From positions 310,001 to 374,000 of the forward strand of contig JARGXX010000077.1 in assembly GCA_030374765.1 (NCBI GenBank): a DNA stretch of 64,000 nt, given 5' to 3'. Source of the stretch: Agarophyton chilense (taxonomy: Eukaryota > Rhodophyta > Florideophyceae > Gracilariales > Gracilariaceae). Each line of letters begins with the position of its first letter. Within the stretch, counting starts at the first letter, position 1. The translations under genes were made by a program, and so were the position numbers. Shown one piece after another: positions 1-64,000 of the stretch. Below the pieces are notes generated by a model. That model made no database searches. It saw only the letters and a program-made list of their open reading frames with translations, and was not told where the DNA came from.

Positions 1-1247
1 GTATTGATCTCACCCAGTGAGCCGTCCCACATTGTGGTAAACTCGCGTAGCATTCCGCGTAAGCGGTCCCGGTGTGAGACCGGTACATGCCTCAGGTCCA
101 GGTCCTCGAGGGCCTTGATCGGGTCTATCTTATCGTAGCTCGTAGGCGGTGCCCTGGTGTCAGGTCTGGGAACCGACGAGGTCGGAAATGCATCCGTCTT
201 GACGGGTTTATCGAGCGCCAACTGCTGTGCCTCCCCGCAGGTTTCTGCACCGGATACCGGGAGACCATCCTCGGTAGAGGGAGTTATCCCGAGTACTTCG
301 GCAGCCGTCACCTTTGTAGGGAGCATCGCGAGCGGGTGCGGCGTCACAGACCCAATGACTTGGTTCTTTGCCAGCGTCTGGGGAGCCTTCCCCAGGTTGG
401 CAACCAACACCCTGAGAGGGGAATTCGGCGTGACTTGCACGATTCCGTTCGCAACGGTTAACTGAAATTTCTCGTACAACGAGGGCAAGGGCTGAACAAC
501 CCGAAGACCGTGTTGACGGGAATTGACTGAAACCATAACCTGGGTCTCCGGGGGTATGGTTACTGACGAGGCAACGCGTAGCTTCGTAGAATCCCGGTTC
601 GCCGGTGTGGGTTTCTGCGCAGCAGGTAGAGGAACGTGTTTCCTCGATGCCCGCTTCAGCGGTTGACGAACAATGGGGACGGTCGATCCGTCTTCAAGTT
701 CCACCTGCTTAAGGCGTGGGCGGATGGCGTCGACAAACCTGTCGCAGTAGTCACATCCCAGTATAACTGGCGCGGCCAGCGAGCGGCACACAATAAAAGT
801 TAGTTTAACCACCATCCGCCCTAGCCTGACGACCAGGTCGATCACACCAGCCGTTTTCAACGGGTTGTTATTGGCGTCCGACACGTCGGGTACCGTTTCA
901 GAACGGATGAGTGACCGCAATGGCGGGGGTAAAACCGATTCCACAATAAAGTTCGGCCCAGCACCTGTATCCAGGACAGTGAGATGTCTCACCATAAACT
1001 GCGTGTGCAGACCAAGGTCAGCGTAAACCTTGTAGTTACGCTTGGCCATTACCAAGACTCTATCCGGGATCCGGTTATTTCTAATCCGTATCCACGGTCG
1101 ACGCAACACACCGAGGTGTTTAGAGTCCGCGTCTGCGGTGTCCTTCCTTGTCAGGATTTTCACCGGGGAGCGAGGCATCGGCGCCTCGGGCGTCGTCAGC
1201 CTCAACTCTGAGGACGCCTCTCCCGAAGGGGAGACTCCCTCTATTCT
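1..1247 (-). CDS. pol: Pol of element A, N-terminal part (aspartic protease region), partial
   Basis: About 415 codons are open and end at the window edge. The frame is -1 to gag and overlaps the gag stop. It contains the aspartic protease motif LDTGAGPNFI followed by the conserved stretch VILGCDYCDRFVDAIRP, and reaches the segment TTMWDGSLGEIN, which in element B precedes the reverse transcriptase. The protease would cut the Gag-Pol polyprotein. There is no ATG near the start, so expression should need a ribosomal frameshift from gag. The matching part of element B also has 415 codons and ends in a nonsense codon; whether A has that stop cannot be seen. Identity is firm by colinearity with B and C. 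Confidence 0.85.
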
Positions 1248-3364
1248 TTTCCCTGTACAGGGTCCTGGTCGGGCGAAGGCCCGACTTCCTCGGCAACGAG
1301 TGCATGATTCCGTTGCACGGTAGCTACCGCAGGAGCGGGTTGAGGTCCACCAGCGTGGTTTGGCGCAGGTGCGGCGCGTGCCGGCTGAGCCGGTTTGTAC
1401 CGAGAATTCGGAGTGTGAGCCAATGCGTTGGGGAAGTCCGCCTTCGCGCGGAGATATGACGTGAGTGGCACGGAGCCCTTCTCCTGAGGGGAGAGGGCTT
1501 CGTAATTATCCACCACTCGCGCCATATCGCGTAGCGATAAAAGGCATTGCGGGGAGGTGTGCCCGCGCTCGTAGCACAAGTGGCACACCAACGTCACTCC
1601 CGCGTTTCGCGGTACGGCATTCCGAGCATCGGTGTATCTTCTGGGGTCCCGGTTTCTAACCCATCCAGGGCGCTGACTTCGTGTCATTCCGTTCGAGTAC
1701 GGCATACGGGGGGCCGGAGTGCGGCGGTCATTAAGATAGAAGACCTGCCCGTTCTCCGTGTCCCTTGCGGTTGAGTCAACCGAGCCATCCGTCGTAGACG
1801 GTAATTCCGTTGTCGGAATAGATAAACCATCGTGATGGATGACATTCATATTGTCATAACCCTGTTTGGGGATGCCATCCGTCGCAAATGACGGTGAAGA
1901 AGAGTCTGACTCAAGCAGCAATGCTTTAGCGGCCTTCGACCGGGTTCCCGGATTGCGTGCACGTAGTGCATCTCCCTCTGCGCGGGCAAACTGTACGAGT
2001 TCAAGGTAGGTCACCTTCGGCTCTTGTTCGCTGTAACGGGCGACAAGAGTCTTGATGGCTGGATCCAAGCCATCAATGAACATCGTACAGCGTTCCCCAG
2101 CGCGGTATACATTACCACAACGGTGGAAAGCCTTATTCAGGCGTACCGAGTAATCGGTCTCGAGCTCGCCGGAGCGTTGTCGAGTGTCTCGCAAAGCGAG
2201 TATTGCCGCTTGTATCGCGTAGTTGGTTGCGTAGGAACGGAGAAGGTACTGCACGGCCTCGGGCCAGCAGGTCACACCTCCTTCGGAGGCTCGCGACGAG
2301 CCCCGAACCGACAAAAACTGATCTTCAGCGACACCCCGTAGAAAGTAGGGTAGCGCCACGTAGGCTTGTCCTTCGTTCATTCCGAGTATATCGGCTTCCG
2401 CTACAAAGCGGTGTAGGAAATCCAAGACCAGAATTGGATCATCCCCAGTAAACGACTGGTTACGAAGTGAAAGCTGCATCCGCTTGATGCAGTCTTCCAC
2501 TTTACCCGTGTCACGCGGTGTCCGACCTAAAGAGGAATCTTCTAGCCGGTAATACCGGTAGGAAAGGAGTGTCCTGTACAGAGGGTTGGTGGGCTTCAAG
2601 GGTTTGAGGCCCGAATGTCGCCGACCCTTGGGGCGCGACCGGATGGCCCCGTAGGTGGCAGAGGACCGCTTTGAGCGGGAAGAGCGCCCATAACGATTCT
2701 GTGGGTCATCGCTCACCGACGAATCGGAACTCTCCGAGTCACTCGGTTTACCGTCCGACTCAGATGATGAGTCGGACGGGTGTCCGTGCTTACGGTTAGA
2801 ATCCCGGTTCTTCCGGCTCTTCCGGTTCCGCGACTGGGTCTCTCGATGAGAGACAACCGGTCTAGCCGCGTCCGCGGGCGAGGTTAACGTCCTCTCGACC
2901 GACTCAAGTCGGCTTCGGAGACGCTCGAAGCGATTCTCCATACCTTCTGCGAAGGAAGACGGAGCGCCAAAACACTCGAGTAGTGTATTGACGTCCGACC
3001 GCAATACGCTGATATCCTCGGCTAACTCACTTGGAGGGGGGATAGCGAGGCTTCCTCGTAAAGGCGTGAACTCCCTCGAGAGGGTATTGTGAGCAGCCCG
3101 TAGGGAGCGGAGCTGCTCTTCCAAGCGTACAACCCGCGCTTGGTCGACCAACCGCGGAGGCGGAGAAACCACCGTTGCGACGGTCGTTAACCCGGAATCG
3201 GGCTGCGGGTCTTCAGTGCCGGTGACCGGTATCTCCCGGGAATCCGGTGTTGGAGCCAGGGCCTGTGGAACATCAGTGCCCCTGGCGTCCCCGCTTTGGC
3301 GGGAACGGCTGCGTGTTGCAGGACGCTCCATGCTAGGCGGTTTCCTTGGCATTGGCCACACCAT
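1241..3364 (-). CDS. gag: Gag of element A
   Basis: A 707-codon ORF for the structural protein that packages the retrotransposon RNA. ATG codons lie at 3364 and, four codons later, at 3352. The N-terminal 150 residues are basic and proline-rich and include a predicted helical stretch. A Ser/Asp-rich, SR-like segment follows, then the capsid-like core containing TCWPEAVQYLLRSYAT, which is nearly identical in B and C. A CX2CX4HX4C zinc knuckle (CHLCYERGHTSPQC) near the C terminus should bind RNA. The last codons read GGA AAA GAA TAG, preceded by G, which gives a GGGAAAA heptamer just before the stop. The ORF is intact. Family assignment rests on the zinc knuckle, the position upstream of protease and the parallel genes in B and C. 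Confidence 0.87.
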   Translation of the reverse strand: MVWPMPRKPPSMERPATRSRSRQSGDARGTDVPQALAPTPDSREIPVTGTEDPQPDSGLTTVATVVSPPPRLVDQARVVRLEEQLRSLRAAHNTLSREFTPLRGSLAIPPPSELAEDISVLRSDVNTLLECFGAPSSFAEGMENRFERLRSRLESVERTLTSPADAARPVVSHRETQSRNRKSRKNRDSNRKHGHPSDSSSESDGKPSDSESSDSSVSDDPQNRYGRSSRSKRSSATYGAIRSRPKGRRHSGLKPLKPTNPLYRTLLSYRYYRLEDSSLGRTPRDTGKVEDCIKRMQLSLRNQSFTGDDPILVLDFLHRFVAEADILGMNEGQAYVALPYFLRGVAEDQFLSVRGSSRASEGGVTCWPEAVQYLLRSYATNYAIQAAILALRDTRQRSGELETDYSVRLNKAFHRCGNVYRAGERCTMFIDGLDPAIKTLVARYSEQEPKVTYLELVQFARAEGDALRARNPGTRSKAAKALLLESDSSSPSFATDGIPKQGYDNMNVIHHDGLSIPTTELPSTTDGSVDSTARDTENGQVFYLNDRRTPAPRMPYSNGMTRSQRPGWVRNRDPRRYTDARNAVPRNAGVTLVCHLCYERGHTSPQCLLSLRDMARVVDNYEALSPQEKGSVPLTSYLRAKADFPNALAHTPNSRYKPAQPARAAPAPNHAGGPQPAPAVATVQRNHALVAEEVGPSPDQDPVQGKE
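1247..1253 (-). promoter_or_regulatory. Candidate -1 frameshift heptamer GGGAAAA at the gag/pol junction
   Basis: On the minus strand the gag frame reads CAG GGA AAA GAA TAG. The heptamer G GGA AAA fits the X XXY YYZ slippery rule, and the pol frame is -1 to gag exactly here. The gag stop follows one codon later. No downstream pseudoknot was tested. Confidence 0.5.
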
Positions 3365-3454
3365 CTCGACGGAAGAATATAAAGCAAACCAGTGAGACCG
3401 GAGAAATCCCGTTAAACGGAAAACAACCTCAGAGAGGACACAAGCGGTCTTGAC

Positions 3455-3472
3455 TTCTAAGTCGGGAGACCA
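3455..3472 (-). other. Primer binding site of element A
   Basis: On the minus strand the sequence TGGTCTCCCGACTTAGAA lies three bases inside the 5' LTR. It begins with TGG, the complement of a tRNA CCA end. The same 18 bases occur at the same place in element C and, with one mismatch, in D. It is not the usual initiator-Met site; the tRNA was not identified. Confidence 0.75.
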
Positions 3473-3475
3473 ATT

Positions 3476-4340
3476 TGTAGAACAATGCCCCCAAGGGGAA
3501 AAACCTACGAAGACGTCCGGATCTTCCTATCACGAGGTAACCGGCGCGGTAGAGCCCTCCCAGGGATCGGCGCGCAATGCCGGGTGTAAGCCGGAGCCGA
3601 ACCGTCGCGACGGGCGCAGGGAGGCTGAAAGAAGCCGAGGATATCCGCCGAAGCGGTGCTTGCGTATCCTCTGAGGAGGCAAAACCCACGAGAGTGGCGA
3701 GCACGACAGGTGTCAGTGCGAGCCGCAAGAGCGGGAATTGCCCAATGAAGGGGAGGAAAGGGGAAGGAAAATGGGAACGGAGGCAAGAGGGCGAGGTTGA
3801 CCACGAGTCGCAAGAGGGGACTCGGGAATAGCCGGCACTGCCGGGTGTAGAAAACCGTATACACGGGCGGAACCACGAAAGTGGGAATAGATACCCAACA
3901 CACGAAGGCTGCTTGAACGTCCAAGGGGGTTGGGAAGCCGTGCACCACGGGAAATCCCTCCGTAAGGAGTTGTATATCCGCGCAGGCGGTTCGACCCAGA
4001 GCCAAGATCTGGAAGACCAAGATCAGCCTTGTTGGGCAGACTTTACTGGACCGGCGGCCGCGAGGCCGGCGGCCTAAGTACTGTAGTCACCGTAGAATAC
4101 AATAAATAAAGTCTATCCTAAATAGCGAAATGTCGGTCTAACAAAAGGGGCCAATCTGGCGGCCACGTGTCGCGCGGGCGCTGCGGCCATGTGTATGGCA
4201 CCCGGTCCCGCCAGTGCATCACTGGCGTTCCGGCCATTGCCGTGAAAACGGATTACTCCTACTCATAACGAGGTTGCACGCCGGAGGCTCCGGAAAAAAC
4301 TTAAGTCCCCAAAAACCTCCCTGGAGGACGTTGCTCTTCA
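3476..4340 (-). repeat. 5' LTR of element A (865 bp)
   Basis: On the minus strand it runs from TGAAGAGCAACG to CATTGTTCTACA, so it has TG..CA ends and imperfect inverted termini related to those of B and C. Its first 60 bases resemble the start of the B LTR, including a run of T after GGACTT. The PBS follows its inner end. A 171-codon minus-strand frame inside it (3505-4020) is not regarded as a gene. The outer end touches the 30-bp leader left in front of element B gag. Confidence 0.75.
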
Positions 4341-4370
4341 GTCCTATTCTTAGTGGTCAACGCTACAACC

Positions 4371-6500
4371 ATGTCACGACTACCGTCGGAAGCGGAACCC
4401 GCGATCACGCGGAGCCGTTCCGTCAATGACGTGGTGCCTGCGGACCCTGGAAGGGTTCCCCCGCCGTTACCTCAAGCCGCTCCGAAAGGCAAGAGTAAGG
4501 GGTCGAACTCCTCCAAGAACAACAAGCTACCGCCTAAGGCGTCGAAGAATGGACCCAATTCTGGTGCTGTACCGGCCCCTGCCGTGGATGACCCGGCTCC
4601 TGCCGACGAAAAGGCTCAGAAAAACGAGTTCCACATCGACACCAACTCAAGTGTGAGGCAGCAGATCCGCGTAATGCGGGAAGCGCACAATGCCTTCGTG
4701 GAAGAGTTCGAAGCCCTGCGTTCCAGGTGTGATGGCTCTTCTATGAAGGAAGTGGTTGACGACCCCCGCTTGTTGCGGGCGGACGTTAACACCCTGTTGG
4801 AATGTTTTGGTGGTCCCGCCGCTTACGTGGAAGGTGTCGAGACCCGATTCAATCGCGTTAGCGCCCGTCTCCAGACGTTAGAGCAAACCATCTTGATGGC
4901 AGACGTCCCGGAGAAGCCGGTTGCTGTGTCGCACCAAGCGAAACACGAGAGGAAAAGGGACGATACCCGCCGTCGGCGTGGAAAGCGTGACAGCGATGAT
5001 TCGGACTCGTCGAACTCCTCACGGTCGTCGCGTGGCTCTCACCATTCAAATGGGTCGGACTCGTCAGATTCGTCTTCTGACGATGGCCATCGCAGGCGTT
5101 CATCCCGTTCTAAATGGTCGTCTGCCACCCAAGGTGTGATCTGCGCCCGCGAGAAGGGAAGGAAACACTCCGGGTTGAAGGAGCTGAAATGCACCAACCC
5201 CCTGTACAAGAAGTTGATTTCTTACCGATACTATCGGCTAGAGAACTCTTCTTTGGATCGCACGCCCCGTGGCACGGGTAGAGTGAAGGATTGCATAAAG
5301 CGTATGCAACTGTCCCTCAGGGACCAGAGCTTTTCTGGAGAAGACCCCATTTTGGTGTTGGATTTCCTTGCGAGGTTCTTCGCCGAAGCGGATATTCTCG
5401 GTATGACCGAAGGAAAGGCGTTTATTGCACTCCCGTACTTTATGAAAGGCCTCGCCGAGGATCAATACAACTCTGTAAGAGGTTCGTCTAGAGCCTCCAA
5501 AGGAGGGGTAACCTGCTGGCCAGAAGCAGTACAATACCTCTTGAGATCCTACGCCACTAATCACGCGATTCAGTCGGCCATTCCCGCTCTTTGCGATAGG
5601 CGCCAGAAGTCTGGAGAAACGGAAACCGAATTCTCGGTGCGCCTGAACAAGGCTTTCCACCGTAGTGGGAACGTACACTCCGCCGGAGAGCGCTGCACCA
5701 TGTTCATCGATGGACTGGACCCCGCTATCCGAACACTCGTGGCCCATTACCGGGAAGACCGAAGGAAGACCACGTATCTGGAGTTGGTCCAACACGCGCA
5801 AGCGGAAGGTGACGCTTTAAGAGCTCGTGCCCCCGGACACAGGTCGCGGACCGCCAAGGCGTTGGTGATGGAAACGAAGTCGCCATCCCTATCGCTGGTT
5901 GCGATTGAGCGCCCCCAACAGGAGTACGACAACGTACACTTCGCCCGAAGCGATATCCATTCGGTCCCGACAACCGAACTACCGTCTACGACGGACGACT
6001 CATATGACACGGCCCAGGATGGACCCCTGCTGTACACAGACTCTCCCCGTGTTCACGGACCTCGCATCCCGTATTCAAACGGTGCGCTCCGACAGAGTCT
6101 CCCTGGATGGAAGGATACCCGCCAAGCGGTGAAGTTCACGGATGCTCGCTCCGGTTTGCAGCCCTCACGCCCGGGACTCATATGCCACATATGCTACGAA
6201 CACGGTCACATTTCACCGGACTGTATCCTCACCATGAGGGAAGTAGCCCGAGTAATCGGTAATTATGAGGCGTTGACCCCAGTGGAAAAGCGGATTGTTC
6301 CGATGACGTCGTATCTTCAAGCGAAGATCGATTTTCCACGGAGTATTCCGGAGGCGAAACCGCGCAATGCGTTGCTTTACCCTGCCGAGCAGGCTCCCGA
6401 CCACCGCCCCGTTCCTTCAAACCCCGCCGCTGGCGCCCCATTGCTAGTGGTTCAGGATTCTGAGGCCCCGCCCCAGGCGGATGGGACTCGAGAAAACTGA
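4371..6500 (+). CDS. gag: Gag of element B
   Basis: A 709-codon intact Gag starting at ATG 4371; the frame is open 18 bases further up without another ATG. A proline- and lysine-rich N terminus is followed by a helical region, a Ser/Asp/Arg-rich low-complexity segment around residues 200-250, and a capsid-like core with TCWPEAVQYLLRSYAT, shared with A and C. A zinc knuckle CHICYEHGHISPDC (CX2CX4HX4C) begins near residue 605 and should contact RNA. The ORF ends CGA GAA AAC TGA, and pol continues in the -1 frame across this A-rich end. Only 30 bp of leader remain before the LTR of element A, so transcription from its own promoter is doubtful. Confidence 0.88.
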   Translation: MSRLPSEAEPAITRSRSVNDVVPADPGRVPPPLPQAAPKGKSKGSNSSKNNKLPPKASKNGPNSGAVPAPAVDDPAPADEKAQKNEFHIDTNSSVRQQIRVMREAHNAFVEEFEALRSRCDGSSMKEVVDDPRLLRADVNTLLECFGGPAAYVEGVETRFNRVSARLQTLEQTILMADVPEKPVAVSHQAKHERKRDDTRRRRGKRDSDDSDSSNSSRSSRGSHHSNGSDSSDSSSDDGHRRRSSRSKWSSATQGVICAREKGRKHSGLKELKCTNPLYKKLISYRYYRLENSSLDRTPRGTGRVKDCIKRMQLSLRDQSFSGEDPILVLDFLARFFAEADILGMTEGKAFIALPYFMKGLAEDQYNSVRGSSRASKGGVTCWPEAVQYLLRSYATNHAIQSAIPALCDRRQKSGETETEFSVRLNKAFHRSGNVHSAGERCTMFIDGLDPAIRTLVAHYREDRRKTTYLELVQHAQAEGDALRARAPGHRSRTAKALVMETKSPSLSLVAIERPQQEYDNVHFARSDIHSVPTTELPSTTDDSYDTAQDGPLLYTDSPRVHGPRIPYSNGALRQSLPGWKDTRQAVKFTDARSGLQPSRPGLICHICYEHGHISPDCILTMREVARVIGNYEALTPVEKRIVPMTSYLQAKIDFPRSIPEAKPRNALLYPAEQAPDHRPVPSNPAAGAPLLVVQDSEAPPQADGTREN

Positions 6501-9500
6501 TTTCGGGAGTCTCCCCTTCGGGAGAGGCGTCCCCAACAGTGAGGTTGACGACGCCCGAGGCGTCTCCGCCTCGCTCTCCGGTCACAATCCTCACGAAGAA
6601 ACAGGCCGTCTCAGACGTGGACTCTGAACACTTTGGTGTTCTACGTCGACCGTGGACACGTGTTCTTAACCGCCGGTTCCCGGATAGAGTCTTAGTAATG
6701 GCCAAGCGCAATTACAAGGTGTATGCCGACCTTGGCCTTTCTACCCAGTTTATGGTTCGAGTCCTTACTGTTTTGGACACAGGTGCTGGTCCGAATTTCA
6801 TCGTGGAGTCGCTGCTGCCCCCGCCCTTGCGGTCTCAGATCCGCCTTGGCGTGACGCCCGACGTAACGGACGCGAATAACAACCCGTTGTCAACGGTTGG
6901 AACCGTCGCTCTCGTCGTTCGCTTGGGCTCCTTCGTGGTGAAACTCGACTTTATTGTATGCCGGAAATTGGCTGCCCCCATCATCTTGGGATGTGACTTC
7001 TGTGACAGATTCGTTGACGCCATAAGGCCCCGCTTAAAGCATGTTGAGATGGAAGACGGCTCGTCGGTCCCGATTGTCCTTCGTCCGCTGCGGCGTGCCT
7101 CCAAGAAGCACGTACCGCTCCCTGCCGCGCAGGAACCTCCACCCGCTTCTCGGGAGTCTACCAAGCTCCGCGTGGCTGCGTCTGTCGAAATCCCTCCAGA
7201 GTCCCAAGTATGGGTGCGTGTCACTTCCCTTCAACACGGTTTACGAGTCATTCAGCCTCTCTCATCTCTGTACGATGGATATCAACTCACCGTGGCGAAT
7301 GGAGTCGCACAGATTGTCCCAGAAAAGCCGTTCACCGTGCTCGTTGCCAATCTGGGCTCCACCCCCCAGTCACTGGTGAAAAACCAAGTTATTGGATCGG
7401 TAATGCCTCACCCCACCGCGATGGTCCCCACTAGGCTGACCGCTGCCGAAGTCCTCGGTCGCGTTCACTCTAAGGAGGGGGAGGAAGCTGCCGTCCAAAC
7501 ACCGAGTGATTCGGAATCGCAACCTGCCGAAACAGAAAAGAAGCCCATTCCGACAAGTTACGACTGGGTAGACCCCGTGAAAGAACTCGAGGAACTCGAC
7601 CTCGGTCATGTACCGGAGTCACACCGTGAAAGTCTGCGTGAGATGTTACGGGAGTTTACCACAATGTGGGATGGCTCTCTTGGTGAGATAAATACAACGG
7701 AACACCGGATAGATTTATTGCCGAACACCCGACCGGTGGCTCAACACCCTTACAGGGCAGGCCCCAAGGCTCGAGAAGAGGAATAGTTCCAAGTGGACAA
7801 AATGCTCCGAGCTGGAGTGATCGAACCGGCTCAGTCGCCGTGGGCATCCCCAGTGGTACTGGCTCCGAAACCCGATGGGTCCTGGCGCTTTTGCATCGAC
7901 TACCGTCGCTTGAATGATGTTAACGTCAAGGACGTGTATCCGATCCCACGAATGGATGAGTACATCGACTCTCTCGGCACTGCTACCGTGTTCACGGCTT
8001 TGGACGCCAATTGGGGATATTGGCAGGTTCCCGTTAGGGAGGAGGACCAAGATAAGACTGCGTTTGTCTGTCACTCGGAACTCTACCGTTTCAAACGGAT
8101 GCCTTTTGGTTTAACCAATGCTCCCGCTACCTTTCAGCGTGCTATCGAAATTTTGTTGGCCCGCTTTAAGTGGCGTACTTGCCTCGTCTATTTAGACGAT
8201 ATCATTGTATTCTCAGACAATCTGGATGACCATCTCACCCATGTCAGGGACATAATGACCACGCTAGGTGATGCTGGAATAACCCTCAAACTGAGGAAAT
8301 GTGAGTTCTTTACCGATAATGTGAAGTATCTCACGCACATTATCCGTCCGGGACGTGTAATGATCGAGGAAGCTCGAGTGAGGTCCCTTCGCAAGGCGAA
8401 AGAACCCGCTACCCAGACGGAACTGCGCTCTTTTCTAGGATTGGTCAACGTCTACCGACGGTTTATCCCTAACTTCGCTGACATCGCGGCCCCCTTGAAC
8501 GCGCTTCTGCGGAAAGGTCAACCACCTAAACTGGACCCCTTTACGTCCGCCCAGACGGATGCTTTTAACTCCCTTAGGGAGGCTGTCACATCAGCACCGA
8601 TTCTATCGTTACCGAAACGCGGACTACCGTTTTCCGTGGACACGGACTCTAGCGACTACCATGTATGCTGTGCGCTCTTTCAAACTACTCCCGAAGGAGA
8701 ACGCATACCCATTGGGTACTGGTCACGCTCGCTCAATTTCCACGAGCGGAACTACTCCGTGTCGGAGAAGGAGTGCCTCGCAGTTTTGTGGGCCCTCTCT
8801 ACACTCCGCCCCTACCTCATGGGTGTGCACTTTACCGTTTACACGGATCACTCGTCCCTACGATGGCTCATGACCATCTCGGAGCCGTCAGGCCGCTTAA
8901 TGCGTTGGAGACTCCGCCTCGCGGAATATGACTTTGAAGTGATCTACAAGAAGGGCACTCAGAACGCGCAAGCGGACGCGCTCTCGCGTTTACCCACGAA
9001 TGGGGAAGCTCTAGCCGTCGATGACGAGGATATACCTTGCTTCGTCGTACACGATGGAACACCGGGGGACCCGGATTGGTTACAAGATAAATGGAACGAA
9101 AGCCCGGAATCAGATGATGATATTGACGCATTGCTCGTCTCGAACGGTTCAGAAAAACCCCCGCCGGGTAATTTTGTGCCGATACCCCCGGAGGAGATGG
9201 TCAGAGAACAGCAGGGCGACCCCTTCTGTACGAAGATTCGCGCCTGGCTTAATGGCGGTGCACAACTCCCTTTCGAGATGAACGATCTTGGATACCTCGT
9301 CAGGACGGTTCAGTCATCCCCGCAAGTCGTGGTGCCGCATACTCTACAATCTAGAGTTTTGCATCTATCGCACTATGCGAAACTTGGTGGACACGCCGGT
9401 GGACGGAAGCTCTACCTCACTTTGCGAAGGAATTTCTACTGGCCCGCCATGCCGGTGGATTGCTACGCAACGGTGCGGTTTTGTACCGAATGTGCTAAGA

Positions 9501-12244
9501 ATCGGGTGAAACTTCGCAAGTACTCAACGAAGTTGAAACTATTCCCGGCACGGGCTCCTCTCGAGTTTGTCGCCATTGACATCCTCTTTAAGCTCCTCAC
9601 CACACGACGTGGACATAAGTTTTTACTCGTTATCACGGATCGTTTCTCAAAACTGGTTCGGACCGTACCTCTACGGAAGATATCCGCTTTCACGGTTGCA
9701 CAAGCATTTGTAACCCATTGGGTATTCGTCTACGGCCCGCCGGTTAATCTTCTATCCGATAACGGAAAACAGTTCGCATCGCGATTCTTCGAGGACGTGT
9801 GCAGGATTTTTGACATCAAGAACCTGTTCACAACGACCTATCACCCCCAGTGTAATGGGCAAGTGAAGCGGTTTAACCGAACGCTATTAGCGTCTCTCCG
9901 TTCTTACGGGACCGACCACCCAAAGACATGGGATTTATATACCGACGCCTTGACGTTCGCGTACAATACGCAGGTACACCGTACTACGGGCTTGACTCCA
10001 TTCGAACTGGTCTTGTCCCGCCCTCCGCCCGCTGTCGCGTTAGAACCCCAGCCCACGCTGGATGCGTTCCCTTCCGTGAAGGATTATCGCCACAGGTGGA
10101 AAGAGTGGCTTACGAAGCTGATCCCGGTCGCCCGAAGCTCGATGGCTCGTGCCCAAGCCGCTTACAAGCGTGATTTCGACTCTCGCGTACGCGGTAAGGC
10201 CCCGCCAATCAAAGCCGGTGACTTCGTCTTCGTCCGTAAGGAGTACTGGAACCCTGAAAAGGAAAAGAAGCACAAGCTTTCTTCCGTCGCGGACGGTCCT
10301 TACAAGGCCATTTCGGTGAAAGACGACACCATCGTGGTGAAAATTGTCGACGCTCTTGAGCGGATCTCCCGCGACCGCGTTGTACTCGCCCCGCGACCGA
10401 CGTTGGAAGTAACCGAAATGGGTCAACAATCCCTCTCTGAGGATGATGGTGCTCGGCACACAACAGTGGCTCAGCCCACTGCCGTGGTTTCCAGACCTTC
10501 TGCGTTACCACACCCTACCCGAGGACTCTCTGACTTGCCGATCTTATCGGACCAAGGCCAGAATGGCCTCTCTTCTCTCACGCCACGGCGCGATGTCTAC
10601 CCCCGCCCGTTGGGCGTTTCAACCACTTCCCATGCCGCTCCGTCTCAGGAGGGGGAGGAGGCTCATAACTCTCGTCGAGAGACGGAAACCGCTTCGTCGC
10701 GTCATGACAACCGTGGTGCACGGACTTTTGGACACACCAGCAAGAACAACGGTGATCCGGACGTCCCGTCTACGGACGTGCCATCTCCGCATTTGCGCGC
10801 TACAGCCGTTGCTGAACCCTCCATAAGAAGCGCCACCGCATCTGCGTCTGATCGCACTCCCCACGGGGACTCTACTCGACAGGACGCACCACGTAGTGGA
10901 AACCCTCTCGCCGAAGCGAAACCGAAATCGTCGCAGGATGCTGTTCGCCCTCGCGATACTGGACCGGCTATGCCGTCGAGCGTTGACCCGCAGCCCGTGG
11001 GTCACGGTTCGTCGACACCAGCTACGCTGGAAAACTTAGAGCACGCCCTCGCAGGCCCCTCTAGGCCGAATCGATCGGAAGTGGTCCCTCGTACTGTACG
11101 GCAGGACACACCGGCTAAGCCGGGCAAGCACACCGTAGCAGACGGGAGATTCACACCCAGCACGCTTGATGCTGGTTCAGAACCCGCGCGCAGTGGCGGA
11201 CGCACTCCAAGTGTCTCGGGTGACCTCGACAGCGTTGTCGAAGGCGCACCGGTCACCCCGGAGAATGTGCCCGTCAAGGACGGAAGCACCTCGTCGCCGA
11301 GTGAAGTTGAACCCTCGAAAGGGATAGTTGAGGACGAACTCGCTCCCCGTAGGGGTTCCTCGCCGCGCACTTCGCCGCCCGTTGGTGAGGAAGGCACGGT
11401 TGACCCGGAGTTGCACGCCCGTCGCGGTACTTTGTCGCCCAAGCGAGCAGACATACCGGCAGCGCCGTTGCACACGCCCTCACGTGAGGAGGCGGAACGC
11501 AGCACGGCGCGGAGTACTCCCAGCCATCAGCCGGACGTGTCACGTGACCAGACGACACCCGGCTCGGAAGATACGCCAATCAACGCCCAAGGCGGCTCAC
11601 CCGGCAAGGCACGACGCCCCGTGATGAAACCGCCTCCCGCGTCAAGTCCAGCACCGTCGCGACGGATTTCACCCCGACGAATCGCGGAACGCGACCGCGA
11701 AACCCAGCCTTGGGATGAGCCCGCGTTCCCCCGAAGGGTGGCCTCTGCACGAGAACTCTCGGAAAGCATTCCGACCCAAAAACTGGGAGAATTGCCCCAC
11801 GGGAAGGCCTCCGGCCGAAGCCGTCGAACTGACGCTCGTCGTCATGACGCCTTGGCGGAAGCAACCCGCCAAGCGGCCAAGGCAACCCGGAACCCGGTTC
11901 GTTCCCCTACCCAGGGCATGGAAAGGCAACGCCAACCCATGGACTCCTCGGGGGAAGGGCACAGTAGCTCACACGCACCTGCGGACGTACACCGGTTTGG
12001 TCCGGTGACGCGTACACCGCAAGGGCGGGAAGTCTACGAGAAGGAGTTCGTGGTCGACCACATAGTGGAGCACTCATACCATCCGGATGGTTATATTCAA
12101 TACCTCGTCCGTTGGTACGGTTTAGGGCCCGAATGGGATTCGGATGAGCCGATGGAACATCTCCCACGTTCGAAGGTGGTGTCATATCACCGCAGAACGC
12201 GGACGGGAATCCCGGCATTGGTTGTTAAAGCCCAGGTGGGATAA
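6497..12244 (+). pseudogene. pol: Pol of element B: protease-RT-RNase H-integrase-chromodomain, one nonsense codon and a mutated integrase
   Basis: One frame of 1916 codons broken only by TAG at 7784-7786; element C has a Lys codon in that stretch. Before the stop: aspartic protease (LDTGAGPNFI). After it, counting from 7793: reverse transcriptase with first catalytic Asp at residue 71 and YLDD at 133-136; RNase H with VDTDSS and TDHSS; integrase with an HHCC finger (GGHAGG..CTEC) and catalytic Asp 596 and Asp 656. The Glu expected 35 residues later is Lys 692 (GQVKRFN, against GQVERFN in C). A Pro/Ser/Thr-rich, probably disordered linker of about 450 residues leads to a chromodomain (EFVVDHIVEH..VRWYG), which in this class reads histone marks to steer integration. 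Family assignment is firm; the element should not integrate by itself. Confidence 0.9.
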
Positions 12245-12423
12245 CACCCATTTCGGTAGAAGAGAAAAGAGAAGTAGGTTTGCTTGAGAACAGGCTGTTG
12301 AAGGAAGGTTTTGGGTTACACAAGTCACTTGGTTTTTATTCGAAGCTATCGATGGAATACCGAGCACTCGGGATACTACTCTAAGTCACAACGGAAGACT
12401 CCCCATCGGGATAGCGTGCCCCG
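12245..12423. other. Convergent gap between pol and aORF of element B
   Basis: 179 bases separate the pol stop from the aORF stop. It holds a purine-rich stretch (AGAAGAGAAAAGAGAAG) just after pol and no ORF. Transcripts from both sides would end here or overlap. Confidence 0.6.
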
Positions 12424-14361
12424 TCACGGGTTCGGCTCACCGCCCCCGGGTTGGTTACCTCCCTGGAGGCGGGTGATCAAGGCCTCGCGCATCGCGGCAA
12501 CATCGCCACTCGCTGCGTTGGTCTCCAGGCCCACCTGTCGCAGGAACTGGGAGATCACGGCCGCTTGACCCGCCGGAGCGGAGATCGCATCGCCTGGGGC
12601 GGACGCCCCACCACTTGGGAGATTCACCGGTGGAACCGGAGGTGGTCCAGCTACCGCGTACTCCGACCCAGCCCCCGCGGGGCTATCCAAATCCACGTAA
12701 GGCGTGGCTGGCGTCCCCGCGTTATAGGGAACTTCCGCTTCGGATCCCACGACCTCCGCCTCGGCGTACGCTTCCCCGTCGTCGGGTTCGTTGTCCACAA
12801 TTGGATCGTCGCCGTCGTAGACGTGGTAATATTCATCCGCGTCCACGAAACCGATCGGATGCCCCTCGGGGATATGGCGTGGTGCAAACCGGAGTTCGTT
12901 CGCTTCCTCCGCGGTGATTTCGTGCCCTTCCCAAGGGTCAAAGTATACGAAATCACCTCCCAAGGGAGTACGCCTTCCTGGTGACAGGTCCTGACCCCGG
13001 CTACCCACGGTGCGCCCGCTTTGTTCAATCGGAACGGTGGTCCAGTCCAACTAGTCGATGTAATCGAGAAGACCCGCCACTTCTTCGGCGTTAGTTACTC
13101 CACCAAGTGGGATGCTCAGGTCCAGGCTGCGAATCGCGGACCTCAACCGGAACGGGAGGAACCACAGTCTGTACTGGTCATACACCTCCTGGAGGATGAA
13201 CACCGCCGCGCGGACTGCCCATTCGGTAATCACCACGGACCACAGTCCGGACTCGGGATCCTCGATGAGGTACGAACCGTAATACGTGATGACTGGTGGC
13301 AGCTCGATGTAACAGCCCCGGCAGGCCTCGAGGTTCGACCACCACGGTGGAATGAGTACATAGCGACCCCATCGGTCGGCCACGCGAAGGCGTTCGATCT
13401 CCACGTTCTGATACGGGACCAAATACCCGAATCGGGATCGTGCTCGACGCTCGAAGCGGATCAGGGCGAGGAAGTTGGCCCGCGCAAGTCGACGCATGTA
13501 GCGGAATTCTGCCCGGATAATCGGTCGCGTCCAGCACATGGCCTCTTGCCGTGCTATCGGGATGCCCCTCCACGACAGTGTTTCCAAACCCGCCAGGCGG
13601 TCGACGTAACCAATTTCACCTTGAGTGCGGTAAAGCCGAATGTCGGTGCCGAGACCATCGGGGATGGGATATTCGAAAGAAGCCCGGCGAAGCCGTTGAT
13701 GGCCAAGAAGGACGAAGGCCGCATGAGCGGAAGCCGAGGTTTCACTACCCCGGCGCGCCACAGCGTGGACCGGAACCGCTACGTGGCGTCGCCAATCCAA
13801 CGAAGTTGTCGCCACGGCCAGAATATCGCCCGGAAGAATCCCGTTTCCATCGGTGTACATCGCTATGAGCGCTTCGTTTAACACCTCAATCGGGTGGAAC
13901 CACGGCGCGAGCCGGAGAACGGACGCATGATGCCCAGGATGGCGCCCGACAAGCATGTCGTATGGCGGCCACCCTCTCGGGGGGAACATTCCGTACGGAG
14001 CAGCAGCCGCGTTCGCGATAGGAATCTGCAGCGCAGCCGATGACGCGCTTTGCGGAAGCGGAGCGGACCGGAAGCCGGAGAAGTACCCCGCAGGGAGACG
14101 GTTGGGTTGATTGTTTTGGTTGCTCATCGGTGAGCGAAGAGGCCGGATGACCGGAAGAGGAGACCGGCGAAGCGAAAGACGATGCCGAGGAATCGGAGGA
14201 CTGGCACGCAAGGATGCGGACTCGGTTGAGATGGAACGTTGAGAACGGTTGTTCCCAGGAGACTGGAGTTTTGCCGCACTGCGTTTGTTGGCATTGGATG
14301 AAGTGGATCCCAGCGATCTGGTTGCACTCTTATGCATTCGTCTCGGCGCGTCGCCCACCAT
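12424..14361 (-). pseudogene. Antisense ORF protein (aORF) of element B, unknown family, one internal TAG
   Basis: A minus-strand gene of 645 codons running against pol, from ATG 14361 (second candidate ATG 14127, which fits the starts in C and D better) to a stop at 12424. A single in-frame TAG at 13051-13053 divides it; both sides align with the intact aORF of element C. Shared landmarks with C are APWFHP, a second block with RAEFR, then SRFG.LVPY..VE.ER, WWS, RGC..ELPP and, after the TAG, HPIGFV. The middle is rich in Trp, Tyr and Arg and looks globular; the C-terminal 150 residues are acidic, then Pro/Gly-rich. I see no signal peptide, membrane segment, zinc knuckle or enzymatic motif. 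I do not recognise the family. Its promoter should lie in or next to the 3' LTR, read backwards. Confidence 0.75.
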
Positions 14362-14384
14362 CGCGGATGTCGTACTCGCGCCTC

Positions 14385-14394
14385 AGGAGGGGGA
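14385..14394 (+). other. Polypurine tract of element B
   Basis: AGGAGGGGGA lies two bases before the 3' LTR start TGAAGTGCAAC. The same tract occurs in element C at the same place on its own strand. It would prime plus-strand DNA synthesis. Confidence 0.75.
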
Positions 14395-14396
14395 TA

Positions 14397-15318
14397 TGAA
14401 GTGCAACCCTCGTGAGGGCCGTTTTCCAGGACTTGGTTTTTTTTCCGCCTCGGGCGATACTTGTGAGATCTATGAGTAATACCGCTACTAGCGGGCTGGC
14501 GTAGCCAGATTTATACGCATTGTACGCGAAGTGCACCGGCGGCCGTGCGCCGTGGCCCCGATTCGGGTGTGACTTACCCACGTGTACCACGGGTGGCCCA
14601 GGACAGGTTGGCACAGCATAGCTGGATATTTCTCTATTTATTTAGCTTTATTACACTAGGTTAGGGAGCTCTTTACAGTATTCTACACTATATAGTGCCA
14701 GGGCGATCTCGCCCTGACACTCAGTAAACCTCCCCAACCAGGGTTCTTGGCTCTAAGTCTTTTTCCGCTTTCGCAAGTCTTCCACACTCTACGGAGGTGA
14801 AGCCGCGTTACTAACAGTAGACTTATCCACCCTGCGTCAACAGGAGACTCACCACTGTTAGCGTGTATATCTTTCATACCACTGCCGTGTTTTCGCCCCA
14901 GTATTGGGTTTGCTACATATTTCTTTTGGCTCTCGTGGCCCATGCCCCCGATCGCCCCCACTGGGTCGTCCCCCCTTTATCGCTTACCCACTCTCGTTGT
15001 AGCTCCCCGTTTTGCTTTGTGGTTGGTTATTCGTGCCGCTCGCGCGTGTGCCGCGCGCCGGCTTACCGGGTTTACCGCCACTGCTGTGGTTGCATTACTC
15101 GATCTCAAGACTTGCCCACTCCCGTGGAATACAGCTCATACCTGGTCTGCTCCCTTCTAGCATCCTGCACTCTCTCCGCTTGGCGTGCCGGTGAACCTCG
15201 GCCTTACACCCCGACTTAGTCGTGTTCACTCCGGAGAGGCTCCGTCGCCGTGCTACCCTCCTTGGAGGAAGACTCGGACATGTTCGTGTGTTTCCGCCGC
15301 CCTTGGCGTTGCACTACA
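14397..15318 (+). repeat. 3' LTR of element B (922 bp)
   Basis: It starts TGAAGTGCAAC after the polypurine tract and ends GTTGCACTACA; these ends are inverted repeats with one mismatch. The length is close to the 916 bp of element C. A TATATAG followed by AGTGCCAG (14694-14701) and a short hairpin GGGCGATCTCGCCC mark a probable promoter/R region. The second half is pyrimidine-rich. The copy upstream of gag is not in the window, so the boundary rests on PPT, termini and length rather than on a direct repeat. Confidence 0.72.
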
Positions 15319-17731
15319 CATAGGGAGGCCGCTTTTCGGTTAGTGGCAGCATGGCGACGTCCAATTCTTTTATCTGCAATAAATCACCTAGCCTGAGATA
15401 CCCATCAAACAGCAGCAGCAATCCTACCACCAGATCCGGATCCCCTTGTTTGAAAAGATCCAATTCCAATCCGTATACAACGATTTCTGGACACACGCCA
15501 AAATGAAGGTTAGGACGCGACGCTGTCCAGCCTTGTATACTTTGATTCGCCAATACCAATTTCCCGCTGAGTTCGGGGAGAAAAAACTCCAACGCTGATT
15601 TTACCTGAGCTACACCTCCTGCCTTCAATTGTTGATTACCATGAAAAAGATCAATGCAATACCTCGTGAACAACTTATCAACTTCTTCTGCGTTTCTACA
15701 TCGACGCCGAGCGACTGGTTGTTGTGCCAGCCTCTCCACGAAATAACCAAGGTTCTTACGGTATCCCTCCAACGTTGCCGCTTTTGCCCGCCGGTGAGCT
15801 AGATCAAAAAGCCGGTGACGGTTCATCGGCTGTATTTTTCGCACTAGGGACATAAAATAATCCATTGTTAGGTCACCAACGAGTACCAACGCGGCAACGC
15901 GTCTGCAGATCCGGTTAAAGCTTCGCTTACTGCTACGTCCCTTAAGCAAAGCTCCAAGAAGCGACTGGTTATCAATAAACATAATTATCCGTGTTCGATA
16001 ATTGTTCCGATTTCGAAGAAGCCAAAGCAGACCAAGAATGACTGCTCCGCCCTCTAGAATGTGTATCGGGTGTTTTTTCTTCCAACGATGTCGTATCGCA
16101 ATTTTCCACTCCTGTTCTTCAATCCATTCAATCCGATCCGATCCTTCGCAAATTTTCAAAGGATCTCGGCACTCGGTATAAACTACTCCTCCACCAATTA
16201 AGCTTGCGTCTGTACAAAGGATTGTTGTGTTGAACGGCGTATAAATATTAATCCGGATCAACGGTGCTAGTTTTAAAGTTAATTCCAGCTCCTTCCGGCT
16301 AACTACGTTGCAGCCAACATTGGTTGAGGACTTAATGTAATATATTCTTTCGAAGACCGAAAAGAGTGGCCTCCTCAATAGCATAAATCAAGCCCATTTT
16401 CCAATTATGCTTTGTACTTCTTGTACCTTTTATATCTTCTGTTTCAGCATGTTTTCAGTAATTGTTATCAGCGTTCTCATTTTTTCCCGTTTTGGCATCA
16501 ATACGCCATTTTTACCGACTTCAATTCCCAAGACTCCTGTACTTCCTCCTTCTGCAGGCCATGATACTTTTGTCGCCTGCGAAGGCAAAGAGCTACGCTC
16601 AGACTCGTTTATCACGACCCGCAGATTTCTTTCCGACATCCCTTTGCTTGTTCCAAACGAAAAATAATCGTCCCCGTAAGCTCCAACTTTATATTCGCCA
16701 ACGGAAATTGAATCCGCTACCCAGTCGTCCATGCAGAGCTTAGGGCGAGCTAAGATTTATAGATGGATTTTCTGAGCCACGAAGACGGAGTGTGACCACC
16801 CCATGGGCATTGAGAGCATGACGGGGAATAATTTTTTCCTTTCGACTTCGATTGGTGGCAAACCAAAATACGTATTCATCCATCCTAGTAGTTTCATTCG
16901 GTGGTATTGATTTTCCATGTCTGACTTTTTAACATAAAGGGTTCGTCCTTCCGGGATGTGTATTCTCGCCAGATGCCCTGGGTTAGGATGATCGATTTTT
17001 GGTGGATCGGTAAACCGAAGGTTAGCGTTCCGAGCGTCGATTATGAGCCTTTGTTTTCCCTCTTTTTTAGGAACCGCAAAAACACCATTTACAACTTTCG
17101 GTTTTCTTTCCCTCAAATCTACTAACCCCCCTTCCACCAATTTTCTAATCAGGGCATTGTAATCTTTCGCATTCACTCCACAAAACGGCTTCTTAGCTCC
17201 TTTCACCTCTTCATCTTCTCGGATACTTTTTCTAGTCATATATAGTAGCTGTATATCCCCTGGTAGTAATGAGATAATATCAGCCGAGGATGCCAGACCA
17301 TTTTCTGGCAATGATACTCGGTCCGGATTCAGCCAGACCCACTGGTGTGGGTCACTGTATTCGAACGTAGAATCAAACTCTCCTACGGACTCCTCCGCAA
17401 CGAAATAATTTCGGCGGTATGAGTCCTCCCTGATGCCTTGCAAGATATTGCTCGCCAGGCTTTGGACAGCGTTCCTCTCTTGTACCGGTAGAAAGGGGTA
17501 GACATGCCCGGCATACAAGCAATTAAGCCCACTTCGAAGTCCCTTAAGTATACTTTGGATTTTCTTCTTGCGTCTCCACTTTTGTCGTTGTCGTGCGCTT
17601 GCTTTCTTTGTATCCCCGTCCTGTATATCAGACGCCCCTGACATAGGAAGCACGTCCCGCATGCCCGTCGAATTAAAAATTGTTGTTGTTGTTGCTATTG
17701 TTGTTTTTATATTAATTTTCATTCCCGTCAT
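15319..17731 (-). pseudogene. DIRS-like retroelement Pol: reverse transcriptase, RNase H and truncated tyrosine recombinase
   Basis: One minus-strand frame with in-frame stops at 16757-16759, 16430-16432 and near 16388. Order: a basic N terminus; RT with PKKEGKQRLIIDARNAN, first catalytic Asp in VKKSDMENQYHRM, SMPMGWSHSVFVAQ and catalytic AYGDDYFSFG; RNase H with CTDASLIGG, an ILEGG Glu and MFIDNQS; then a recombinase core-binding region (RRAKAATLEGYRKNL) and the start of the catalytic domain with its first Arg (GYLRLGDLL). The rest, with the nucleophilic Tyr, is missing because the LTR of element B begins there. YR retroelements integrate with this recombinase instead of a DDE integrase. RT plus RNase H plus YR makes the class call solid; the exact family (DIRS, Ngaro, PAT) is open. 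Confidence 0.75.
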
Positions 17732-18891
17732 CTTGCTTCCGCAAGGCAGATTTAGATTTATCCTTCTTAAACTCCTTACGAAGTTTTGCCGACTTTTGAA
17801 GCCTTCGCTTCATTGACTCGCTTATCAAATCTTCGTGCTCCTCTTCGAGTTCTCTGGCCGCTTCCCAGTTGCCAGTCTTATCAACCATTGTCACTGCAGC
17901 CAGCCTGCGAATTTCCAACTCCACCGCCAACTCATTTTTAGTGCGCATAACGCCCAAAGAGCTGATAAGGCAGTCGATACCCCAAGCTAGTGTTGCAGCT
18001 TCCCGACGGTTCCGAATGCTCGTCAAATGACGAGCTTCAACCCACGCAGAGACCGTCAGATAATTCTTCAGGGCTTTGCAGAGCATATCTTCCCCTTCAA
18101 GACTGTCAACCGAAACATATTGTTCAGGAAACGGTTTGCTAGCGAAAGCAACCCAGAACTTTTTGTTGGCCTTCTGCCGCTTTCGAATTCAAAGCCTTCT
18201 TCGCAAAGCTCGAAATCCCCTCGTCTCCACCGTCGGACTCTGAACCAGAGTCATTGCCGGAATCGACAACAACTCCTTCCATCACCTGTCTGATGTCGAC
18301 AAGAAAATCCTCCCCCTTTGACTTCTTCTTTGAATTTTTCCGCGACTCCTTCAATTCCTTAATGTCTTTAGTCATGCGTTTCTGTGCCTTCTCCAACCCC
18401 TCCATGAAAAAAAGAATTTTCTGCATTTCACTGGGGCGCGTAGTAGCCTCTTCCTCAGAGTCAGAATCCGGAGCGGAATCGGACTCGTATTCACTCGAAG
18501 GTTCACCCTCTTTGCCCCCCGTCACGCGTTTAGAACGCCCTCGAGGTTTTTGATCCGAGACGGTTACAACTCGAGTACTCGCTACTCCCTTAGAAGACCC
18601 CGCTTTCGACGCACTCCCTCCGACACTTAGTGGGTATGTTTTATCTTCAATGCAATGGAACAAGACGTCCGTGTCTCCCTCTTTAGGGATTCCCGGAATC
18701 TCATTCCTGATTACACGAAGGAGAGCGTTTTTGCTCTGTGACTTTTCTCCAAGGTAAACTGAAAGCCTACCCCAAAAAGCTTCTCTTACGACGCCCAAGG
18801 CTTCTTCCCCCATGCCCTCGATTTTCTGCCCGAGAGCCCTGCAGTTTGAAATTTTGTTTGTAGCAGGTCCATCACCTCTAAGGACGGTCAA
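17712..18891 (-). pseudogene. Gag-like ORF1 of the DIRS-like element, frameshifted
   Basis: Two minus-strand frames, 18891-18139 (250 codons) and 18086-17712 (124 codons), differ by one frame shift in the 50 bases between them and probably formed one protein. The first has an acidic Ser/Glu/Asp-rich middle and a Lys-rich coiled-coil-like stretch (EGLEKAQKRMTKDIKELK). The second is helical and charged and overlaps the RT frame by 20 bases. There is no zinc knuckle. Position directly upstream of RT suggests the Gag-equivalent; function is inferred from position only. Confidence 0.5.
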
Positions 18892-20069
18892 CCCATTCCG
18901 TCCTCGGGACTACTTTAACCCGTAGTGCAGGCTTGCGCTTTTAGGAGGGCTGCTCCTGGCTGAGCGCGCGACCTAAATAGGTCCAGCCGTCACCCGACCT
19001 CCATACAAGTGGAATTAGGTCCGGGCCTCGTATCCGTCAGGTCCCTGAGATTCGTGCCTCGACAACACTACCCACAGTTACTACTGGACATACCTTGGTG
19101 CTTTAAACACCCCCGCCTTACGTCATTACGCAAGGCACATGGTACAGAAATTTGAACAATTGTTTTTCAGAAAACCTTTCAAAAACTAAACACCAATAGC
19201 GCAAAAACCGTTAATTCCGATATGCAACTTCAAAAAACTTCATAAGACTCGATTAAAAAACACGCAGAACCCCCAGCCAGATACGACCTTCACGCAAGCT
19301 CCCGGATTGCACTGACGATAAACTTGCGCACGTGGGAAAAAACCCCTGATCACCCAATTAAGGAAAGACCTTACATAATTCCGTTTCTGGACTCTAACAC
19401 AAGCAACGCCAGAAAAGCCCAATGGACAACAACCCATACGGGAACACACTTAAGCTCTGCATTTCGTCGAACCTAGCCCTAAAAAAATTTTTTTCACCAG
19501 CATACCACAATGCCCGGCCTCGAAGTACCGATAATTTAATTTCCTCAGAAAATTGAAACAAGTTTCAAGAATTCTGAAAAACACACCAACTTGATAGGGA
19601 TCACTGGCCTACGGAGGCCTGATCACTTCCCTCTCCAACAGGGATCTCTCCCTGACTTACTCCGTTAGCCAGCTTACGCTGCCCAGTCGACACCACGAGG
19701 AGGTGGATTAAAGCTTTAGTCGACCAAACGCAGAGGCGTCAATTTTTCGTTAAGTCTCCGGAAATAATAATCCCTACGCAGGCTCTGGATTAAAACATCA
19801 TCTTCAGTCAAGTCTTTCATAATTTTTCAAATATGTCATCATCTATGTATTTTCAACGTGTAGTGGGTAACAGAGTAAACACCTGCGCACATCTTCTAAT
19901 TTCAGAGAGCGACTGTAAACGCATTTTTTTCACGCAATAAAAAACCAAACCCGTAAACAGTAATGTTCCAAAATATAATTTATTATCAAACATAATCGCA
20001 AACACACTTTTATCGTAAAAATTACAGCTAATTTATTGAAAGAAAATGCACACTCTCTAAAGTTGTTGT
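18892..20069. other. Non-coding flank of the DIRS-like element
   Basis: No convincing gene. 18900-19130 is GC-richer and could hold the left-hand repeats of the YR element, but I could not find the partner copy, which may lie beyond element B. From about 19740 it is AT-rich. Confidence 0.4.
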
Positions 20070-20333
20070 TTGAAACCTTGTCATCAATTAGAGGTTCAGG
20101 AGAAGGCTTACGAAGCCTTCAAATCAAATGTGGAAGAAAATATTGCCCCTATTACTAATGAAGCTTTAAAGTATGAAAAGCAGCAAACTTACAAGGATAA
20201 CGGTGACTGTCATACAATGAATCTGTCAAACTCTCCCACTGTGACAAACAGTGAGACACAAGACAGGTTTGTGGAAGTTTGTCGTACAATTACCTCTGGG
20301 GTATGCTACTGTCTTGTCTCGGGAGCGTGGTGA
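20070..20333 (+). CDS. Possible short ORF, 87 codons, unknown
   Basis: A plus-strand frame from ATG with a Glu/Lys-rich, helical first half. Its last 15 codons run into the LTR-like sequence that follows, so it is probably a truncated remnant of an older gene or transposon. It matches no family I recognise. It is listed only because its composition up to about 20280 is more protein-like than the surroundings. Confidence 0.2.
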   Translation: MKPCHQLEVQEKAYEAFKSNVEENIAPITNEALKYEKQQTYKDNGDCHTMNLSNSPTVTNSETQDRFVEVCRTITSGVCYCLVSGAW

Positions 20334-20870
20334 CGCTGAACCGTAGGGAGCGTGCTGAAGCTCAACCTTAGAAGGTAGACGTAATAAACCTCGATGGTAA
20401 CAGGGCACCGTGAAAACCCGCAGGGGCAAACGGCAGGGAACCTAGCCTTTACCGTGTAGGTGAACGATGGTAGGCGTCGACGCGCGGTAAAACCTATATG
20501 GTAGTTGAGAAACAGTGAACCAAAAAGTATATTTGTGACCCAAGTGGTGCCTGTATTTATCAGAATAGGGTGGGGGAGGTGCAGTTCCATATATGCAGTG
20601 GACTGCACTCTCCAGATCACCCGGGAGGTGCCAGAAAGGCACGGTCTCTGACCTAGTGTCAGAGACCTGGCCAGCACTGGCTACAGTGCCAGGTGGCCAC
20701 TCCACTACTGTACTAAAATAAATATAATTACAATTACAATTACTAACAATCACTCAATCAGAAGGTACATGTCAACACTACACGTGGCTGACAACACCTA
20801 GATGGTAGCTCGCCCGGAGCTGCGTGGCCGATGGTCCCTCGCATCCATCACCTACAAGGTCAGTGTGGTA
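20286..20870 (+). repeat. LTR-like fragment
   Basis: Non-coding, GC-richer island in AT-rich DNA. It has the ACAGTGCCAG module (AGTGCCAG at 20685-20692) also found in the LTRs of B and D, and a perfect hairpin GTCTCTGAC/GTCAGAGAC at about 20644-20666. An A/T-rich run follows, as in the D LTR. Ends were not fixed and no internal element is attached, so a solo LTR of another family is the likeliest reading. Confidence 0.4.
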
Positions 20871-21442
20871 CATCGAAAACCTCAAAGGTTAAACCTTCTG
20901 CCACTATACGACAATGTTCATTTGACCAAATGAATAACGAAAAATTAATCCCTGAGTCATAATGTTTCAATGCAAATTCATCGATGAAAAGTCATGGAAC
21001 CTGGTAAAGATATTATCTATACAATGAATGCGCTCTCGAGACTTTCTCCATATGATTTGTTCACGTGGAAGTTTTTCTAGCTCATTTGAAAATTATGGTT
21101 CGATATACGAACTCTCGGTTGTAAGGCAAAGACTTTAAACAGACTACAGGAGTTGAACTTTTGAAGTTTAGTAGTTTGATGTTGTTCATGGCCCGCTTTT
21201 TATTTTCAAATAGAAGATAAATTTGATCTAAAGACACGTTTTCGAAATACATTGACTCTCAGCAGCTCGCAAAGATCACGTCACGCAATCTGTTCGAATA
21301 AATACGGAAATTTATCATTTTCACTGGCTCTAAGAATTATCAAACTTTAAAAGATGCCAGATCGTCCTGCGTTTCTAACTTTTTGAAAGCTATAAATAAC
21401 CATCGAAAAGCTTCGTATCTACCTCACACACTTTGTGCGTAG
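20871..21442. other. AT-rich stretch without a recognisable gene
   Basis: No ORF of note and no repeat seen. It may contain the eroded 5' part of the transposase relic that follows. Confidence 0.4.
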
Positions 21443-22160
21443 ATGAAAGTATGTCACGTTGGTATGGACTCTGGGAGAAACTGGATTGAAATTAGACTTC
21501 CACACGGCACTGCTCTTGATAGGAAACCTGAAAATGGTTGTGAATTAAAGGCAGTGTGTTGTGCAAGAAGTGGAATTATTCTCAAAATGGAAATCACAAT
21601 GGGAGCTACACAACCAGATGTACAGCCTTTTTGAATCGAAACATGCGCATTTAATAGATGCTTCAATGACACTGGTTGAAAGTTGGTTCGCAAAAGATCT
21701 AATTGTTTGTGTCGATTTATATTATTCATCTGTTGAACAGCCAAATAACTTTGAAAAAGAGAAATGCGATTATTGGGCTTGTGAAAACAGCCACCAGAAG
21801 GTCTCCTATAAAATATCTTGCCGAACTTTCGATGACGCCCCCAGGCTAGTACGTGGCAATGGTCGCGAAACTGCTAAAATTGATTCGGAAGATGATGTCT
21901 GTGCTCTGAGTGGACCGTAAGTGGGTGCATTTCATCAGCTTTTGTACCAGTACCCAAACAAGAACTCCCATTTCTCGTGAATTATGGAGGACAACTCATT
22001 GAATAACAAAGAAAATTCCGCTTTCTATTGCCATTCCAGAGGTTTGCGAGGAGTACTATTCTTGTTATTCCAGACATTATACGCATAATAGATCACTTCA
22101 AGATGATCTGAATATGGAAAAGTAGTTCGAAATGAAAGAATTGTCTCGTAGATAGAATAC

Positions 22161-22641
22161 TGTAGAGAAATGCCCGGCGCCGGGAAGTGCGCTATGGGAC
22201 ATTCGTAACCCACTCTCGAAGATCGGCAGAACAGAGGCAAGAGCCCTCGTGACTCCCCAAGGGTGGGCGTAACTCCACAGGAGATTCAGGTAAACCTACG
22301 AGGTCAAAAGAACAGGCCAGCAGGGGGCGTCCAAGGATGGCTGCGGTGAATCGGTATCGAGACATACAGCGAGTGATCCGGTGTCGGTAGATCCGGTGAT
22401 CGGAAGGGAAAAAGGGGGGGGGTCCAAATGATAAATAGGCTGGAGACTGCTGTTAGAGAGCAAGATATATAACAAGAAAAACAATACCCAATACTGGGGC
22501 GGATGCTTTTCCTGGTTGCTGAAAGAAATATAATAAATTTCAAAACATAAAAACATAGAGACCAATAGTTGGTATGCACCGAAATGCTCTCCTGGATGGA
22601 GCCGGTTTGATAACAAAGCCATACTCACGAGAGCTTCTTCA
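22161..22641 (-). repeat. Diverged solo LTR related to element C
   Basis: It begins TGTAGAGAAATGCCCGGCG and then GGGAAGTGC, matching the left end of the C LTR (TGTGGAGCAAAACCCGGCG), and the next 130 bases follow the same order of short matches (AGAGCCCTC.., GTAACTCC..). The right end, at GAGCTTCTTCA near 22641, is a guess. No gag or pol is attached, so it is a solo LTR left by recombination. Confidence 0.5.
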
Positions 22642-22902
22642 AGAAGAAGGTAAAGCTATCGCGCAACCGAACCAGGTCAATTGTAGCATTCTGGATGCAC
22701 CTGAGTTCGACCGATCGAAATACTTCGAAGTCGCGACACGGCATTCTTAGGCTATTGCTTGGGCTGTACTCGATTACTAGAAGTTATGAGAAGAATTACT
22801 TCATGGAACGATTGGGACAGGAGAAATTAATTAGGAAGTACTTTATTTAGCGTACCCTATAAGGTGCCATCACCAAATATTGTATTTGGAATTATTTAGA
22901 TA

Positions 22903-23690
22903 CTTGTGTAGTGGCACGCCACGTGTATGCCTTACTGTACAGTACTTGCTTTGCCTCTTGGCACGTTAAAGGGCGCAGGGCCCACGTGAGGACGGCGAAA
23001 GGCCAACCAACCAACTTAAGCATCATCTTGGTGAGTCCTAGAGATCCTAAAGTGGTTCCCCACAAAGGGGCACCTATCGTATCAGTTCTTAACCGTTTTA
23101 AGCTATATCTCTTGTTCCGAGGATACCCTCTACTGTTGCGCGTTTACCGCCCTTTTTCTACAGCTTTCTTTGTGTGTGTGTGTGTTGTTTCTTTGTTGTT
23201 TTCTCTACTGTTACCTGGTTATTTGTGTTTTCACAAGGGTTGTCGAGCCGATCTCGTGTGCATCACGTACCGCCGCATCTGGACATCCGCCTCGTGAATA
23301 CACGTATTATCTCCATTGTTCAGGCACACCTGGCTGTTTTCTGCACACTCTCTTCTTATCTAAGAACCGTCGCTCGCAAGGCGACACCCGCTCTTCGTGT
23401 TTATTTCTGTGGATACCCACTGCACCGAGACATTTACAGTCTTCAGTGGAATACCACATCAATGGTGAAGACGGGATGACTTTACAAAATGGAAGGAAAG
23501 CGTGAGCATGCCTCTACTAAGTACTGTACTACAGAGTGGCTGTGTGAAAATAACTATAACTATCTAGATTTCCACAGGTGGGCTGTGCCACTCCTGGCAC
23601 TGTCAGCCTACTCAAATGAGTACTAAATTATATAAAAAATTCGGTAATTAAGAGGCCATCATTCCAGGTCCACAGTACACGTCATACTCA
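22903..23690 (-). repeat. LTR-like sequence inside the piggyBac-type relic
   Basis: Pyrimidine-rich island starting near TGTAGTGGCACG, with a (TG)n run at 23171-23186 and CTGGCACT at 23594-23601, the reverse complement of the AGTGCCAG module seen in other LTRs here. Several overlapping ORFs of 100-130 codons occur but look like chance. Its borders are uncertain. Confidence 0.4.
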
Positions 23691-24123
23691 TTGTGAGCCA
23701 TTCCTTGCCAAGAGATAATCATAAGTCATGAAACTCATCATCTCTATCATAGCAACCAAAGTGCATTGCACTACAACAACTTCTTTGCTGGCAAAGTGCG
23801 TGGTTGATGCCTGGCATCTCTACAAGGTTGCATACGGGAACACATTGAATCTTACACCGCATTATTTCTATTATTCTCTCGCAGATAGATTTATAGAAAG
23901 CAACTGGGATGCTATTCGAACTATGAAAAGAAAATGTAAGGAGGAAGATGAAATAGAAACCCCATATATGGCTGGTAACAGCTTTTACAAAGTGGACACA
24001 AATCGACCACAAAAGAAATTAGATGATTCTTTAGCGTCTCAAACATATCAGGGACGATGCAAAGTCGGCAAAATTACTTTCAAATCAAAATTTGTTTGTT
24101 CAAAATGCAAAAAATTACAATGA

Positions 24124-26289
24124 TATGGATGTTTATAAATGTCACAGTGGAACCGGTCGTGATTAATATATACGTCATCTGCGTGACTATTATCATATTC
24201 CGAACATAACTTAATCCACAAAAGTGATGTTCATGTGCCAACATGCGTTTTTAGGATTTCTAGAAGCATTTTTTAAAAGTATAAAACAAAATTTCAAATA
24301 ACGGTAAGCCCCCCACTAATCTAATCCGCTTTACTCAACTTGCTAAATATATTATGGTCTCTGACGAATCTATCCCTTTAGCAGATGTACCCTTATTTTG
24401 TCTGCTGTTCAAGAGGATCCAAATGCGTTCTTAGATCATAATAAATTTTAGAATTAGTCGAGCTCCCGTAGAAGTTTTCTAGTTACAATTAACTCAGCGA
24501 CGTTTGAACCCTGTGTTTATCAGTCTCCAAGAAGTCGTGGAACCACTGACCTGGTGTTACTAAAGAAAACTGTCTAAAGAATGTACCTTAAAGCAGGTGG
24601 AACGAGATTAGAAAATTGTTTTTTGCTTAGAAAATAGTATACGCCGCTGCAGTATGGCAACCAGCGTTTTTTACTAATTCTTGGAAAAAATAACTGGCCT
24701 CATATGAGGCCATTCTTTTATTTCATTGTAACTAGGCAGTAAATGCGATTTACAAGCTCTGCAAAATCGGAACAACTTTTTGAACACTCTGCCTTTGTTG
24801 TCATTCATATTTGAAGTATGCATTAGTAGTGTCTATACGACCGATGGCCTCATGTGGGGCCATTATTTATTCCTTTGTAATTAAGCAATAAATTTGATCT
24901 ACAAGTTTTGCATAGCTGGGACATATTATTGAACATTCTTCCTTCGATGGCATCAACATTTGAATTATGCATTACAAGATGATTGAAATAGATATTTCCT
25001 TTCGACATGTTTTCTTTGGATCTTCTAAGATCTTTGGATCTTCTAGGGCCATATTTGGATCGTTTAAGGGCAAAAATATTTGATTTTGTCTTTTTGCGAG
25101 AACTGAAGTTTGCTGCACGGTAATTATGTCGTTTTAAGGAAGAGCATTAAAACTCTCTCTCAACTAGATTTCCGAGTCTTTTTGTCAACGATATGAATTT
25201 TATTAATTGCAAAATGTATAATGTTCCAGAATTGCTGGAACACACTTGTAGGAAGTGCCAGCAGGGTCTGCACTTTCTATACCATCGCTGGAACCGAAAG
25301 TCATAGTGGCGCATTAGGGAGAATAATTTAGTTTTTATATATTCATTGGTTATTGTGCTGCTTTAAACTCTGCTAGCAGAGACAATAGTAATCTAGAAGC
25401 ACAAAGTGGTAACTTTCTGGTAATACGTTTCATCTACATTGTGGAGGTTCTATATCTTTATGAAAGAGGCTCTGATGTCTCCGGAATCTCTCTCAGACGA
25501 CCTCAACCAATATATGACACCCAAAAACATCACTTTCTTTAGGCACCAAGCCCTTCAACTTTATCAAAAGAAGAGGCGTCTGACGCCTGGGGTCCAGTGA
25601 GGCGATTGCGGCTGAAGGAGCAACTCTATACATTATAAAAATCTGTGAGGCGTTTGCAGCAGTACAGGAAACCAGTGAGGCGTTAGCCGCTGGACGAAGC
25701 ACCCCCTGTCAGCCCACTGTACCATTTAAAGCACCCTTGGCGTGGACGAGAGACGGTCTGTCTGTACCAACGGTACTGGGTCTGTCTAAGAAATCCCCAC
25801 ATAGTGACAAGCCTGTGATGGTCGTAAAACCATGGTGTGGATCTGGGATCTAGCACTGAACGGGAACCTGCGCCAACCAGTGCCGTTGAACCTTTCCTGT
25901 GAAAGACCAGCTTCTGATATAGAGTGAAATCATTTTTTTGTGATTACATCTCTTCGAGAAGCTTTGTAAGGATTGTTCATGTCTGCTGCCGTTTAATGCA
26001 GAAGGGGGAAGGCAGAAGGAATCGTTACACATTTGCAGTGTCTGACCAGAAGCCAGGGAGTCTGACCCCTTGTGACTACTGACAAAAGTCTATTGTGGCG
26101 TTGGTTGAAGAAAATCAGGAAGAAGAGGTTTATATCGGAATAATTATACCTCATTCATCTATCTGGGCCATACAGTAAAAGAAAAGGCTTATTTCCGCCA
26201 AAGCTTACTGTACATTTGGGCCCACCGCGTGACATCCAAAAAAAGCGCCCACATGGTACTCTCGAGGAGGAGGTTTCTCCGAACTCGGC
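24124..26289. other. AT-rich relic region with a duplicated unit and no clear gene
   Basis: No gene with family resemblance. It contains the diverged 150-bp tandem pair at 24695-24990, an 18-bp tandem pair (TCTTTGGATCTTCTA..) near 25014-25050, three copies of a GTGAGGCG motif between 25600 and 25690, and an imperfect inverted repeat GGGCCATACAGTAA/TTACTGTACATTTGGGCCC near 26165-26222. A plus-strand frame from about 25607 to 25850 is open but unrecognised. Confidence 0.45.
24695..24990 (+). repeat. Diverged tandem duplication, about 150-bp unit
   Basis: The first copy starts TGGCCTCATATGAGGCCA (a perfect 18-base palindrome) at 24695; the second starts TGGCCTCATGTGGGGCCA at 24845. They stay colinear through GTAA.TA.GCA.TAAAT, ACAAG.T.TGCA and ATTTGAA.TATGCATTA. 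Identity is about 70-75 percent by eye. Confidence 0.65.
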
Positions 26290-27233
26290 TCTGCAAAAAC
26301 AATTTTAGATGGTTCTAAAATCGAAGTTATTAAGTTTTTCTTTTACTTTTTCGAAGACGTTTTCATGAGAAGAAAACCCAAGGAAGTCATAACGTTTAAA
26401 TTATTCGGTTTCGTAGAGAAGGAAGCGTTAGAGTTCTATTACGATACATATGCCGCCAATTGGTCGCTCGCCGAAGAGGAAAAGAACTGTGATTCTGTTT
26501 AAAAGACTTTTGTTAACCGTTTTGGAGAAATCGTAGAGACGGGAGAAGGCATTTGAAAGCGATCTCTGCGAAACTAGATTATGGTGACCTAGGTCGTTCA
26601 ATTAATTTCATGGATAAAATTTTTGAAAAAGCAGGATTCAATTCTAAATCGAGGTTCGGCTTCTTGAAAAAGGTCGTTATGCAATACGCCGATCCCGCCC
26701 AGTTCATCTTTTTCCGAGGTGTAGAAGATTATGATGAGTTGAAAGTTCAGGTAAAAGCAATCGACTCTCTAGAAAACGATGAAAAATCATGTCTCATTTG
26801 TGACACCGCCCAAGCATATAATTCACAATTCTAGTTGAAACTGAGGTCCTTCCTCTCAAGGTTTGGATTCAAAGGTCGACAAGTTGGCAGATCAGTTGGC
26901 AAAGTTGTCTCTTATGGTTAAAAATTCTGATTCGGGCCGCCGGGATCTAGATAAGTCTTGTCCATACTGCAGAAAGCCTGAACAATTTTCTTCCCATTGT
27001 GATTTAGACCGGCATCGTGATAAAAGAATCAACGGATGTGGCAAAATGGGACACACTGAGATGACTTGTTGATGTAAGCTCGTGCCCGAAGAAGCTCGGA
27101 GATTCTCAAATTGCCCAGCAGAGAAGAGAGGGAATTCAAACCAATCAAGAAGTGCGACCGAGCCTGTTTCAATTTTATCGGAGAATCTGGGGACGACCTA
27201 TGTTGTGGCTACAACGAAAAGAACTATGGACTT
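26290..27233 (+). pseudogene. Old retrotransposon Gag remnant cut by the LTR of element D
   Basis: Broken plus-strand frames: a capsid-like part with FVEKEALEFYYDTYAANW (from about 26320), then 26553-26834 and 26863-27072. The last has two degenerate zinc knuckles: CPYC..EQFSSHC, with Gln in the His position, and NGCGKMGHTEMTC, lacking the first Cys. Open sequence continues to 27233, where the LTR of element D begins. The protein is not closely related to the Gags of A-D, so this is an older, different LTR family into which D inserted. Confidence 0.5.
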
Positions 27234-27675
27234 TGTAACGTAATGACTGTTGGGTCAGCGTACGGGTCTCGACCGGTGGTAGCGTGGTAGAGCGGGTCCT
27301 AATGTTCGAATCCTTGACGGCGGCACTCCCAGAGTACTTGGTGCAATGAGCTGGCTTTTACTGCGTATTACTACAGGTTGGAGCTACGGAAACGATGGCT
27401 TGAAGACCAAAGGGTGGAACTAATATACCAAAGGTTATTTAGTATCCTAACAGTGCCTACCGTACTCTAAGGGAGAAGCGTCACTCGAGCCAAGTAAATA
27501 GTACTGGGGAGGCGCTGAGATCTCCCTGGAACTGTAATGATTATGTATAAAACTAATTAAAATAAATTAATAATCTACATGAGGCCACCTGAGGTCGACC
27601 CGTCCACGTGTCGTCTGCGAGATCCTTAGGGCCTGGCGGCTTACAGGGCTCAACCGCTATCACCCTTCCTTCACA
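27234..27675 (-). repeat. 3' LTR of element D (about 442 bp)
   Basis: Starts TGTAACGTAATGAC and ends CCTTCCTTCACA on the plus strand, next to the polypurine tract. It aligns base by base with 37581-37972 plus 38386-38535, and in inverse orientation with 33374-33891. A landmark is CTCCCAGAGTACTTGGTGCA. Confidence 0.8.
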
Positions 27676-27678
27676 TAT

Positions 27679-27688
27679 CTCCCTCCTT
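27679..27688 (-). other. Polypurine tract of element D
   Basis: AAGGAGGGAG on the minus strand, three bases before the LTR start TGTGAAGG. It matches the tracts in B and C (AGGAGGGGGA). Confidence 0.65.
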
Positions 27689-28200
27689 AGGATTCGGCCG
27701 TCACGGCGAAGTCCAAATTGCCTCCGGCTTGACCCAGGGGACGCGAGCACTTTGTTCCTCCCGGTACCATTGGGCGCGACGGGACGTCGCGTCGTCATCG
27801 CCTGCGGGGATACGGGGAAGCGTGAGCTGACCATTGGCGTCGAAGGTCAATTCATTTGAATAAGGACGGAAACTCGAAGGCGCCATGAGCGCTGGCCGTA
27901 GAGGCATCGCCGGCATATTCCTCGCTTCGCGTTGCCGAGACGGTCCATTGGCTTCTTCCTTAGTTTCGGTTCTTCCTTTGGCGGCCCTCTGCGCTTCGTC
28001 CACCGTGGTTCACGCTTGTCAGTCAGTCCGGGTCGATTCCCTCACCCCGCCTTACCATCATGGTACTTTTCCATTGATCGCACGCGATGCCTGACCCGCC
28101 TTATAAGCCCGTCGGATGTGCCCTTCTCCCTCCGGACTTTGTCGCTTTCGTTGGTCGTCCTATTCACTCCCCGGCGGACCAGCCTGTAGGTAGAGACACC
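27689..28200. other. Leader between 3' LTR and aORF of element D
   Basis: In B and C the aORF starts within 85 bases of the LTR, here it starts 500 bases away. A minus-strand frame at 27701-28003 (100 codons, charged start, then Pro/Ala-rich) ends just before the PPT and could be a small sense-strand ORF, but it has no relative in B or C. I treat it as undecided. Confidence 0.3.
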
Positions 28201-30167
28201 ATGGCTTTGAACAACCAGCCGGGGAGCTCCTCGGGATACCAAGTGGCCTACGAACGTCCTGGGGACCGTTATGACCATACCATCGCCCGAAACCCGTGGG
28301 CAGTGCGTCATGCCACTCTTCCTTTCTCTGAGGAAGAATACTAAAGGTTTTGCAATATGTATCTTGAAGACCGAAGGTTTTCCAAGTTACTGTTTTTCCG
28401 GAGGGGCAGCATGAACGAGCGCAGCGTCTCGTGGTATAACGGATGGTTGCATTGTCCTGTGGATCCGCGTTCGGCGACGCGATGTCGCACCCTTGTCAAA
28501 GCGGACATGCCGTACGACCGCTGCGAGGAGGAAGCCGACTACCAGTTCAGGGTGAACAAACTCCTTTCGGACCTATACACGGACTTCATCTCGCCTCCTG
28601 TGGGCTTTCCTCCGGCTGGTCAAAACCTCTTGGAGCTTATGTGCTTCTGGCCACCGTACGACCGCTTATTCTGGATGTCCGACCGGGTCTATTGGAATGA
28701 GATGCACGAGCCCGATGGTCGTCTGCGTCAATCCCTGGGGTTCTTCTTTTGTTGACACAAAATGGAGTTTCACGATACGAGCGCCGACAAACGCCTTCCG
28801 TTGTACCTCTCGCTTCTTCACGAGGATGAGAACCAATGGGCCATGTATTGGCGTGTCTCGCTGCTACTTCTGGTTCCCACGCCGTCCGTGGTGGCGTACC
28901 ACTCGTCCCAACTCATGGGAGCTGACAATGACCGAAGGTCGTGGCTGTCCTGGCAGGTACTCTTCATTGAGTTCGGCGTGATGTCCCTTATTGCCTTTCT
29001 GAATACCTCGAAGTACGGAATCCGTGGTAATGTTCGTTTGGAGGATTGGAGGGTGCGGTACGATGAGAACATACCCGGTCCTAGACGTCGCCTAATCCCA
29101 CTCCCGGACATCATGATCCGTTTCCTAAGGAACCTGGGCATCCAGAATATCGTCCGTGAGACCCAGTTCGATGTCGAGGAGACCGAGGTTCTTTTGGATC
29201 ATGTCATACAGATGGAGTGGGGCAAGACTCCCGGGTTCCTTTGGTATGACTGGGATACCGACTCATTCACGCCGATTCCGCTTCATCCGTAGGGTCGGAC
29301 GACGCCCGTGCCTATCCCGCCAAGCGTTTGAGGAATCAACCATCGGACATTCCGAGGCGTCATGTGCCCGACTATTATCCAAAGGCCATTGGTTTCGATC
29401 CTCTTTGCTTCGAGCCTGATGTGGAAGCCGCGCCGTTGGTTCCTGCTGGTATGTCAAACGGAGAATCTTTTGGTGAAGATCCCTTTGTCTTACCCGTGGA
29501 GGGCGTTCATCCTCCGGTTGAGTCCGCCGTTGTTTTGCCGACCGGTTCTCCTCCTTCAGATCCTCCGGGCGCTGCTCCTCAGGATGAGCTCTCGTGTTAA
29601 CAGCCCGTCGCCCAAGTGATTATTCATCCTGGCGAGGTTACTGTCGACACCGAAAGTCCTGTAGGCGAGGCACTTGCTCAGACGTCCACCGGGGGCGTCA
29701 ACTTCGCTCCGTCCTCTCCGTTGGTTCACTTTCTTGCTTCGGTCACGGCTGCCGCCTCGGATCTCCGTCATGTCCGCCGTACCGTTGGTATCACGGCCTC
29801 GATGGACATTGCGACAGTCCTGAGGGAAGCATGCTCCTGGGCGCGTCGCTCGGCTCGCTACGCCGCGGGTGTCCAACAGAGTCAGGACCTGAAGACCGCC
29901 ATGGTCAATATCCTGCAGCACAATGCGCAGGCGATGTCCCAAAGGGTTACTGCCGACTTGGATGCCCGATACGGTCTCAATTTGAGAGACCAGGAGATTT
30001 CCGATGGTGACAATAGTTCCTCAGGAGAATCCCCGCGGAAGAAGCGTGCTCGGCTCGCTGGAGCCGGTTCGGGTGGTCCAGTTGGCTCCTCGGGGGACCC
30101 TAGTCCCAGTTTCTCTCCTGAGGGTTCAAATGAGGACGACGAAGTTACTACTGCGCCGCCCCAGTGA
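28201..30167 (+). pseudogene. Antisense ORF (aORF) of element D, third divergent homologue, broken
   Basis: A plus-strand gene running against pol. The start NNQPGSSSGY resembles NNQPNRLPAGY of the B aORF. The frame continues through in-frame TAA 28342-28344 and TGA 28753-28755, reaches TAG at 29290-29292, then shifts frame and runs through another TAA (29598-29600) to 30167. Matches to B and C lie in order: a Leu/Ile-rich helix (LFIEFGVMSLIAFL, against VITEWAVRAAVFIL in B), a Trp/Tyr/Asp block (GFLWYDWDTDSF, against DFVYFDPWEG), then HVPDYYPKAIGF (against HIPEGHPIGF). The C-terminal part is helical with a basic PRKKRAR cluster that could be a nuclear signal. Homology is inferred from these ordered blocks; identity is low. 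Confidence 0.6.
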
Positions 30168-30349
30168 GTCCTGTTGGTGTTCGGACCGTTTCCGCGAACC
30201 TTGAGGTCATGCCGAGGGCTGTTAGGCCTCTGTTAGTTACTCGAATAAGTTAAATAAAGTAGTGCTTGTGCTTTCCCAAGGTCTTTCTTGTATCTTAAAT
30301 GTGCGTGCCCCAGGACGGCACCCAATGTTGAGAGCGTCTCTGGTCTTCC

Positions 30350-33300
30350 TCAAGTGTCTCCGAAGGACTGGCCTTGTTTTCTGATGCGGGAGCTACGACA
30401 AACCGTCGTGCTCCGGCGAACTGTCGTGTCGGGATGCCGTTTGGGAGGCGTTTTGGGATTATTCGGACCAATGGTTAGGTTATTCGGACCAATGGTTGCC
30501 CTCTCCTGAAGGCCGCGCTCCGAGTGGCTGATTCTGCGCCAACAGCAGGCGATAGAACTAGCTGGAATGGTTTGAGGCTCTTGCCAAGTATCTTCCTCAG
30601 GTGTGTAGCCGAACCAACGGACGCGATAGGGCATAGTTTCATCTTCTCCCCGACCGGCAGAGATGATGCGCTCAATCACATATTCCGGTTGATGTTTATC
30701 CTCCGGAAGGAGAGTGTGGTCCAGAGGGGCGAATCCAACGGAGTCGGTTCCGAGCGATGTGTCATAGTAATTGGCATTGACCATCGTGTCTGTGGGTCTA
30801 GTCGAGTCCTCGGGAACTGTCTTAGGGGGTGTGGAGAATTGAGTGTCGACCTGAGGTCGAGGTGCTTCCGTTGGGCCAGGGGGCTGAGATTTTGGTGGTC
30901 CGGAGGAACTGGGAGCTCTTGTCACGCGGTCAATAGACACGGTGTCTTGTAGGCCGTCAATGAGTAACGTGATGGTGTGTTCAATGGCCTTAAGGACTTT
31001 GTATGTTCCCGTAGAGCGGAGTAAGAGCTTCCGCGTAGTGTCCTAGAGTTCTTCAATGTACTTCGGTGGCCGGTCCACGTAAACCGGGTCTCCTTTCCCA
31101 AAGGTCGGTGTGTTCCATACGGCTTTGTCGAAATTCATCTTGTAGCGCCGTTGGGCTTTGGTTAGTACAGTTCTGGCCGATTGGAGATGGCGGTCAATGC
31201 GTCGGCGCGAGTAGCGCTTCGCCTGGGTAGGAGTCATCCCTTCAGTTATGTACTGGGGTATGATAGACCCGTGAATGTCAACAGTTATAGGCGGCGGCGC
31301 TCTCGTTAGCGTTAAGTCGAACGGTGTTGTCCCTATGGAAGCGTGCACCTGCGTGTTGTAGTCATAAACCAATGGCTCAACGTAGTCACCCCAGTCCGAT
31401 TGGTGCTCCGAAACGTAGTGCGTCAATCGGTCCAGAAGGGTGCGGTTGATGCGTTCCGCTTAGCCATTGGTTTGCGGGTGGTACGCCGTGGTGGTCACAT
31501 GTTTGATTCTTAAGGTAGCACAAAAGTGTAAAAAGAATTTGGATACAAACTGGCTGCCGTTATCCGTAAGGAGGTAGAGTGGCATGCCATATGGATATAC
31601 CCAGTGGGACAAGAATGCCGTGGCGACATCCGTGGCCGTTGTCTTCCCTAGGGGTGGGGCTCGGGTAAGTTTGGTAAACCTATCAGTTGTAAGCGAAATA
31701 AACCGTTTCCCATGGGACGACTTAGGCAAAGGCCCAAGTACATCCATTGCGACAAATTCCATCGGACCGGCGACGGGGAAAAGCTTCAATTTGGCCTGAT
31801 GGTTGGCGCGAGATCCTCGGATCTGTGCGCACGATGCACAGTTACGTGCAGTTTGCCATAGGTCCTGCACCATTAATGGCCAGTAGAAGAACTTCCTTCT
31901 GGTTGGGTACATTCGTCAGCCTCCAGGGTGACTAGCCAAGCAGGGGAAATGGGCGAGGTATAGGAATCGCGCCCTTAGCGAAGTTGGTATTACCCATTGG
32001 AGTGCGCCATCCAGCGGTGAGCGGCGACATAGTAGTCCAAATCAGTCATAGTCGAATAGGCATCCTGGGGTACCTACCAATTGGACTGTTTCCTTGCAGT
32101 ACTCTTCTCCGACCTGCGCCTGTAAGAGTTCCTCAATAGTTACAGGGAGGAGTTCTTTTTCCTCCGGGGCTATCGCATTGACCTGAGGTGGTGCCGAATT
32201 GGGCGGTATTGTCTCCCAGTCCAATAGATATACTTCGTTCTCCTTTACCTCAGTGTCCTCCGATGGCACCTTTCCCATAAGGTCATCTGTTTCCGTGTAG
32301 TCCTGAAGTTCATCATCTGTAAAGGGGGTGGGAATTAGGTCGTCCAATGGAGTGTCATCAGTTCCGTCGAAAATGATTCGCGAGAGGGCATCTGCTGCCT
32401 GGTGCTTGATGACTGGCGTATAGGCTATCTCGTAGTCATATTCAGAGAGCCTGAGGCGCCACCTAGCGAGGCGACTCGATGCATCGGTCATACTGAGTAA
32501 CCAGCGGAGTGAATCGTGGTCTGTCCTAATGGTAAACCTAGTTCCCTCGAGGTACGGACGGAGTGTCAACACGGACCACACGATGTCTAGACGTTCCTTT
32601 TCGGTCGCACTGTAGTTTCGCTCCGCGCTGGTGAGCGTTCTGCTCCAGAAGCCAATAGGTCGATAGTCCTCCGGTGACTCCTGTTCCTGTAGCAGTGCAC
32701 AACCCACTTGGACATCAGAGGCATCTGTGTCCAGGACGAAAGGCCTATTGGGCTTTGGTAAAGCCAACATGGTTGGGTTCAGCAATTGGTCCTTTAAGGT
32801 CTGAAAAGCCACGTACTGGTCGTCGGTAAGAGCTTCGAACTCCGAAGGTGTTGCCTTCTTCAGCATCGCGTTGAGAGGGACCGAGAGCTTGGCAAACCCT
32901 TGGACGAACCGTCAGTAGACGTTGCACAAGCCCAAGAAGGATCGTGGTTCCATGTGGGTCCTAGGAGGGTTAGCCTGGCGAATGGCATTTGTGGTCCGTG
33001 TGGCCACCTTTAGCTTTCCTCGGAGGACGACGTGACCGAGATAGTCCACTGAGGCCTTGAAGAAAGCGCATTTGTGGACTCTCAGTGTTACTCCAGCGTC
33101 CTGTAGGATTGTTAGCACCATCTTCACGTGCAGAAGGTGTTCTTTTACGGTCCGTGGGAAGACTATAACGTCATCCAAATAGACCAGGGCGAACTTCCAT
33201 TTGACTCTGGACAGTATAATGTCCATTACCCGTTGGCAGGTGGTTGGTGCATTCTTCAAACCAAAGGGCATGCGAGTAAATCTAAACAGACCTTGATGGG

Positions 33301-35192
33301 TGGTAAAGGTTGTCAGCGCTCTCGCATCTTCGGCCATACGGATTTGCCAGTATCCAGAGTTAGCGCCCAGTGTTTTGAAGTAGCTATGATATCGGTTGAG
33401 CCCTGTAAGCCGCCGGGCCATGAAGGATCTTGCAGGTGACACGTGTACGGGCGGACCTCAGGTGGACTCATGTAGATAATTATTTTATTTTAATTAGTTT
33501 TATACATTAGCATTATAGTGCCAGGGAGATCTCAGCGCCTCTCCAGTACTATTTACTTGGCTCAAGTGACGCTTCTCCCTTAGAGTACGGTAGGCACCGT
33601 TAGGATACTAAATATCCCCCTTTGGTATATTAGCTCCACCCCTTGGTCTTCAAGCCATCGTTTCCGTAGCTCCACCACTTGGTCTTCAAGCCATCGTTTT
33701 CGTAGCTCCACCCCTTGGTCTTCAAGCCATCGTTTCCGTAGCTCCAACCTGTAGGACAACGCATTAAACCCCAGCTCATTGCACCAAGTACTCTGGGAGT
33801 GCCGCCGTCAAGGATTCTAACCTTAGGACCCGCTGTACCACGCTACCACCGGTCGAGACCAGTACGCAGACCCCACAGACATTGTATTACAAGTGTGGTA
33901 AATAAGACAGCTTCGCCTAAGGAATCCAGACAGTCGTCCATGCGGGGTATCGGGTATGAGTCCCTCTCGGTTACTGCGTTCAGCTTCCAGTAGTCGACAC
34001 AGAACCTGACGGAGCCCTCTTTCTTCGCCACAAGGACAAGAGGACTTGCCCATTCGCATGGGTTTGGAGACGCCGGCTCTATGACTTGCGCTTTGCTCAT
34101 CTTGTCCATCTGGTCGGCGACAATTTCCCTACCCTTAAGACCGGTACGGTATGGGTGCTGGAATTGTGGTCTAGCATCATCCTGAAGGTCAATGCGGTGT
34201 GTAGTGGCTCTGATTGTGCCCAATCTACCTGACCACATGGGCTGGTATTCGCTGAGGAGATAAAGTACCTGGGGCCTATAGGATTCGAATTCTGCGCCGA
34301 TAGCGACCGTCCCCTCCCAAGCGTCAACGTTCTCGACAGGAGTTGGCTTCGCAAAGTTATACATTTGGGTCTCCATAATGGCCACGGGCGCGGGTAGAAT
34401 GATACAAATCATTGTACCTTTGGCTAACCGCGCTGGTTTATCTCGGAAGTTGCTGATTGTGACCAAAAAGGACCTGTTGGTGTGGATGTCCATTACTGCA
34501 TTTTCCATCAAGGTAAGGTGCTTCAGAACCGTTTTCGGGAGGTTCTGAATCTTTTCGAGACCTGAAAACTGGGAATGGACCGATACAGCGATTTGGGTCA
34601 TCGGCGGTATCGTTATGGCCTTTGACAGGCGAACCTCATTGGACTTCGTGATTTTGGAGACAACCGCTCGTTTGAGGTTAGCTTCTGGCCCTGGGGTTGA
34701 ACCAGTTATGGAGATGGAAGGTGTGCGATAAAACGCGACATTCCTAAGGCCTGGGTAAATGGTCTTGATGTATCGGTCGATAAAGGAGGTCCTTAGGATT
34801 GCCTCGGCGCCCAAGATAGGACATAGAATAAATCACATGGGGGCTTTGAATTGTCCTGCCTGGAGGAAAAGTGGTACTATCCCTTTAATGTCCATTGGTC
34901 GACGAGACACATCGGTAATCCTTGGGGTCTTTCTTGCCTGAACGAAATCTTGCCAACCCAGTGGGAGCAGCTTAGGATGGACCAAGTTGGGACCAGCGCC
35001 TGTGTCCAATACAGCTGTGGTCACTCGAGAATTGTTGGAACGAAGTCCTACGGTTACTCGAACTTTATAGTTCTCTTTCCTGAGAATACAGACGGGGTTG
35101 TTACTGTGTTTCAATTGTGGTTCATCCTGAGTGGTCCATTGTGGGTGGTTGGTATTGGGAGGTGAGGAGCTCTTTGGCTTATGACCGTCCAA
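30350..35192 (-). pseudogene. pol: Pol of element D: protease, RT, RNase H, integrase, chromodomain, many lesions
   Basis: Minus-strand order: protease VLDTGAGPNLV (35192-34833, then a TGA); pre-RT region and RT start (34814 on); a solo LTR insertion at 33374-33891; the rest of RT, with YLDD present but the first catalytic Asp changed to Gly (LGANSGYW, codon 33365-33367); RNase H with LDTDASD, TEKE and TDHDS; integrase with all three acidic residues (VAMDVL, LLTDNG, AERINR); chromodomain YVIERII..VRWFGYTPEEDTW. From 33442 to 30350 a single frame is kept, with stops near 32912, 32042, 31920, 31460 and 31043. Each is one C-to-T change from CGA, CAA or CAG. Dead by many counts. Confidence 0.85.
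33374..33891 (+). repeat. Solo LTR of the D family inserted in the RT of element D, opposite orientation
   Basis: Aligns with the reverse complement of the two D LTRs (AGCCATCGTTTCCGTAGCTC, GAGTACGGTAGGCACCG and others). AGTGT flanks it at 33369-33373 and 33892-33896, the expected 5-bp duplication. Removing LTR and one duplicate restores the RT frame. Unlike the other copies it has a 36-bp unit three times at about 33640-33748. AGTGCCAG lies at 33527-33534. Confidence 0.75.
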
Positions 35193-35242
35193 TTTGTTGA
35201 GGCAGGGGCTTAAAGAGGGAGAGTTTTCCTCGAGTCGTCCCT

Positions 35243-37545
35243 CTAGAAGTTTTCCGAAGGGGTTTCCGTTTCTTCCTGAGGAAAGGATGCTTCTACGGGG
35301 TCGTCCGTAGGATCTACAATGGCGTGGAGCTGTGGGGCTTTGATTGGAGTATCCGGAGACGTGGCATAGCGTGAGCTTCCAGGGGTCCCTGTGGTTCGTT
35401 GCTGTGCCCTGTTATACATTCCTTCGGGTCTCCGCACCCAATAATTCTATTCCCTTAGGGCTAGGAGGTTTTTACGTGCGTCCTGAGGCAGATACTTCGT
35501 ACAGTCACAAGCTTGGGTCACGGAAAGGCAGAGGAAGCAAGCCCTTAGGGATTGAACGAAAACGTCCTTGCGGGGCGGAAAGGGAGAATACTTGGGTGTG
35601 GGTGGTCCAGTGGTCGCTGTAGTTCCGTGGGAGGTATATGATGGGAGCCCAGACGTTGGAGCACTGAAATTGGCCGCGAGGACATCTCCCGAATCGGCGT
35701 AATGGAGTGATGCATCCATGTCCGACTCCGTGGAGCTATCCAAATGGGCTTGGTTGGGTTTACGCAATGGAGTCGCGTTTCCACTGGTTATATCAGCGTT
35801 GCGCCTGGAGGTCCTGTAGGTTTTTCCATAACCCTCGGCGTTGGTAACGAGCCTTGGGAAGGAGTATTGCGGCTTTTCCGTTTTATAAATGCGCACATAT
35901 GTCCGAATGGCAGGGAACAATCCCGTGATGAAGTGACGTTTAAGGCGTCCTTCGGAGAACACGTTTCCACATCGGTAAGTCCTCTTCCAAAGGTCGTCTG
36001 CGAAAGCCGATTCGGTCATTTTGGAGCTCTTCGTAAAGGATAATACTTCCTGGTGGGCATCCATTATAACGTCATCCGTGGCGTAAGTTTCCAAGAGGTA
36101 ATGAACAACCTGAGGGTATGACCTGAGGAGCTCACGGTCTTGAGAATCCACGAGGTCAGTGGTGCCAGATATCTTCGAAACCACTCGGTCACGCGCCTGT
36201 ACTGTAAGGAAGAATTGAAAAAGGTACAGAGTGGCGCCCTCGTGGACACCGTTCTGATCGCAGGCCGTACGGAACAAACTGAGAAACCTAAAAACATGAA
36301 TGGGATTGGAACCCGAAAACTCGTCCGTAATGGTTAGTTGCATCCGTTTGGCCCATTTGGCGACTCCGCGAGCCACCGAACCAGATTTTTTCGGGGACCT
36401 GTCTGCCAGTCGGTAATTCCGGTAGTTTAGAACCTTAAGGAAAAGTTCGTTGGTGATTGTAAGTGGACTGAGGCCTCGAACGGCATACGCATCCACTTCC
36501 GAGTCGGTCGTTTTGGTCGAGGCCAATTCAGAATCACTCGCGTCCGAATGGTCTCTTCTTTTGGTTCTTCTGTTCTTCTTTATCCTACGGTTGCTTCTTT
36601 TCTTTCCAGTGTAGTAGGGATCTAAAGGATCGATCTCTCTATCAGATCCGATGGAGCCCTGAGGTCGCTGTACCTCGTATAGTCCCTCGGGTGGGGCAAG
36701 TGCTCTTTCTTCTTGATGCAGAGCTTCTCTTCTGCTCCTCGCTTGTTCCTCCCTTGGATTTTCCTAATGGGCAACCTGTCTCTCATCTAGACGCGAAGCT
36801 TCTCTTCTACTCATAGATTGTCCCACCATTGAGTTTCCCTGATGGTATTCCCGGCGAGGGGGGGATAATGCCGCCGCTCCTGGGGGTTCGGTAGGGGGTT
36901 GCCATATGGAGACCAGATGGCTAATTTGTGGTGGAGTGGTCCAAGGGACCAAATTGCCTGCCTGGCGGGTGACTGCTCCTTGAACGGCCTGCAGGAGGGA
37001 GTCTATGAATAATTCAGACTGCATCACCTTAGGGACGATTCGCTTGATGAGGTAATCCGTATGGTCAGCGATCGCCGTAGCGAGCCACACGTCCATAATG
37101 TAATCCGCATGAGCTGAGCAGAGCTCACGGAGACAGGGCCAGTGAAGGTCGGCAAGCCCTGCAGGTATGTTTTCTCTCATTCCTTCGGTTTGGTGGGTTT
37201 CTCCTTGAGATGTCCCTGGCCTAGAGGGGGACTGGTGAGGCGTTCTCGTAAACAGGCTGCCACCGTGGGTTCTCAGCGAATCCTTTCAGCGTTATCCAGT
37301 GGGGTCAGTACTTCTTGCGGCTGGCCGCTTGTGCTCCTGCGGTCGCTAGTGGTATCAACATGAGGGTCAGGCGACATCTCCGGCGTTGTAGTCGCACTTT
37401 CTCCTGCCGTAGGAGTCCTATGGTCGGATCGGTTGGGTGTGTTTCCTGCATCCATAATGGCGGTTGCTTCTGTACTTCTGATCCGTTCGGGAATTAAACC
37501 AAAGGTTAGAATCCGGGCAACTCCTCGTTCCAGTGGTCCGTTCAA
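35243..37545 (-). pseudogene. gag: Gag of element D, frameshifted
   Basis: Minus-strand pieces at 37545-37273, 37180-36764, 36526-35447 and 35437-35243 in different frames. The 359-codon central piece aligns along the capsid-like core of the other Gags (KVLNYRNYRLADRS, KRMQLTI, VVHYLLETYATDDVI, TYRCGNVFSEG). The zinc knuckle is ruined: CFLCLSVTQACDC lacks the His and has one residue too few. N-terminal pieces are hydrophilic, with Pro/Thr runs and a helical stretch. No other Gag copy is in the element, so it is non-functional. Confidence 0.75.
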
Positions 37546-37559
37546 TTATTCCTTGAGGT

Positions 37560-37577
37560 TTCAAAGTCGGGAGACCA
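37560..37577 (-). other. Primer binding site of element D
   Basis: TGGTCTCCCGACTTTGAA on the minus strand, three bases inside the 5' LTR; one mismatch to the site in A and C. Confidence 0.7.
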
Positions 37578-37580
37578 AAA

Positions 37581-38535
37581 AGTAACGCAATGACGGGTTA
37601 AGTCAGCGCACGGGTCTCGACCGGTGGTAGCGTGGTAGAGTGGATCCTAAGGTTAGAATCTTTGACGGTGGCACTCCCAGAGTACTTGGTGCAATGAGCT
37701 GGCGTTTACTGCGTAGTCCTACAGGTTGGAGCTACGGAAACGATTGCTTGAAGACCAAAGGGCGGAACTAATATACCAAAAGGGGTTATTTAATATCCTG
37801 ACGGTGCCTACCGTACTCTAAGGGAGAAGCGTCACTCGAGCCAAGTAAATAGTACTGGCGAGGGGCTGAGATCTCTCTGGCACTGTAGTGTTAGTCTATA
37901 ACACTAATTAAACTAATAATCTACATGAGTCTACCTGAGGTCGACCCGTATATGTGTCATATGCACGATCCATGTAGCAATTGGTTTTTCAGGTTTGTAT
38001 GTATTAACTTAATAATTACTGTGATGGTGCAATGATGCAAATGTAATTAAATTAAAAGGATTCAATTATTTTATCAACAGGTGCTTCTGTCGGGGAGGCA
38101 CTTCAGGGCACTCTTTCCGATCTGCACTTAGCAAGGGAGGAAGAGAGTGCCAGTGAGACTCCAGAAGCGCTTATATAGACTTTTGAAATATAAAGTAGGC
38201 GTACTGCATTAGGTAGTTATAGTACTTAGCAGTTACACCGAATAGTCCAACAATAAAAGCCTACGTTATTCTACATCACTATATTCCAGCAAGTCCAACT
38301 TCTAAACAACAAATCAATAAAAAGACCAATATAGAATTCCAACAAATAGTTCCTTCCATGCAATTATATCAACTCATAACAATCCAGGGCCCGGCGGCTG
38401 AGGTAGACCCCTACACGAGTCACCTGCAAGATCCTTCAGGGCCCGGCGGCTGAGGTAGACCCCTACACGAGTCACCTGCAAGATCCTTCAGGGCCCGGTG
38501 GCTTACCGGGATCAACCGTTATTATCGCTTCTTCA
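37581..38535 (-). repeat. 5' LTR of element D, split by a 410-bp insertion
   Basis: 37581-37972 matches the inner part of the 3' LTR; the outer part resumes at about 38386 (GAGTCACCTGCAAGATCC, then GATCAACCGTTATTATCGC) and ends near TTCTTCA 38535. The stretch 37973-38385 is AT-rich, has a TATATAG at about 38171 and AGAGTGCCAG near 38146, and has no partner in the other LTRs. At 38386-38490 a unit of about 52 bp is present in two full copies plus part of a third. Confidence 0.6.
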
Positions 38536-39989
38536 AACTCAGCCACCCTCGTGAGCGACACATTCTTCGCGTCATTCTTCAACTTGAGAAGCGTCGCCGC
38601 CGTCCATAATCTGGTAATGTCTGGTTGAAGCTCTTTATCGTCTGCAGCATCAAAGTGTAGAGTCGGCTACAATTGAAGGTTCACCAATGCGGCCGTAAGC
38701 ATCAAAATGCGTTAAAATGTGCTTATTACAAAAGCACCGACGTCTGGTGCCGTGTATGCGATATCAACTATGACGAAGCGGAACATTTTGGAGTTCATTA
38801 TAAAATTCATCGTCATCAAGACGATGTCAAAAAGAAGAACTATACTACTTTCTAGAACGGTTGCACTATATACACTCAGTCTTTACATCTTGGTGTAGGC
38901 CTTTACACAGTTCATTTTTATTACATCACGTCTTTATAATTTTACCTCTGCCTGCCACACATATAATGAAAACTTTATCAATCGCATTCTCTACTCAATA
39001 CACTTCTTCTTTCTGTCGTCCTTCTTTGAATTCTTTTCTTTCGCCTATTATGATCTGGTACTCTTGAGAGCATATCAACTACTTTTGTCCCCTTGGGTTG
39101 TAACCACCCACGTGGTGTTCCCTTCCTACTTTTACGGATATGATGTGTACAAAAGCAAATAAATTGGTCTTATATTTTTGATTGGATTTTGAAACTGTTT
39201 TAAACTTAACTAGTGAAATTAGAGACTTTTCGAAACGCTTTTCTCATAATTCGTGTTTGAATTGCTTTCAGATACTATGCTTCTTGTACAGATCTTTTTC
39301 GCTCTTTTGGTGGACTCGCCCGTTCTATATTATTGACGCACACTGTACTGTAGTCGAAAAGTTAATTTACATATACTTCCAAATAAACTCTTCATTACGG
39401 GTTTCAGGCCCCTCTCTACACAAGATTGTGGAAAGCTTCTCATGGGACACAAAAAACTGCTCATATGTACTGAGAACATTTTTTACCGGTGGGACAGCTC
39501 CGTGGACGGCGGGCGTTCTGTGTAGATATGCGCAGTAGACACGACACCCGCAAAATTTTCGCTCTATTGCAAAACCGAAACACCACTGCTCCTGAGACCA
39601 ATACCAATGCGCGCTTCCTCTCCCACTACACGCGCAATTGCCATACGTCAGATCCCCGTCATGTAGATCATCATCTATACATTATACGAACGTCGCAGGT
39701 TTGCATGAACAGTTACAAAACTTCCACCATGTTCGAAGGTGACCGACAAAATGAGATCACAGACACAACCCCCGGCCCCGTTAACAAAAAGATCACTCAC
39801 AGTATCCCAGTACAGGAAGCCGGAGTGTTTAGTCAAGCAGCAGATACGAGTTGTTCTGGCGTGAATTCCAAAGCACAGGAAACAAAACAAGCCCACACAC
39901 AGCTCTGCGACACCGACCGACACAGTCAATATACTGTATGAAATGATGGATAAAGCTCGGTACGGAGACCGTAAACAACAAAAAAGTCT
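38536..39989. other. Relic DNA with a possible C2H2 finger fragment
   Basis: No intact gene. A 60-codon plus-strand frame at 38673-38855 contains CRVCDINYDEAEHFGVHYKI followed by HRH, spaced like a C2H2 zinc finger, but nothing around it supports a whole gene. A 150-codon frame at 39489-39941 is unrecognised. 38860-39480 is AT-rich and empty. Confidence 0.35.
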
Positions 39990-40436
39990 CTAAAGGAGAT
40001 TTTCGCAGAAGCACCGAAGCTTCCTGTCGCTGAGAACGGAGTAAAGAGAACTGCTAAAAAGTGGCAAAAAGAGTTTGCGAGAATGAAGCAAGAGTACACA
40101 TAATTTGTGCCTAAGCTGTCAGAATCAGGTCGCGATGGCGATGGTGAAGGTCAGTTCGACACACCGAAGTTCTTTGCACGTATGAATGGAATCGAAAATG
40201 GAAAAGAACACCATGACCCACCAGCTATTATCACCAGTGACAATTCCACGTTATACAGTGAGGAGTCACTATAAAGTTCTCTCCAACGATTGAAACGCAC
40301 GTAAGGTGCCATGATGGAGACATTAATTAAAAGTCAAGAGCAACTACATACCGCAGTGATGAATCAACTTCAGAAAAGCAACTTGGAAAAGAAAACGATG
40401 CTCAATGTGCTTGAACACTTGGATGAGACACGTTAG
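39990..40436 (+). pseudogene. Myb/SANT-like partner protein of a Harbinger-type transposon, relic
   Basis: A plus-strand frame with three internal TAA codons. The first half, KKWQKEFARMKQEYT then LSESGRDGDGEGQFDTPKFF and ARMNGI, has the Trp and helix pattern of the Myb/SANT-like domain found in the second protein of Harbinger-type transposons, which helps the transposase bind DNA. The second half (LIKSQEQLHTAVMNQLQKSN) is a coiled-coil-like tail, as in this class. It converges with the transposase relic that follows on the other strand. Family call by pattern only. Confidence 0.45.
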
Positions 40437-40766
40437 CTCTGGTAATTGTTATCTCCAAGTTTATTGATAAAATAATGAAGGAAAGCTTCTCTTTTTCAAT
40501 TCCCTGCTGACGTCTTTGCAGTGAGTATAGTAGAAATGTTTTCTTCGTCCTGCACTAACATGACTTCTTCTTCGTCCCCATGGTCGATACTCATAATAGG
40601 TGGTATCATGCTAGCAAAGCAAAAAATTGAAATATAATTTTTGTGCTGTAGTCGTAGTCCTTTTTTCAGCAACAAAGAACTTGTTCTTAGGCATACAACA
40701 CGCGCATTTTACCGGTTTCCCTGTCTGGCTTTCCAAGCTATTTCAAATTTTCAGCACAGGAGAAGC

Positions 40767-41520
40767 CTACTGCTTACGTTTAGAAGTAGTCTTCATAATA
40801 ATGCGTTCTAAGTTAAATTCGCAATCTCCAATCAGATAGGGTAGCACTGGAACATTTTTTAATGATAAGGTTAAGAATATTAGAACCAAGTTATACACCA
40901 CTTTCAATACTGTGCTTCAATGAGAACCTGTTATAGATGAATGAGTCTCAAATAACACCAGGTCTTTCGATGTTGGCGGAAAAGAACCTACAATTTGCAA
41001 TTGCAACCGCCAAAATTACCACGCAGGGGTATCTATTATAACACCAATATTCGTAGTACTGTTCCAATAAACAGCTCAACCATTTCACATGTATTCCATC
41101 AATTGCCCCAGCGCAATACGGTAGAACTCTCGTAGAAGAAAATCCGTCCATAATCTGTGCTATGTCCTGTACACAAGCGGGGAAGTACAAATTCGCGCAA
41201 AACGATCTACAAATCGCTTTATATACCTCTCAAACGGCAGAGTACACGGAACTCGCAGCGATACCCAGTTCAAATGCGGTTTTCTCGCAAGTTACACTAC
41301 CGGCGTACATGAGAAAAGCAGCATGCTTCAGCTCAGACGATAGTGTTGCCCGATAGTATATTGTGGTACGTTCGAGTACAGACCGTATGATGGAGGCGAC
41401 AAGTTACAATAGCGAAACAGAAACTAGAAGCAAACTGCGTCATGAAGATGTTTCTTGTAATGGCCCGTGTAGTACGTAGTGTACAAACCACGATGGTGAG
41501 TCTCTTGTACGAGTCCAAAT
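40767..41520 (-). pseudogene. Harbinger-type (DDE_Tnp_4) transposase relic, first copy
   Basis: The minus-strand piece 41190-40948 has VLPYCAGAIDGIHVKW, the block around the first catalytic Asp, and VVILAVAIANCRFF, where the usual second Asp of VDANGRF is Ala. After a frame change, LPYLIGDCEFNLERIIM with its third-block Asp follows and ends in a stop at 40767-40769. The N-terminal part up to about 41520 is eroded. Such transposases cut and paste DNA with short target duplications; this one is dead. Confidence 0.6.
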
Positions 41521-42361
41521 TCTTTGGTCCGTTCCTTGGCAGTTTTATTGTTTGCCGATGAAGGACGTAACAGATATTTCATTCACTATGGCGAGAGAAG
41601 AGTGCACTGATTCATTTTCATCGTCAGTGGATGCCAAAAATGCAGCAAGAGCTACAACTATGTGACGTCTTGAGGAAATGAGAGGAGGTTAACACTGTAC
41701 AGCGCCGTGAGTGCTTTATGTCTTCTGTTTGTGATCGCTCCGGCAGCGACCGCATCTTTGCGTCTGCGGCTGTCAGTACCGGACACTCTCATCTGAACCC
41801 ATAAAAATGGGACATAGGAGGCTTACGCAAGCGCACTTTTTTTCGCATGACTAGCGAATGTGACTCATCGAGCTACACGTGTAAAGACACTTGCCGACTT
41901 ACATCCCTTCTTCACAGGCAATTATGCAAAACCAACATGAGTCAGTCGTGAGTACGAGTGGCTCCCCTCGTAGAAGTTGGCATTGGAAAGAGCCATGCGA
42001 CAAAATGACTACCGCATCGGCGAAGTCATCCGGCGCAAACGGCGACGCAAGCGCCTCATGCACAAAGCCCTGCTTCTTGATGCAGACGACAATTTGCTAA
42101 TCCACTGTCGACGCCGATTCCATCGCGCAAAAAGACGTTTTCTGCATCTCTATGCGTTCCCAAAACAAATCCTCAACTCGCTTCAATATCAACTTGTTCA
42201 CTGAGGAGGATTGCTTGCTTGCGTCACTTCCGCTTCCGATTGAATAAAATTCAACCCGTGTGCTTGGTAACAGGCTGGATGGCAGGGAAGACACATCGTC
42301 ACAAGTACCATTGTGACCCCTTCGCAGCTTCCTGCATCCTACTACGTCGCCTCGCATAACC
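41521..42361. other. Probable N-terminal flank of the second Harbinger-type relic
   Basis: Contains a plus-strand frame at 41977-42204 rich in Arg/Lys (IRRKRRRKRLMHKALLLDAD) that could be the N terminus of the transposase downstream. No terminal inverted repeat was found. Confidence 0.35.
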
Positions 42362-43054
42362 CGTACGTTGGAAGGATATGAAAAACACTTTCGGGATGCG
42401 CGCGTTTGCTCTTTGTGAAGTTTTTGGAAGGTGGTGCACAGTTTTTTTTAAAGCTTAAACAAGCAGTCGTGGGAAGATTTCCGCGGCGTTCGGATGGAAA
42501 GAAGAGCGGCTATGTATGTGAAAGCTATTCATCAGAAGGGAGCGCCCATCGAAAGCTGTGTAGGCTTTATTGATTGAACTAAGATTCTAATGAGCAATCC
42601 CGGAGGTGTTGGAATAAACCAACGTGCGTGTCATTTCGGCCATAACCGCTTCCACTGCCTTATCTACAAGACTTTTTCTACCCTAGACGGTCTTATGTTC
42701 CATCGGTATGGCCCGGAGATGGGGCGTTGCCACGACATGGCGCTGTATCGAGAGAGTTCCATACAGAAATCGTTGCAAAACGTTCTTCTACAGAACGGGA
42801 GACAGATTTACATATACGGAAACGCTGCTTACCTGTTAAGGCCTTGGCTGCAGGTTACATTCGGCAAAATTGGTGGGACGATTACGCAGCAGGCGTACAA
42901 AACGGCTATGAGCGCAGCGCGAGACGCAATGGAGTGGACTTATAAGGAGATGGAGCAGTTTTGGTGCTCCCAAGACTTCAAACGGCAAATGAAGGTGCGT
43001 CAAACTACAATATCGGTTTTGTATAAGTTTTCCGCTGCCCTCCTCCTTCCGTAA
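42362..43054 (+). pseudogene. Harbinger-type (DDE_Tnp_4) transposase relic, second copy
   Basis: Plus-strand frame. GAPIESCVGFID contains the first catalytic Asp; the next codon is TGA where GT is usual, so the active-site Gly codon became a stop. The frame continues with GVGINQRACHFGHNRFHCL, then DGLMFHRYGPEMGRCHDM with the second block, YIYGNAAYLLRPWL where the usual third Asp (GDPAY) is Asn, and EWTYKEMEQFW. The order matches algal, fungal and oomycete DDE endonucleases of this group. The stop and the missing Asp make it inactive. It converges with a Myb/SANT-like gene on the other strand. Confidence 0.65.
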
Positions 43055-43206
43055 GCGAGTACCTCAACTCTACGTAAATGTGACTTGAAAGCTTCCACGT
43101 TCTTTGCCTGCAGGCGCTTGAGACCGAAAGCGCACCGTGCACCATCGCGTATCGCCCCATTGCGCGAAGGGGTTGGCCGAAAAGGGGCGGGAAAGCGAGC
43201 ACAACT

Positions 43207-44178
43207 TTACTGAAGCTTCTTCACAAGGGCGCCCATCACTGATATCATCTGTATACGCTCAGCAAGCAAATCATGGCATTCTTCGTGATCTATAGCTGCG
43301 AGAACCACCACAAAAATTATACGACGCTCATCCGGAGAAAGACGGAGCACTTTCTGCTCCTGTAGTCGTTGCTTCCTCTCTGCGTCCCGTTCGTATTTGC
43401 GTTGCTCGAAATCCAGACGATCTTCTTCTAGCTTCAAGCGATTGCACTTGGCCTCCCTCCTCGCCTCCACATGCTGGCTGATAAGATCTTCTTGGTCTTC
43501 GTCCGAGTCGACCAACAAAGGCGCACGGCGCTTGATATTCTTGATGCGCATGTTGTCCGCATCGTTCCTTTTGCGTTACGTGCTCGCGTCAGCTGAAATT
43601 ATGCCAATGTCTTCGGCATCGTGCGTCCCTATCACCTTCTCCCGTATTGCTTTCCAGGCTTCCAAAAGACGCTTGTCCAACTCCGTGGGTGCAACCCTCT
43701 CCATCCTCCGTTGCTCCTCTTGCTCTTCGACCGCCAGGATGACGTCGTCAAGAAGCATTTCACGATTTCTGCGTACTTCCACTACGCCACAGGAAATGGC
43801 ATTCTGCTTCGAAGTGAGACGGTGGTCGTCTATAAATATTTTGAAACGGTCGTTGAGTGTCTTCCACGACAGTGCGCAGGCGGTACTGAAGGCGCTTGGT
43901 GGGCACAACGAAACAAATACGGACAAAGCTTCTGCGAAACGTTGTTGAATTGCTCCATGGAAAGCTGTATGGGCTTCAACAGCGACGAAAGCCTTAAAAA
44001 GTATGGTGTCGAAGGCCGCGGAGAAAGTCACGCGTTTCTTCTCCGCCGCGGTGACTATATGCGTTAGACCAGCGGAGACAGGAGCGAGAAAGATGAAGCC
44101 AGCACCTTTTTGGAGCGGCGCTGAGTTTGTCGGTGCTTGCGCGGGACAGGCAGCGGTCGAAGCGCTTTCGGGACTCAT
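43207..44178 (-). pseudogene. Myb/SANT-like partner protein of the second Harbinger-type relic, one stop
   Basis: A minus-strand frame of 323 codons broken by one TAA at 43576-43578. The first part has the Trp/Phe pattern of the Myb-like domain (VTFSAAFDTILFKAFVAVEA, then SWKTLNDRFKIFIDDHR), followed by ASCGVVEV-type residues and LLDDVILAVEEQEEQRRME. After the stop comes a long Glu/Arg-rich coiled coil (RLKLEEDRLDFEQRKYERD). This is the usual layout of the DNA-binding partner in Harbinger-type transposons. The start ATG at 44178 is first in frame. Apart from one stop it is well preserved, so the transposon is younger than the 40-kb copy. Confidence 0.5.
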
Positions 44179-44821
44179 TGGTGGGCGGAGGCGATGGTCG
44201 GGGGGGGGGGAGGGTGGACGGGTGGCTGAGGTCGATGGTGACCTATGGGAAAGCAGGTGCCTTTTGGCGAGAGGGGTAGCAGTCCTAAGGGTCTAATTTG
44301 GAACCCCTTTCGGATCTCAAATATATGGCATGATGCCATCAGAAACAAAGATTTTTCCCCCTTGAAAACCCACCAAACAAGAGATGTGGCTTTATTTGGG
44401 ACGCCGCCGCCGGCCGTCCGACTCCCCTTCCACCACTCTTAACGCATAGATTGCTAGCGCAAAAGCGCTTCGGCGCTGCGCTTTGGGCTGCCGCGCTTTA
44501 CCTAAAATGCGCATTTTCTCACGAGCCAGAACGTCGTCGCGTCAACTCCGCTAACGGCACATCCACACCACCGAAATGGCACGAACTCGAAACAAGACGC
44601 GTCCAAACTCCACCCTTTCCGTGAGGTTCGACCTCAGGCGCATCCGACATGCTGGATATTGCTGTTTGCCCATGTACCCACAAGGCATTTTCCTTGTCTT
44701 CCGACGTACGCACACGATTTTGAATGTGCGTTTTCTTTGTAAGCCAAAGCGCAAGCGTACTGCCAAAGGGACTCTTCTTCTTTGGCATGTTGCCGATCGG
44801 TGCGCGGAGAGGTGCGCATTC
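44179..44821. other. Flank with short palindromes
   Basis: Contains a run of ten G at about 44199-44208, a hairpin-forming GCGC-rich stretch (44455-44490) and the 14-base palindrome AAAATGCGCATTTT near 44503-44516. Overlapping 90-120-codon frames on both strands are unrecognised. Confidence 0.4.
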
Positions 44822-45930
44822 CTATATTACCCGGTTCGTAGTGCGTTTAATCTGCAATATATTTTCAATTGCAGACAGCGCTTCCGTTGGATTTTGGGAC
44901 GTCCAAATGACGTCTTGGACGTTCATAAAGATTCTTGAGTCGGTTCTTCTCAAGCGATTTGCATCACACTCCCGTGTATTCCTGTGACGGTCTTCATTGT
45001 TCTTTTCGTGTGTTCTGTGGTTCAAATTTCGCTCGAGGTTACTATGGAATTGGTAACCCAAAGGCCACAATCCGACTTTGCTGAAACTCAATATTATTTT
45101 TTTTTCTAGTCACTACGCGGTATGCTGCAACTGTTAACTTGATTCTAAACGTCATGCTTGCGTTTTGGTACTCTTCGGTGAATAACAGGGCGTCATGGAG
45201 TTCTCTCGTTTCCGTTGTGAAACGCTTATTTACCAATGAGTTGCACGGTTACAGGAAATGGGACGTGTCGGCCGGAAGTTGCAACACCTGAAGGTTGTCT
45301 TTATTGCACACTTGGAGCCAAAAGAGCTTTTTTCGTGAATTGTGTCTATCTAATAGCAGAAAAATGGTGTCATTCAGTAGCACTAATCTTCTGGCAAACT
45401 GTGCGAAGGGATATATGAATGCTGACAATGATTTCCGATTCATGGAATCTTTCTTGTACACATCACGACAGTTCCGCTTGAAATCCACCTCGCGCTGCTC
45501 AATCATACGTATTCCAGGGGAAGCAGTTCAGCCGTGCGTGTATCAATCAGGTCCATCCAGGACGGAACATCTTTCTTCTCGACAGCAATAAGAAAAGACG
45601 GGATTACTCGTCCGGCAGCAGAAATAGAAATGAATTCGGTTAGATGATTACCGATTTTCTTGATGTTTTGAGGGCGGCCGAAAAAATGAGATTATTTTCG
45701 GCTGAGCACTTTCATTTGCTTCCCGTACAATAATTTCACACTAGTCTCATCCAAATTCCACACTCTGCAAGGGTCGGCTAATATTTGTGGCTCCTTCTGC
45801 TGTAGTTCTTGCAAAGGGTCACACAGGGTTTGAACATGAGAGAGATTTTCACCTTCGACGTATTTATGCGACATATGCTTCGCGTTTCTGTACTGGAGTC
45901 ATCGATTGCGTGCTCGAAAAAACCTTAATG
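44822..45930 (-). pseudogene. pogo/jerky-type DDE transposase relic, central and C-terminal part
   Basis: Minus strand. Just after the LTR of element C the frame reads RFFRARNR, then HVQTLCDPLQELQQ, then CRVWNLDETSVKLLYG, the first catalytic Asp block of pogo/jerky transposases (WNxDET). After a frameshift, FLLLDRHNSRKKLFW holds the second Asp block and LQVLQLPADTSHFL the TSHxxQP block, with a stop replacing Gln. A further frameshift leads to SFSKVGLWPLGY, the usual helix after the core. Stops and frameshifts make it dead. The gene continues on the far side of element C at 57690. Confidence 0.6.
45926..45930. other. Target-site duplication TAATG, left of element C
   Basis: TAATG directly precedes the LTR start and is repeated directly after the other LTR at 57685-57689, the 5-bp duplication left by a Ty3/Gypsy integrase. 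Confidence 0.9.
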
Positions 45931-46846
45931 TGTGGAGCAAAACCCGGCGACGGGAAGTGCTCTCAAGGTGTTCGAAGCCTTGCTCCCTGGGGGAGGCAGA
46001 CTCAGAGACAGAGCCCTCCGTTCCACCCGTAGTGTGGGGTGTAACTCCCACGGGGGATTCCGGCAGTACCGTCGGAGGTGAGGGGTAGAAACCTTTGGAT
46101 CGGGAATGGGTATGGGTATCCCAAAGAATGGGGGAAAATCCGGCGAAGAGGAAAAACGGGGCGAGGGTCGGGCACTAACAGGCACCGGACCCGAGAACCA
46201 GAAAAGGGGCGAAACAACAAAAGAAACCCAATACAGAGGCGAAAACCTGTCCTCGAAAGGAAACACAAAAAGCACGCAACAAGTAAGCAGAACCCCCACG
46301 CGGTATCGTGCACGCAGGTCTTCTGAGCGGTCCCAAGGGGGTGGTTGCACGGAACCCAAACGTGGGCACTCTCCAAGTGGAGTCGTGTCCCTACGCAGGC
46401 GTTGCTAACCAGAGCCCGTTCCGGGTTGTAAGGCCGAAACGATGGCGACGAAGAACCTCTAAAGGTATCGAAGACCAACCTTGGTTACCATTTACTTTGA
46501 GCTTCGGACTGTCAGATCTCATCTCCCTAAGTAGGGCCCACTAACTAAACTCTACAGTAGTGCACACCTGCTCAGGGCCATACACGTGAAGATCCCACTG
46601 TCAGGGCCCAAAAGTCCAACGTTCTAACAAATATCCGAAAATCGTTGCCAAAATTAAGCCACGTGTATCACGGGGCCAATCCAATCATGGGCCATCCGAG
46701 TCTTCCCTTCATAGGCGAACTCTAACCAGAAAACAGTACCACCTCAGCACACCTTAGAGAGGATCATAGTCATAACCCTCGGAGGGTTCAATCCTCATTT
46801 TATGAGTTGTATCTTCAAGTATCCCCTAACTGAGCGTTGCTCTACA
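45931..46846 (-). repeat. 3' LTR of element C (916 bp)
   Basis: Plus-strand ends TGTGGAGCAA and TTGCTCTACA, which form inverted termini with one mismatch. Same length as the copy at 56769. Its TATA motif is changed to TATGAA, unlike the 5' copy. In the plus direction it lies directly upstream of the aORF. A 158-codon frame inside (46002-46478) repeats in both LTRs and is not called a gene. Confidence 0.95.
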
Positions 46847-46859
46847 TCTCCCCCTCCTT
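46847..46859 (-). other. Polypurine tract of element C
   Basis: AAGGAGGGGGAGA on the minus strand, directly next to the LTR start TGTAGAGCAACG. Confidence 0.85.
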
Positions 46860-46927
46860 AAGACGAGGAAGAACATTCCGAGCCGCGGGTGTCTCGCGTT
46901 CCAGTCGCTATATATACTGCCCTCCCA

Positions 46928-48784
46928 ATGAGGTCCTTCACCACTTCTGAGGATCGCCACAAAACCGGCACATCGGTACAACTTTCTTCTACTCCTCCGA
47001 CTTTCGGCGATAAGAAACTTCTCGCAACAGCAGTCTCAACCAGCCCTCTCAAGGGAATGAACCCATACGTCCTCAACCCACTCTCGGGGCCATCGGCCTC
47101 CGCGCCAGCGGACAACGAAGCTCCCCAGCAGGGTGGATATTTCTCCGGTTTGGATGCGGCTCCGGCCGGTACCGAACCTTCCGCCTCGGCGAGCAACCGA
47201 CATCCTCAGGGGGATTTGGACATTAACGCGGTGGCGTGGAACTCCGCTCATGCGATGCCCTTGGTAGCAAACTCCAGAGGTTGGATCTCGAAGGAATCCT
47301 TTCGAAGGTGGAGTCCCCTTACCGATCCGGTGATTTATTCCCGCGCTCCGTGGTTCCATCCGACAGCGGTTCGCGACGATGAGCTCATCGACTCCTACGT
47401 GGAGGACGGCTTATTGCCGGTTGGTTTACCTGTCGAGGTTGTACGTTCTCCCGATTGGAGGGCGCGGGTAGCCATAGAGCCTCAGTATCTATACCGCGGT
47501 CGCGGGGAGTCCCTGGACCAGGCGCGCGCAGCGATGGCGGCTCTGGCCTACCAGCGATTGGAGAGGTCACGCTTTGACCATCTGGTTCCCCTGGAGTACG
47601 GGTTCGATGTCGCCTATTACCGCACGTACGGTGAGGTCTCCTACGGGGATAACCTGGCAGCCTTTCCCGAAGCCGAGTTCCGCGGACCGGGTTTTCCTCT
47701 CCGAGAAGATATGCTCCAATGGAGTCGTCCCATCCTTCGGGCTGAATTCAGGGACCTTCAACGGCAGTTTACCCAGTATGGGTTCGATCGATGCGTGCGC
47801 TTCGAGCGCCGCTCGTGCTCCCGTTTCGGGTTCCTTGTCCCGTATCCTCACGTGGAACTGGAGCGTATCCGTAAGACGGCGAAGGTTGGGCGATTCGTGC
47901 CCCTTCCAGCTTGGTGGAGTAAGGTCGAGGTCCCCCGAGGGTGCTTTGCTGAACTGCCCCCATGCATCTACTATATCGGGTCTCGTTTGATGCACGACCC
48001 GAACTCGGGATACTGGGCCCTCGTTGCAGCCGAGTGGGCAGCCTGCGTAGCGGCGCACCTCCTCTGGGATGCTCATGACCATTTCCGTATCTGGTATATT
48101 CCTCCGATGCTACGGACCATCATGCGTCAGATCGACCTTGTCCCAGCATTGGGTTCGGCCAGCAGCGTGCAGGACCTGTATCCAATCTTGGACGTGATCG
48201 ACAACACCCAATGGGATCGAGTTCCAGTGGAAAATCAGCCCGCAGGGGAAGGATCCGCGCGAGACAAGTCTCCTGGCCGGTACGATCCGGGCTCCGGTAA
48301 CTGGGTCTATTACAATCCCTTCGAAGGGGTTGGCATCAGCGCGACGCAAGCACGGGCGCTGATTCACTCGCCTCGACCGATGCCGGTGGGACACCCGACG
48401 GGGTTCGTTTATACCGACGATTACGAGTACGAGCCTCCAGTAGACCTGGACGATCCAGCGTTGGATAACGATAGGCCAGCTCCTAGTGGAGTACTCCCTG
48501 TGGAGCCATCTGAACCCTTCCAACCAGTGGGAACGACCTCAGCTGCGGCGGCGAATGCATCCGGTGGCGGTCCATCTGCTCCCCCCAAGTGGGGTGTGAA
48601 CACCCTTGCGCAGGCGCCGGTTGCCACTCCGCAAGCGGATAGTGTGGGACAAGGCCTTGTGAACGCGGGCATTCCGATTCCCCCGAATATGACGGATGCG
48701 AGCCAGATGTTGGCTTTCGCCTCGGCGTACCATCAGGGTCAGAATCCCAACGGTGGGGCGAGTCCCTCCTCGGGCTTTCCGTAG
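46928..48784 (+). CDS. Antisense ORF protein (aORF) of element C, intact, unknown family
   Basis: Plus-strand gene of 618 codons from ATG 46928, opposite to gag-pol and convergent with it; the frame is open 13 codons further up but without ATG. A TATATATA-like run lies only about 10-20 bases before the ATG, so the promoter is more likely in the LTR. Landmarks shared with element B in order: GYFSG, APWFHP, RSRFDHLVPLEYG, RPILRAEFR, ERRSCSRFGFLVPYPHVELE, PAWWSK, RGCFAELPP, DPNSGYW and PVGHPTGFV. The N terminus (about 90 residues) is Ser/Pro/Ala-rich, the next 400 residues look globular with many Trp, Tyr and Arg, and the last 150 are acidic then Pro/Gly/Ala-rich. No signal peptide, membrane helix, zinc site or known catalytic motif is seen. 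Function unknown. Confidence 0.8.
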   Translation: MRSFTTSEDRHKTGTSVQLSSTPPTFGDKKLLATAVSTSPLKGMNPYVLNPLSGPSASAPADNEAPQQGGYFSGLDAAPAGTEPSASASNRHPQGDLDINAVAWNSAHAMPLVANSRGWISKESFRRWSPLTDPVIYSRAPWFHPTAVRDDELIDSYVEDGLLPVGLPVEVVRSPDWRARVAIEPQYLYRGRGESLDQARAAMAALAYQRLERSRFDHLVPLEYGFDVAYYRTYGEVSYGDNLAAFPEAEFRGPGFPLREDMLQWSRPILRAEFRDLQRQFTQYGFDRCVRFERRSCSRFGFLVPYPHVELERIRKTAKVGRFVPLPAWWSKVEVPRGCFAELPPCIYYIGSRLMHDPNSGYWALVAAEWAACVAAHLLWDAHDHFRIWYIPPMLRTIMRQIDLVPALGSASSVQDLYPILDVIDNTQWDRVPVENQPAGEGSARDKSPGRYDPGSGNWVYYNPFEGVGISATQARALIHSPRPMPVGHPTGFVYTDDYEYEPPVDLDDPALDNDRPAPSGVLPVEPSEPFQPVGTTSAAAANASGGGPSAPPKWGVNTLAQAPVATPQADSVGQGLVNAGIPIPPNMTDASQMLAFASAYHQGQNPNGGASPSSGFP

Positions 48785-49185
48785 TTCCGCCTTCGGGCAA
48801 TTGTGGAGTCCATAGCTTGGCGACAATAGTAAACTTCTGATATTTGCATATCTTCTTTTCTTCTTCCTTCCTAGGATCTTAACTTCTACTTCTTTTCTTC
48901 TTCTTTCTTAGGATCTTCTTTATCTTCGTCTTCATCTTCTTCCCTTCCTAGGGTCCAATCTTCTTCTTAATCTTCTTCTCCACTTCGTGGGTCTTCTTTT
49001 CCTTTTTTTTATCATAAACTGTCACGATAATCGGTGCTGTGTTCCCCCGTTAACGGCGCTAGGCCGAGGGCCAGTAAACATTCCCTCTCAATACGTGTTC
49101 TTCGGGATACTCTCCTCAATTCCTCTTCAGAGGTCCAACATCTTCCTCACTTCGAGGTCCCATCCACACCAGTTCCCGTGGTGGC
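48785..49185. other. Convergent gap of element C with CTT-rich tract
   Basis: 400 bases between the aORF stop and the chromodomain stop. From 48845 to about 48995 the plus strand is almost pure CTT/CCT, with two similar blocks that each end in CTAGGATCTT or TTAGGATCTT. It could act as a terminator or poly-A region for both directions; no ORF. Confidence 0.6.
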
Positions 49186-52100
49186 TTACCCGACTTGGGC
49201 ACGATCCAGATTTGGAGGCAAGGTTACCCGAGCGCGTCGGTGATAGGATAAAACCTTAGACCTCGGAAGGTGCTCAATGTTTTCCACTGTATCCTCATCA
49301 GGCGAGAATCCGTACCATCGGACTTGGTAGCGAACTTCTCCCTCGGGGGTGTAGATGTGACGCACGATGCGATCGATAACGAATTCCTGCGGGTACACTT
49401 TTCCCTGTTCGGGCTTCTCTTCCATCTTGGAACGCTCTAGTTCCCTTGAGGGTGTCAACGTAGGGTCTAGACACACCCCGGTGGGTTCTTTTCCGTGTTG
49501 CGAGCGGGTCTCAGCACTTCGTCCAAACGGCGCCGAGTGGCCTGTGGGCTACGTTGTAACCTCCGTCTACGGAGTCAAAACGGCCCAGTTTTGGGTTCTT
49601 CTTAAAGCTGAGATCTTCCCAATAACAACGGTGTTCTTAGATTCCGTGACGGTTGAGAAACCGCGATGCGGTAGCGTCTCCAATCTCAGAGGGGTAAGAC
49701 TTCAACGTCAACCAGAGCTACGGGGACGAAGGTTGCTCTTGTGCAACGCGCCGTGCGACGGAGGCGGTTTGCGCGACGGTTGGTCGTCAGAGCCTTTTGA
49801 TTGGCTCGGTGCCATTCGACGTGTGCCACATAAATGCGCGGGCGCCGGTTGCCACTCCGCAAGCGGATGTGAGGTGGCGCTTTCGACACGCGCTAGCACT
49901 CTCTTGAGCTGTCCGGGACGGGTCTCACTCATTTCTTTCCCATTCCTGAGGGTTCCAGTGTCTCCATAGGAGTTCCTATTCCCATTCCATAACGGAGAGC
50001 CAAATTTGGTCAACCTCGTCGTCGAGATCTTCCCCGTGCGGGTCCGCTGACACAGCTCGTTCCCGAGAAAGCGGGGTTTGAGTGTGCGACACCTCAGTGT
50101 CTTGTCCGCGGCGGCGGGTGATCGTCGGCTCTGTAGGCGTTCCGGGTAGGGAGTTCTCCACACGACTCTCCCTAGGCGGGTTTTCGTCATCTTTTTTGAC
50201 GTCGTGCTCGGCTGGGTCGGCGGTGATGTCGCTTCCCATATGCTGGGGTTGTGACTTCTCTGTCGCCGGCTCGGTCGGGCTCGCCGTCTCACTGTGAGAA
50301 CTAGATTCCCTGTTAGGGCGACTGGCTGACGCCGAAACATCGTCCTGCGAAGGAACTAAGTCCTCCTCCCCCTCCTTAGGCGGAGAGCCAGAAGGCTTGA
50401 TTACCTCCGGTGGGGGAGTAACTCTGTAAGAGTCCGTTGACTGGGCCCTTGAGGGAGCGGGCCCAGGTTCGGGAGTATCCGAAGTTTCCGGTAGGTCGGT
50501 TAAACCACGTTCCGGGTGCGGAAGTATAACGGGGCGGGTGTTCGAATCTCCGCCTGACGGGTTAACTTCCGTTGAATCATCCCCTGTGGAGGGCGTTGGT
50601 GCCGACACCACTTCCACGTTTGGGTTGGGCGCTCGTGTGATGCGGTCCCTGGAGATTCGTTTGTGGCGGTTAGCGATATCCAATACCACCGTGTCCGGGT
50701 CTACAGAAACCACACGATAGGGTCCTTCCGCAATTGGCGAAAGCTTGTGCCTACGTTCCTTTTCAGGATTGTAGTATTCCTTTCGAAGGAAGACGAAGTC
50801 GTCGGGCTCCACCTGAGGTAGAGGTTTGCGAACCCGATTGTCAAAGTCCTTCTTGTAGGCGCGTTGAGCTTTGTCCATTGCTTTCCGGGCTATCGGCACC
50901 ATCTTCGTAAGCCACTCCTTCCAGGCTTCTCGGTACAATCCCGGTGACGGGTACGTCGACAGCGTCGGTTGAGCCTCAATGGCGACCGGCGGCGGTGTCT
51001 TCGACAGTACCAGTTCGAATGGGGATAACGATGTAACCCGATGTACCTGGGTGTTGTATGCATACGTGATAGCGTCTGTGTACAAGTCCCAATTTTTGGG
51101 GTGATCCGCAACATACGATCTCAAAGCGTTGAGTATCGTGCGGTTAAACCTCTCCACCTGGCCATTCCCCTGAGGGTGATACGTAGTAACAAATAAATTC
51201 CTTACATCAAGGATTCGACATACATCCTGAAAGAACTTTGATGCGAATTGCCCTCCGTTGCCGGATAACAACTGCACCGGCGGTCCTTATACGAACACCC
51301 AATGGGTCACGAACGCTTGCGCGACGGTAGCGGCGGTGATCCGCTTCAGCGGCACAGTTCTCGTTAGCTTAGAGAATCTGTCAGAAATGACAAGCAGATA
51401 CCGATGACCTCGGGGCGTCCTGATAAACTCCCCTAGGATGTCTATGGCCACGAATTCGATTGGAGCCCGTTCCGGGAACAGCGTCAACTTCTTAGAGTGC
51501 TTCCGAAGTTTGATGTCATTCTTGGCGCAATTGGCGCAGGCCCGTCTGACGGCGTAACAATCGAATGCCATTGCCGGCCAGTAAAAGTCCCTTCTCAACG
51601 TGAGGTACAGTTTTCTTCCCCCGGGGTGGGCGCCAACCTTCACATAGTGAGTGAGGTGTAATACCCTCTGTTGTAGGGTGTGCAGCACCACTATCCTCGG
51701 GCGAGGTCCAACGGTCCTGATTAGGTAACCCTGATCGTCGTCCTCGAAAGGTAACTGAGATCCTCCGTTTAGGCGAGCCCGAATCCGTGTACAGAATGGG
51801 TCGAGCTGTTGCTCGCGTATCATCTCCTCTGGAGAGATAGGTATAAAAGAGCCGGTCGGCGAATCCAGACTCTCGTTGACGAGTTTATCGTCACAAACAT
51901 CATCCGTCAGCGGTTGAGCTCCTCCCTCGAGGTCCGATACCATAAAACATGGGATGTCATCGTCCTCGTAGGGTTCCGTTTCCGCTGTGGTTCCCAAGCG
52001 GGATAGTGCATCAGCCTGAGTGTTCAGCTTCCCTTTCTTGTACAGGATCTCAAAGTCGAATTCCGACAGTCGGAGACGCCAGCGCATAAGGCGGCCCGAG

Positions 52101-54508
52101 GGTTCGGAGATCTCCAAGAGCCAACGCAAGCATGCGTGGTCCGTATGGAATTTGAAACGAGTACCCATCAGATAGGGGCGAAGTGTAGCTAAGGCCCACA
52201 CAACGGCTAAACATTCTTTCTCGGAGACCGAGTAGTTCCTTTCATGGACATTCAGGGAACGTGACCAGTACCCAATAGGGTGACGTTCACCATCCTCAGA
52301 GGATTGGAACAGGGCACACCCTACTTGGTTTGCACTAGCATCGGTGTCCACTTCGTAAGGGAGCCCAGGATTGGGTAGAGCCAAGATTGGCGGTGATGTT
52401 ACAGCATTCACCAATGCCGTGAAGGCAGACGCTTCCGCGTCGCCAAAAGGTTCCAGTTCAACTGGTTGTCCCTTCATCAGGAGCCTGTTGAGGGGGGTGG
52501 CAATATCCGCAAAGTTCGGGACGAATCGGCGATACACGTTACACAGACCTAAGAAGGATCGCAACTCCGTTTGAGTTTTCGGTTGTTTTGCTTTCTTCAA
52601 GGATTTCACTCGTACTTCATCGATTGAAAGCTGTCCGGGACGAATGATATGACCCAGGTACTTAACCGAATCGGTGAAAAACTCGCACTTCTTGAGTTTC
52701 AAGGTGATTCCCGCGTCGCGGAGTATCTTCATTACGTCCCTGACGTGTTCGAGGTGTTCATCCAGGTTGTTGGAAAAGACAATAATGTCGTCTAAATACA
52801 CTAGACACGTCCTCCACTTGAAGGGAGCCAACAGAATGTCTATCGCCCGTTGAAACGTTGCGGGGGCATTTGTTAACCCAAAAGGCATCCTCCGGAATCG
52901 GAAAAGTCCTTGATGACACACGAACGCCGTTTTGTCTCGATCTTCCTCCCTAATAGGGACTTGCCAGTAGCCCGAATTGGCGTCGAGGGTAGAGAAAACA
53001 GTAGCGCTCCCAAGGGAGTCGATGTATTCGTCCATCCGAGGGATCGGGTACACATCCTTAATGGTTACCTCGTTCAGGCGTCTGTAATCGATGCAGAAAC
53101 GCCACGATCCATCCGGTTTCGGAACTAACACCACTGGTGAGGCCCAAGCGGACTGGGCAGGTTCAATTACGCCCGCTTTAAGCATCTTCTCCACCTGAGA
53201 TTTCTCCTCTTCCCGAGCTTTCGGTCCAGCCCTGTAAGGGTGTTGGGCAATAGGCCGAGTGTTCGGTAACAAGTCGATGCGGTGTTCTGTAATCCCAATA
53301 GTTCCAAGGGAACCATCCCACATGGGGGTAAATTCACGAAGCATGTGCCTCAGCTTCTCCCGATGAGATGCGGGTACATGGTTGAGATCCCATTTCTCCA
53401 ATTCCTGAACAGGATCCGTCTGGTCTGCTCCTGTGATAGGGGCCGTAACCTTCTGAAGTTTAAAGTGTTCAGCGTGTGGAGCTGCAGTCGTATGCTCACC
53501 GTCTTCCGCGATTTCGGCAGTGTCCTCCCCCTCCTTAGGGTCCGCCACACCAAGGACCTCTGCGATAGAGATCTTTGTAGGTACGACCGCATGCGGGTGT
53601 GGAAGAACAGAACCCAGGATCTGGTGTTTGACCAAATGCTGCGTTGTCTTTCCAAAGCTGGCCACCAAAACCTTGAAAGGTTTATCCGGTTCCACGGAGA
53701 CAACCCCATTCGCAAGGGCGAGTTGACGCCGCGTATACAGAGACGGGTTCAGTTGTACCACATGCACACCAATTTGCTTGGTAACAACTGTGACCCAAAC
53801 CTGGGTTTCTGGCGGGATAGCCACTGACTTCGCAACCTTTACCCGTGTAGACACCGGGTCCTTCTTCACAGATTCCTGCGCGACCGGGAGAGGAACGCGT
53901 GTTCGCGCTGCTCCCTGTAAGGGTTTACGAACGATTGGAATCGTAGACCCGTCTTCGAGTTTCACAGTTCTATTCCGAGGACGGATGGCTTCCACGAAGC
54001 GGTCGCAAAAGTCACAACCAAGTATGACTGGTGCTGCAAGTGACTTGCATACAATAAACTCTAGCTGAACGAGATAGGAGCCTAACCTCACCATGAGGGA
54101 AATTGTACCCAGTATCCGTAGCGGGTTGTTGTTCGCATCGGCGATATCCAAACGTGGACCGCTACGAACTTGGACCCGGAGCAGCGGGGGTAACAATTCA
54201 ACATGAATTAAGTTAGGAGCGGCTCCTGTATCCAGGACAGATATTTGACGAACCATAAACTGGTTGGACAGGCCGAAGTCGGCGAATACTTTATAATTCC
54301 GCTTGGCCATTACCATAACTCGATCCGGAATACGGAGATTACGGGACCGTATCCACGGGCGACGAAGGACACTAAAGTATCCCGAGTTAACGTCGGTGTC
54401 AGCCGTTCTCCTTGAAAGGATAGTCACAGCTGGGGAGCGAAGCTGGAGCGCCTCGGGCGTCTTCAACTCCGGCTTAGAAGACGCGCCTCCCGCAGGGGAG
54501 ACTCCCAA
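49186..54508 (-). pseudogene. pol: Pol of element C: protease-RT-RNase H-integrase-chromodomain, broken in integrase and linker
   Basis: The minus-strand frame opens in -1 to gag. 54508-51287 (1073 codons) holds protease LDTGAAPNLI, RT with LDANSGYW and YLDD, RNase H with VDTDAS and TDHAC, and the integrase finger and first Asp (VAIDILGEF). A TAA at 51287-51289 falls where B has Tyr. Nine codons later the second catalytic Asp is Gly (LLSGNGGQF, codon 51260-51262); the Glu is intact (GQVERFN). The frame runs to 49976, then a shift and further stops occur in the Ser/Pro-rich linker before the chromodomain (EFVIDRIVRH..VRWYGFSPDEDT), which ends at 49186. RT looks sound but integration should fail without help. 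Confidence 0.9.
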
Positions 54509-54510
54509 GT

Positions 54511-56541
54511 TTAGTTTTTCGAAGTGGACCCCACCGAATTCGGTGCAGCTGCCTCGAAGGGGACCGGTTGTTCCCCGTTCGCGGGTACAAGTTCTGTATC
54601 CCTGTCAGCAAGGTAAGCTCGGAGTATCCTTTGTTCCACATAGGACCTACTCGGGACTCGAGCTTTCTCCTCAGGGGTCAGAGCCTCGTACTGAGCGATA
54701 ATTCGTGAACCCTCCCGCAGGGGAAATGTGCAGTCTGGTGCTTTGTGACCACGGAGGTAACACAAATAGCAAATCAGCTCTGCCGGGTTCGGTTGTGGAC
54801 GTGAATCCACGCGACGTGGTGCTGTATCCCTCCATCCGGGGCGAGAGAATTGAGCAGCGGTATTCGCAAAAGGTAGCAATGCGGCTGGCACCCTCCGTCC
54901 TTGGGTATAGAGCGCAGGGTCTTCATCCGTAGTCGGAGCGGATGTCGACGGCAACTCAGACGTACCCATAGATTCGGGGTTACTTCCCATGAAGTGAATG
55001 TTATCATGGACCTCCACAGGGGCAGGGCCTCCTGCGAGTGATAAAGACGAGTTACCTCCATCGGCGAGGAGTGCACGTGTCGGCCGACTCTTTCGGTTCT
55101 GCCGGGCACAGAGAGTATCCCCCTCAGCCTGGGCGTACTGAACCAGTTCCAAGTAGGTCAGCTTGCGCTTCTCTTCCCGATGTCGGGCAACCAATGCCCT
55201 TATCGAGGGGTCCAAACCATCCACAAACATGGTGCATCTCTCGTAGGCGGGGAATACATTCCCGCATCGGTGAAACGCTTTACTCAAGCGAGTTGAATAC
55301 CTCGTTTCGGTTTCCATCAGCTTCTGCCGCGTATCCCTTAATGCAAGGATTGCTTCCTGAATCGCATTTCCAGTAGCGTATGACCTCAAGAGGTACTGCA
55401 CCGCTTCGGGCCAGCACGTGACTCCCCCTTCCGAGGCTCGGGATGATCCACGGACGGAGTTGAACTGGTCTTCAGCCATCCCCTTTAAGAAATAGGGTAA
55501 TGCAAGATACGCTTGCGCTTCACTCATACCGAGGATGTCAGCCTCCTGGACGAACCTCGCAAGGAAATCGAGCACCAGAATTGGGTCTGTTCCTGTGAAC
55601 TCCCTCTTCTGTAGGGTGATGCTCAGCCTTTTGATGTAGTCCTTGACCTTACCCGTTCCGCGGGATGTTCGATCTCCCGAAGGGTTATTCAACCGGTAAT
55701 AGCGGTACGATAGCAGCTTCCGATAGAGAGGATTCGTCGGCTTCAGCTCCCTTAATCCAAGGTGTTTCCTACCCTTCTTCTGGGTACGGATTGCCCCTTG
55801 AGAGGTGTAAGTAGCCTTCGACAGAGTCGCCCGGGATGACCGGCGTCCATCTTCACTATCCGAAGATTCGGAAGACGAACTCGATGACGAGCGATTGGGA
55901 TCGGAATCCGATAAATCCTCTTGGAGGTGAACCCTCTTCTTGGACTTGCGGCGGTCCCGTTTAGCGGAGCGGTGTTCTTCGTCTTCCGAAACGTTGAATT
56001 TATCCTTCGAGGCTTCTGTGTCTCCGTCCATACGGATAATGGCCTCGAGGGTGTCCAGCCGAGCTCGGAAGCGTTCCGCTTGCACGCGGTGTTCCTCCAC
56101 GAGGCTCCGGTACTCCTGGATAAAGACCCCAGGGGTACCAAAGCTTTCCAAAAGAGAGTTCACATCCCTCCTCAGGGTACGAAGGTCGTCGGCGACTCCC
56201 CCCACCTGGGCGTCCTCCACCTTGAGGCGGAGGGTAGTAACCTCCTTAAGGAGCTCGACGTGAGCCGCCTTGGCGATATCGATTCGAGTCTCCAGGCGCT
56301 GTAATTCAGGGTCGGCCCGACTTCGGGGTGCTGCTGAGGGAATCTCCACGACTGGAGCTGGGCCCACAGCCACGATCTCTCGAGGACCTGAAACCACTGA
56401 GGGTGCTCTCCGAGTGTCCGGATCGATACCGGAATCGTTCCGACCTTCGGGAATTGAGCTCCTCGGCCTAGGCGGGGCCGGGGGCACTGAATCCGCTTGA
56501 CGGTTCGATCCAGTCCTGGAACCACGGGTAGGCGGCGACAT
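54511..56541 (-). CDS. gag: Gag of element C
   Basis: Intact 676-codon Gag from ATG 56541 to TAA 54511-54513. N terminus proline-rich, then a helical segment with heptad-like Leu spacing (residues about 65-115), a Ser/Asp-rich region near residue 215-230, the capsid-like core TCWPEAVQYLLRSYAT and a zinc knuckle CYLCYLRGHKAPDC (CX2CX4HX4C). The end reads TCG AAA AAC TAA; pol continues in -1 over G AAA AAC. It lies 207 bases behind the PBS. With LTR promoter, PBS and Gag intact, this copy may still make particles. Confidence 0.9.
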   Translation of the reverse strand: MSPPTRGSRTGSNRQADSVPPAPPRPRSSIPEGRNDSGIDPDTRRAPSVVSGPREIVAVGPAPVVEIPSAAPRSRADPELQRLETRIDIAKAAHVELLKEVTTLRLKVEDAQVGGVADDLRTLRRDVNSLLESFGTPGVFIQEYRSLVEEHRVQAERFRARLDTLEAIIRMDGDTEASKDKFNVSEDEEHRSAKRDRRKSKKRVHLQEDLSDSDPNRSSSSSSSESSDSEDGRRSSRATLSKATYTSQGAIRTQKKGRKHLGLRELKPTNPLYRKLLSYRYYRLNNPSGDRTSRGTGKVKDYIKRLSITLQKREFTGTDPILVLDFLARFVQEADILGMSEAQAYLALPYFLKGMAEDQFNSVRGSSRASEGGVTCWPEAVQYLLRSYATGNAIQEAILALRDTRQKLMETETRYSTRLSKAFHRCGNVFPAYERCTMFVDGLDPSIRALVARHREEKRKLTYLELVQYAQAEGDTLCARQNRKSRPTRALLADGGNSSLSLAGGPAPVEVHDNIHFMGSNPESMGTSELPSTSAPTTDEDPALYTQGRRVPAALLPFANTAAQFSRPGWRDTAPRRVDSRPQPNPAELICYLCYLRGHKAPDCTFPLREGSRIIAQYEALTPEEKARVPSRSYVEQRILRAYLADRDTELVPANGEQPVPFEAAAPNSVGSTSKN
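54514..54520 (-). promoter_or_regulatory. Candidate -1 frameshift site GAAAAAC of element C
   Basis: Gag frame TCG AAA AAC TAA. G AAA AAC departs from the X XXY YYZ rule only at the first base, and the -1 pol frame is open across it. Element B has A GAA AAC at the same place. Confidence 0.4.
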
Positions 56542-56748
56542 GCTGCAGACACGACACCGACGATTCGGGGCAACGATGAAATTCGATCACGAGATTCCCG
56601 GAGAACGGATGACGTAACACAAAACAAAAGTAAAAACCAATTCCACCCTTTCCAAAAGGGACCACTACAACAAATCTTCACGACGGTGCTTCCTCTTCCA
56701 AGAGATATTCCAACACGTGGATGACCAACCCAAAAGTCCGAGAACGGA

Positions 56749-56766
56749 TTCTAAGTCGGGAGACCA
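56749..56766 (-). other. Primer binding site of element C
   Basis: TGGTCTCCCGACTTAGAA on the minus strand, two bases inside the 5' LTR; identical to the site in element A. Confidence 0.82.
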
Positions 56767-56768
56767 CT

Positions 56769-57684
56769 TGTGGAGCAAAACCCGGCGACGGGAAGTGCTC
56801 TCAAGGTGTTCGAAGCCTTGCTCCCTGGGGGAGGCAGACTCAGAGACAGAGCCCTCCGTTCCACCCGTAGTGTGGGGTGTAACTCCCACGGGGGATTCCG
56901 GCAGTACCGTCGGAGGTGAGGGGTAGAAACCGTTGGATCGGGAATGGGTATGGGTATCCCAAAGAATGGGGGAAAAACCGGCGAAGAGGAAAAACGGGGC
57001 GAGGGTCGGGCACTAACAGGCACCGGACCCGAGAACCAGAAAAGGGGCGAAACAACAAAAGAAACCCAATACAGGGGCGAAAACCTGTCCTCGAAAGGAA
57101 ACACAAAAAGCACGCAACAAGTAAGCAGAACCCCCACGCGGTATCGTGCACGCAGGTCTTCTGAGCGGTCCCAAGGGGGTGGTTGCACGGAACCCAAACG
57201 TGGGCACTCTCCAAGTGGAGTCGTGTCCCTACGCAGGCGTTGCTAACCAGAGCCCGTTCCGGGTTGTAAGGCCGAAACGATGGCGACGAAGAACCTCTAA
57301 AGGTATCGAAGACCAACCTTGGTTACCATTTACTTTGAGCTTCGGACTGTCAGATCTCATCTCCCTAAGTAGGGCCCACTAACTAAACTCTACAGTAGTG
57401 CACACCTGCTCAGGGCCATACACGTGAAGATCCCACTGTCAGGGCCCAAAAGTCCAACGTTCTAACAAATATCCGAAAATCGTTGCCAAAATTAAGCCAC
57501 GTGTATCACGGGGCCAATCCAATCATGGGCCATCCGAGTCTTCCCTTTATAGGCGAACTCTAACCAGAAAACAGTGCCACCTCAGCACACCTTAGAGAGG
57601 ATCATAGTCATAACCCTCGGAGGGTTCAATCCTCATTCTATGAGTTGCATCTTCAAGAATCCCTTAACTGAGCGTTGCTCTACA
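56769..57684 (-). repeat. 5' LTR of element C (916 bp)
   Basis: Direct repeat of 45931-46846 with about nine substitutions. It carries the promoter of gag-pol. Ends TGTGGAGCAA and TTGCTCTACA on the plus strand, followed by TAATG. Confidence 0.95.
57546..57551 (-). promoter_or_regulatory. TATA box in the 5' LTR of element C
   Basis: GCCTATAAAGG on the minus strand, about 135 bases into the LTR. The other LTR copy has GCCTATGAAGG, so only the 5' copy, which drives gag-pol, keeps the TATA box. Confidence 0.5.
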
Positions 57685-57689
57685 TAATG
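57685..57689. other. Target-site duplication TAATG, right of element C
   Basis: Identical to 45926-45930. Confidence 0.9.
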
Positions 57690-57960
57690 CATCATCAAAT
57701 GGAATGACTGCCTTGTATCATGTTCTCAAATCATTGGTTATTTCACCGATTATGCTCTTTACTTTGCATACGTGTAGTGAAAATCCACTGCTGACAGCAA
57801 ACAGTGTTCGGTCGACAATTGCAGTCTTCTGCTTTTGTAAAGCCTGGTAGACGGCTTGGTTTGTAAATTGTACGCTCAAGGAGCCAACTAAGATACATTT
57901 TGGAGGCGTTTTTTAGGGCATTGAGGAGGCAATAAGTTCTTTAGCGAGAAAAACTACAAG
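57690..57960 (-). pseudogene. pogo/jerky-type transposase relic, N-terminal part
   Basis: A minus-strand frame with one TGA. It has QAVYQALQKQ, then SSGFSLHVCKVKSIIGEI and AVIPFDD, resembling the DNA-binding-to-core linker of pogo/jerky transposases, where a GFxxxxxxV..I helix and a NPF/PF motif precede the RxFxxR helix. Across the TAATG duplication the frame is the same as that of the part left of element C. Family resemblance here is weak and leans on the other half. Confidence 0.45.
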
Positions 57961-59237
57961 TTGGCACTAACGTGCAGACTGACACTCCACACTCAAGTAA
58001 ACGGAAAGCTTTTATACATTTAGCTTTTTCAGCGGCTTGCATTGAATTTTTTCGTTTAAGACGAGTGGTTTTTTTCGCGTTTACAGCGGAATGGCAGTTC
58101 GAGTGGTTGATAGTTGGCCAAGAAGATGGTGGCTCTTGTGGAACGCCAAGGATATATCGAATATTATTTTGCGACCGCGGAGATGTCCTTCAATGGCTAA
58201 TTATTAGATGGATGGGACAAAGTTCCAAATTGAGCCGTTTCTCAAATAAAGTCGGCATGATTAATATCTTCCACTGCAATTAAATGAGAGGGGGTGCGTC
58301 AAAGGACGTTTTTTTCAATTACACTTGGAGCGCCCGAGAGAAAAGGCTTTTTATTAGCAAGCGTGAACAAGTATGGCTGTGAATGAGCTTGAACGAATAT
58401 TTTTAGTTTTTGAATATCTCTTCTAGTGAATTAACGTCTGTAAAAAGCACAAAGAGCTAGCTTGTAGACGTCGGGCCAATTATTATTTCTCCATATTGTG
58501 AGTCGTGTCGGAATCGCAGGCTTTGAAGTGGTTTCTTTAAAAGCGATGCCGTAGTTTTTGGATGAGGAAATCTGTTTGGGATTCTGCGACTATGCTGCGG
58601 TGGAGAATTGATTGTTCGAGAAACAAAACCTTGTTTTTCTTCGGATATATTCGGGGTAGAGTGCGGAGGTGGTGCGAGAAAACGCAACGTGCAGTAATCG
58701 GCTGGTTAAAGGTTGAGATGCGGTGCAAGGTTACGCCAAAAACTGATTGGCCTGGGCACCAAAGCAGGTTTCGATAATACGCACTGCGTAGATGGTGGTC
58801 CACTTCGCAATATTGCGGGGATTTGAAGCCTCCATGACTGCGCATTCCCATTACAGACAGGGGCATACAAGAAAAGACACTACTCTTTCTGTGCAAAAGT
58901 CAAAAGTTTTCTTTGACCAATTATATGGTGCCACCCGTCCTTCACGCGTGGATTCACGGTGAATCCACGCTTGTTAAGAACGGGCCTGAATTATGAGAGG
59001 GCTCTAAACCAAAATGCGTTTTGCGCATTATCCGTGTTGTACGTTTCTAGAAAAATTACTCATATTCGAAATGTACAGAGCGTGAGTAATCCCTCTAATC
59101 TCCCATTTTATGGGATATTTGGACAGAAAATGAGTTGTCCTGTCTCTGTAGAAAGCTCAAAGCAATTGATTCACCCACACTCAGCATATCCACACTATCA
59201 CTTGACGTGGCAATGCAACAGGAGTATTTGTCGTTTG
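57961..59237. other. Intergenic DNA with a perfect 25-base palindrome
   Basis: No gene I can support; frames at 57972-58283 (+) and 58537-58896 (-) are unrecognised and overlap nothing conserved. A palindrome lies at 58946-58970. The rest is moderately AT-rich and serves as 3' flank of the AlkD-like gene. Confidence 0.45.
58946..58970. repeat. Perfect palindrome, 12-base arms around one base
   Basis: GCGTGGATTCAC and its exact reverse complement GTGAATCCACGC are separated by a single G. Confidence 0.85.
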
Positions 59238-60179
59238 TCACTTGAATGTCTGAAGACCATGGCTAATCCTTTTGCTTTCTTTCACCATTTCTACATATTT
59301 CTTTTTTGTGTCACTATTGCAGTGCTTTGTGGCATTTCTAACCGCTTCCAAGCTCATATGCTTCTTGAATTGCTCCACGAAACGCATCATGAATTTTTCG
59401 TCATATCTAGCAACTTGTCTGAGAATCCAACCGATGCTGGTTTTTGCAAATCTCTCCGGTCGCTGAACAACAACAGTGGAATTTTTCCAAATACGTTCTC
59501 TGAAATTCTCATCCTTTGCAAATGGAACAAAAGTTACAATACTGCAACGTGCCTTCCATAGGTTTTCGGCTGTGCTCCAAGAAGAAATACGATTTGAGTA
59601 TTCATCATCATGCCGCTTGATCATCTTCGCGAGCACCCGATTGCAGAAAGAGTCAGTCGTACTCCATGGTCGAATCAGATCGTCTTCAAAGAGTTCTTCA
59701 AACAAGGAAATCAAACCGCGATTATGTGTCGGAGAAAATCTTGCAACAAGACCGGCGTACACAGTGGCCGCAATCTTATCCTCACTGAATGGAGATTCAA
59801 ACAGGCTTCTTAGTAACTGTTCATCCAAGGTAGCATTCGGAGCGTTCGGAGCGTTCGGAGCGTTTCTTATTTGTGAGCCCAACCCGTTTTCTCTCGACCA
59901 TGCGTTCACAGTTTTTTCCACGATGGGTATCTGAACGCCTCTGCATGGCAACTCATTCCGTAAGTAGCGTTCCATGAAAGGTTTCTTGGACGCATCCGCA
60001 ACTCCTTCAAGACGACTCTTCAAATCTTTCACAAGTTCACTGGGCTCTCGCGCCATGTGCTTTGCTGACTTCAGGGGCCTCTTTGCGCATCCTGGAGATT
60101 CTGTTAGTTGCAAGCGCCTTTTCGCCGCAAAGGAGCGCGTGACTGGTCTGGGAGGAATGAAGTAGGGAAGGGTTGACAT
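59238..60179 (-). CDS. AlkD-like DNA alkylation repair glycosylase
   Basis: 313 codons from ATG 60179, no intron needed. AlkD-family proteins are HEAT-like repeat glycosylases that excise alkylated purines (3-methyladenine, 7-methylguanine). Residues known in bacterial AlkD have counterparts in order: Trp 172 and Asp 176 (PWSTTDSF), Trp 208 and Arg 211 (LWKAR) and Trp 251 (SIGWILRQV). The N-terminal 40 residues are basic with several Arg/Ser and could be an organelle targeting peptide or a tail. GVQIPIVEK corresponds to the family's GV..P..R start. Residues 106-116 carry an NAP repeat from a 9-base tandem repeat, a likely loop insertion. It is divergent from the sulfotransferase gene. Family call from motif pattern; activity inferred. 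Confidence 0.75.
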   Translation of the reverse strand: MSTLPYFIPPRPVTRSFAAKRRLQLTESPGCAKRPLKSAKHMAREPSELVKDLKSRLEGVADASKKPFMERYLRNELPCRGVQIPIVEKTVNAWSRENGLGSQIRNAPNAPNAPNATLDEQLLRSLFESPFSEDKIAATVYAGLVARFSPTHNRGLISLFEELFEDDLIRPWSTTDSFCNRVLAKMIKRHDDEYSNRISSWSTAENLWKARCSIVTFVPFAKDENFRERIWKNSTVVVQRPERFAKTSIGWILRQVARYDEKFMMRFVEQFKKHMSLEAVRNATKHCNSDTKKKYVEMVKESKRISHGLQTFK

Positions 60180-61047
60180 TTGTAAGAGTTCCTCCAGAAT
60201 GTATTCGGACGTAAAGTAGGAAGCGAATTACAGGGGCGGGAAGAAATATAGGTATGTCGGGGCTGTGGTGGCGGAACAAAGTGAAAGAGAACTGCATGAA
60301 AATGGAAACTTCGAAGAGCAGCTGACCAAATAGATAGAGCACAGGAGGCCTTAATTTTTGTGCCGTCTTTGCAGCAGCGCTTTCCATACAGAGTGTGCAG
60401 CGGTGCTTTCCATGCAGAAGCTTGCCGTATATTAGTTCTTCTTCTTTCTTCTTCTTTGAGGATTAGTTCTTATGTCAGGTATACGTATCTTATAGATCTG
60501 CCTCTTTTCTCTAACTTGCTGAAAAGTGGAGATTCACCGAAGGTAAATCTTTGGAACAGAATATAAAGGGTAAGGTTTCCTGCAGCGAGAAAATTTTTCA
60601 TTCTTGCTCATACGATATGATATACCCTAGGACAGTTCTCTCCAGAAGTTATGGCAACAATTCGAAGACTGGACTATGCTTATGCACGACCATAGCTGAA
60701 CTACCACTGTGTCGTATTTCCACAAGTTGACAACATGTGTTCATTCAAGTTTGCTCGGTGGACGCAGACTTGCTCTCTGGGGAGCAGTATTTACGGATTC
60801 ATGGCGAACACCTGTCGCCATATCCTCCATCCCAACCTGGATCATCCATGGACGTTTTGCGGGGGATCCACAGAGGTGGGGAGAGCGTTGATCAGGACCG
60901 CAAACGATGGGCTCAGGTTTGACAGAGACAGCAGATGCCCATTCGCATCGGCTATTTTCTATGACACAAAGCGAAGTAAGGTTCCATAATAAACCTTAAT
61001 GTACGATAAGGAAACGCTCGGCAGAATTCACGAATCTCGAGATTTCC
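60180..61047. promoter_or_regulatory. Divergent intergenic region between AlkD-like and sulfotransferase genes
   Basis: 868 bases with no supported gene. Three overlapping ATG frames at 60709-60989 look like chance. A TTCTTC-rich tract lies at about 60436-60460. Promoters of both flanking genes should be here; no clear TATA was assigned. Confidence 0.4.
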
Positions 61048-62085
61048 ATGTGCATCGGGCCGAAACTCTGCCCTTACAAGAACAAGATTCCTATCCTCCA
61101 CGCTCTGGGCGGTCGTTTTTTGGAAAGAATCAAACGAGCAACAATACAGCCGAGGAGTTCGAGACAAATCCCAATGGCAGAAGCAGATCAATTAGTAGAC
61201 GCCTTGATGCAGAGGCTTGATGCAACTACGGTGCAGTTCCCATCTTTTGAAAAACCGTTAAAGCTTGAGGCTGTGGTAAGCACGCCAATGAAATCTGGAA
61301 CAACTTTGATGCAGCAAATGCTGTATCAGATGATGGCCGTGACCGGGAGAGTGCAATCGGATCCAAACGGTGAGCTGTATGATGATATTAGTGAAGTAGA
61401 GCCATTCTTGGATGCTCGCGACGCCACCGGTATAAAGGAATCCATACAACCGTATGAACCAATGTGTTGGAAGTCTCATGCAGACGCCTCTCACTTTCAG
61501 GGATGGGATACGAAATGCCTGTACTGTGTTCGAAACCCCATTAGTGCTACGAGGGGTTTACTGGATTTTGTGTACGATTGGATGTTAGACGACCCTCCGG
61601 AGTCACCACGCTTGTTGGAGAATGTATACGCAAAATTTGTGGAGCACAATTTGCTGAGTGACCCAGACATGCAGATAGCAGACTGGTTTGTTCACACCAA
61701 ATCGTGGGTAGAATTCGACGCGAACGTACTCTTTCTAGTTTTCGAGGACGTTGTAAGAGACATCAGCGGCACCGCTCGACGCGTAGCTCGTTTCCTCGAC
61801 ATTGACCTCGATGACGAACAAGTAGGAATCATTTCTAGAAAATGCGATAGGAGTGTTATGGCAAAGGACGAGCGATTCAATGATACGTCAATCTCGAAAT
61901 TGATGGGATGGAAGCAATGCGGAGGAAGAAGGGTCCGAGCTGAGGGAGACGGCCTGTTCAAACCTATTGCATTGGATTCTGCCGTGGAACGAAAAGTGTG
62001 GAAGAAATTCGAATCGGTGTTCGGAATGAAAAGCTACGATGAATTGGTCGCTGACCTACGAAAAAGAAATTCTTTCGTCGTCTAG
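61048..62085 (+). CDS. PAPS-dependent sulfotransferase (Sulfotransfer_1 family)
   Basis: 345 codons from ATG 61048; ATG 61174 (codon 43) starts closer to the domain and gives 303 residues, nearer the usual cytosolic size. It transfers sulfate from PAPS to an acceptor. The 5'-phosphosulfate loop is TPMKSGTTLMQQM (79-91). WKSHADASH (141-149) fits the Lys-Thr-His segment with the catalytic base. The 3'-phosphate site CVRNPISATRGLLDF (160-174) has the family Arg and Ser. FLVFEDVVRDISGTARRV and CDRSVMAKDERFND are the later conserved blocks. No membrane helix is evident, so it looks cytosolic rather than Golgi type. In red algae such enzymes could act on small molecules or galactans; the acceptor cannot be told. 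Confidence 0.85.
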   Translation: MCIGPKLCPYKNKIPILHALGGRFLERIKRATIQPRSSRQIPMAEADQLVDALMQRLDATTVQFPSFEKPLKLEAVVSTPMKSGTTLMQQMLYQMMAVTGRVQSDPNGELYDDISEVEPFLDARDATGIKESIQPYEPMCWKSHADASHFQGWDTKCLYCVRNPISATRGLLDFVYDWMLDDPPESPRLLENVYAKFVEHNLLSDPDMQIADWFVHTKSWVEFDANVLFLVFEDVVRDISGTARRVARFLDIDLDDEQVGIISRKCDRSVMAKDERFNDTSISKLMGWKQCGGRRVRAEGDGLFKPIALDSAVERKVWKKFESVFGMKSYDELVADLRKRNSFVV

Positions 62086-62307
62086 CCAGCGCTCTATGTT
62101 GTCAAGGTGTGGATGGGCGGCATCGCACATCTTGTATATGGCGAGGCGGCGTCTGAACGACAGGCTTGGAGAGAATTTGTACGCCCACGAGTTCGAGTGG
62201 CATTGGAAATTAGACAAGTCATCTGGTTTCTGTTTTAATTTGTTTTCGTACCACTCAGCACCCACGCAGTAAAGTAGTTCCAAGATGTAAAGGGCTTGGG
62301 TTACCAC
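62056..62307 (-). CDS. Possible minus-strand exon or small ORF, unknown
   Basis: An 83-codon frame, opened by GTG rather than ATG, whose end overlaps the sulfotransferase stop by 30 bases on the other strand. Upstream on the same strand a second open stretch (about 62320-62500, with AGARLGMTDVRDVVGLVTGE) lies in another frame, so the two might be exons joined over a short intron, or pieces of a dead gene. Composition looks protein-like (many Trp, Tyr, Cys, charged residues). I recognise no family. Confidence 0.3.
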   Translation of the reverse strand: MVTQALYILELLYCVGAEWYENKLKQKPDDLSNFQCHSNSWAYKFSPSLSFRRRLAIYKMCDAAHPHLDNIERWLDDERISFS

Positions 62308-62847
62308 TCAATTCAATTCGATCCCAAGTTCTCCATCTCTTCACCCGTAACAAGCCCGACCACATCTCTCACATCTGTCATTCCAAGCCGTGCGCCAGCA
62401 CTGATCAAAGAGCGAGATTTATAATTCAGCGCAACTGTTTTTTTTGCACTAGAAAATTGTGACTGGAAGGGTAGAGTGGTCACCGACCATTGATTGGAAG
62501 CTGGCGTAAAAACTTCGTACTACGAACATGAAGCGATACATCTCGGCCCCTCACTACGACTCAACAATCCCCTGTTTCCCAAAGCACCAGCGCAAACGCG
62601 CTTCTTGAGATTTGGCGCCTCTCAACTTCAGCCTGCTTTTGACCAAACCTTTCGCAACATCGAGTACTCATCCGTGCTCCGTAGTTTGCGCATCGTCACC
62701 GTTCTTCATTTTTGAGATAGCTTTTCTTCCACGTTCATCCTTGCACTGTACACACGGACACGCGGCTAATCACAAGTCGACAACACGCGTGCAACACACA
62801 CTCCATCTGCTTAAAGGCCCAAGCGAAGAAAATTCAACCAGACTACC
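62308..62847. promoter_or_regulatory. Upstream region of the ClpS gene
   Basis: 540 bases. It includes the minus-strand open stretch mentioned for the previous entry and the presumed ClpS promoter. No motif could be fixed; a CATCTGCTTAAAGG stretch precedes the ATG by about 40 bases. Confidence 0.35.
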
Positions 62848-63374
62848 ATGGTGTCTGCGACACAACTAGCTTTCATACCCAATATGTCATCTCCTGTGCA
62901 CAAGGTTCTCCATGCCAGTTCCTCTCGCAGCGTGTGTGCGTCGCGTATTGCACAGCAAGCTGCGAGGAACACAAGTGTGATGGTTGCCGCACCACCTAGT
63001 AAACAGAAGGTTCTTGAAAAGAAAGTAAACACGGAACAGAAGAAGGAATTCAAACAACCTGATATGTATCGACTTTTCATATTCAACGACCCGATTAACA
63101 CGAGAGAACGTGTGATAAATGTTTTGCTTCAGACCTGTCAAGGCCTTTCGTTTTCCAGGGCGTACTCTGCTATGCAAGAGGCACATGAGAACGGCAGAGG
63201 TCTCGTTTTAGTCATAGCACAGGAGATTGCTGAACACTATTGCGCTTCCATCAATTCAGGTATGTTTCGCTACGTGTATCTGGCTTTTCCTTGGAGGATT
63301 GATTTCTAACAAGCCGTTGATTCTTGCGTTTTTTCGTAGCCGGCATTTTGAGCACGGTCGAGCCCGACAAGTAG
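62848..63374 (+). CDS. clpS: Plastid ClpS-type adaptor of the Clp protease (two exons)
   Basis: Exon 1 is 62848-63259, exon 2 is 63340-63374; the product has 148 residues. ClpS binds N-terminal destabilising residues of substrates and hands them to the ClpC/ClpP protease. Residues 1 to about 50 are Ser/Ala/Arg-rich, with Phe at position 9, and end near VMVAAP, as expected of a red-algal plastid transit peptide. The ClpS core follows: YRLFIFNDPINTRERVINVL, the helix SFSRAYSAMQEAHENG with the family MxxAHxxG pattern, VLVIAQEIAEHY, and, only after splicing, the typical C terminus ending STVEPDK. Without splicing the frame reads into intron sequence and stops at 63309. The NDD motif is NDP here, so substrate binding could differ slightly. 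Confidence 0.88.
63260..63339 (+). other. Intron of the ClpS gene (80 bases)
   Basis: Donor CAG|GTATGT and acceptor TTTTTCGTAG|CC, phase 1. TTCTAAC at 63303-63309 is a good branch-point candidate 30 bases before the acceptor. Splicing yields the conserved ClpS C terminus, the main support. Confidence 0.85.
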
Positions 63375-63573
63375 TTGGCTGTCGTATTGCTTAAACGCTT
63401 CACAGCAGTTTGAATATGCTTTGCTCCATTAGACTTCTGCTGTTTCGTCAAGCCTTCCTGCTCTAGTGGAGCCGGTTGATTGTATTTTGTATTGAATATG
63501 CGCATCTGTGTCCGTCTAGCTAGTGATGCACGGCGAGGGAAAGGGAAAGCCAGGTTTTTGAGTTCTGACTTGT
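63375..63573. other. Convergent intergenic space between ClpS and the membrane-protein gene
   Basis: About 200 bases. A minus-strand 145-codon frame covers it and the ClpS 3' end but has no protein family features. Confidence 0.5.
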
Positions 63574-63990
63574 CTAGTACGCGGGATCCACTCCTCTTCG
63601 CTTTAGAATAGGTACTATGGTGAGTACCACGCAACATATGGCACTCACGAACAGTACGATATCGGCGAGCAGTGTAAAGTAAAACCATCCATCCACGTTA
63701 CACTGACAAATATGTCCAGTATCCAATATTTGTTTTGGCACTTCGGTTCGACATTCAGAAGCAGCACATTCCCGTGCAGTAGATATGATGGAAGCCAAAT
63801 CGCATCCAGCAGCTACTAATGATACTACCGTTGTACAAACCAAAACGGTACAAAACGTTAGACGCGCAACCGCTTGTGACGCTATTGTTGCGACGAAAGA
63901 AAACGAGAAAGAGCACAAAACTGCCAATGCCGATGCTAAAAGTCGAACGATGGAATTTCGAGTGGGCCATCCGCCTGCAAGACTGTACAT
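63574..63990 (-). CDS. Multi-pass membrane protein, unknown family, possibly partial at the window edge
   Basis: 138 codons from ATG 63990; the frame is open to the window edge, so the true start may lie outside. Three strong hydrophobic helices are visible (about 14-37, 40-62 and 102-126). The loop between helices two and three has six Cys (CDL..ARECAASECR..GHICQC), suggesting disulfides outside the cytosol, and the short tail ILKRRG is basic and so probably cytosolic. If a further helix lies upstream it would be a four-span protein of MARVEL/claudin-like shape, but this is only a topological likeness. It converges with ClpS. Confidence 0.55.
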   Translation of the reverse strand: MYSLAGGWPTRNSIVRLLASALAVLCSFSFSFVATIASQAVARLTFCTVLVCTTVVSLVAAGCDLASIISTARECAASECRTEVPKQILDTGHICQCNVDGWFYFTLLADIVLFVSAICCVVLTIVPILKRRGVDPAY

Positions 63991-64000
63991 GAAGATTGGT

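What the first reader, a model, noticed from the sequence alone, without database searches (positions are those of the whole stretch)
46928..48784. Intact, convergent antisense gene (aORF) in a chromovirus, with relatives in two other elements
Element C carries an uninterrupted 618-codon gene on the strand opposite gag-pol, between chromodomain and 3' LTR. Element B (12424-14361, minus) and the older element D (28201-30167, plus) carry recognisable relatives at the same position and in the same antisense orientation. Block order is conserved (APWFHP, RAEFR, LVPY..VE.ER, WWS, RGC..ELPP, HP.GF). Survival of one protein across three diverged elements implies selection on it. Antisense extra ORFs are known in some plant Gypsy elements, but I recognise no family here. 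It could be a regulator of silencing, a packaging or movement factor, or an antisense-transcript driver.
Basis: partly seen in the sequence, partly recalled or inferred. Interest (0 to 1): 0.88.

Follow-up and report, generated by a model that had tools for sequence, protein, structure and literature searches.

The report
Antisense accessory gene of red-algal retrotransposons
Many gypsy-type jumping genes in a red seaweed carry an extra gene, read backwards near one end, that encodes a conserved protein of unknown shape kept by natural selection; plants have comparable backward genes, but this protein family matched nothing known.

Summary
Window 46928-48784 (+) is an open antisense ORF of 618 codons between the chromodomain end of pol and the 3' LTR of a chromovirus. 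It is no singleton: relatives lie in at least six element families of this genome (C, B, E, G, F and distant D), 484 scored places. In the checked example of each family the ORF converges on pol. Integrase and aORF divergence run in parallel (r = 0.90; 1 of 720 labellings as good), so the gene descended with the elements. Between families dN/dS is 0.22-0.36. Among 30 C copies, shared changes are constrained (ratio 0.36), private ones near neutral (0.93); in B the signal is weak (0.68, not significant). The protein has a mostly helical predicted core without Pfam or PDB match and an acidic linker. Antisense genes at this place are known in plant Tat-type Gypsy elements (Grande, Retand), but their domains were not found in the proteins scanned. 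Best reading: a trans-acting accessory regulator; the nuclear/regulatory step is inferred. One C copy with uninterrupted pol has lost most of its aORF core, so need in cis is not shown. New variant of a known kind.

The parts
46928..48784 (+). aORF of element C, 618 codons plus stop from the first ATG; likely start 47057 (575 aa); open frame from 46862
46909..46916 (+). TATATATA box, candidate core promoter of the aORF
   Evidence: only TATAWA place found in 46848-46927; 19 of 986 80-nt windows of the internal region of C hold one; 19 of 30 C copies keep TATAWA here, 11 read TATACA
45931..46847 (-). 3' LTR of element C (element reads on minus)
   Evidence: 99.0% identical over 917 bp to 56769-57685
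56769..57685 (-). 5' LTR of element C
46848..46860 (-). purine-rich tract next to the 3' LTR (polypurine-tract candidate), upstream of the aORF start
   Evidence: read from the sequence
49186..49548 (-). end of pol with chromodomain (Pfam PF00385, E 1.4e-7)
48785..49185 (.). gap of 401 nt between the two convergent stop codons
49976..54604 (-). pol ORFs of element C (RT, RNase H, integrase), interrupted by one in-frame stop at 51287; the chromodomain lies in another frame further on
54511..56586 (-). gag-region ORF of element C
   Evidence: no Pfam domain at E below 0.08
12424..14382 (-). aORF of element B, broken by one in-frame stop (pieces 13051-14382 and 12424-13050)
7787..12244 (+). pol ORF of element B with chromodomain at its end
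28201..30164 (+). decayed aORF of element D (several stops and frame changes)
27235..27625 (-). 3' LTR stretch of element D, 88.1% identical to 37582-37971

Best explanation
The ORF is a genuine accessory gene of red-algal chromoviruses, gained before the six element families split and inherited with them. A TATA-type promoter just inside the 3' LTR drives a convergent antisense mRNA (inferred from sequence). The product has an orphan globular core of about 370 residues, an acidic linker and a C-terminal pair of helices (predicted, the last at low confidence). It most likely works in trans as a nuclear accessory regulator, binding chromatin or host transcription/silencing factors through its tails to keep the family's LTRs active or to assist integration, in the manner proposed for maize Grande gene23 and plant Retand TRP28 proteins. 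Shown: coding, selection, position, co-descent. Inferred: promoter use, nuclear site, regulatory action.
For: Coding and selection: shared changes in 30 C copies N33/S40 against private N243/S113 (Fisher p 2.7e-4); between-family dN/dS 0.22-0.36 over all aligned codons. Co-descent: r 0.90, Mantel 1 of 720, six families. Position: the aORF is convergent with pol in 58 of 58 paired C places and in one checked example each of B, C, D, E, F and G. LTR-side flank reaches the same end in 28 of 29 C and 28 of 29 B copies compared. Promoter: TATA box at 46909, no TATAWA in the 3' LTR on that strand. Architecture: acidic linker in 10 of 10, mostly helical core. Analogy: PMC7264820 and PMC11963269.
Against: No fold or family match gives a function. 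A simple NLS pattern occurs in only 2 of 10 sequences. TATAWA is exact in only 19 of 30 C copies, and none was seen in the leaders held for one E and two D copies (195, 233 and 117 nt); for F and G no leader was held. One C copy with an uninterrupted 1542-codon pol has an out-of-frame deletion of about aORF codons 74-390, and 38 of 96 integrase places had no listed aORF (capped lists). In B the within-family signal is weak (ratio 0.68, p 0.34). Raw pairwise pN/pS, private changes included, is 0.54 in C and 0.66 in B.
Confidence: 0.42

Rival explanations
1. The aORF makes a structural or ribonucleoprotein partner of Gag: a second particle protein, packaging factor or chaperone, made from an antisense mRNA.
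For: Folded core with conserved arginines and aromatic residues; long, abundant, co-inherited with pol.
Against: No CCHC zinc knuckle (0 of 10), no Pfam gag or capsid match, no structural match; core charge close to neutral, linker acidic rather than nucleic-acid-like.
Confidence: 0.22
2. The protein counters host defence by a route other than LTR transcription, for example by blocking RNA silencing or replication-related surveillance.
For: Faster evolution than integrase while still constrained (aORF identity 0.18-0.59 against IN 0.35-0.74), as expected of a factor that meets host proteins.
Against: No direct evidence; fast evolution is common to accessory proteins.
Confidence: 0.18
3. The useful product is the antisense RNA (a brake or dsRNA trigger) and the reading frame is incidental.
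For: Convergent arrangement with a 401-nt gap in C could give overlapping 3' ends; antisense regulation by such transcripts is discussed in PMC7264820.
Against: Codon-level constraint within C and between families; protein-level homology with D at 18-24% identity.
Confidence: 0.05
4. An env-like or movement protein.
For: Located between pol and the 3' LTR, as env genes are.
Against: Antisense to gag-pol; highest 19-residue hydropathy 1.17-1.70 in ten sequences, so no clear membrane segment; no match to viral proteins by Foldseek with the weaker first model.
Confidence: 0.04
5. Chance open frame or a decaying nested insertion.
For: GC-rich sequence favours long ORFs; many copies are broken (31 of 71 scored C places hold stops).
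Against: Same protein at the same place in six families, under constraint.
Confidence: 0.01

Closest known systems
Antisense aORF-3R genes of plant Tat/OTA Gypsy elements (maize Grande gene23, rice RIRE2, Silene Retand ORF4 with Transposase_28)
   [quoted passage not shown] own promoter and nuclear product reported for Grande (PMC7264820, parts 1 and 2 of 3 read); the candidate TATA here fits an own promoter.
   Different: Carriers here are chromoviruses with chromodomains in a red alga; no TRP28 or PMD domain in the proteins scanned; one protein family spans at least six element families, whereas plant Ty3/gypsy extra ORFs fell into 314 groups by blastp (PMC6317226, passages and sections 9 and 13 read).
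Antisense ORF of fungal Boty (Botrytis)
   Same: Antisense ORF between pol and 3' LTR outside plants (named in PMC7264820).
   Different: Not compared by sequence; its protein was not at hand.
HTLV-1 HBZ and other antisense retroviral proteins
   Same: Antisense gene at the 3' LTR end; HBZ is nuclear and shapes the virus life cycle (as told in PMC11963269, passages).
   Different: No bZIP or other Pfam domain here; the candidate TATA is inside the element, not in the LTR; no sequence comparison was made.
Bdelloid rotifer LTR-retrotransposon ORF3s
   Same: Extra ORFs in LTR elements (PMC5408684, passages).
   Different: Family-specific and of mixed kinds (DEDDy, GDSL); no Pfam domain was found here.

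Membership tests
Chromovirus (carrier) | Chromodomain at the end of integrase | tested here: met
   C: PF00385 E 1.4e-7, over cut-off; B: E 1.3e-4, under cut-off; D: 35% to C's chromodomain region, E 4e-8; E, F and G: similarity to the end of B pol
Plant Tat/OTA antisense aORF class | Antisense ORF between pol and 3' LTR, kept in most copies | tested here: inconclusive
   position and orientation met; the share of copies that keep it is only bounded: 58 of 96 integrase places with capped lists
Plant Tat/OTA antisense aORF class | Transposase_28 (PF04195), in antisense ORFs of 97% of Retand clusters | tested here: not met
   no match in hmmscan of 7, 9 and 2 aORF proteins; genome search: one place under cut-off (E 0.05, C115:1611170), none over it, with no control over cut-off either
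Plant Tat/OTA antisense aORF class | Plant mobile domain (PF10536), Ogre | tested here: not met
   hmmscan of the same proteins none; the whole-genome search is inconclusive because its controls did not ring
Plant Tat/OTA antisense aORF class | Carrier is a non-chromovirus | tested here: not met
   chromodomain present
HBZ-like antisense retroviral gene | bZIP domain | tested here: not met
   no Pfam match
HBZ-like antisense retroviral gene | Antisense transcript starting in the 3' LTR; nuclear protein | not testable with these tools
   no RNA or cell data; sequence hints only
Env-like protein | Sense orientation and membrane segments | tested here: not met
   antisense; 19-residue hydropathy at most 1.70; no dedicated membrane-segment program was run

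The most novel reading that the evidence does not exclude
Chromoviruses of florideophyte red algae own an ancient antisense gene with a fold not yet solved, whose product acts in trans on chromatin so that whole element families, including copies that have lost the gene, stay active: a retrotransposon-borne anti-silencing or activator system that arose independently of the plant and retroviral antisense genes.
Probability: 0.25. Interest if true: 0.78.

Novelty: new variant of a known kind. Interest (0 to 1): 0.56.

Why it matters
Antisense accessory genes of LTR retrotransposons are described mainly from flowering plants; extra ORFs there are heterogeneous, and no function is established (PMC6317226, PMC7264820). 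Here one protein family is retained across element families whose integrases are only 35-74% identical, under measurable purifying selection and with hundreds of places to compare. That makes the question of what such genes do testable, with conserved residues as handles. If it is a regulator or anti-silencing factor, it could help explain the expansion of Gypsy elements in red seaweeds.

Tried and rejected
Function by similarity: Pfam scans, PDB sequence search, Foldseek with a weak first model, and Foldseek and VIA-align with the better second model against the PDB gave nothing usable. A weak DUF6127 match to the C-terminal helices (E 0.013, below cut-off) and a weak E3_binding match in 1 of 9 members (E 0.24) were not believed. 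The likeness of the C-terminal helices to SAP-type motifs was by eye and recall only and is not claimed. Viral contigs held no relative. The alignment search of the protein database returned only P0002; only the 7997 candidates sharing most words were scored. TATA boxes in other families: B has TATATA 312-315 nt before its frame opens in 27 of 30 copies, too far off to interpret. A chance or nested-TE origin and a pure antisense-RNA role were rejected on selection and co-descent. The ranking of copies is by protein score, so stop-free counts (40 of 71) are biased upward and are not used as evidence. Counts of copies are lower bounds (capped scoring); families were assigned by identity band, and only one copy each of E, F and G and two further copies of D were read as proteins.

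Paper searches (the top of each list seen) showed no red-algal antisense Gypsy ORF; this covers open-licence PMC papers only. Steinbauerova 2011 and Gomez-Orte 2013 were not read (seen only in reference lists). PMC6317226: sections 9 and 13 and passages; PMC7264820: parts 1 and 2 of 3; PMC11963269 and PMC5408684: passages.

Full report
What is there. The window holds several Ty3/Gypsy elements of a red alga. Element C reads on the minus strand between LTRs of 917 bp that are 99.0% alike. On the opposite strand, from 46928 to 48784, lies an uninterrupted ORF of 618 codons that stops 401 nt before the end of the chromodomain reading frame. The frame is open from 46862, 15 nt from the LTR edge. 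A TATATATA begins at 46909, the only TATAWA place between LTR and first ATG; 19 of 986 windows of that size in the internal region hold one. The next in-frame ATG, 47057, is kept in 29 of 30 copies (the first in 27) and matches the start of the closest database relative, P0002. I take 47057 as the likelier start.

Host and spread. The 3 database hits of the D-type protein are from Agarophyton chilense, Gracilariaceae. The assembly searched has 79.8 Mb. Scored places, all lower bounds from capped lists, were: C 170 in two searches together (union in 117); B 79 and E 16; D 150; F 69; together 484. Families were told apart by identity: the lowest B or E hit was 53% to B, all F hits were 43-48% to P0004. 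A further family G was read at one place (L065). In the checked examples the aORF faces pol: C and D in the window, B, F and G, E. A first E copy has another element's gag-like ORF beside it and showed no pol within 2.2 kb; a second copy did. For C, 58 of 96 scored integrase places had a listed aORF within 5 kb and 58 of 58 were convergent; 38 had none in these capped lists.

Is it more than chance? Yes, by four lines. First, homology: B, E, G, C, F and four database proteins align over about 370 residues. D is distant, but scores 69.8 (E 4.5e-8; 51.4 with two D sequences only) against a maximum of 27.7 in 120 column shuffles, two reversed profiles and five other element proteins. Second, selection within C (30 of the 71 places): biallelic sites carried by one copy have N/S 243/113, ratio 0.93 to the neutral expectation; sites shared by two or more have 33/40, ratio 0.36, Fisher p 2.7e-4. 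So copies are constrained while they multiply and drift once inserted. One reverse frame shows the same ratio (0.37) because its third positions coincide, but it holds 23 stops. In B (30 copies) the shared ratio is 0.68 and not significant (p 0.34). In the small chromodomain ORF of the same C copies, shared N14/S6 shows no constraint. Third, selection between families: over all aligned codons dN/dS is 0.25 (B-E), 0.22 (B-G), 0.27 (E-G), 0.36 (B-C) and 0.45 between two D copies; dS is near saturation for the between-family pairs, so these are rough. Fourth, co-descent: aORF and integrase identities over 15 family pairs correlate at 0.90, and only the true labelling of 720 reaches that. The two six-taxon trees agree on B with E and on D and F as far branches, but differ on the weakly supported place of C and G. 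The aORF changes faster (0.18-0.59 identity) than integrase (0.35-0.74).

How it probably works. The arrangement (own TATA-like promoter, antisense, convergent with pol, conserved protein with an acidic activator-like region) is that of an accessory regulator made in trans. PMC7264820 reports for maize Grande an antisense gene with its own promoter and a nuclear product, and PMC11963269 reports predicted DNA binding for the Retand TRP28 domain. I commit to a nuclear, trans-acting regulator at 0.42. Against it: the nuclear step has little sequence support. One C copy with an uninterrupted 1542-codon pol frame lacks about aORF codons 74-390 in a frame-changing deletion (the two pieces were read apart). 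That copy shows that the gene is not strictly needed in cis, or that the deletion came after insertion; I cannot tell which. Packaging factor and other counter-defence roles are the main rivals.

Known or new. [quoted passage not shown] The plant survey PMC6317226 found extra ORFs in most OTA elements, 314 groups of them in Ty3/gypsy, and PMD, Transposase_28 and Athila ORF-1 as the most prominent domains. Here the carriers are chromoviruses, the lineage is red algal, and a single family is shared by diverged elements; none of these domains was found in the proteins scanned. The genome searches for Transposase_28 and PMD add little: one sub-threshold place for the first, and no control over cut-off for either. 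I found no description of this family in the lists of eight answered searches of open-licence papers. Verdict: new variant of a known kind, a new protein family as far as these libraries show.

Noticed in passing
window 15314-18909 (minus): ORFs of 357, 350 and 256 aa directly beside the 3' end of element B (about 15321), reading like RNase H plus tyrosine recombinase (DIRS/Ngaro-like, by eye and recall); the two tested had no Pfam match at E 0.01.
   Followed up: no
window 1-4304: A further related element on minus (pol 55% to C; gag-region ORF 1241-3526) lies head to head with B; no 5' LTR copy for B was found in 1-5000.
   Followed up: partly
L071 and L072 (G000:C111:915200-916500): C copy with uninterrupted pol frame but an internal, frame-changing aORF deletion with a 9-bp overlap at the junction; may mark an aORF-less subfamily.
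   Followed up: partly
L031 oriented positions about 773-886, against L033-L060: Among B copies a stretch between the element's end and the aORF breaks the alignment in many copies (21 of 29 compared gave more than one piece), suggesting LTR subtypes.
   Followed up: no
window 27233-27627, 33423-33892 and 37582-37971: A third D-type LTR-like stretch in inverted orientation lies inside element D at 33423-33892, about 91% complementary to its 3' LTR, perhaps a nested solo LTR.
   Followed up: no
G000:C40, C47, C54, C55 and C34, C114, C115: Identical-score aORF hits on several contigs, hinting at duplicated contig ends or segmental copies in the assembly.
   Followed up: no
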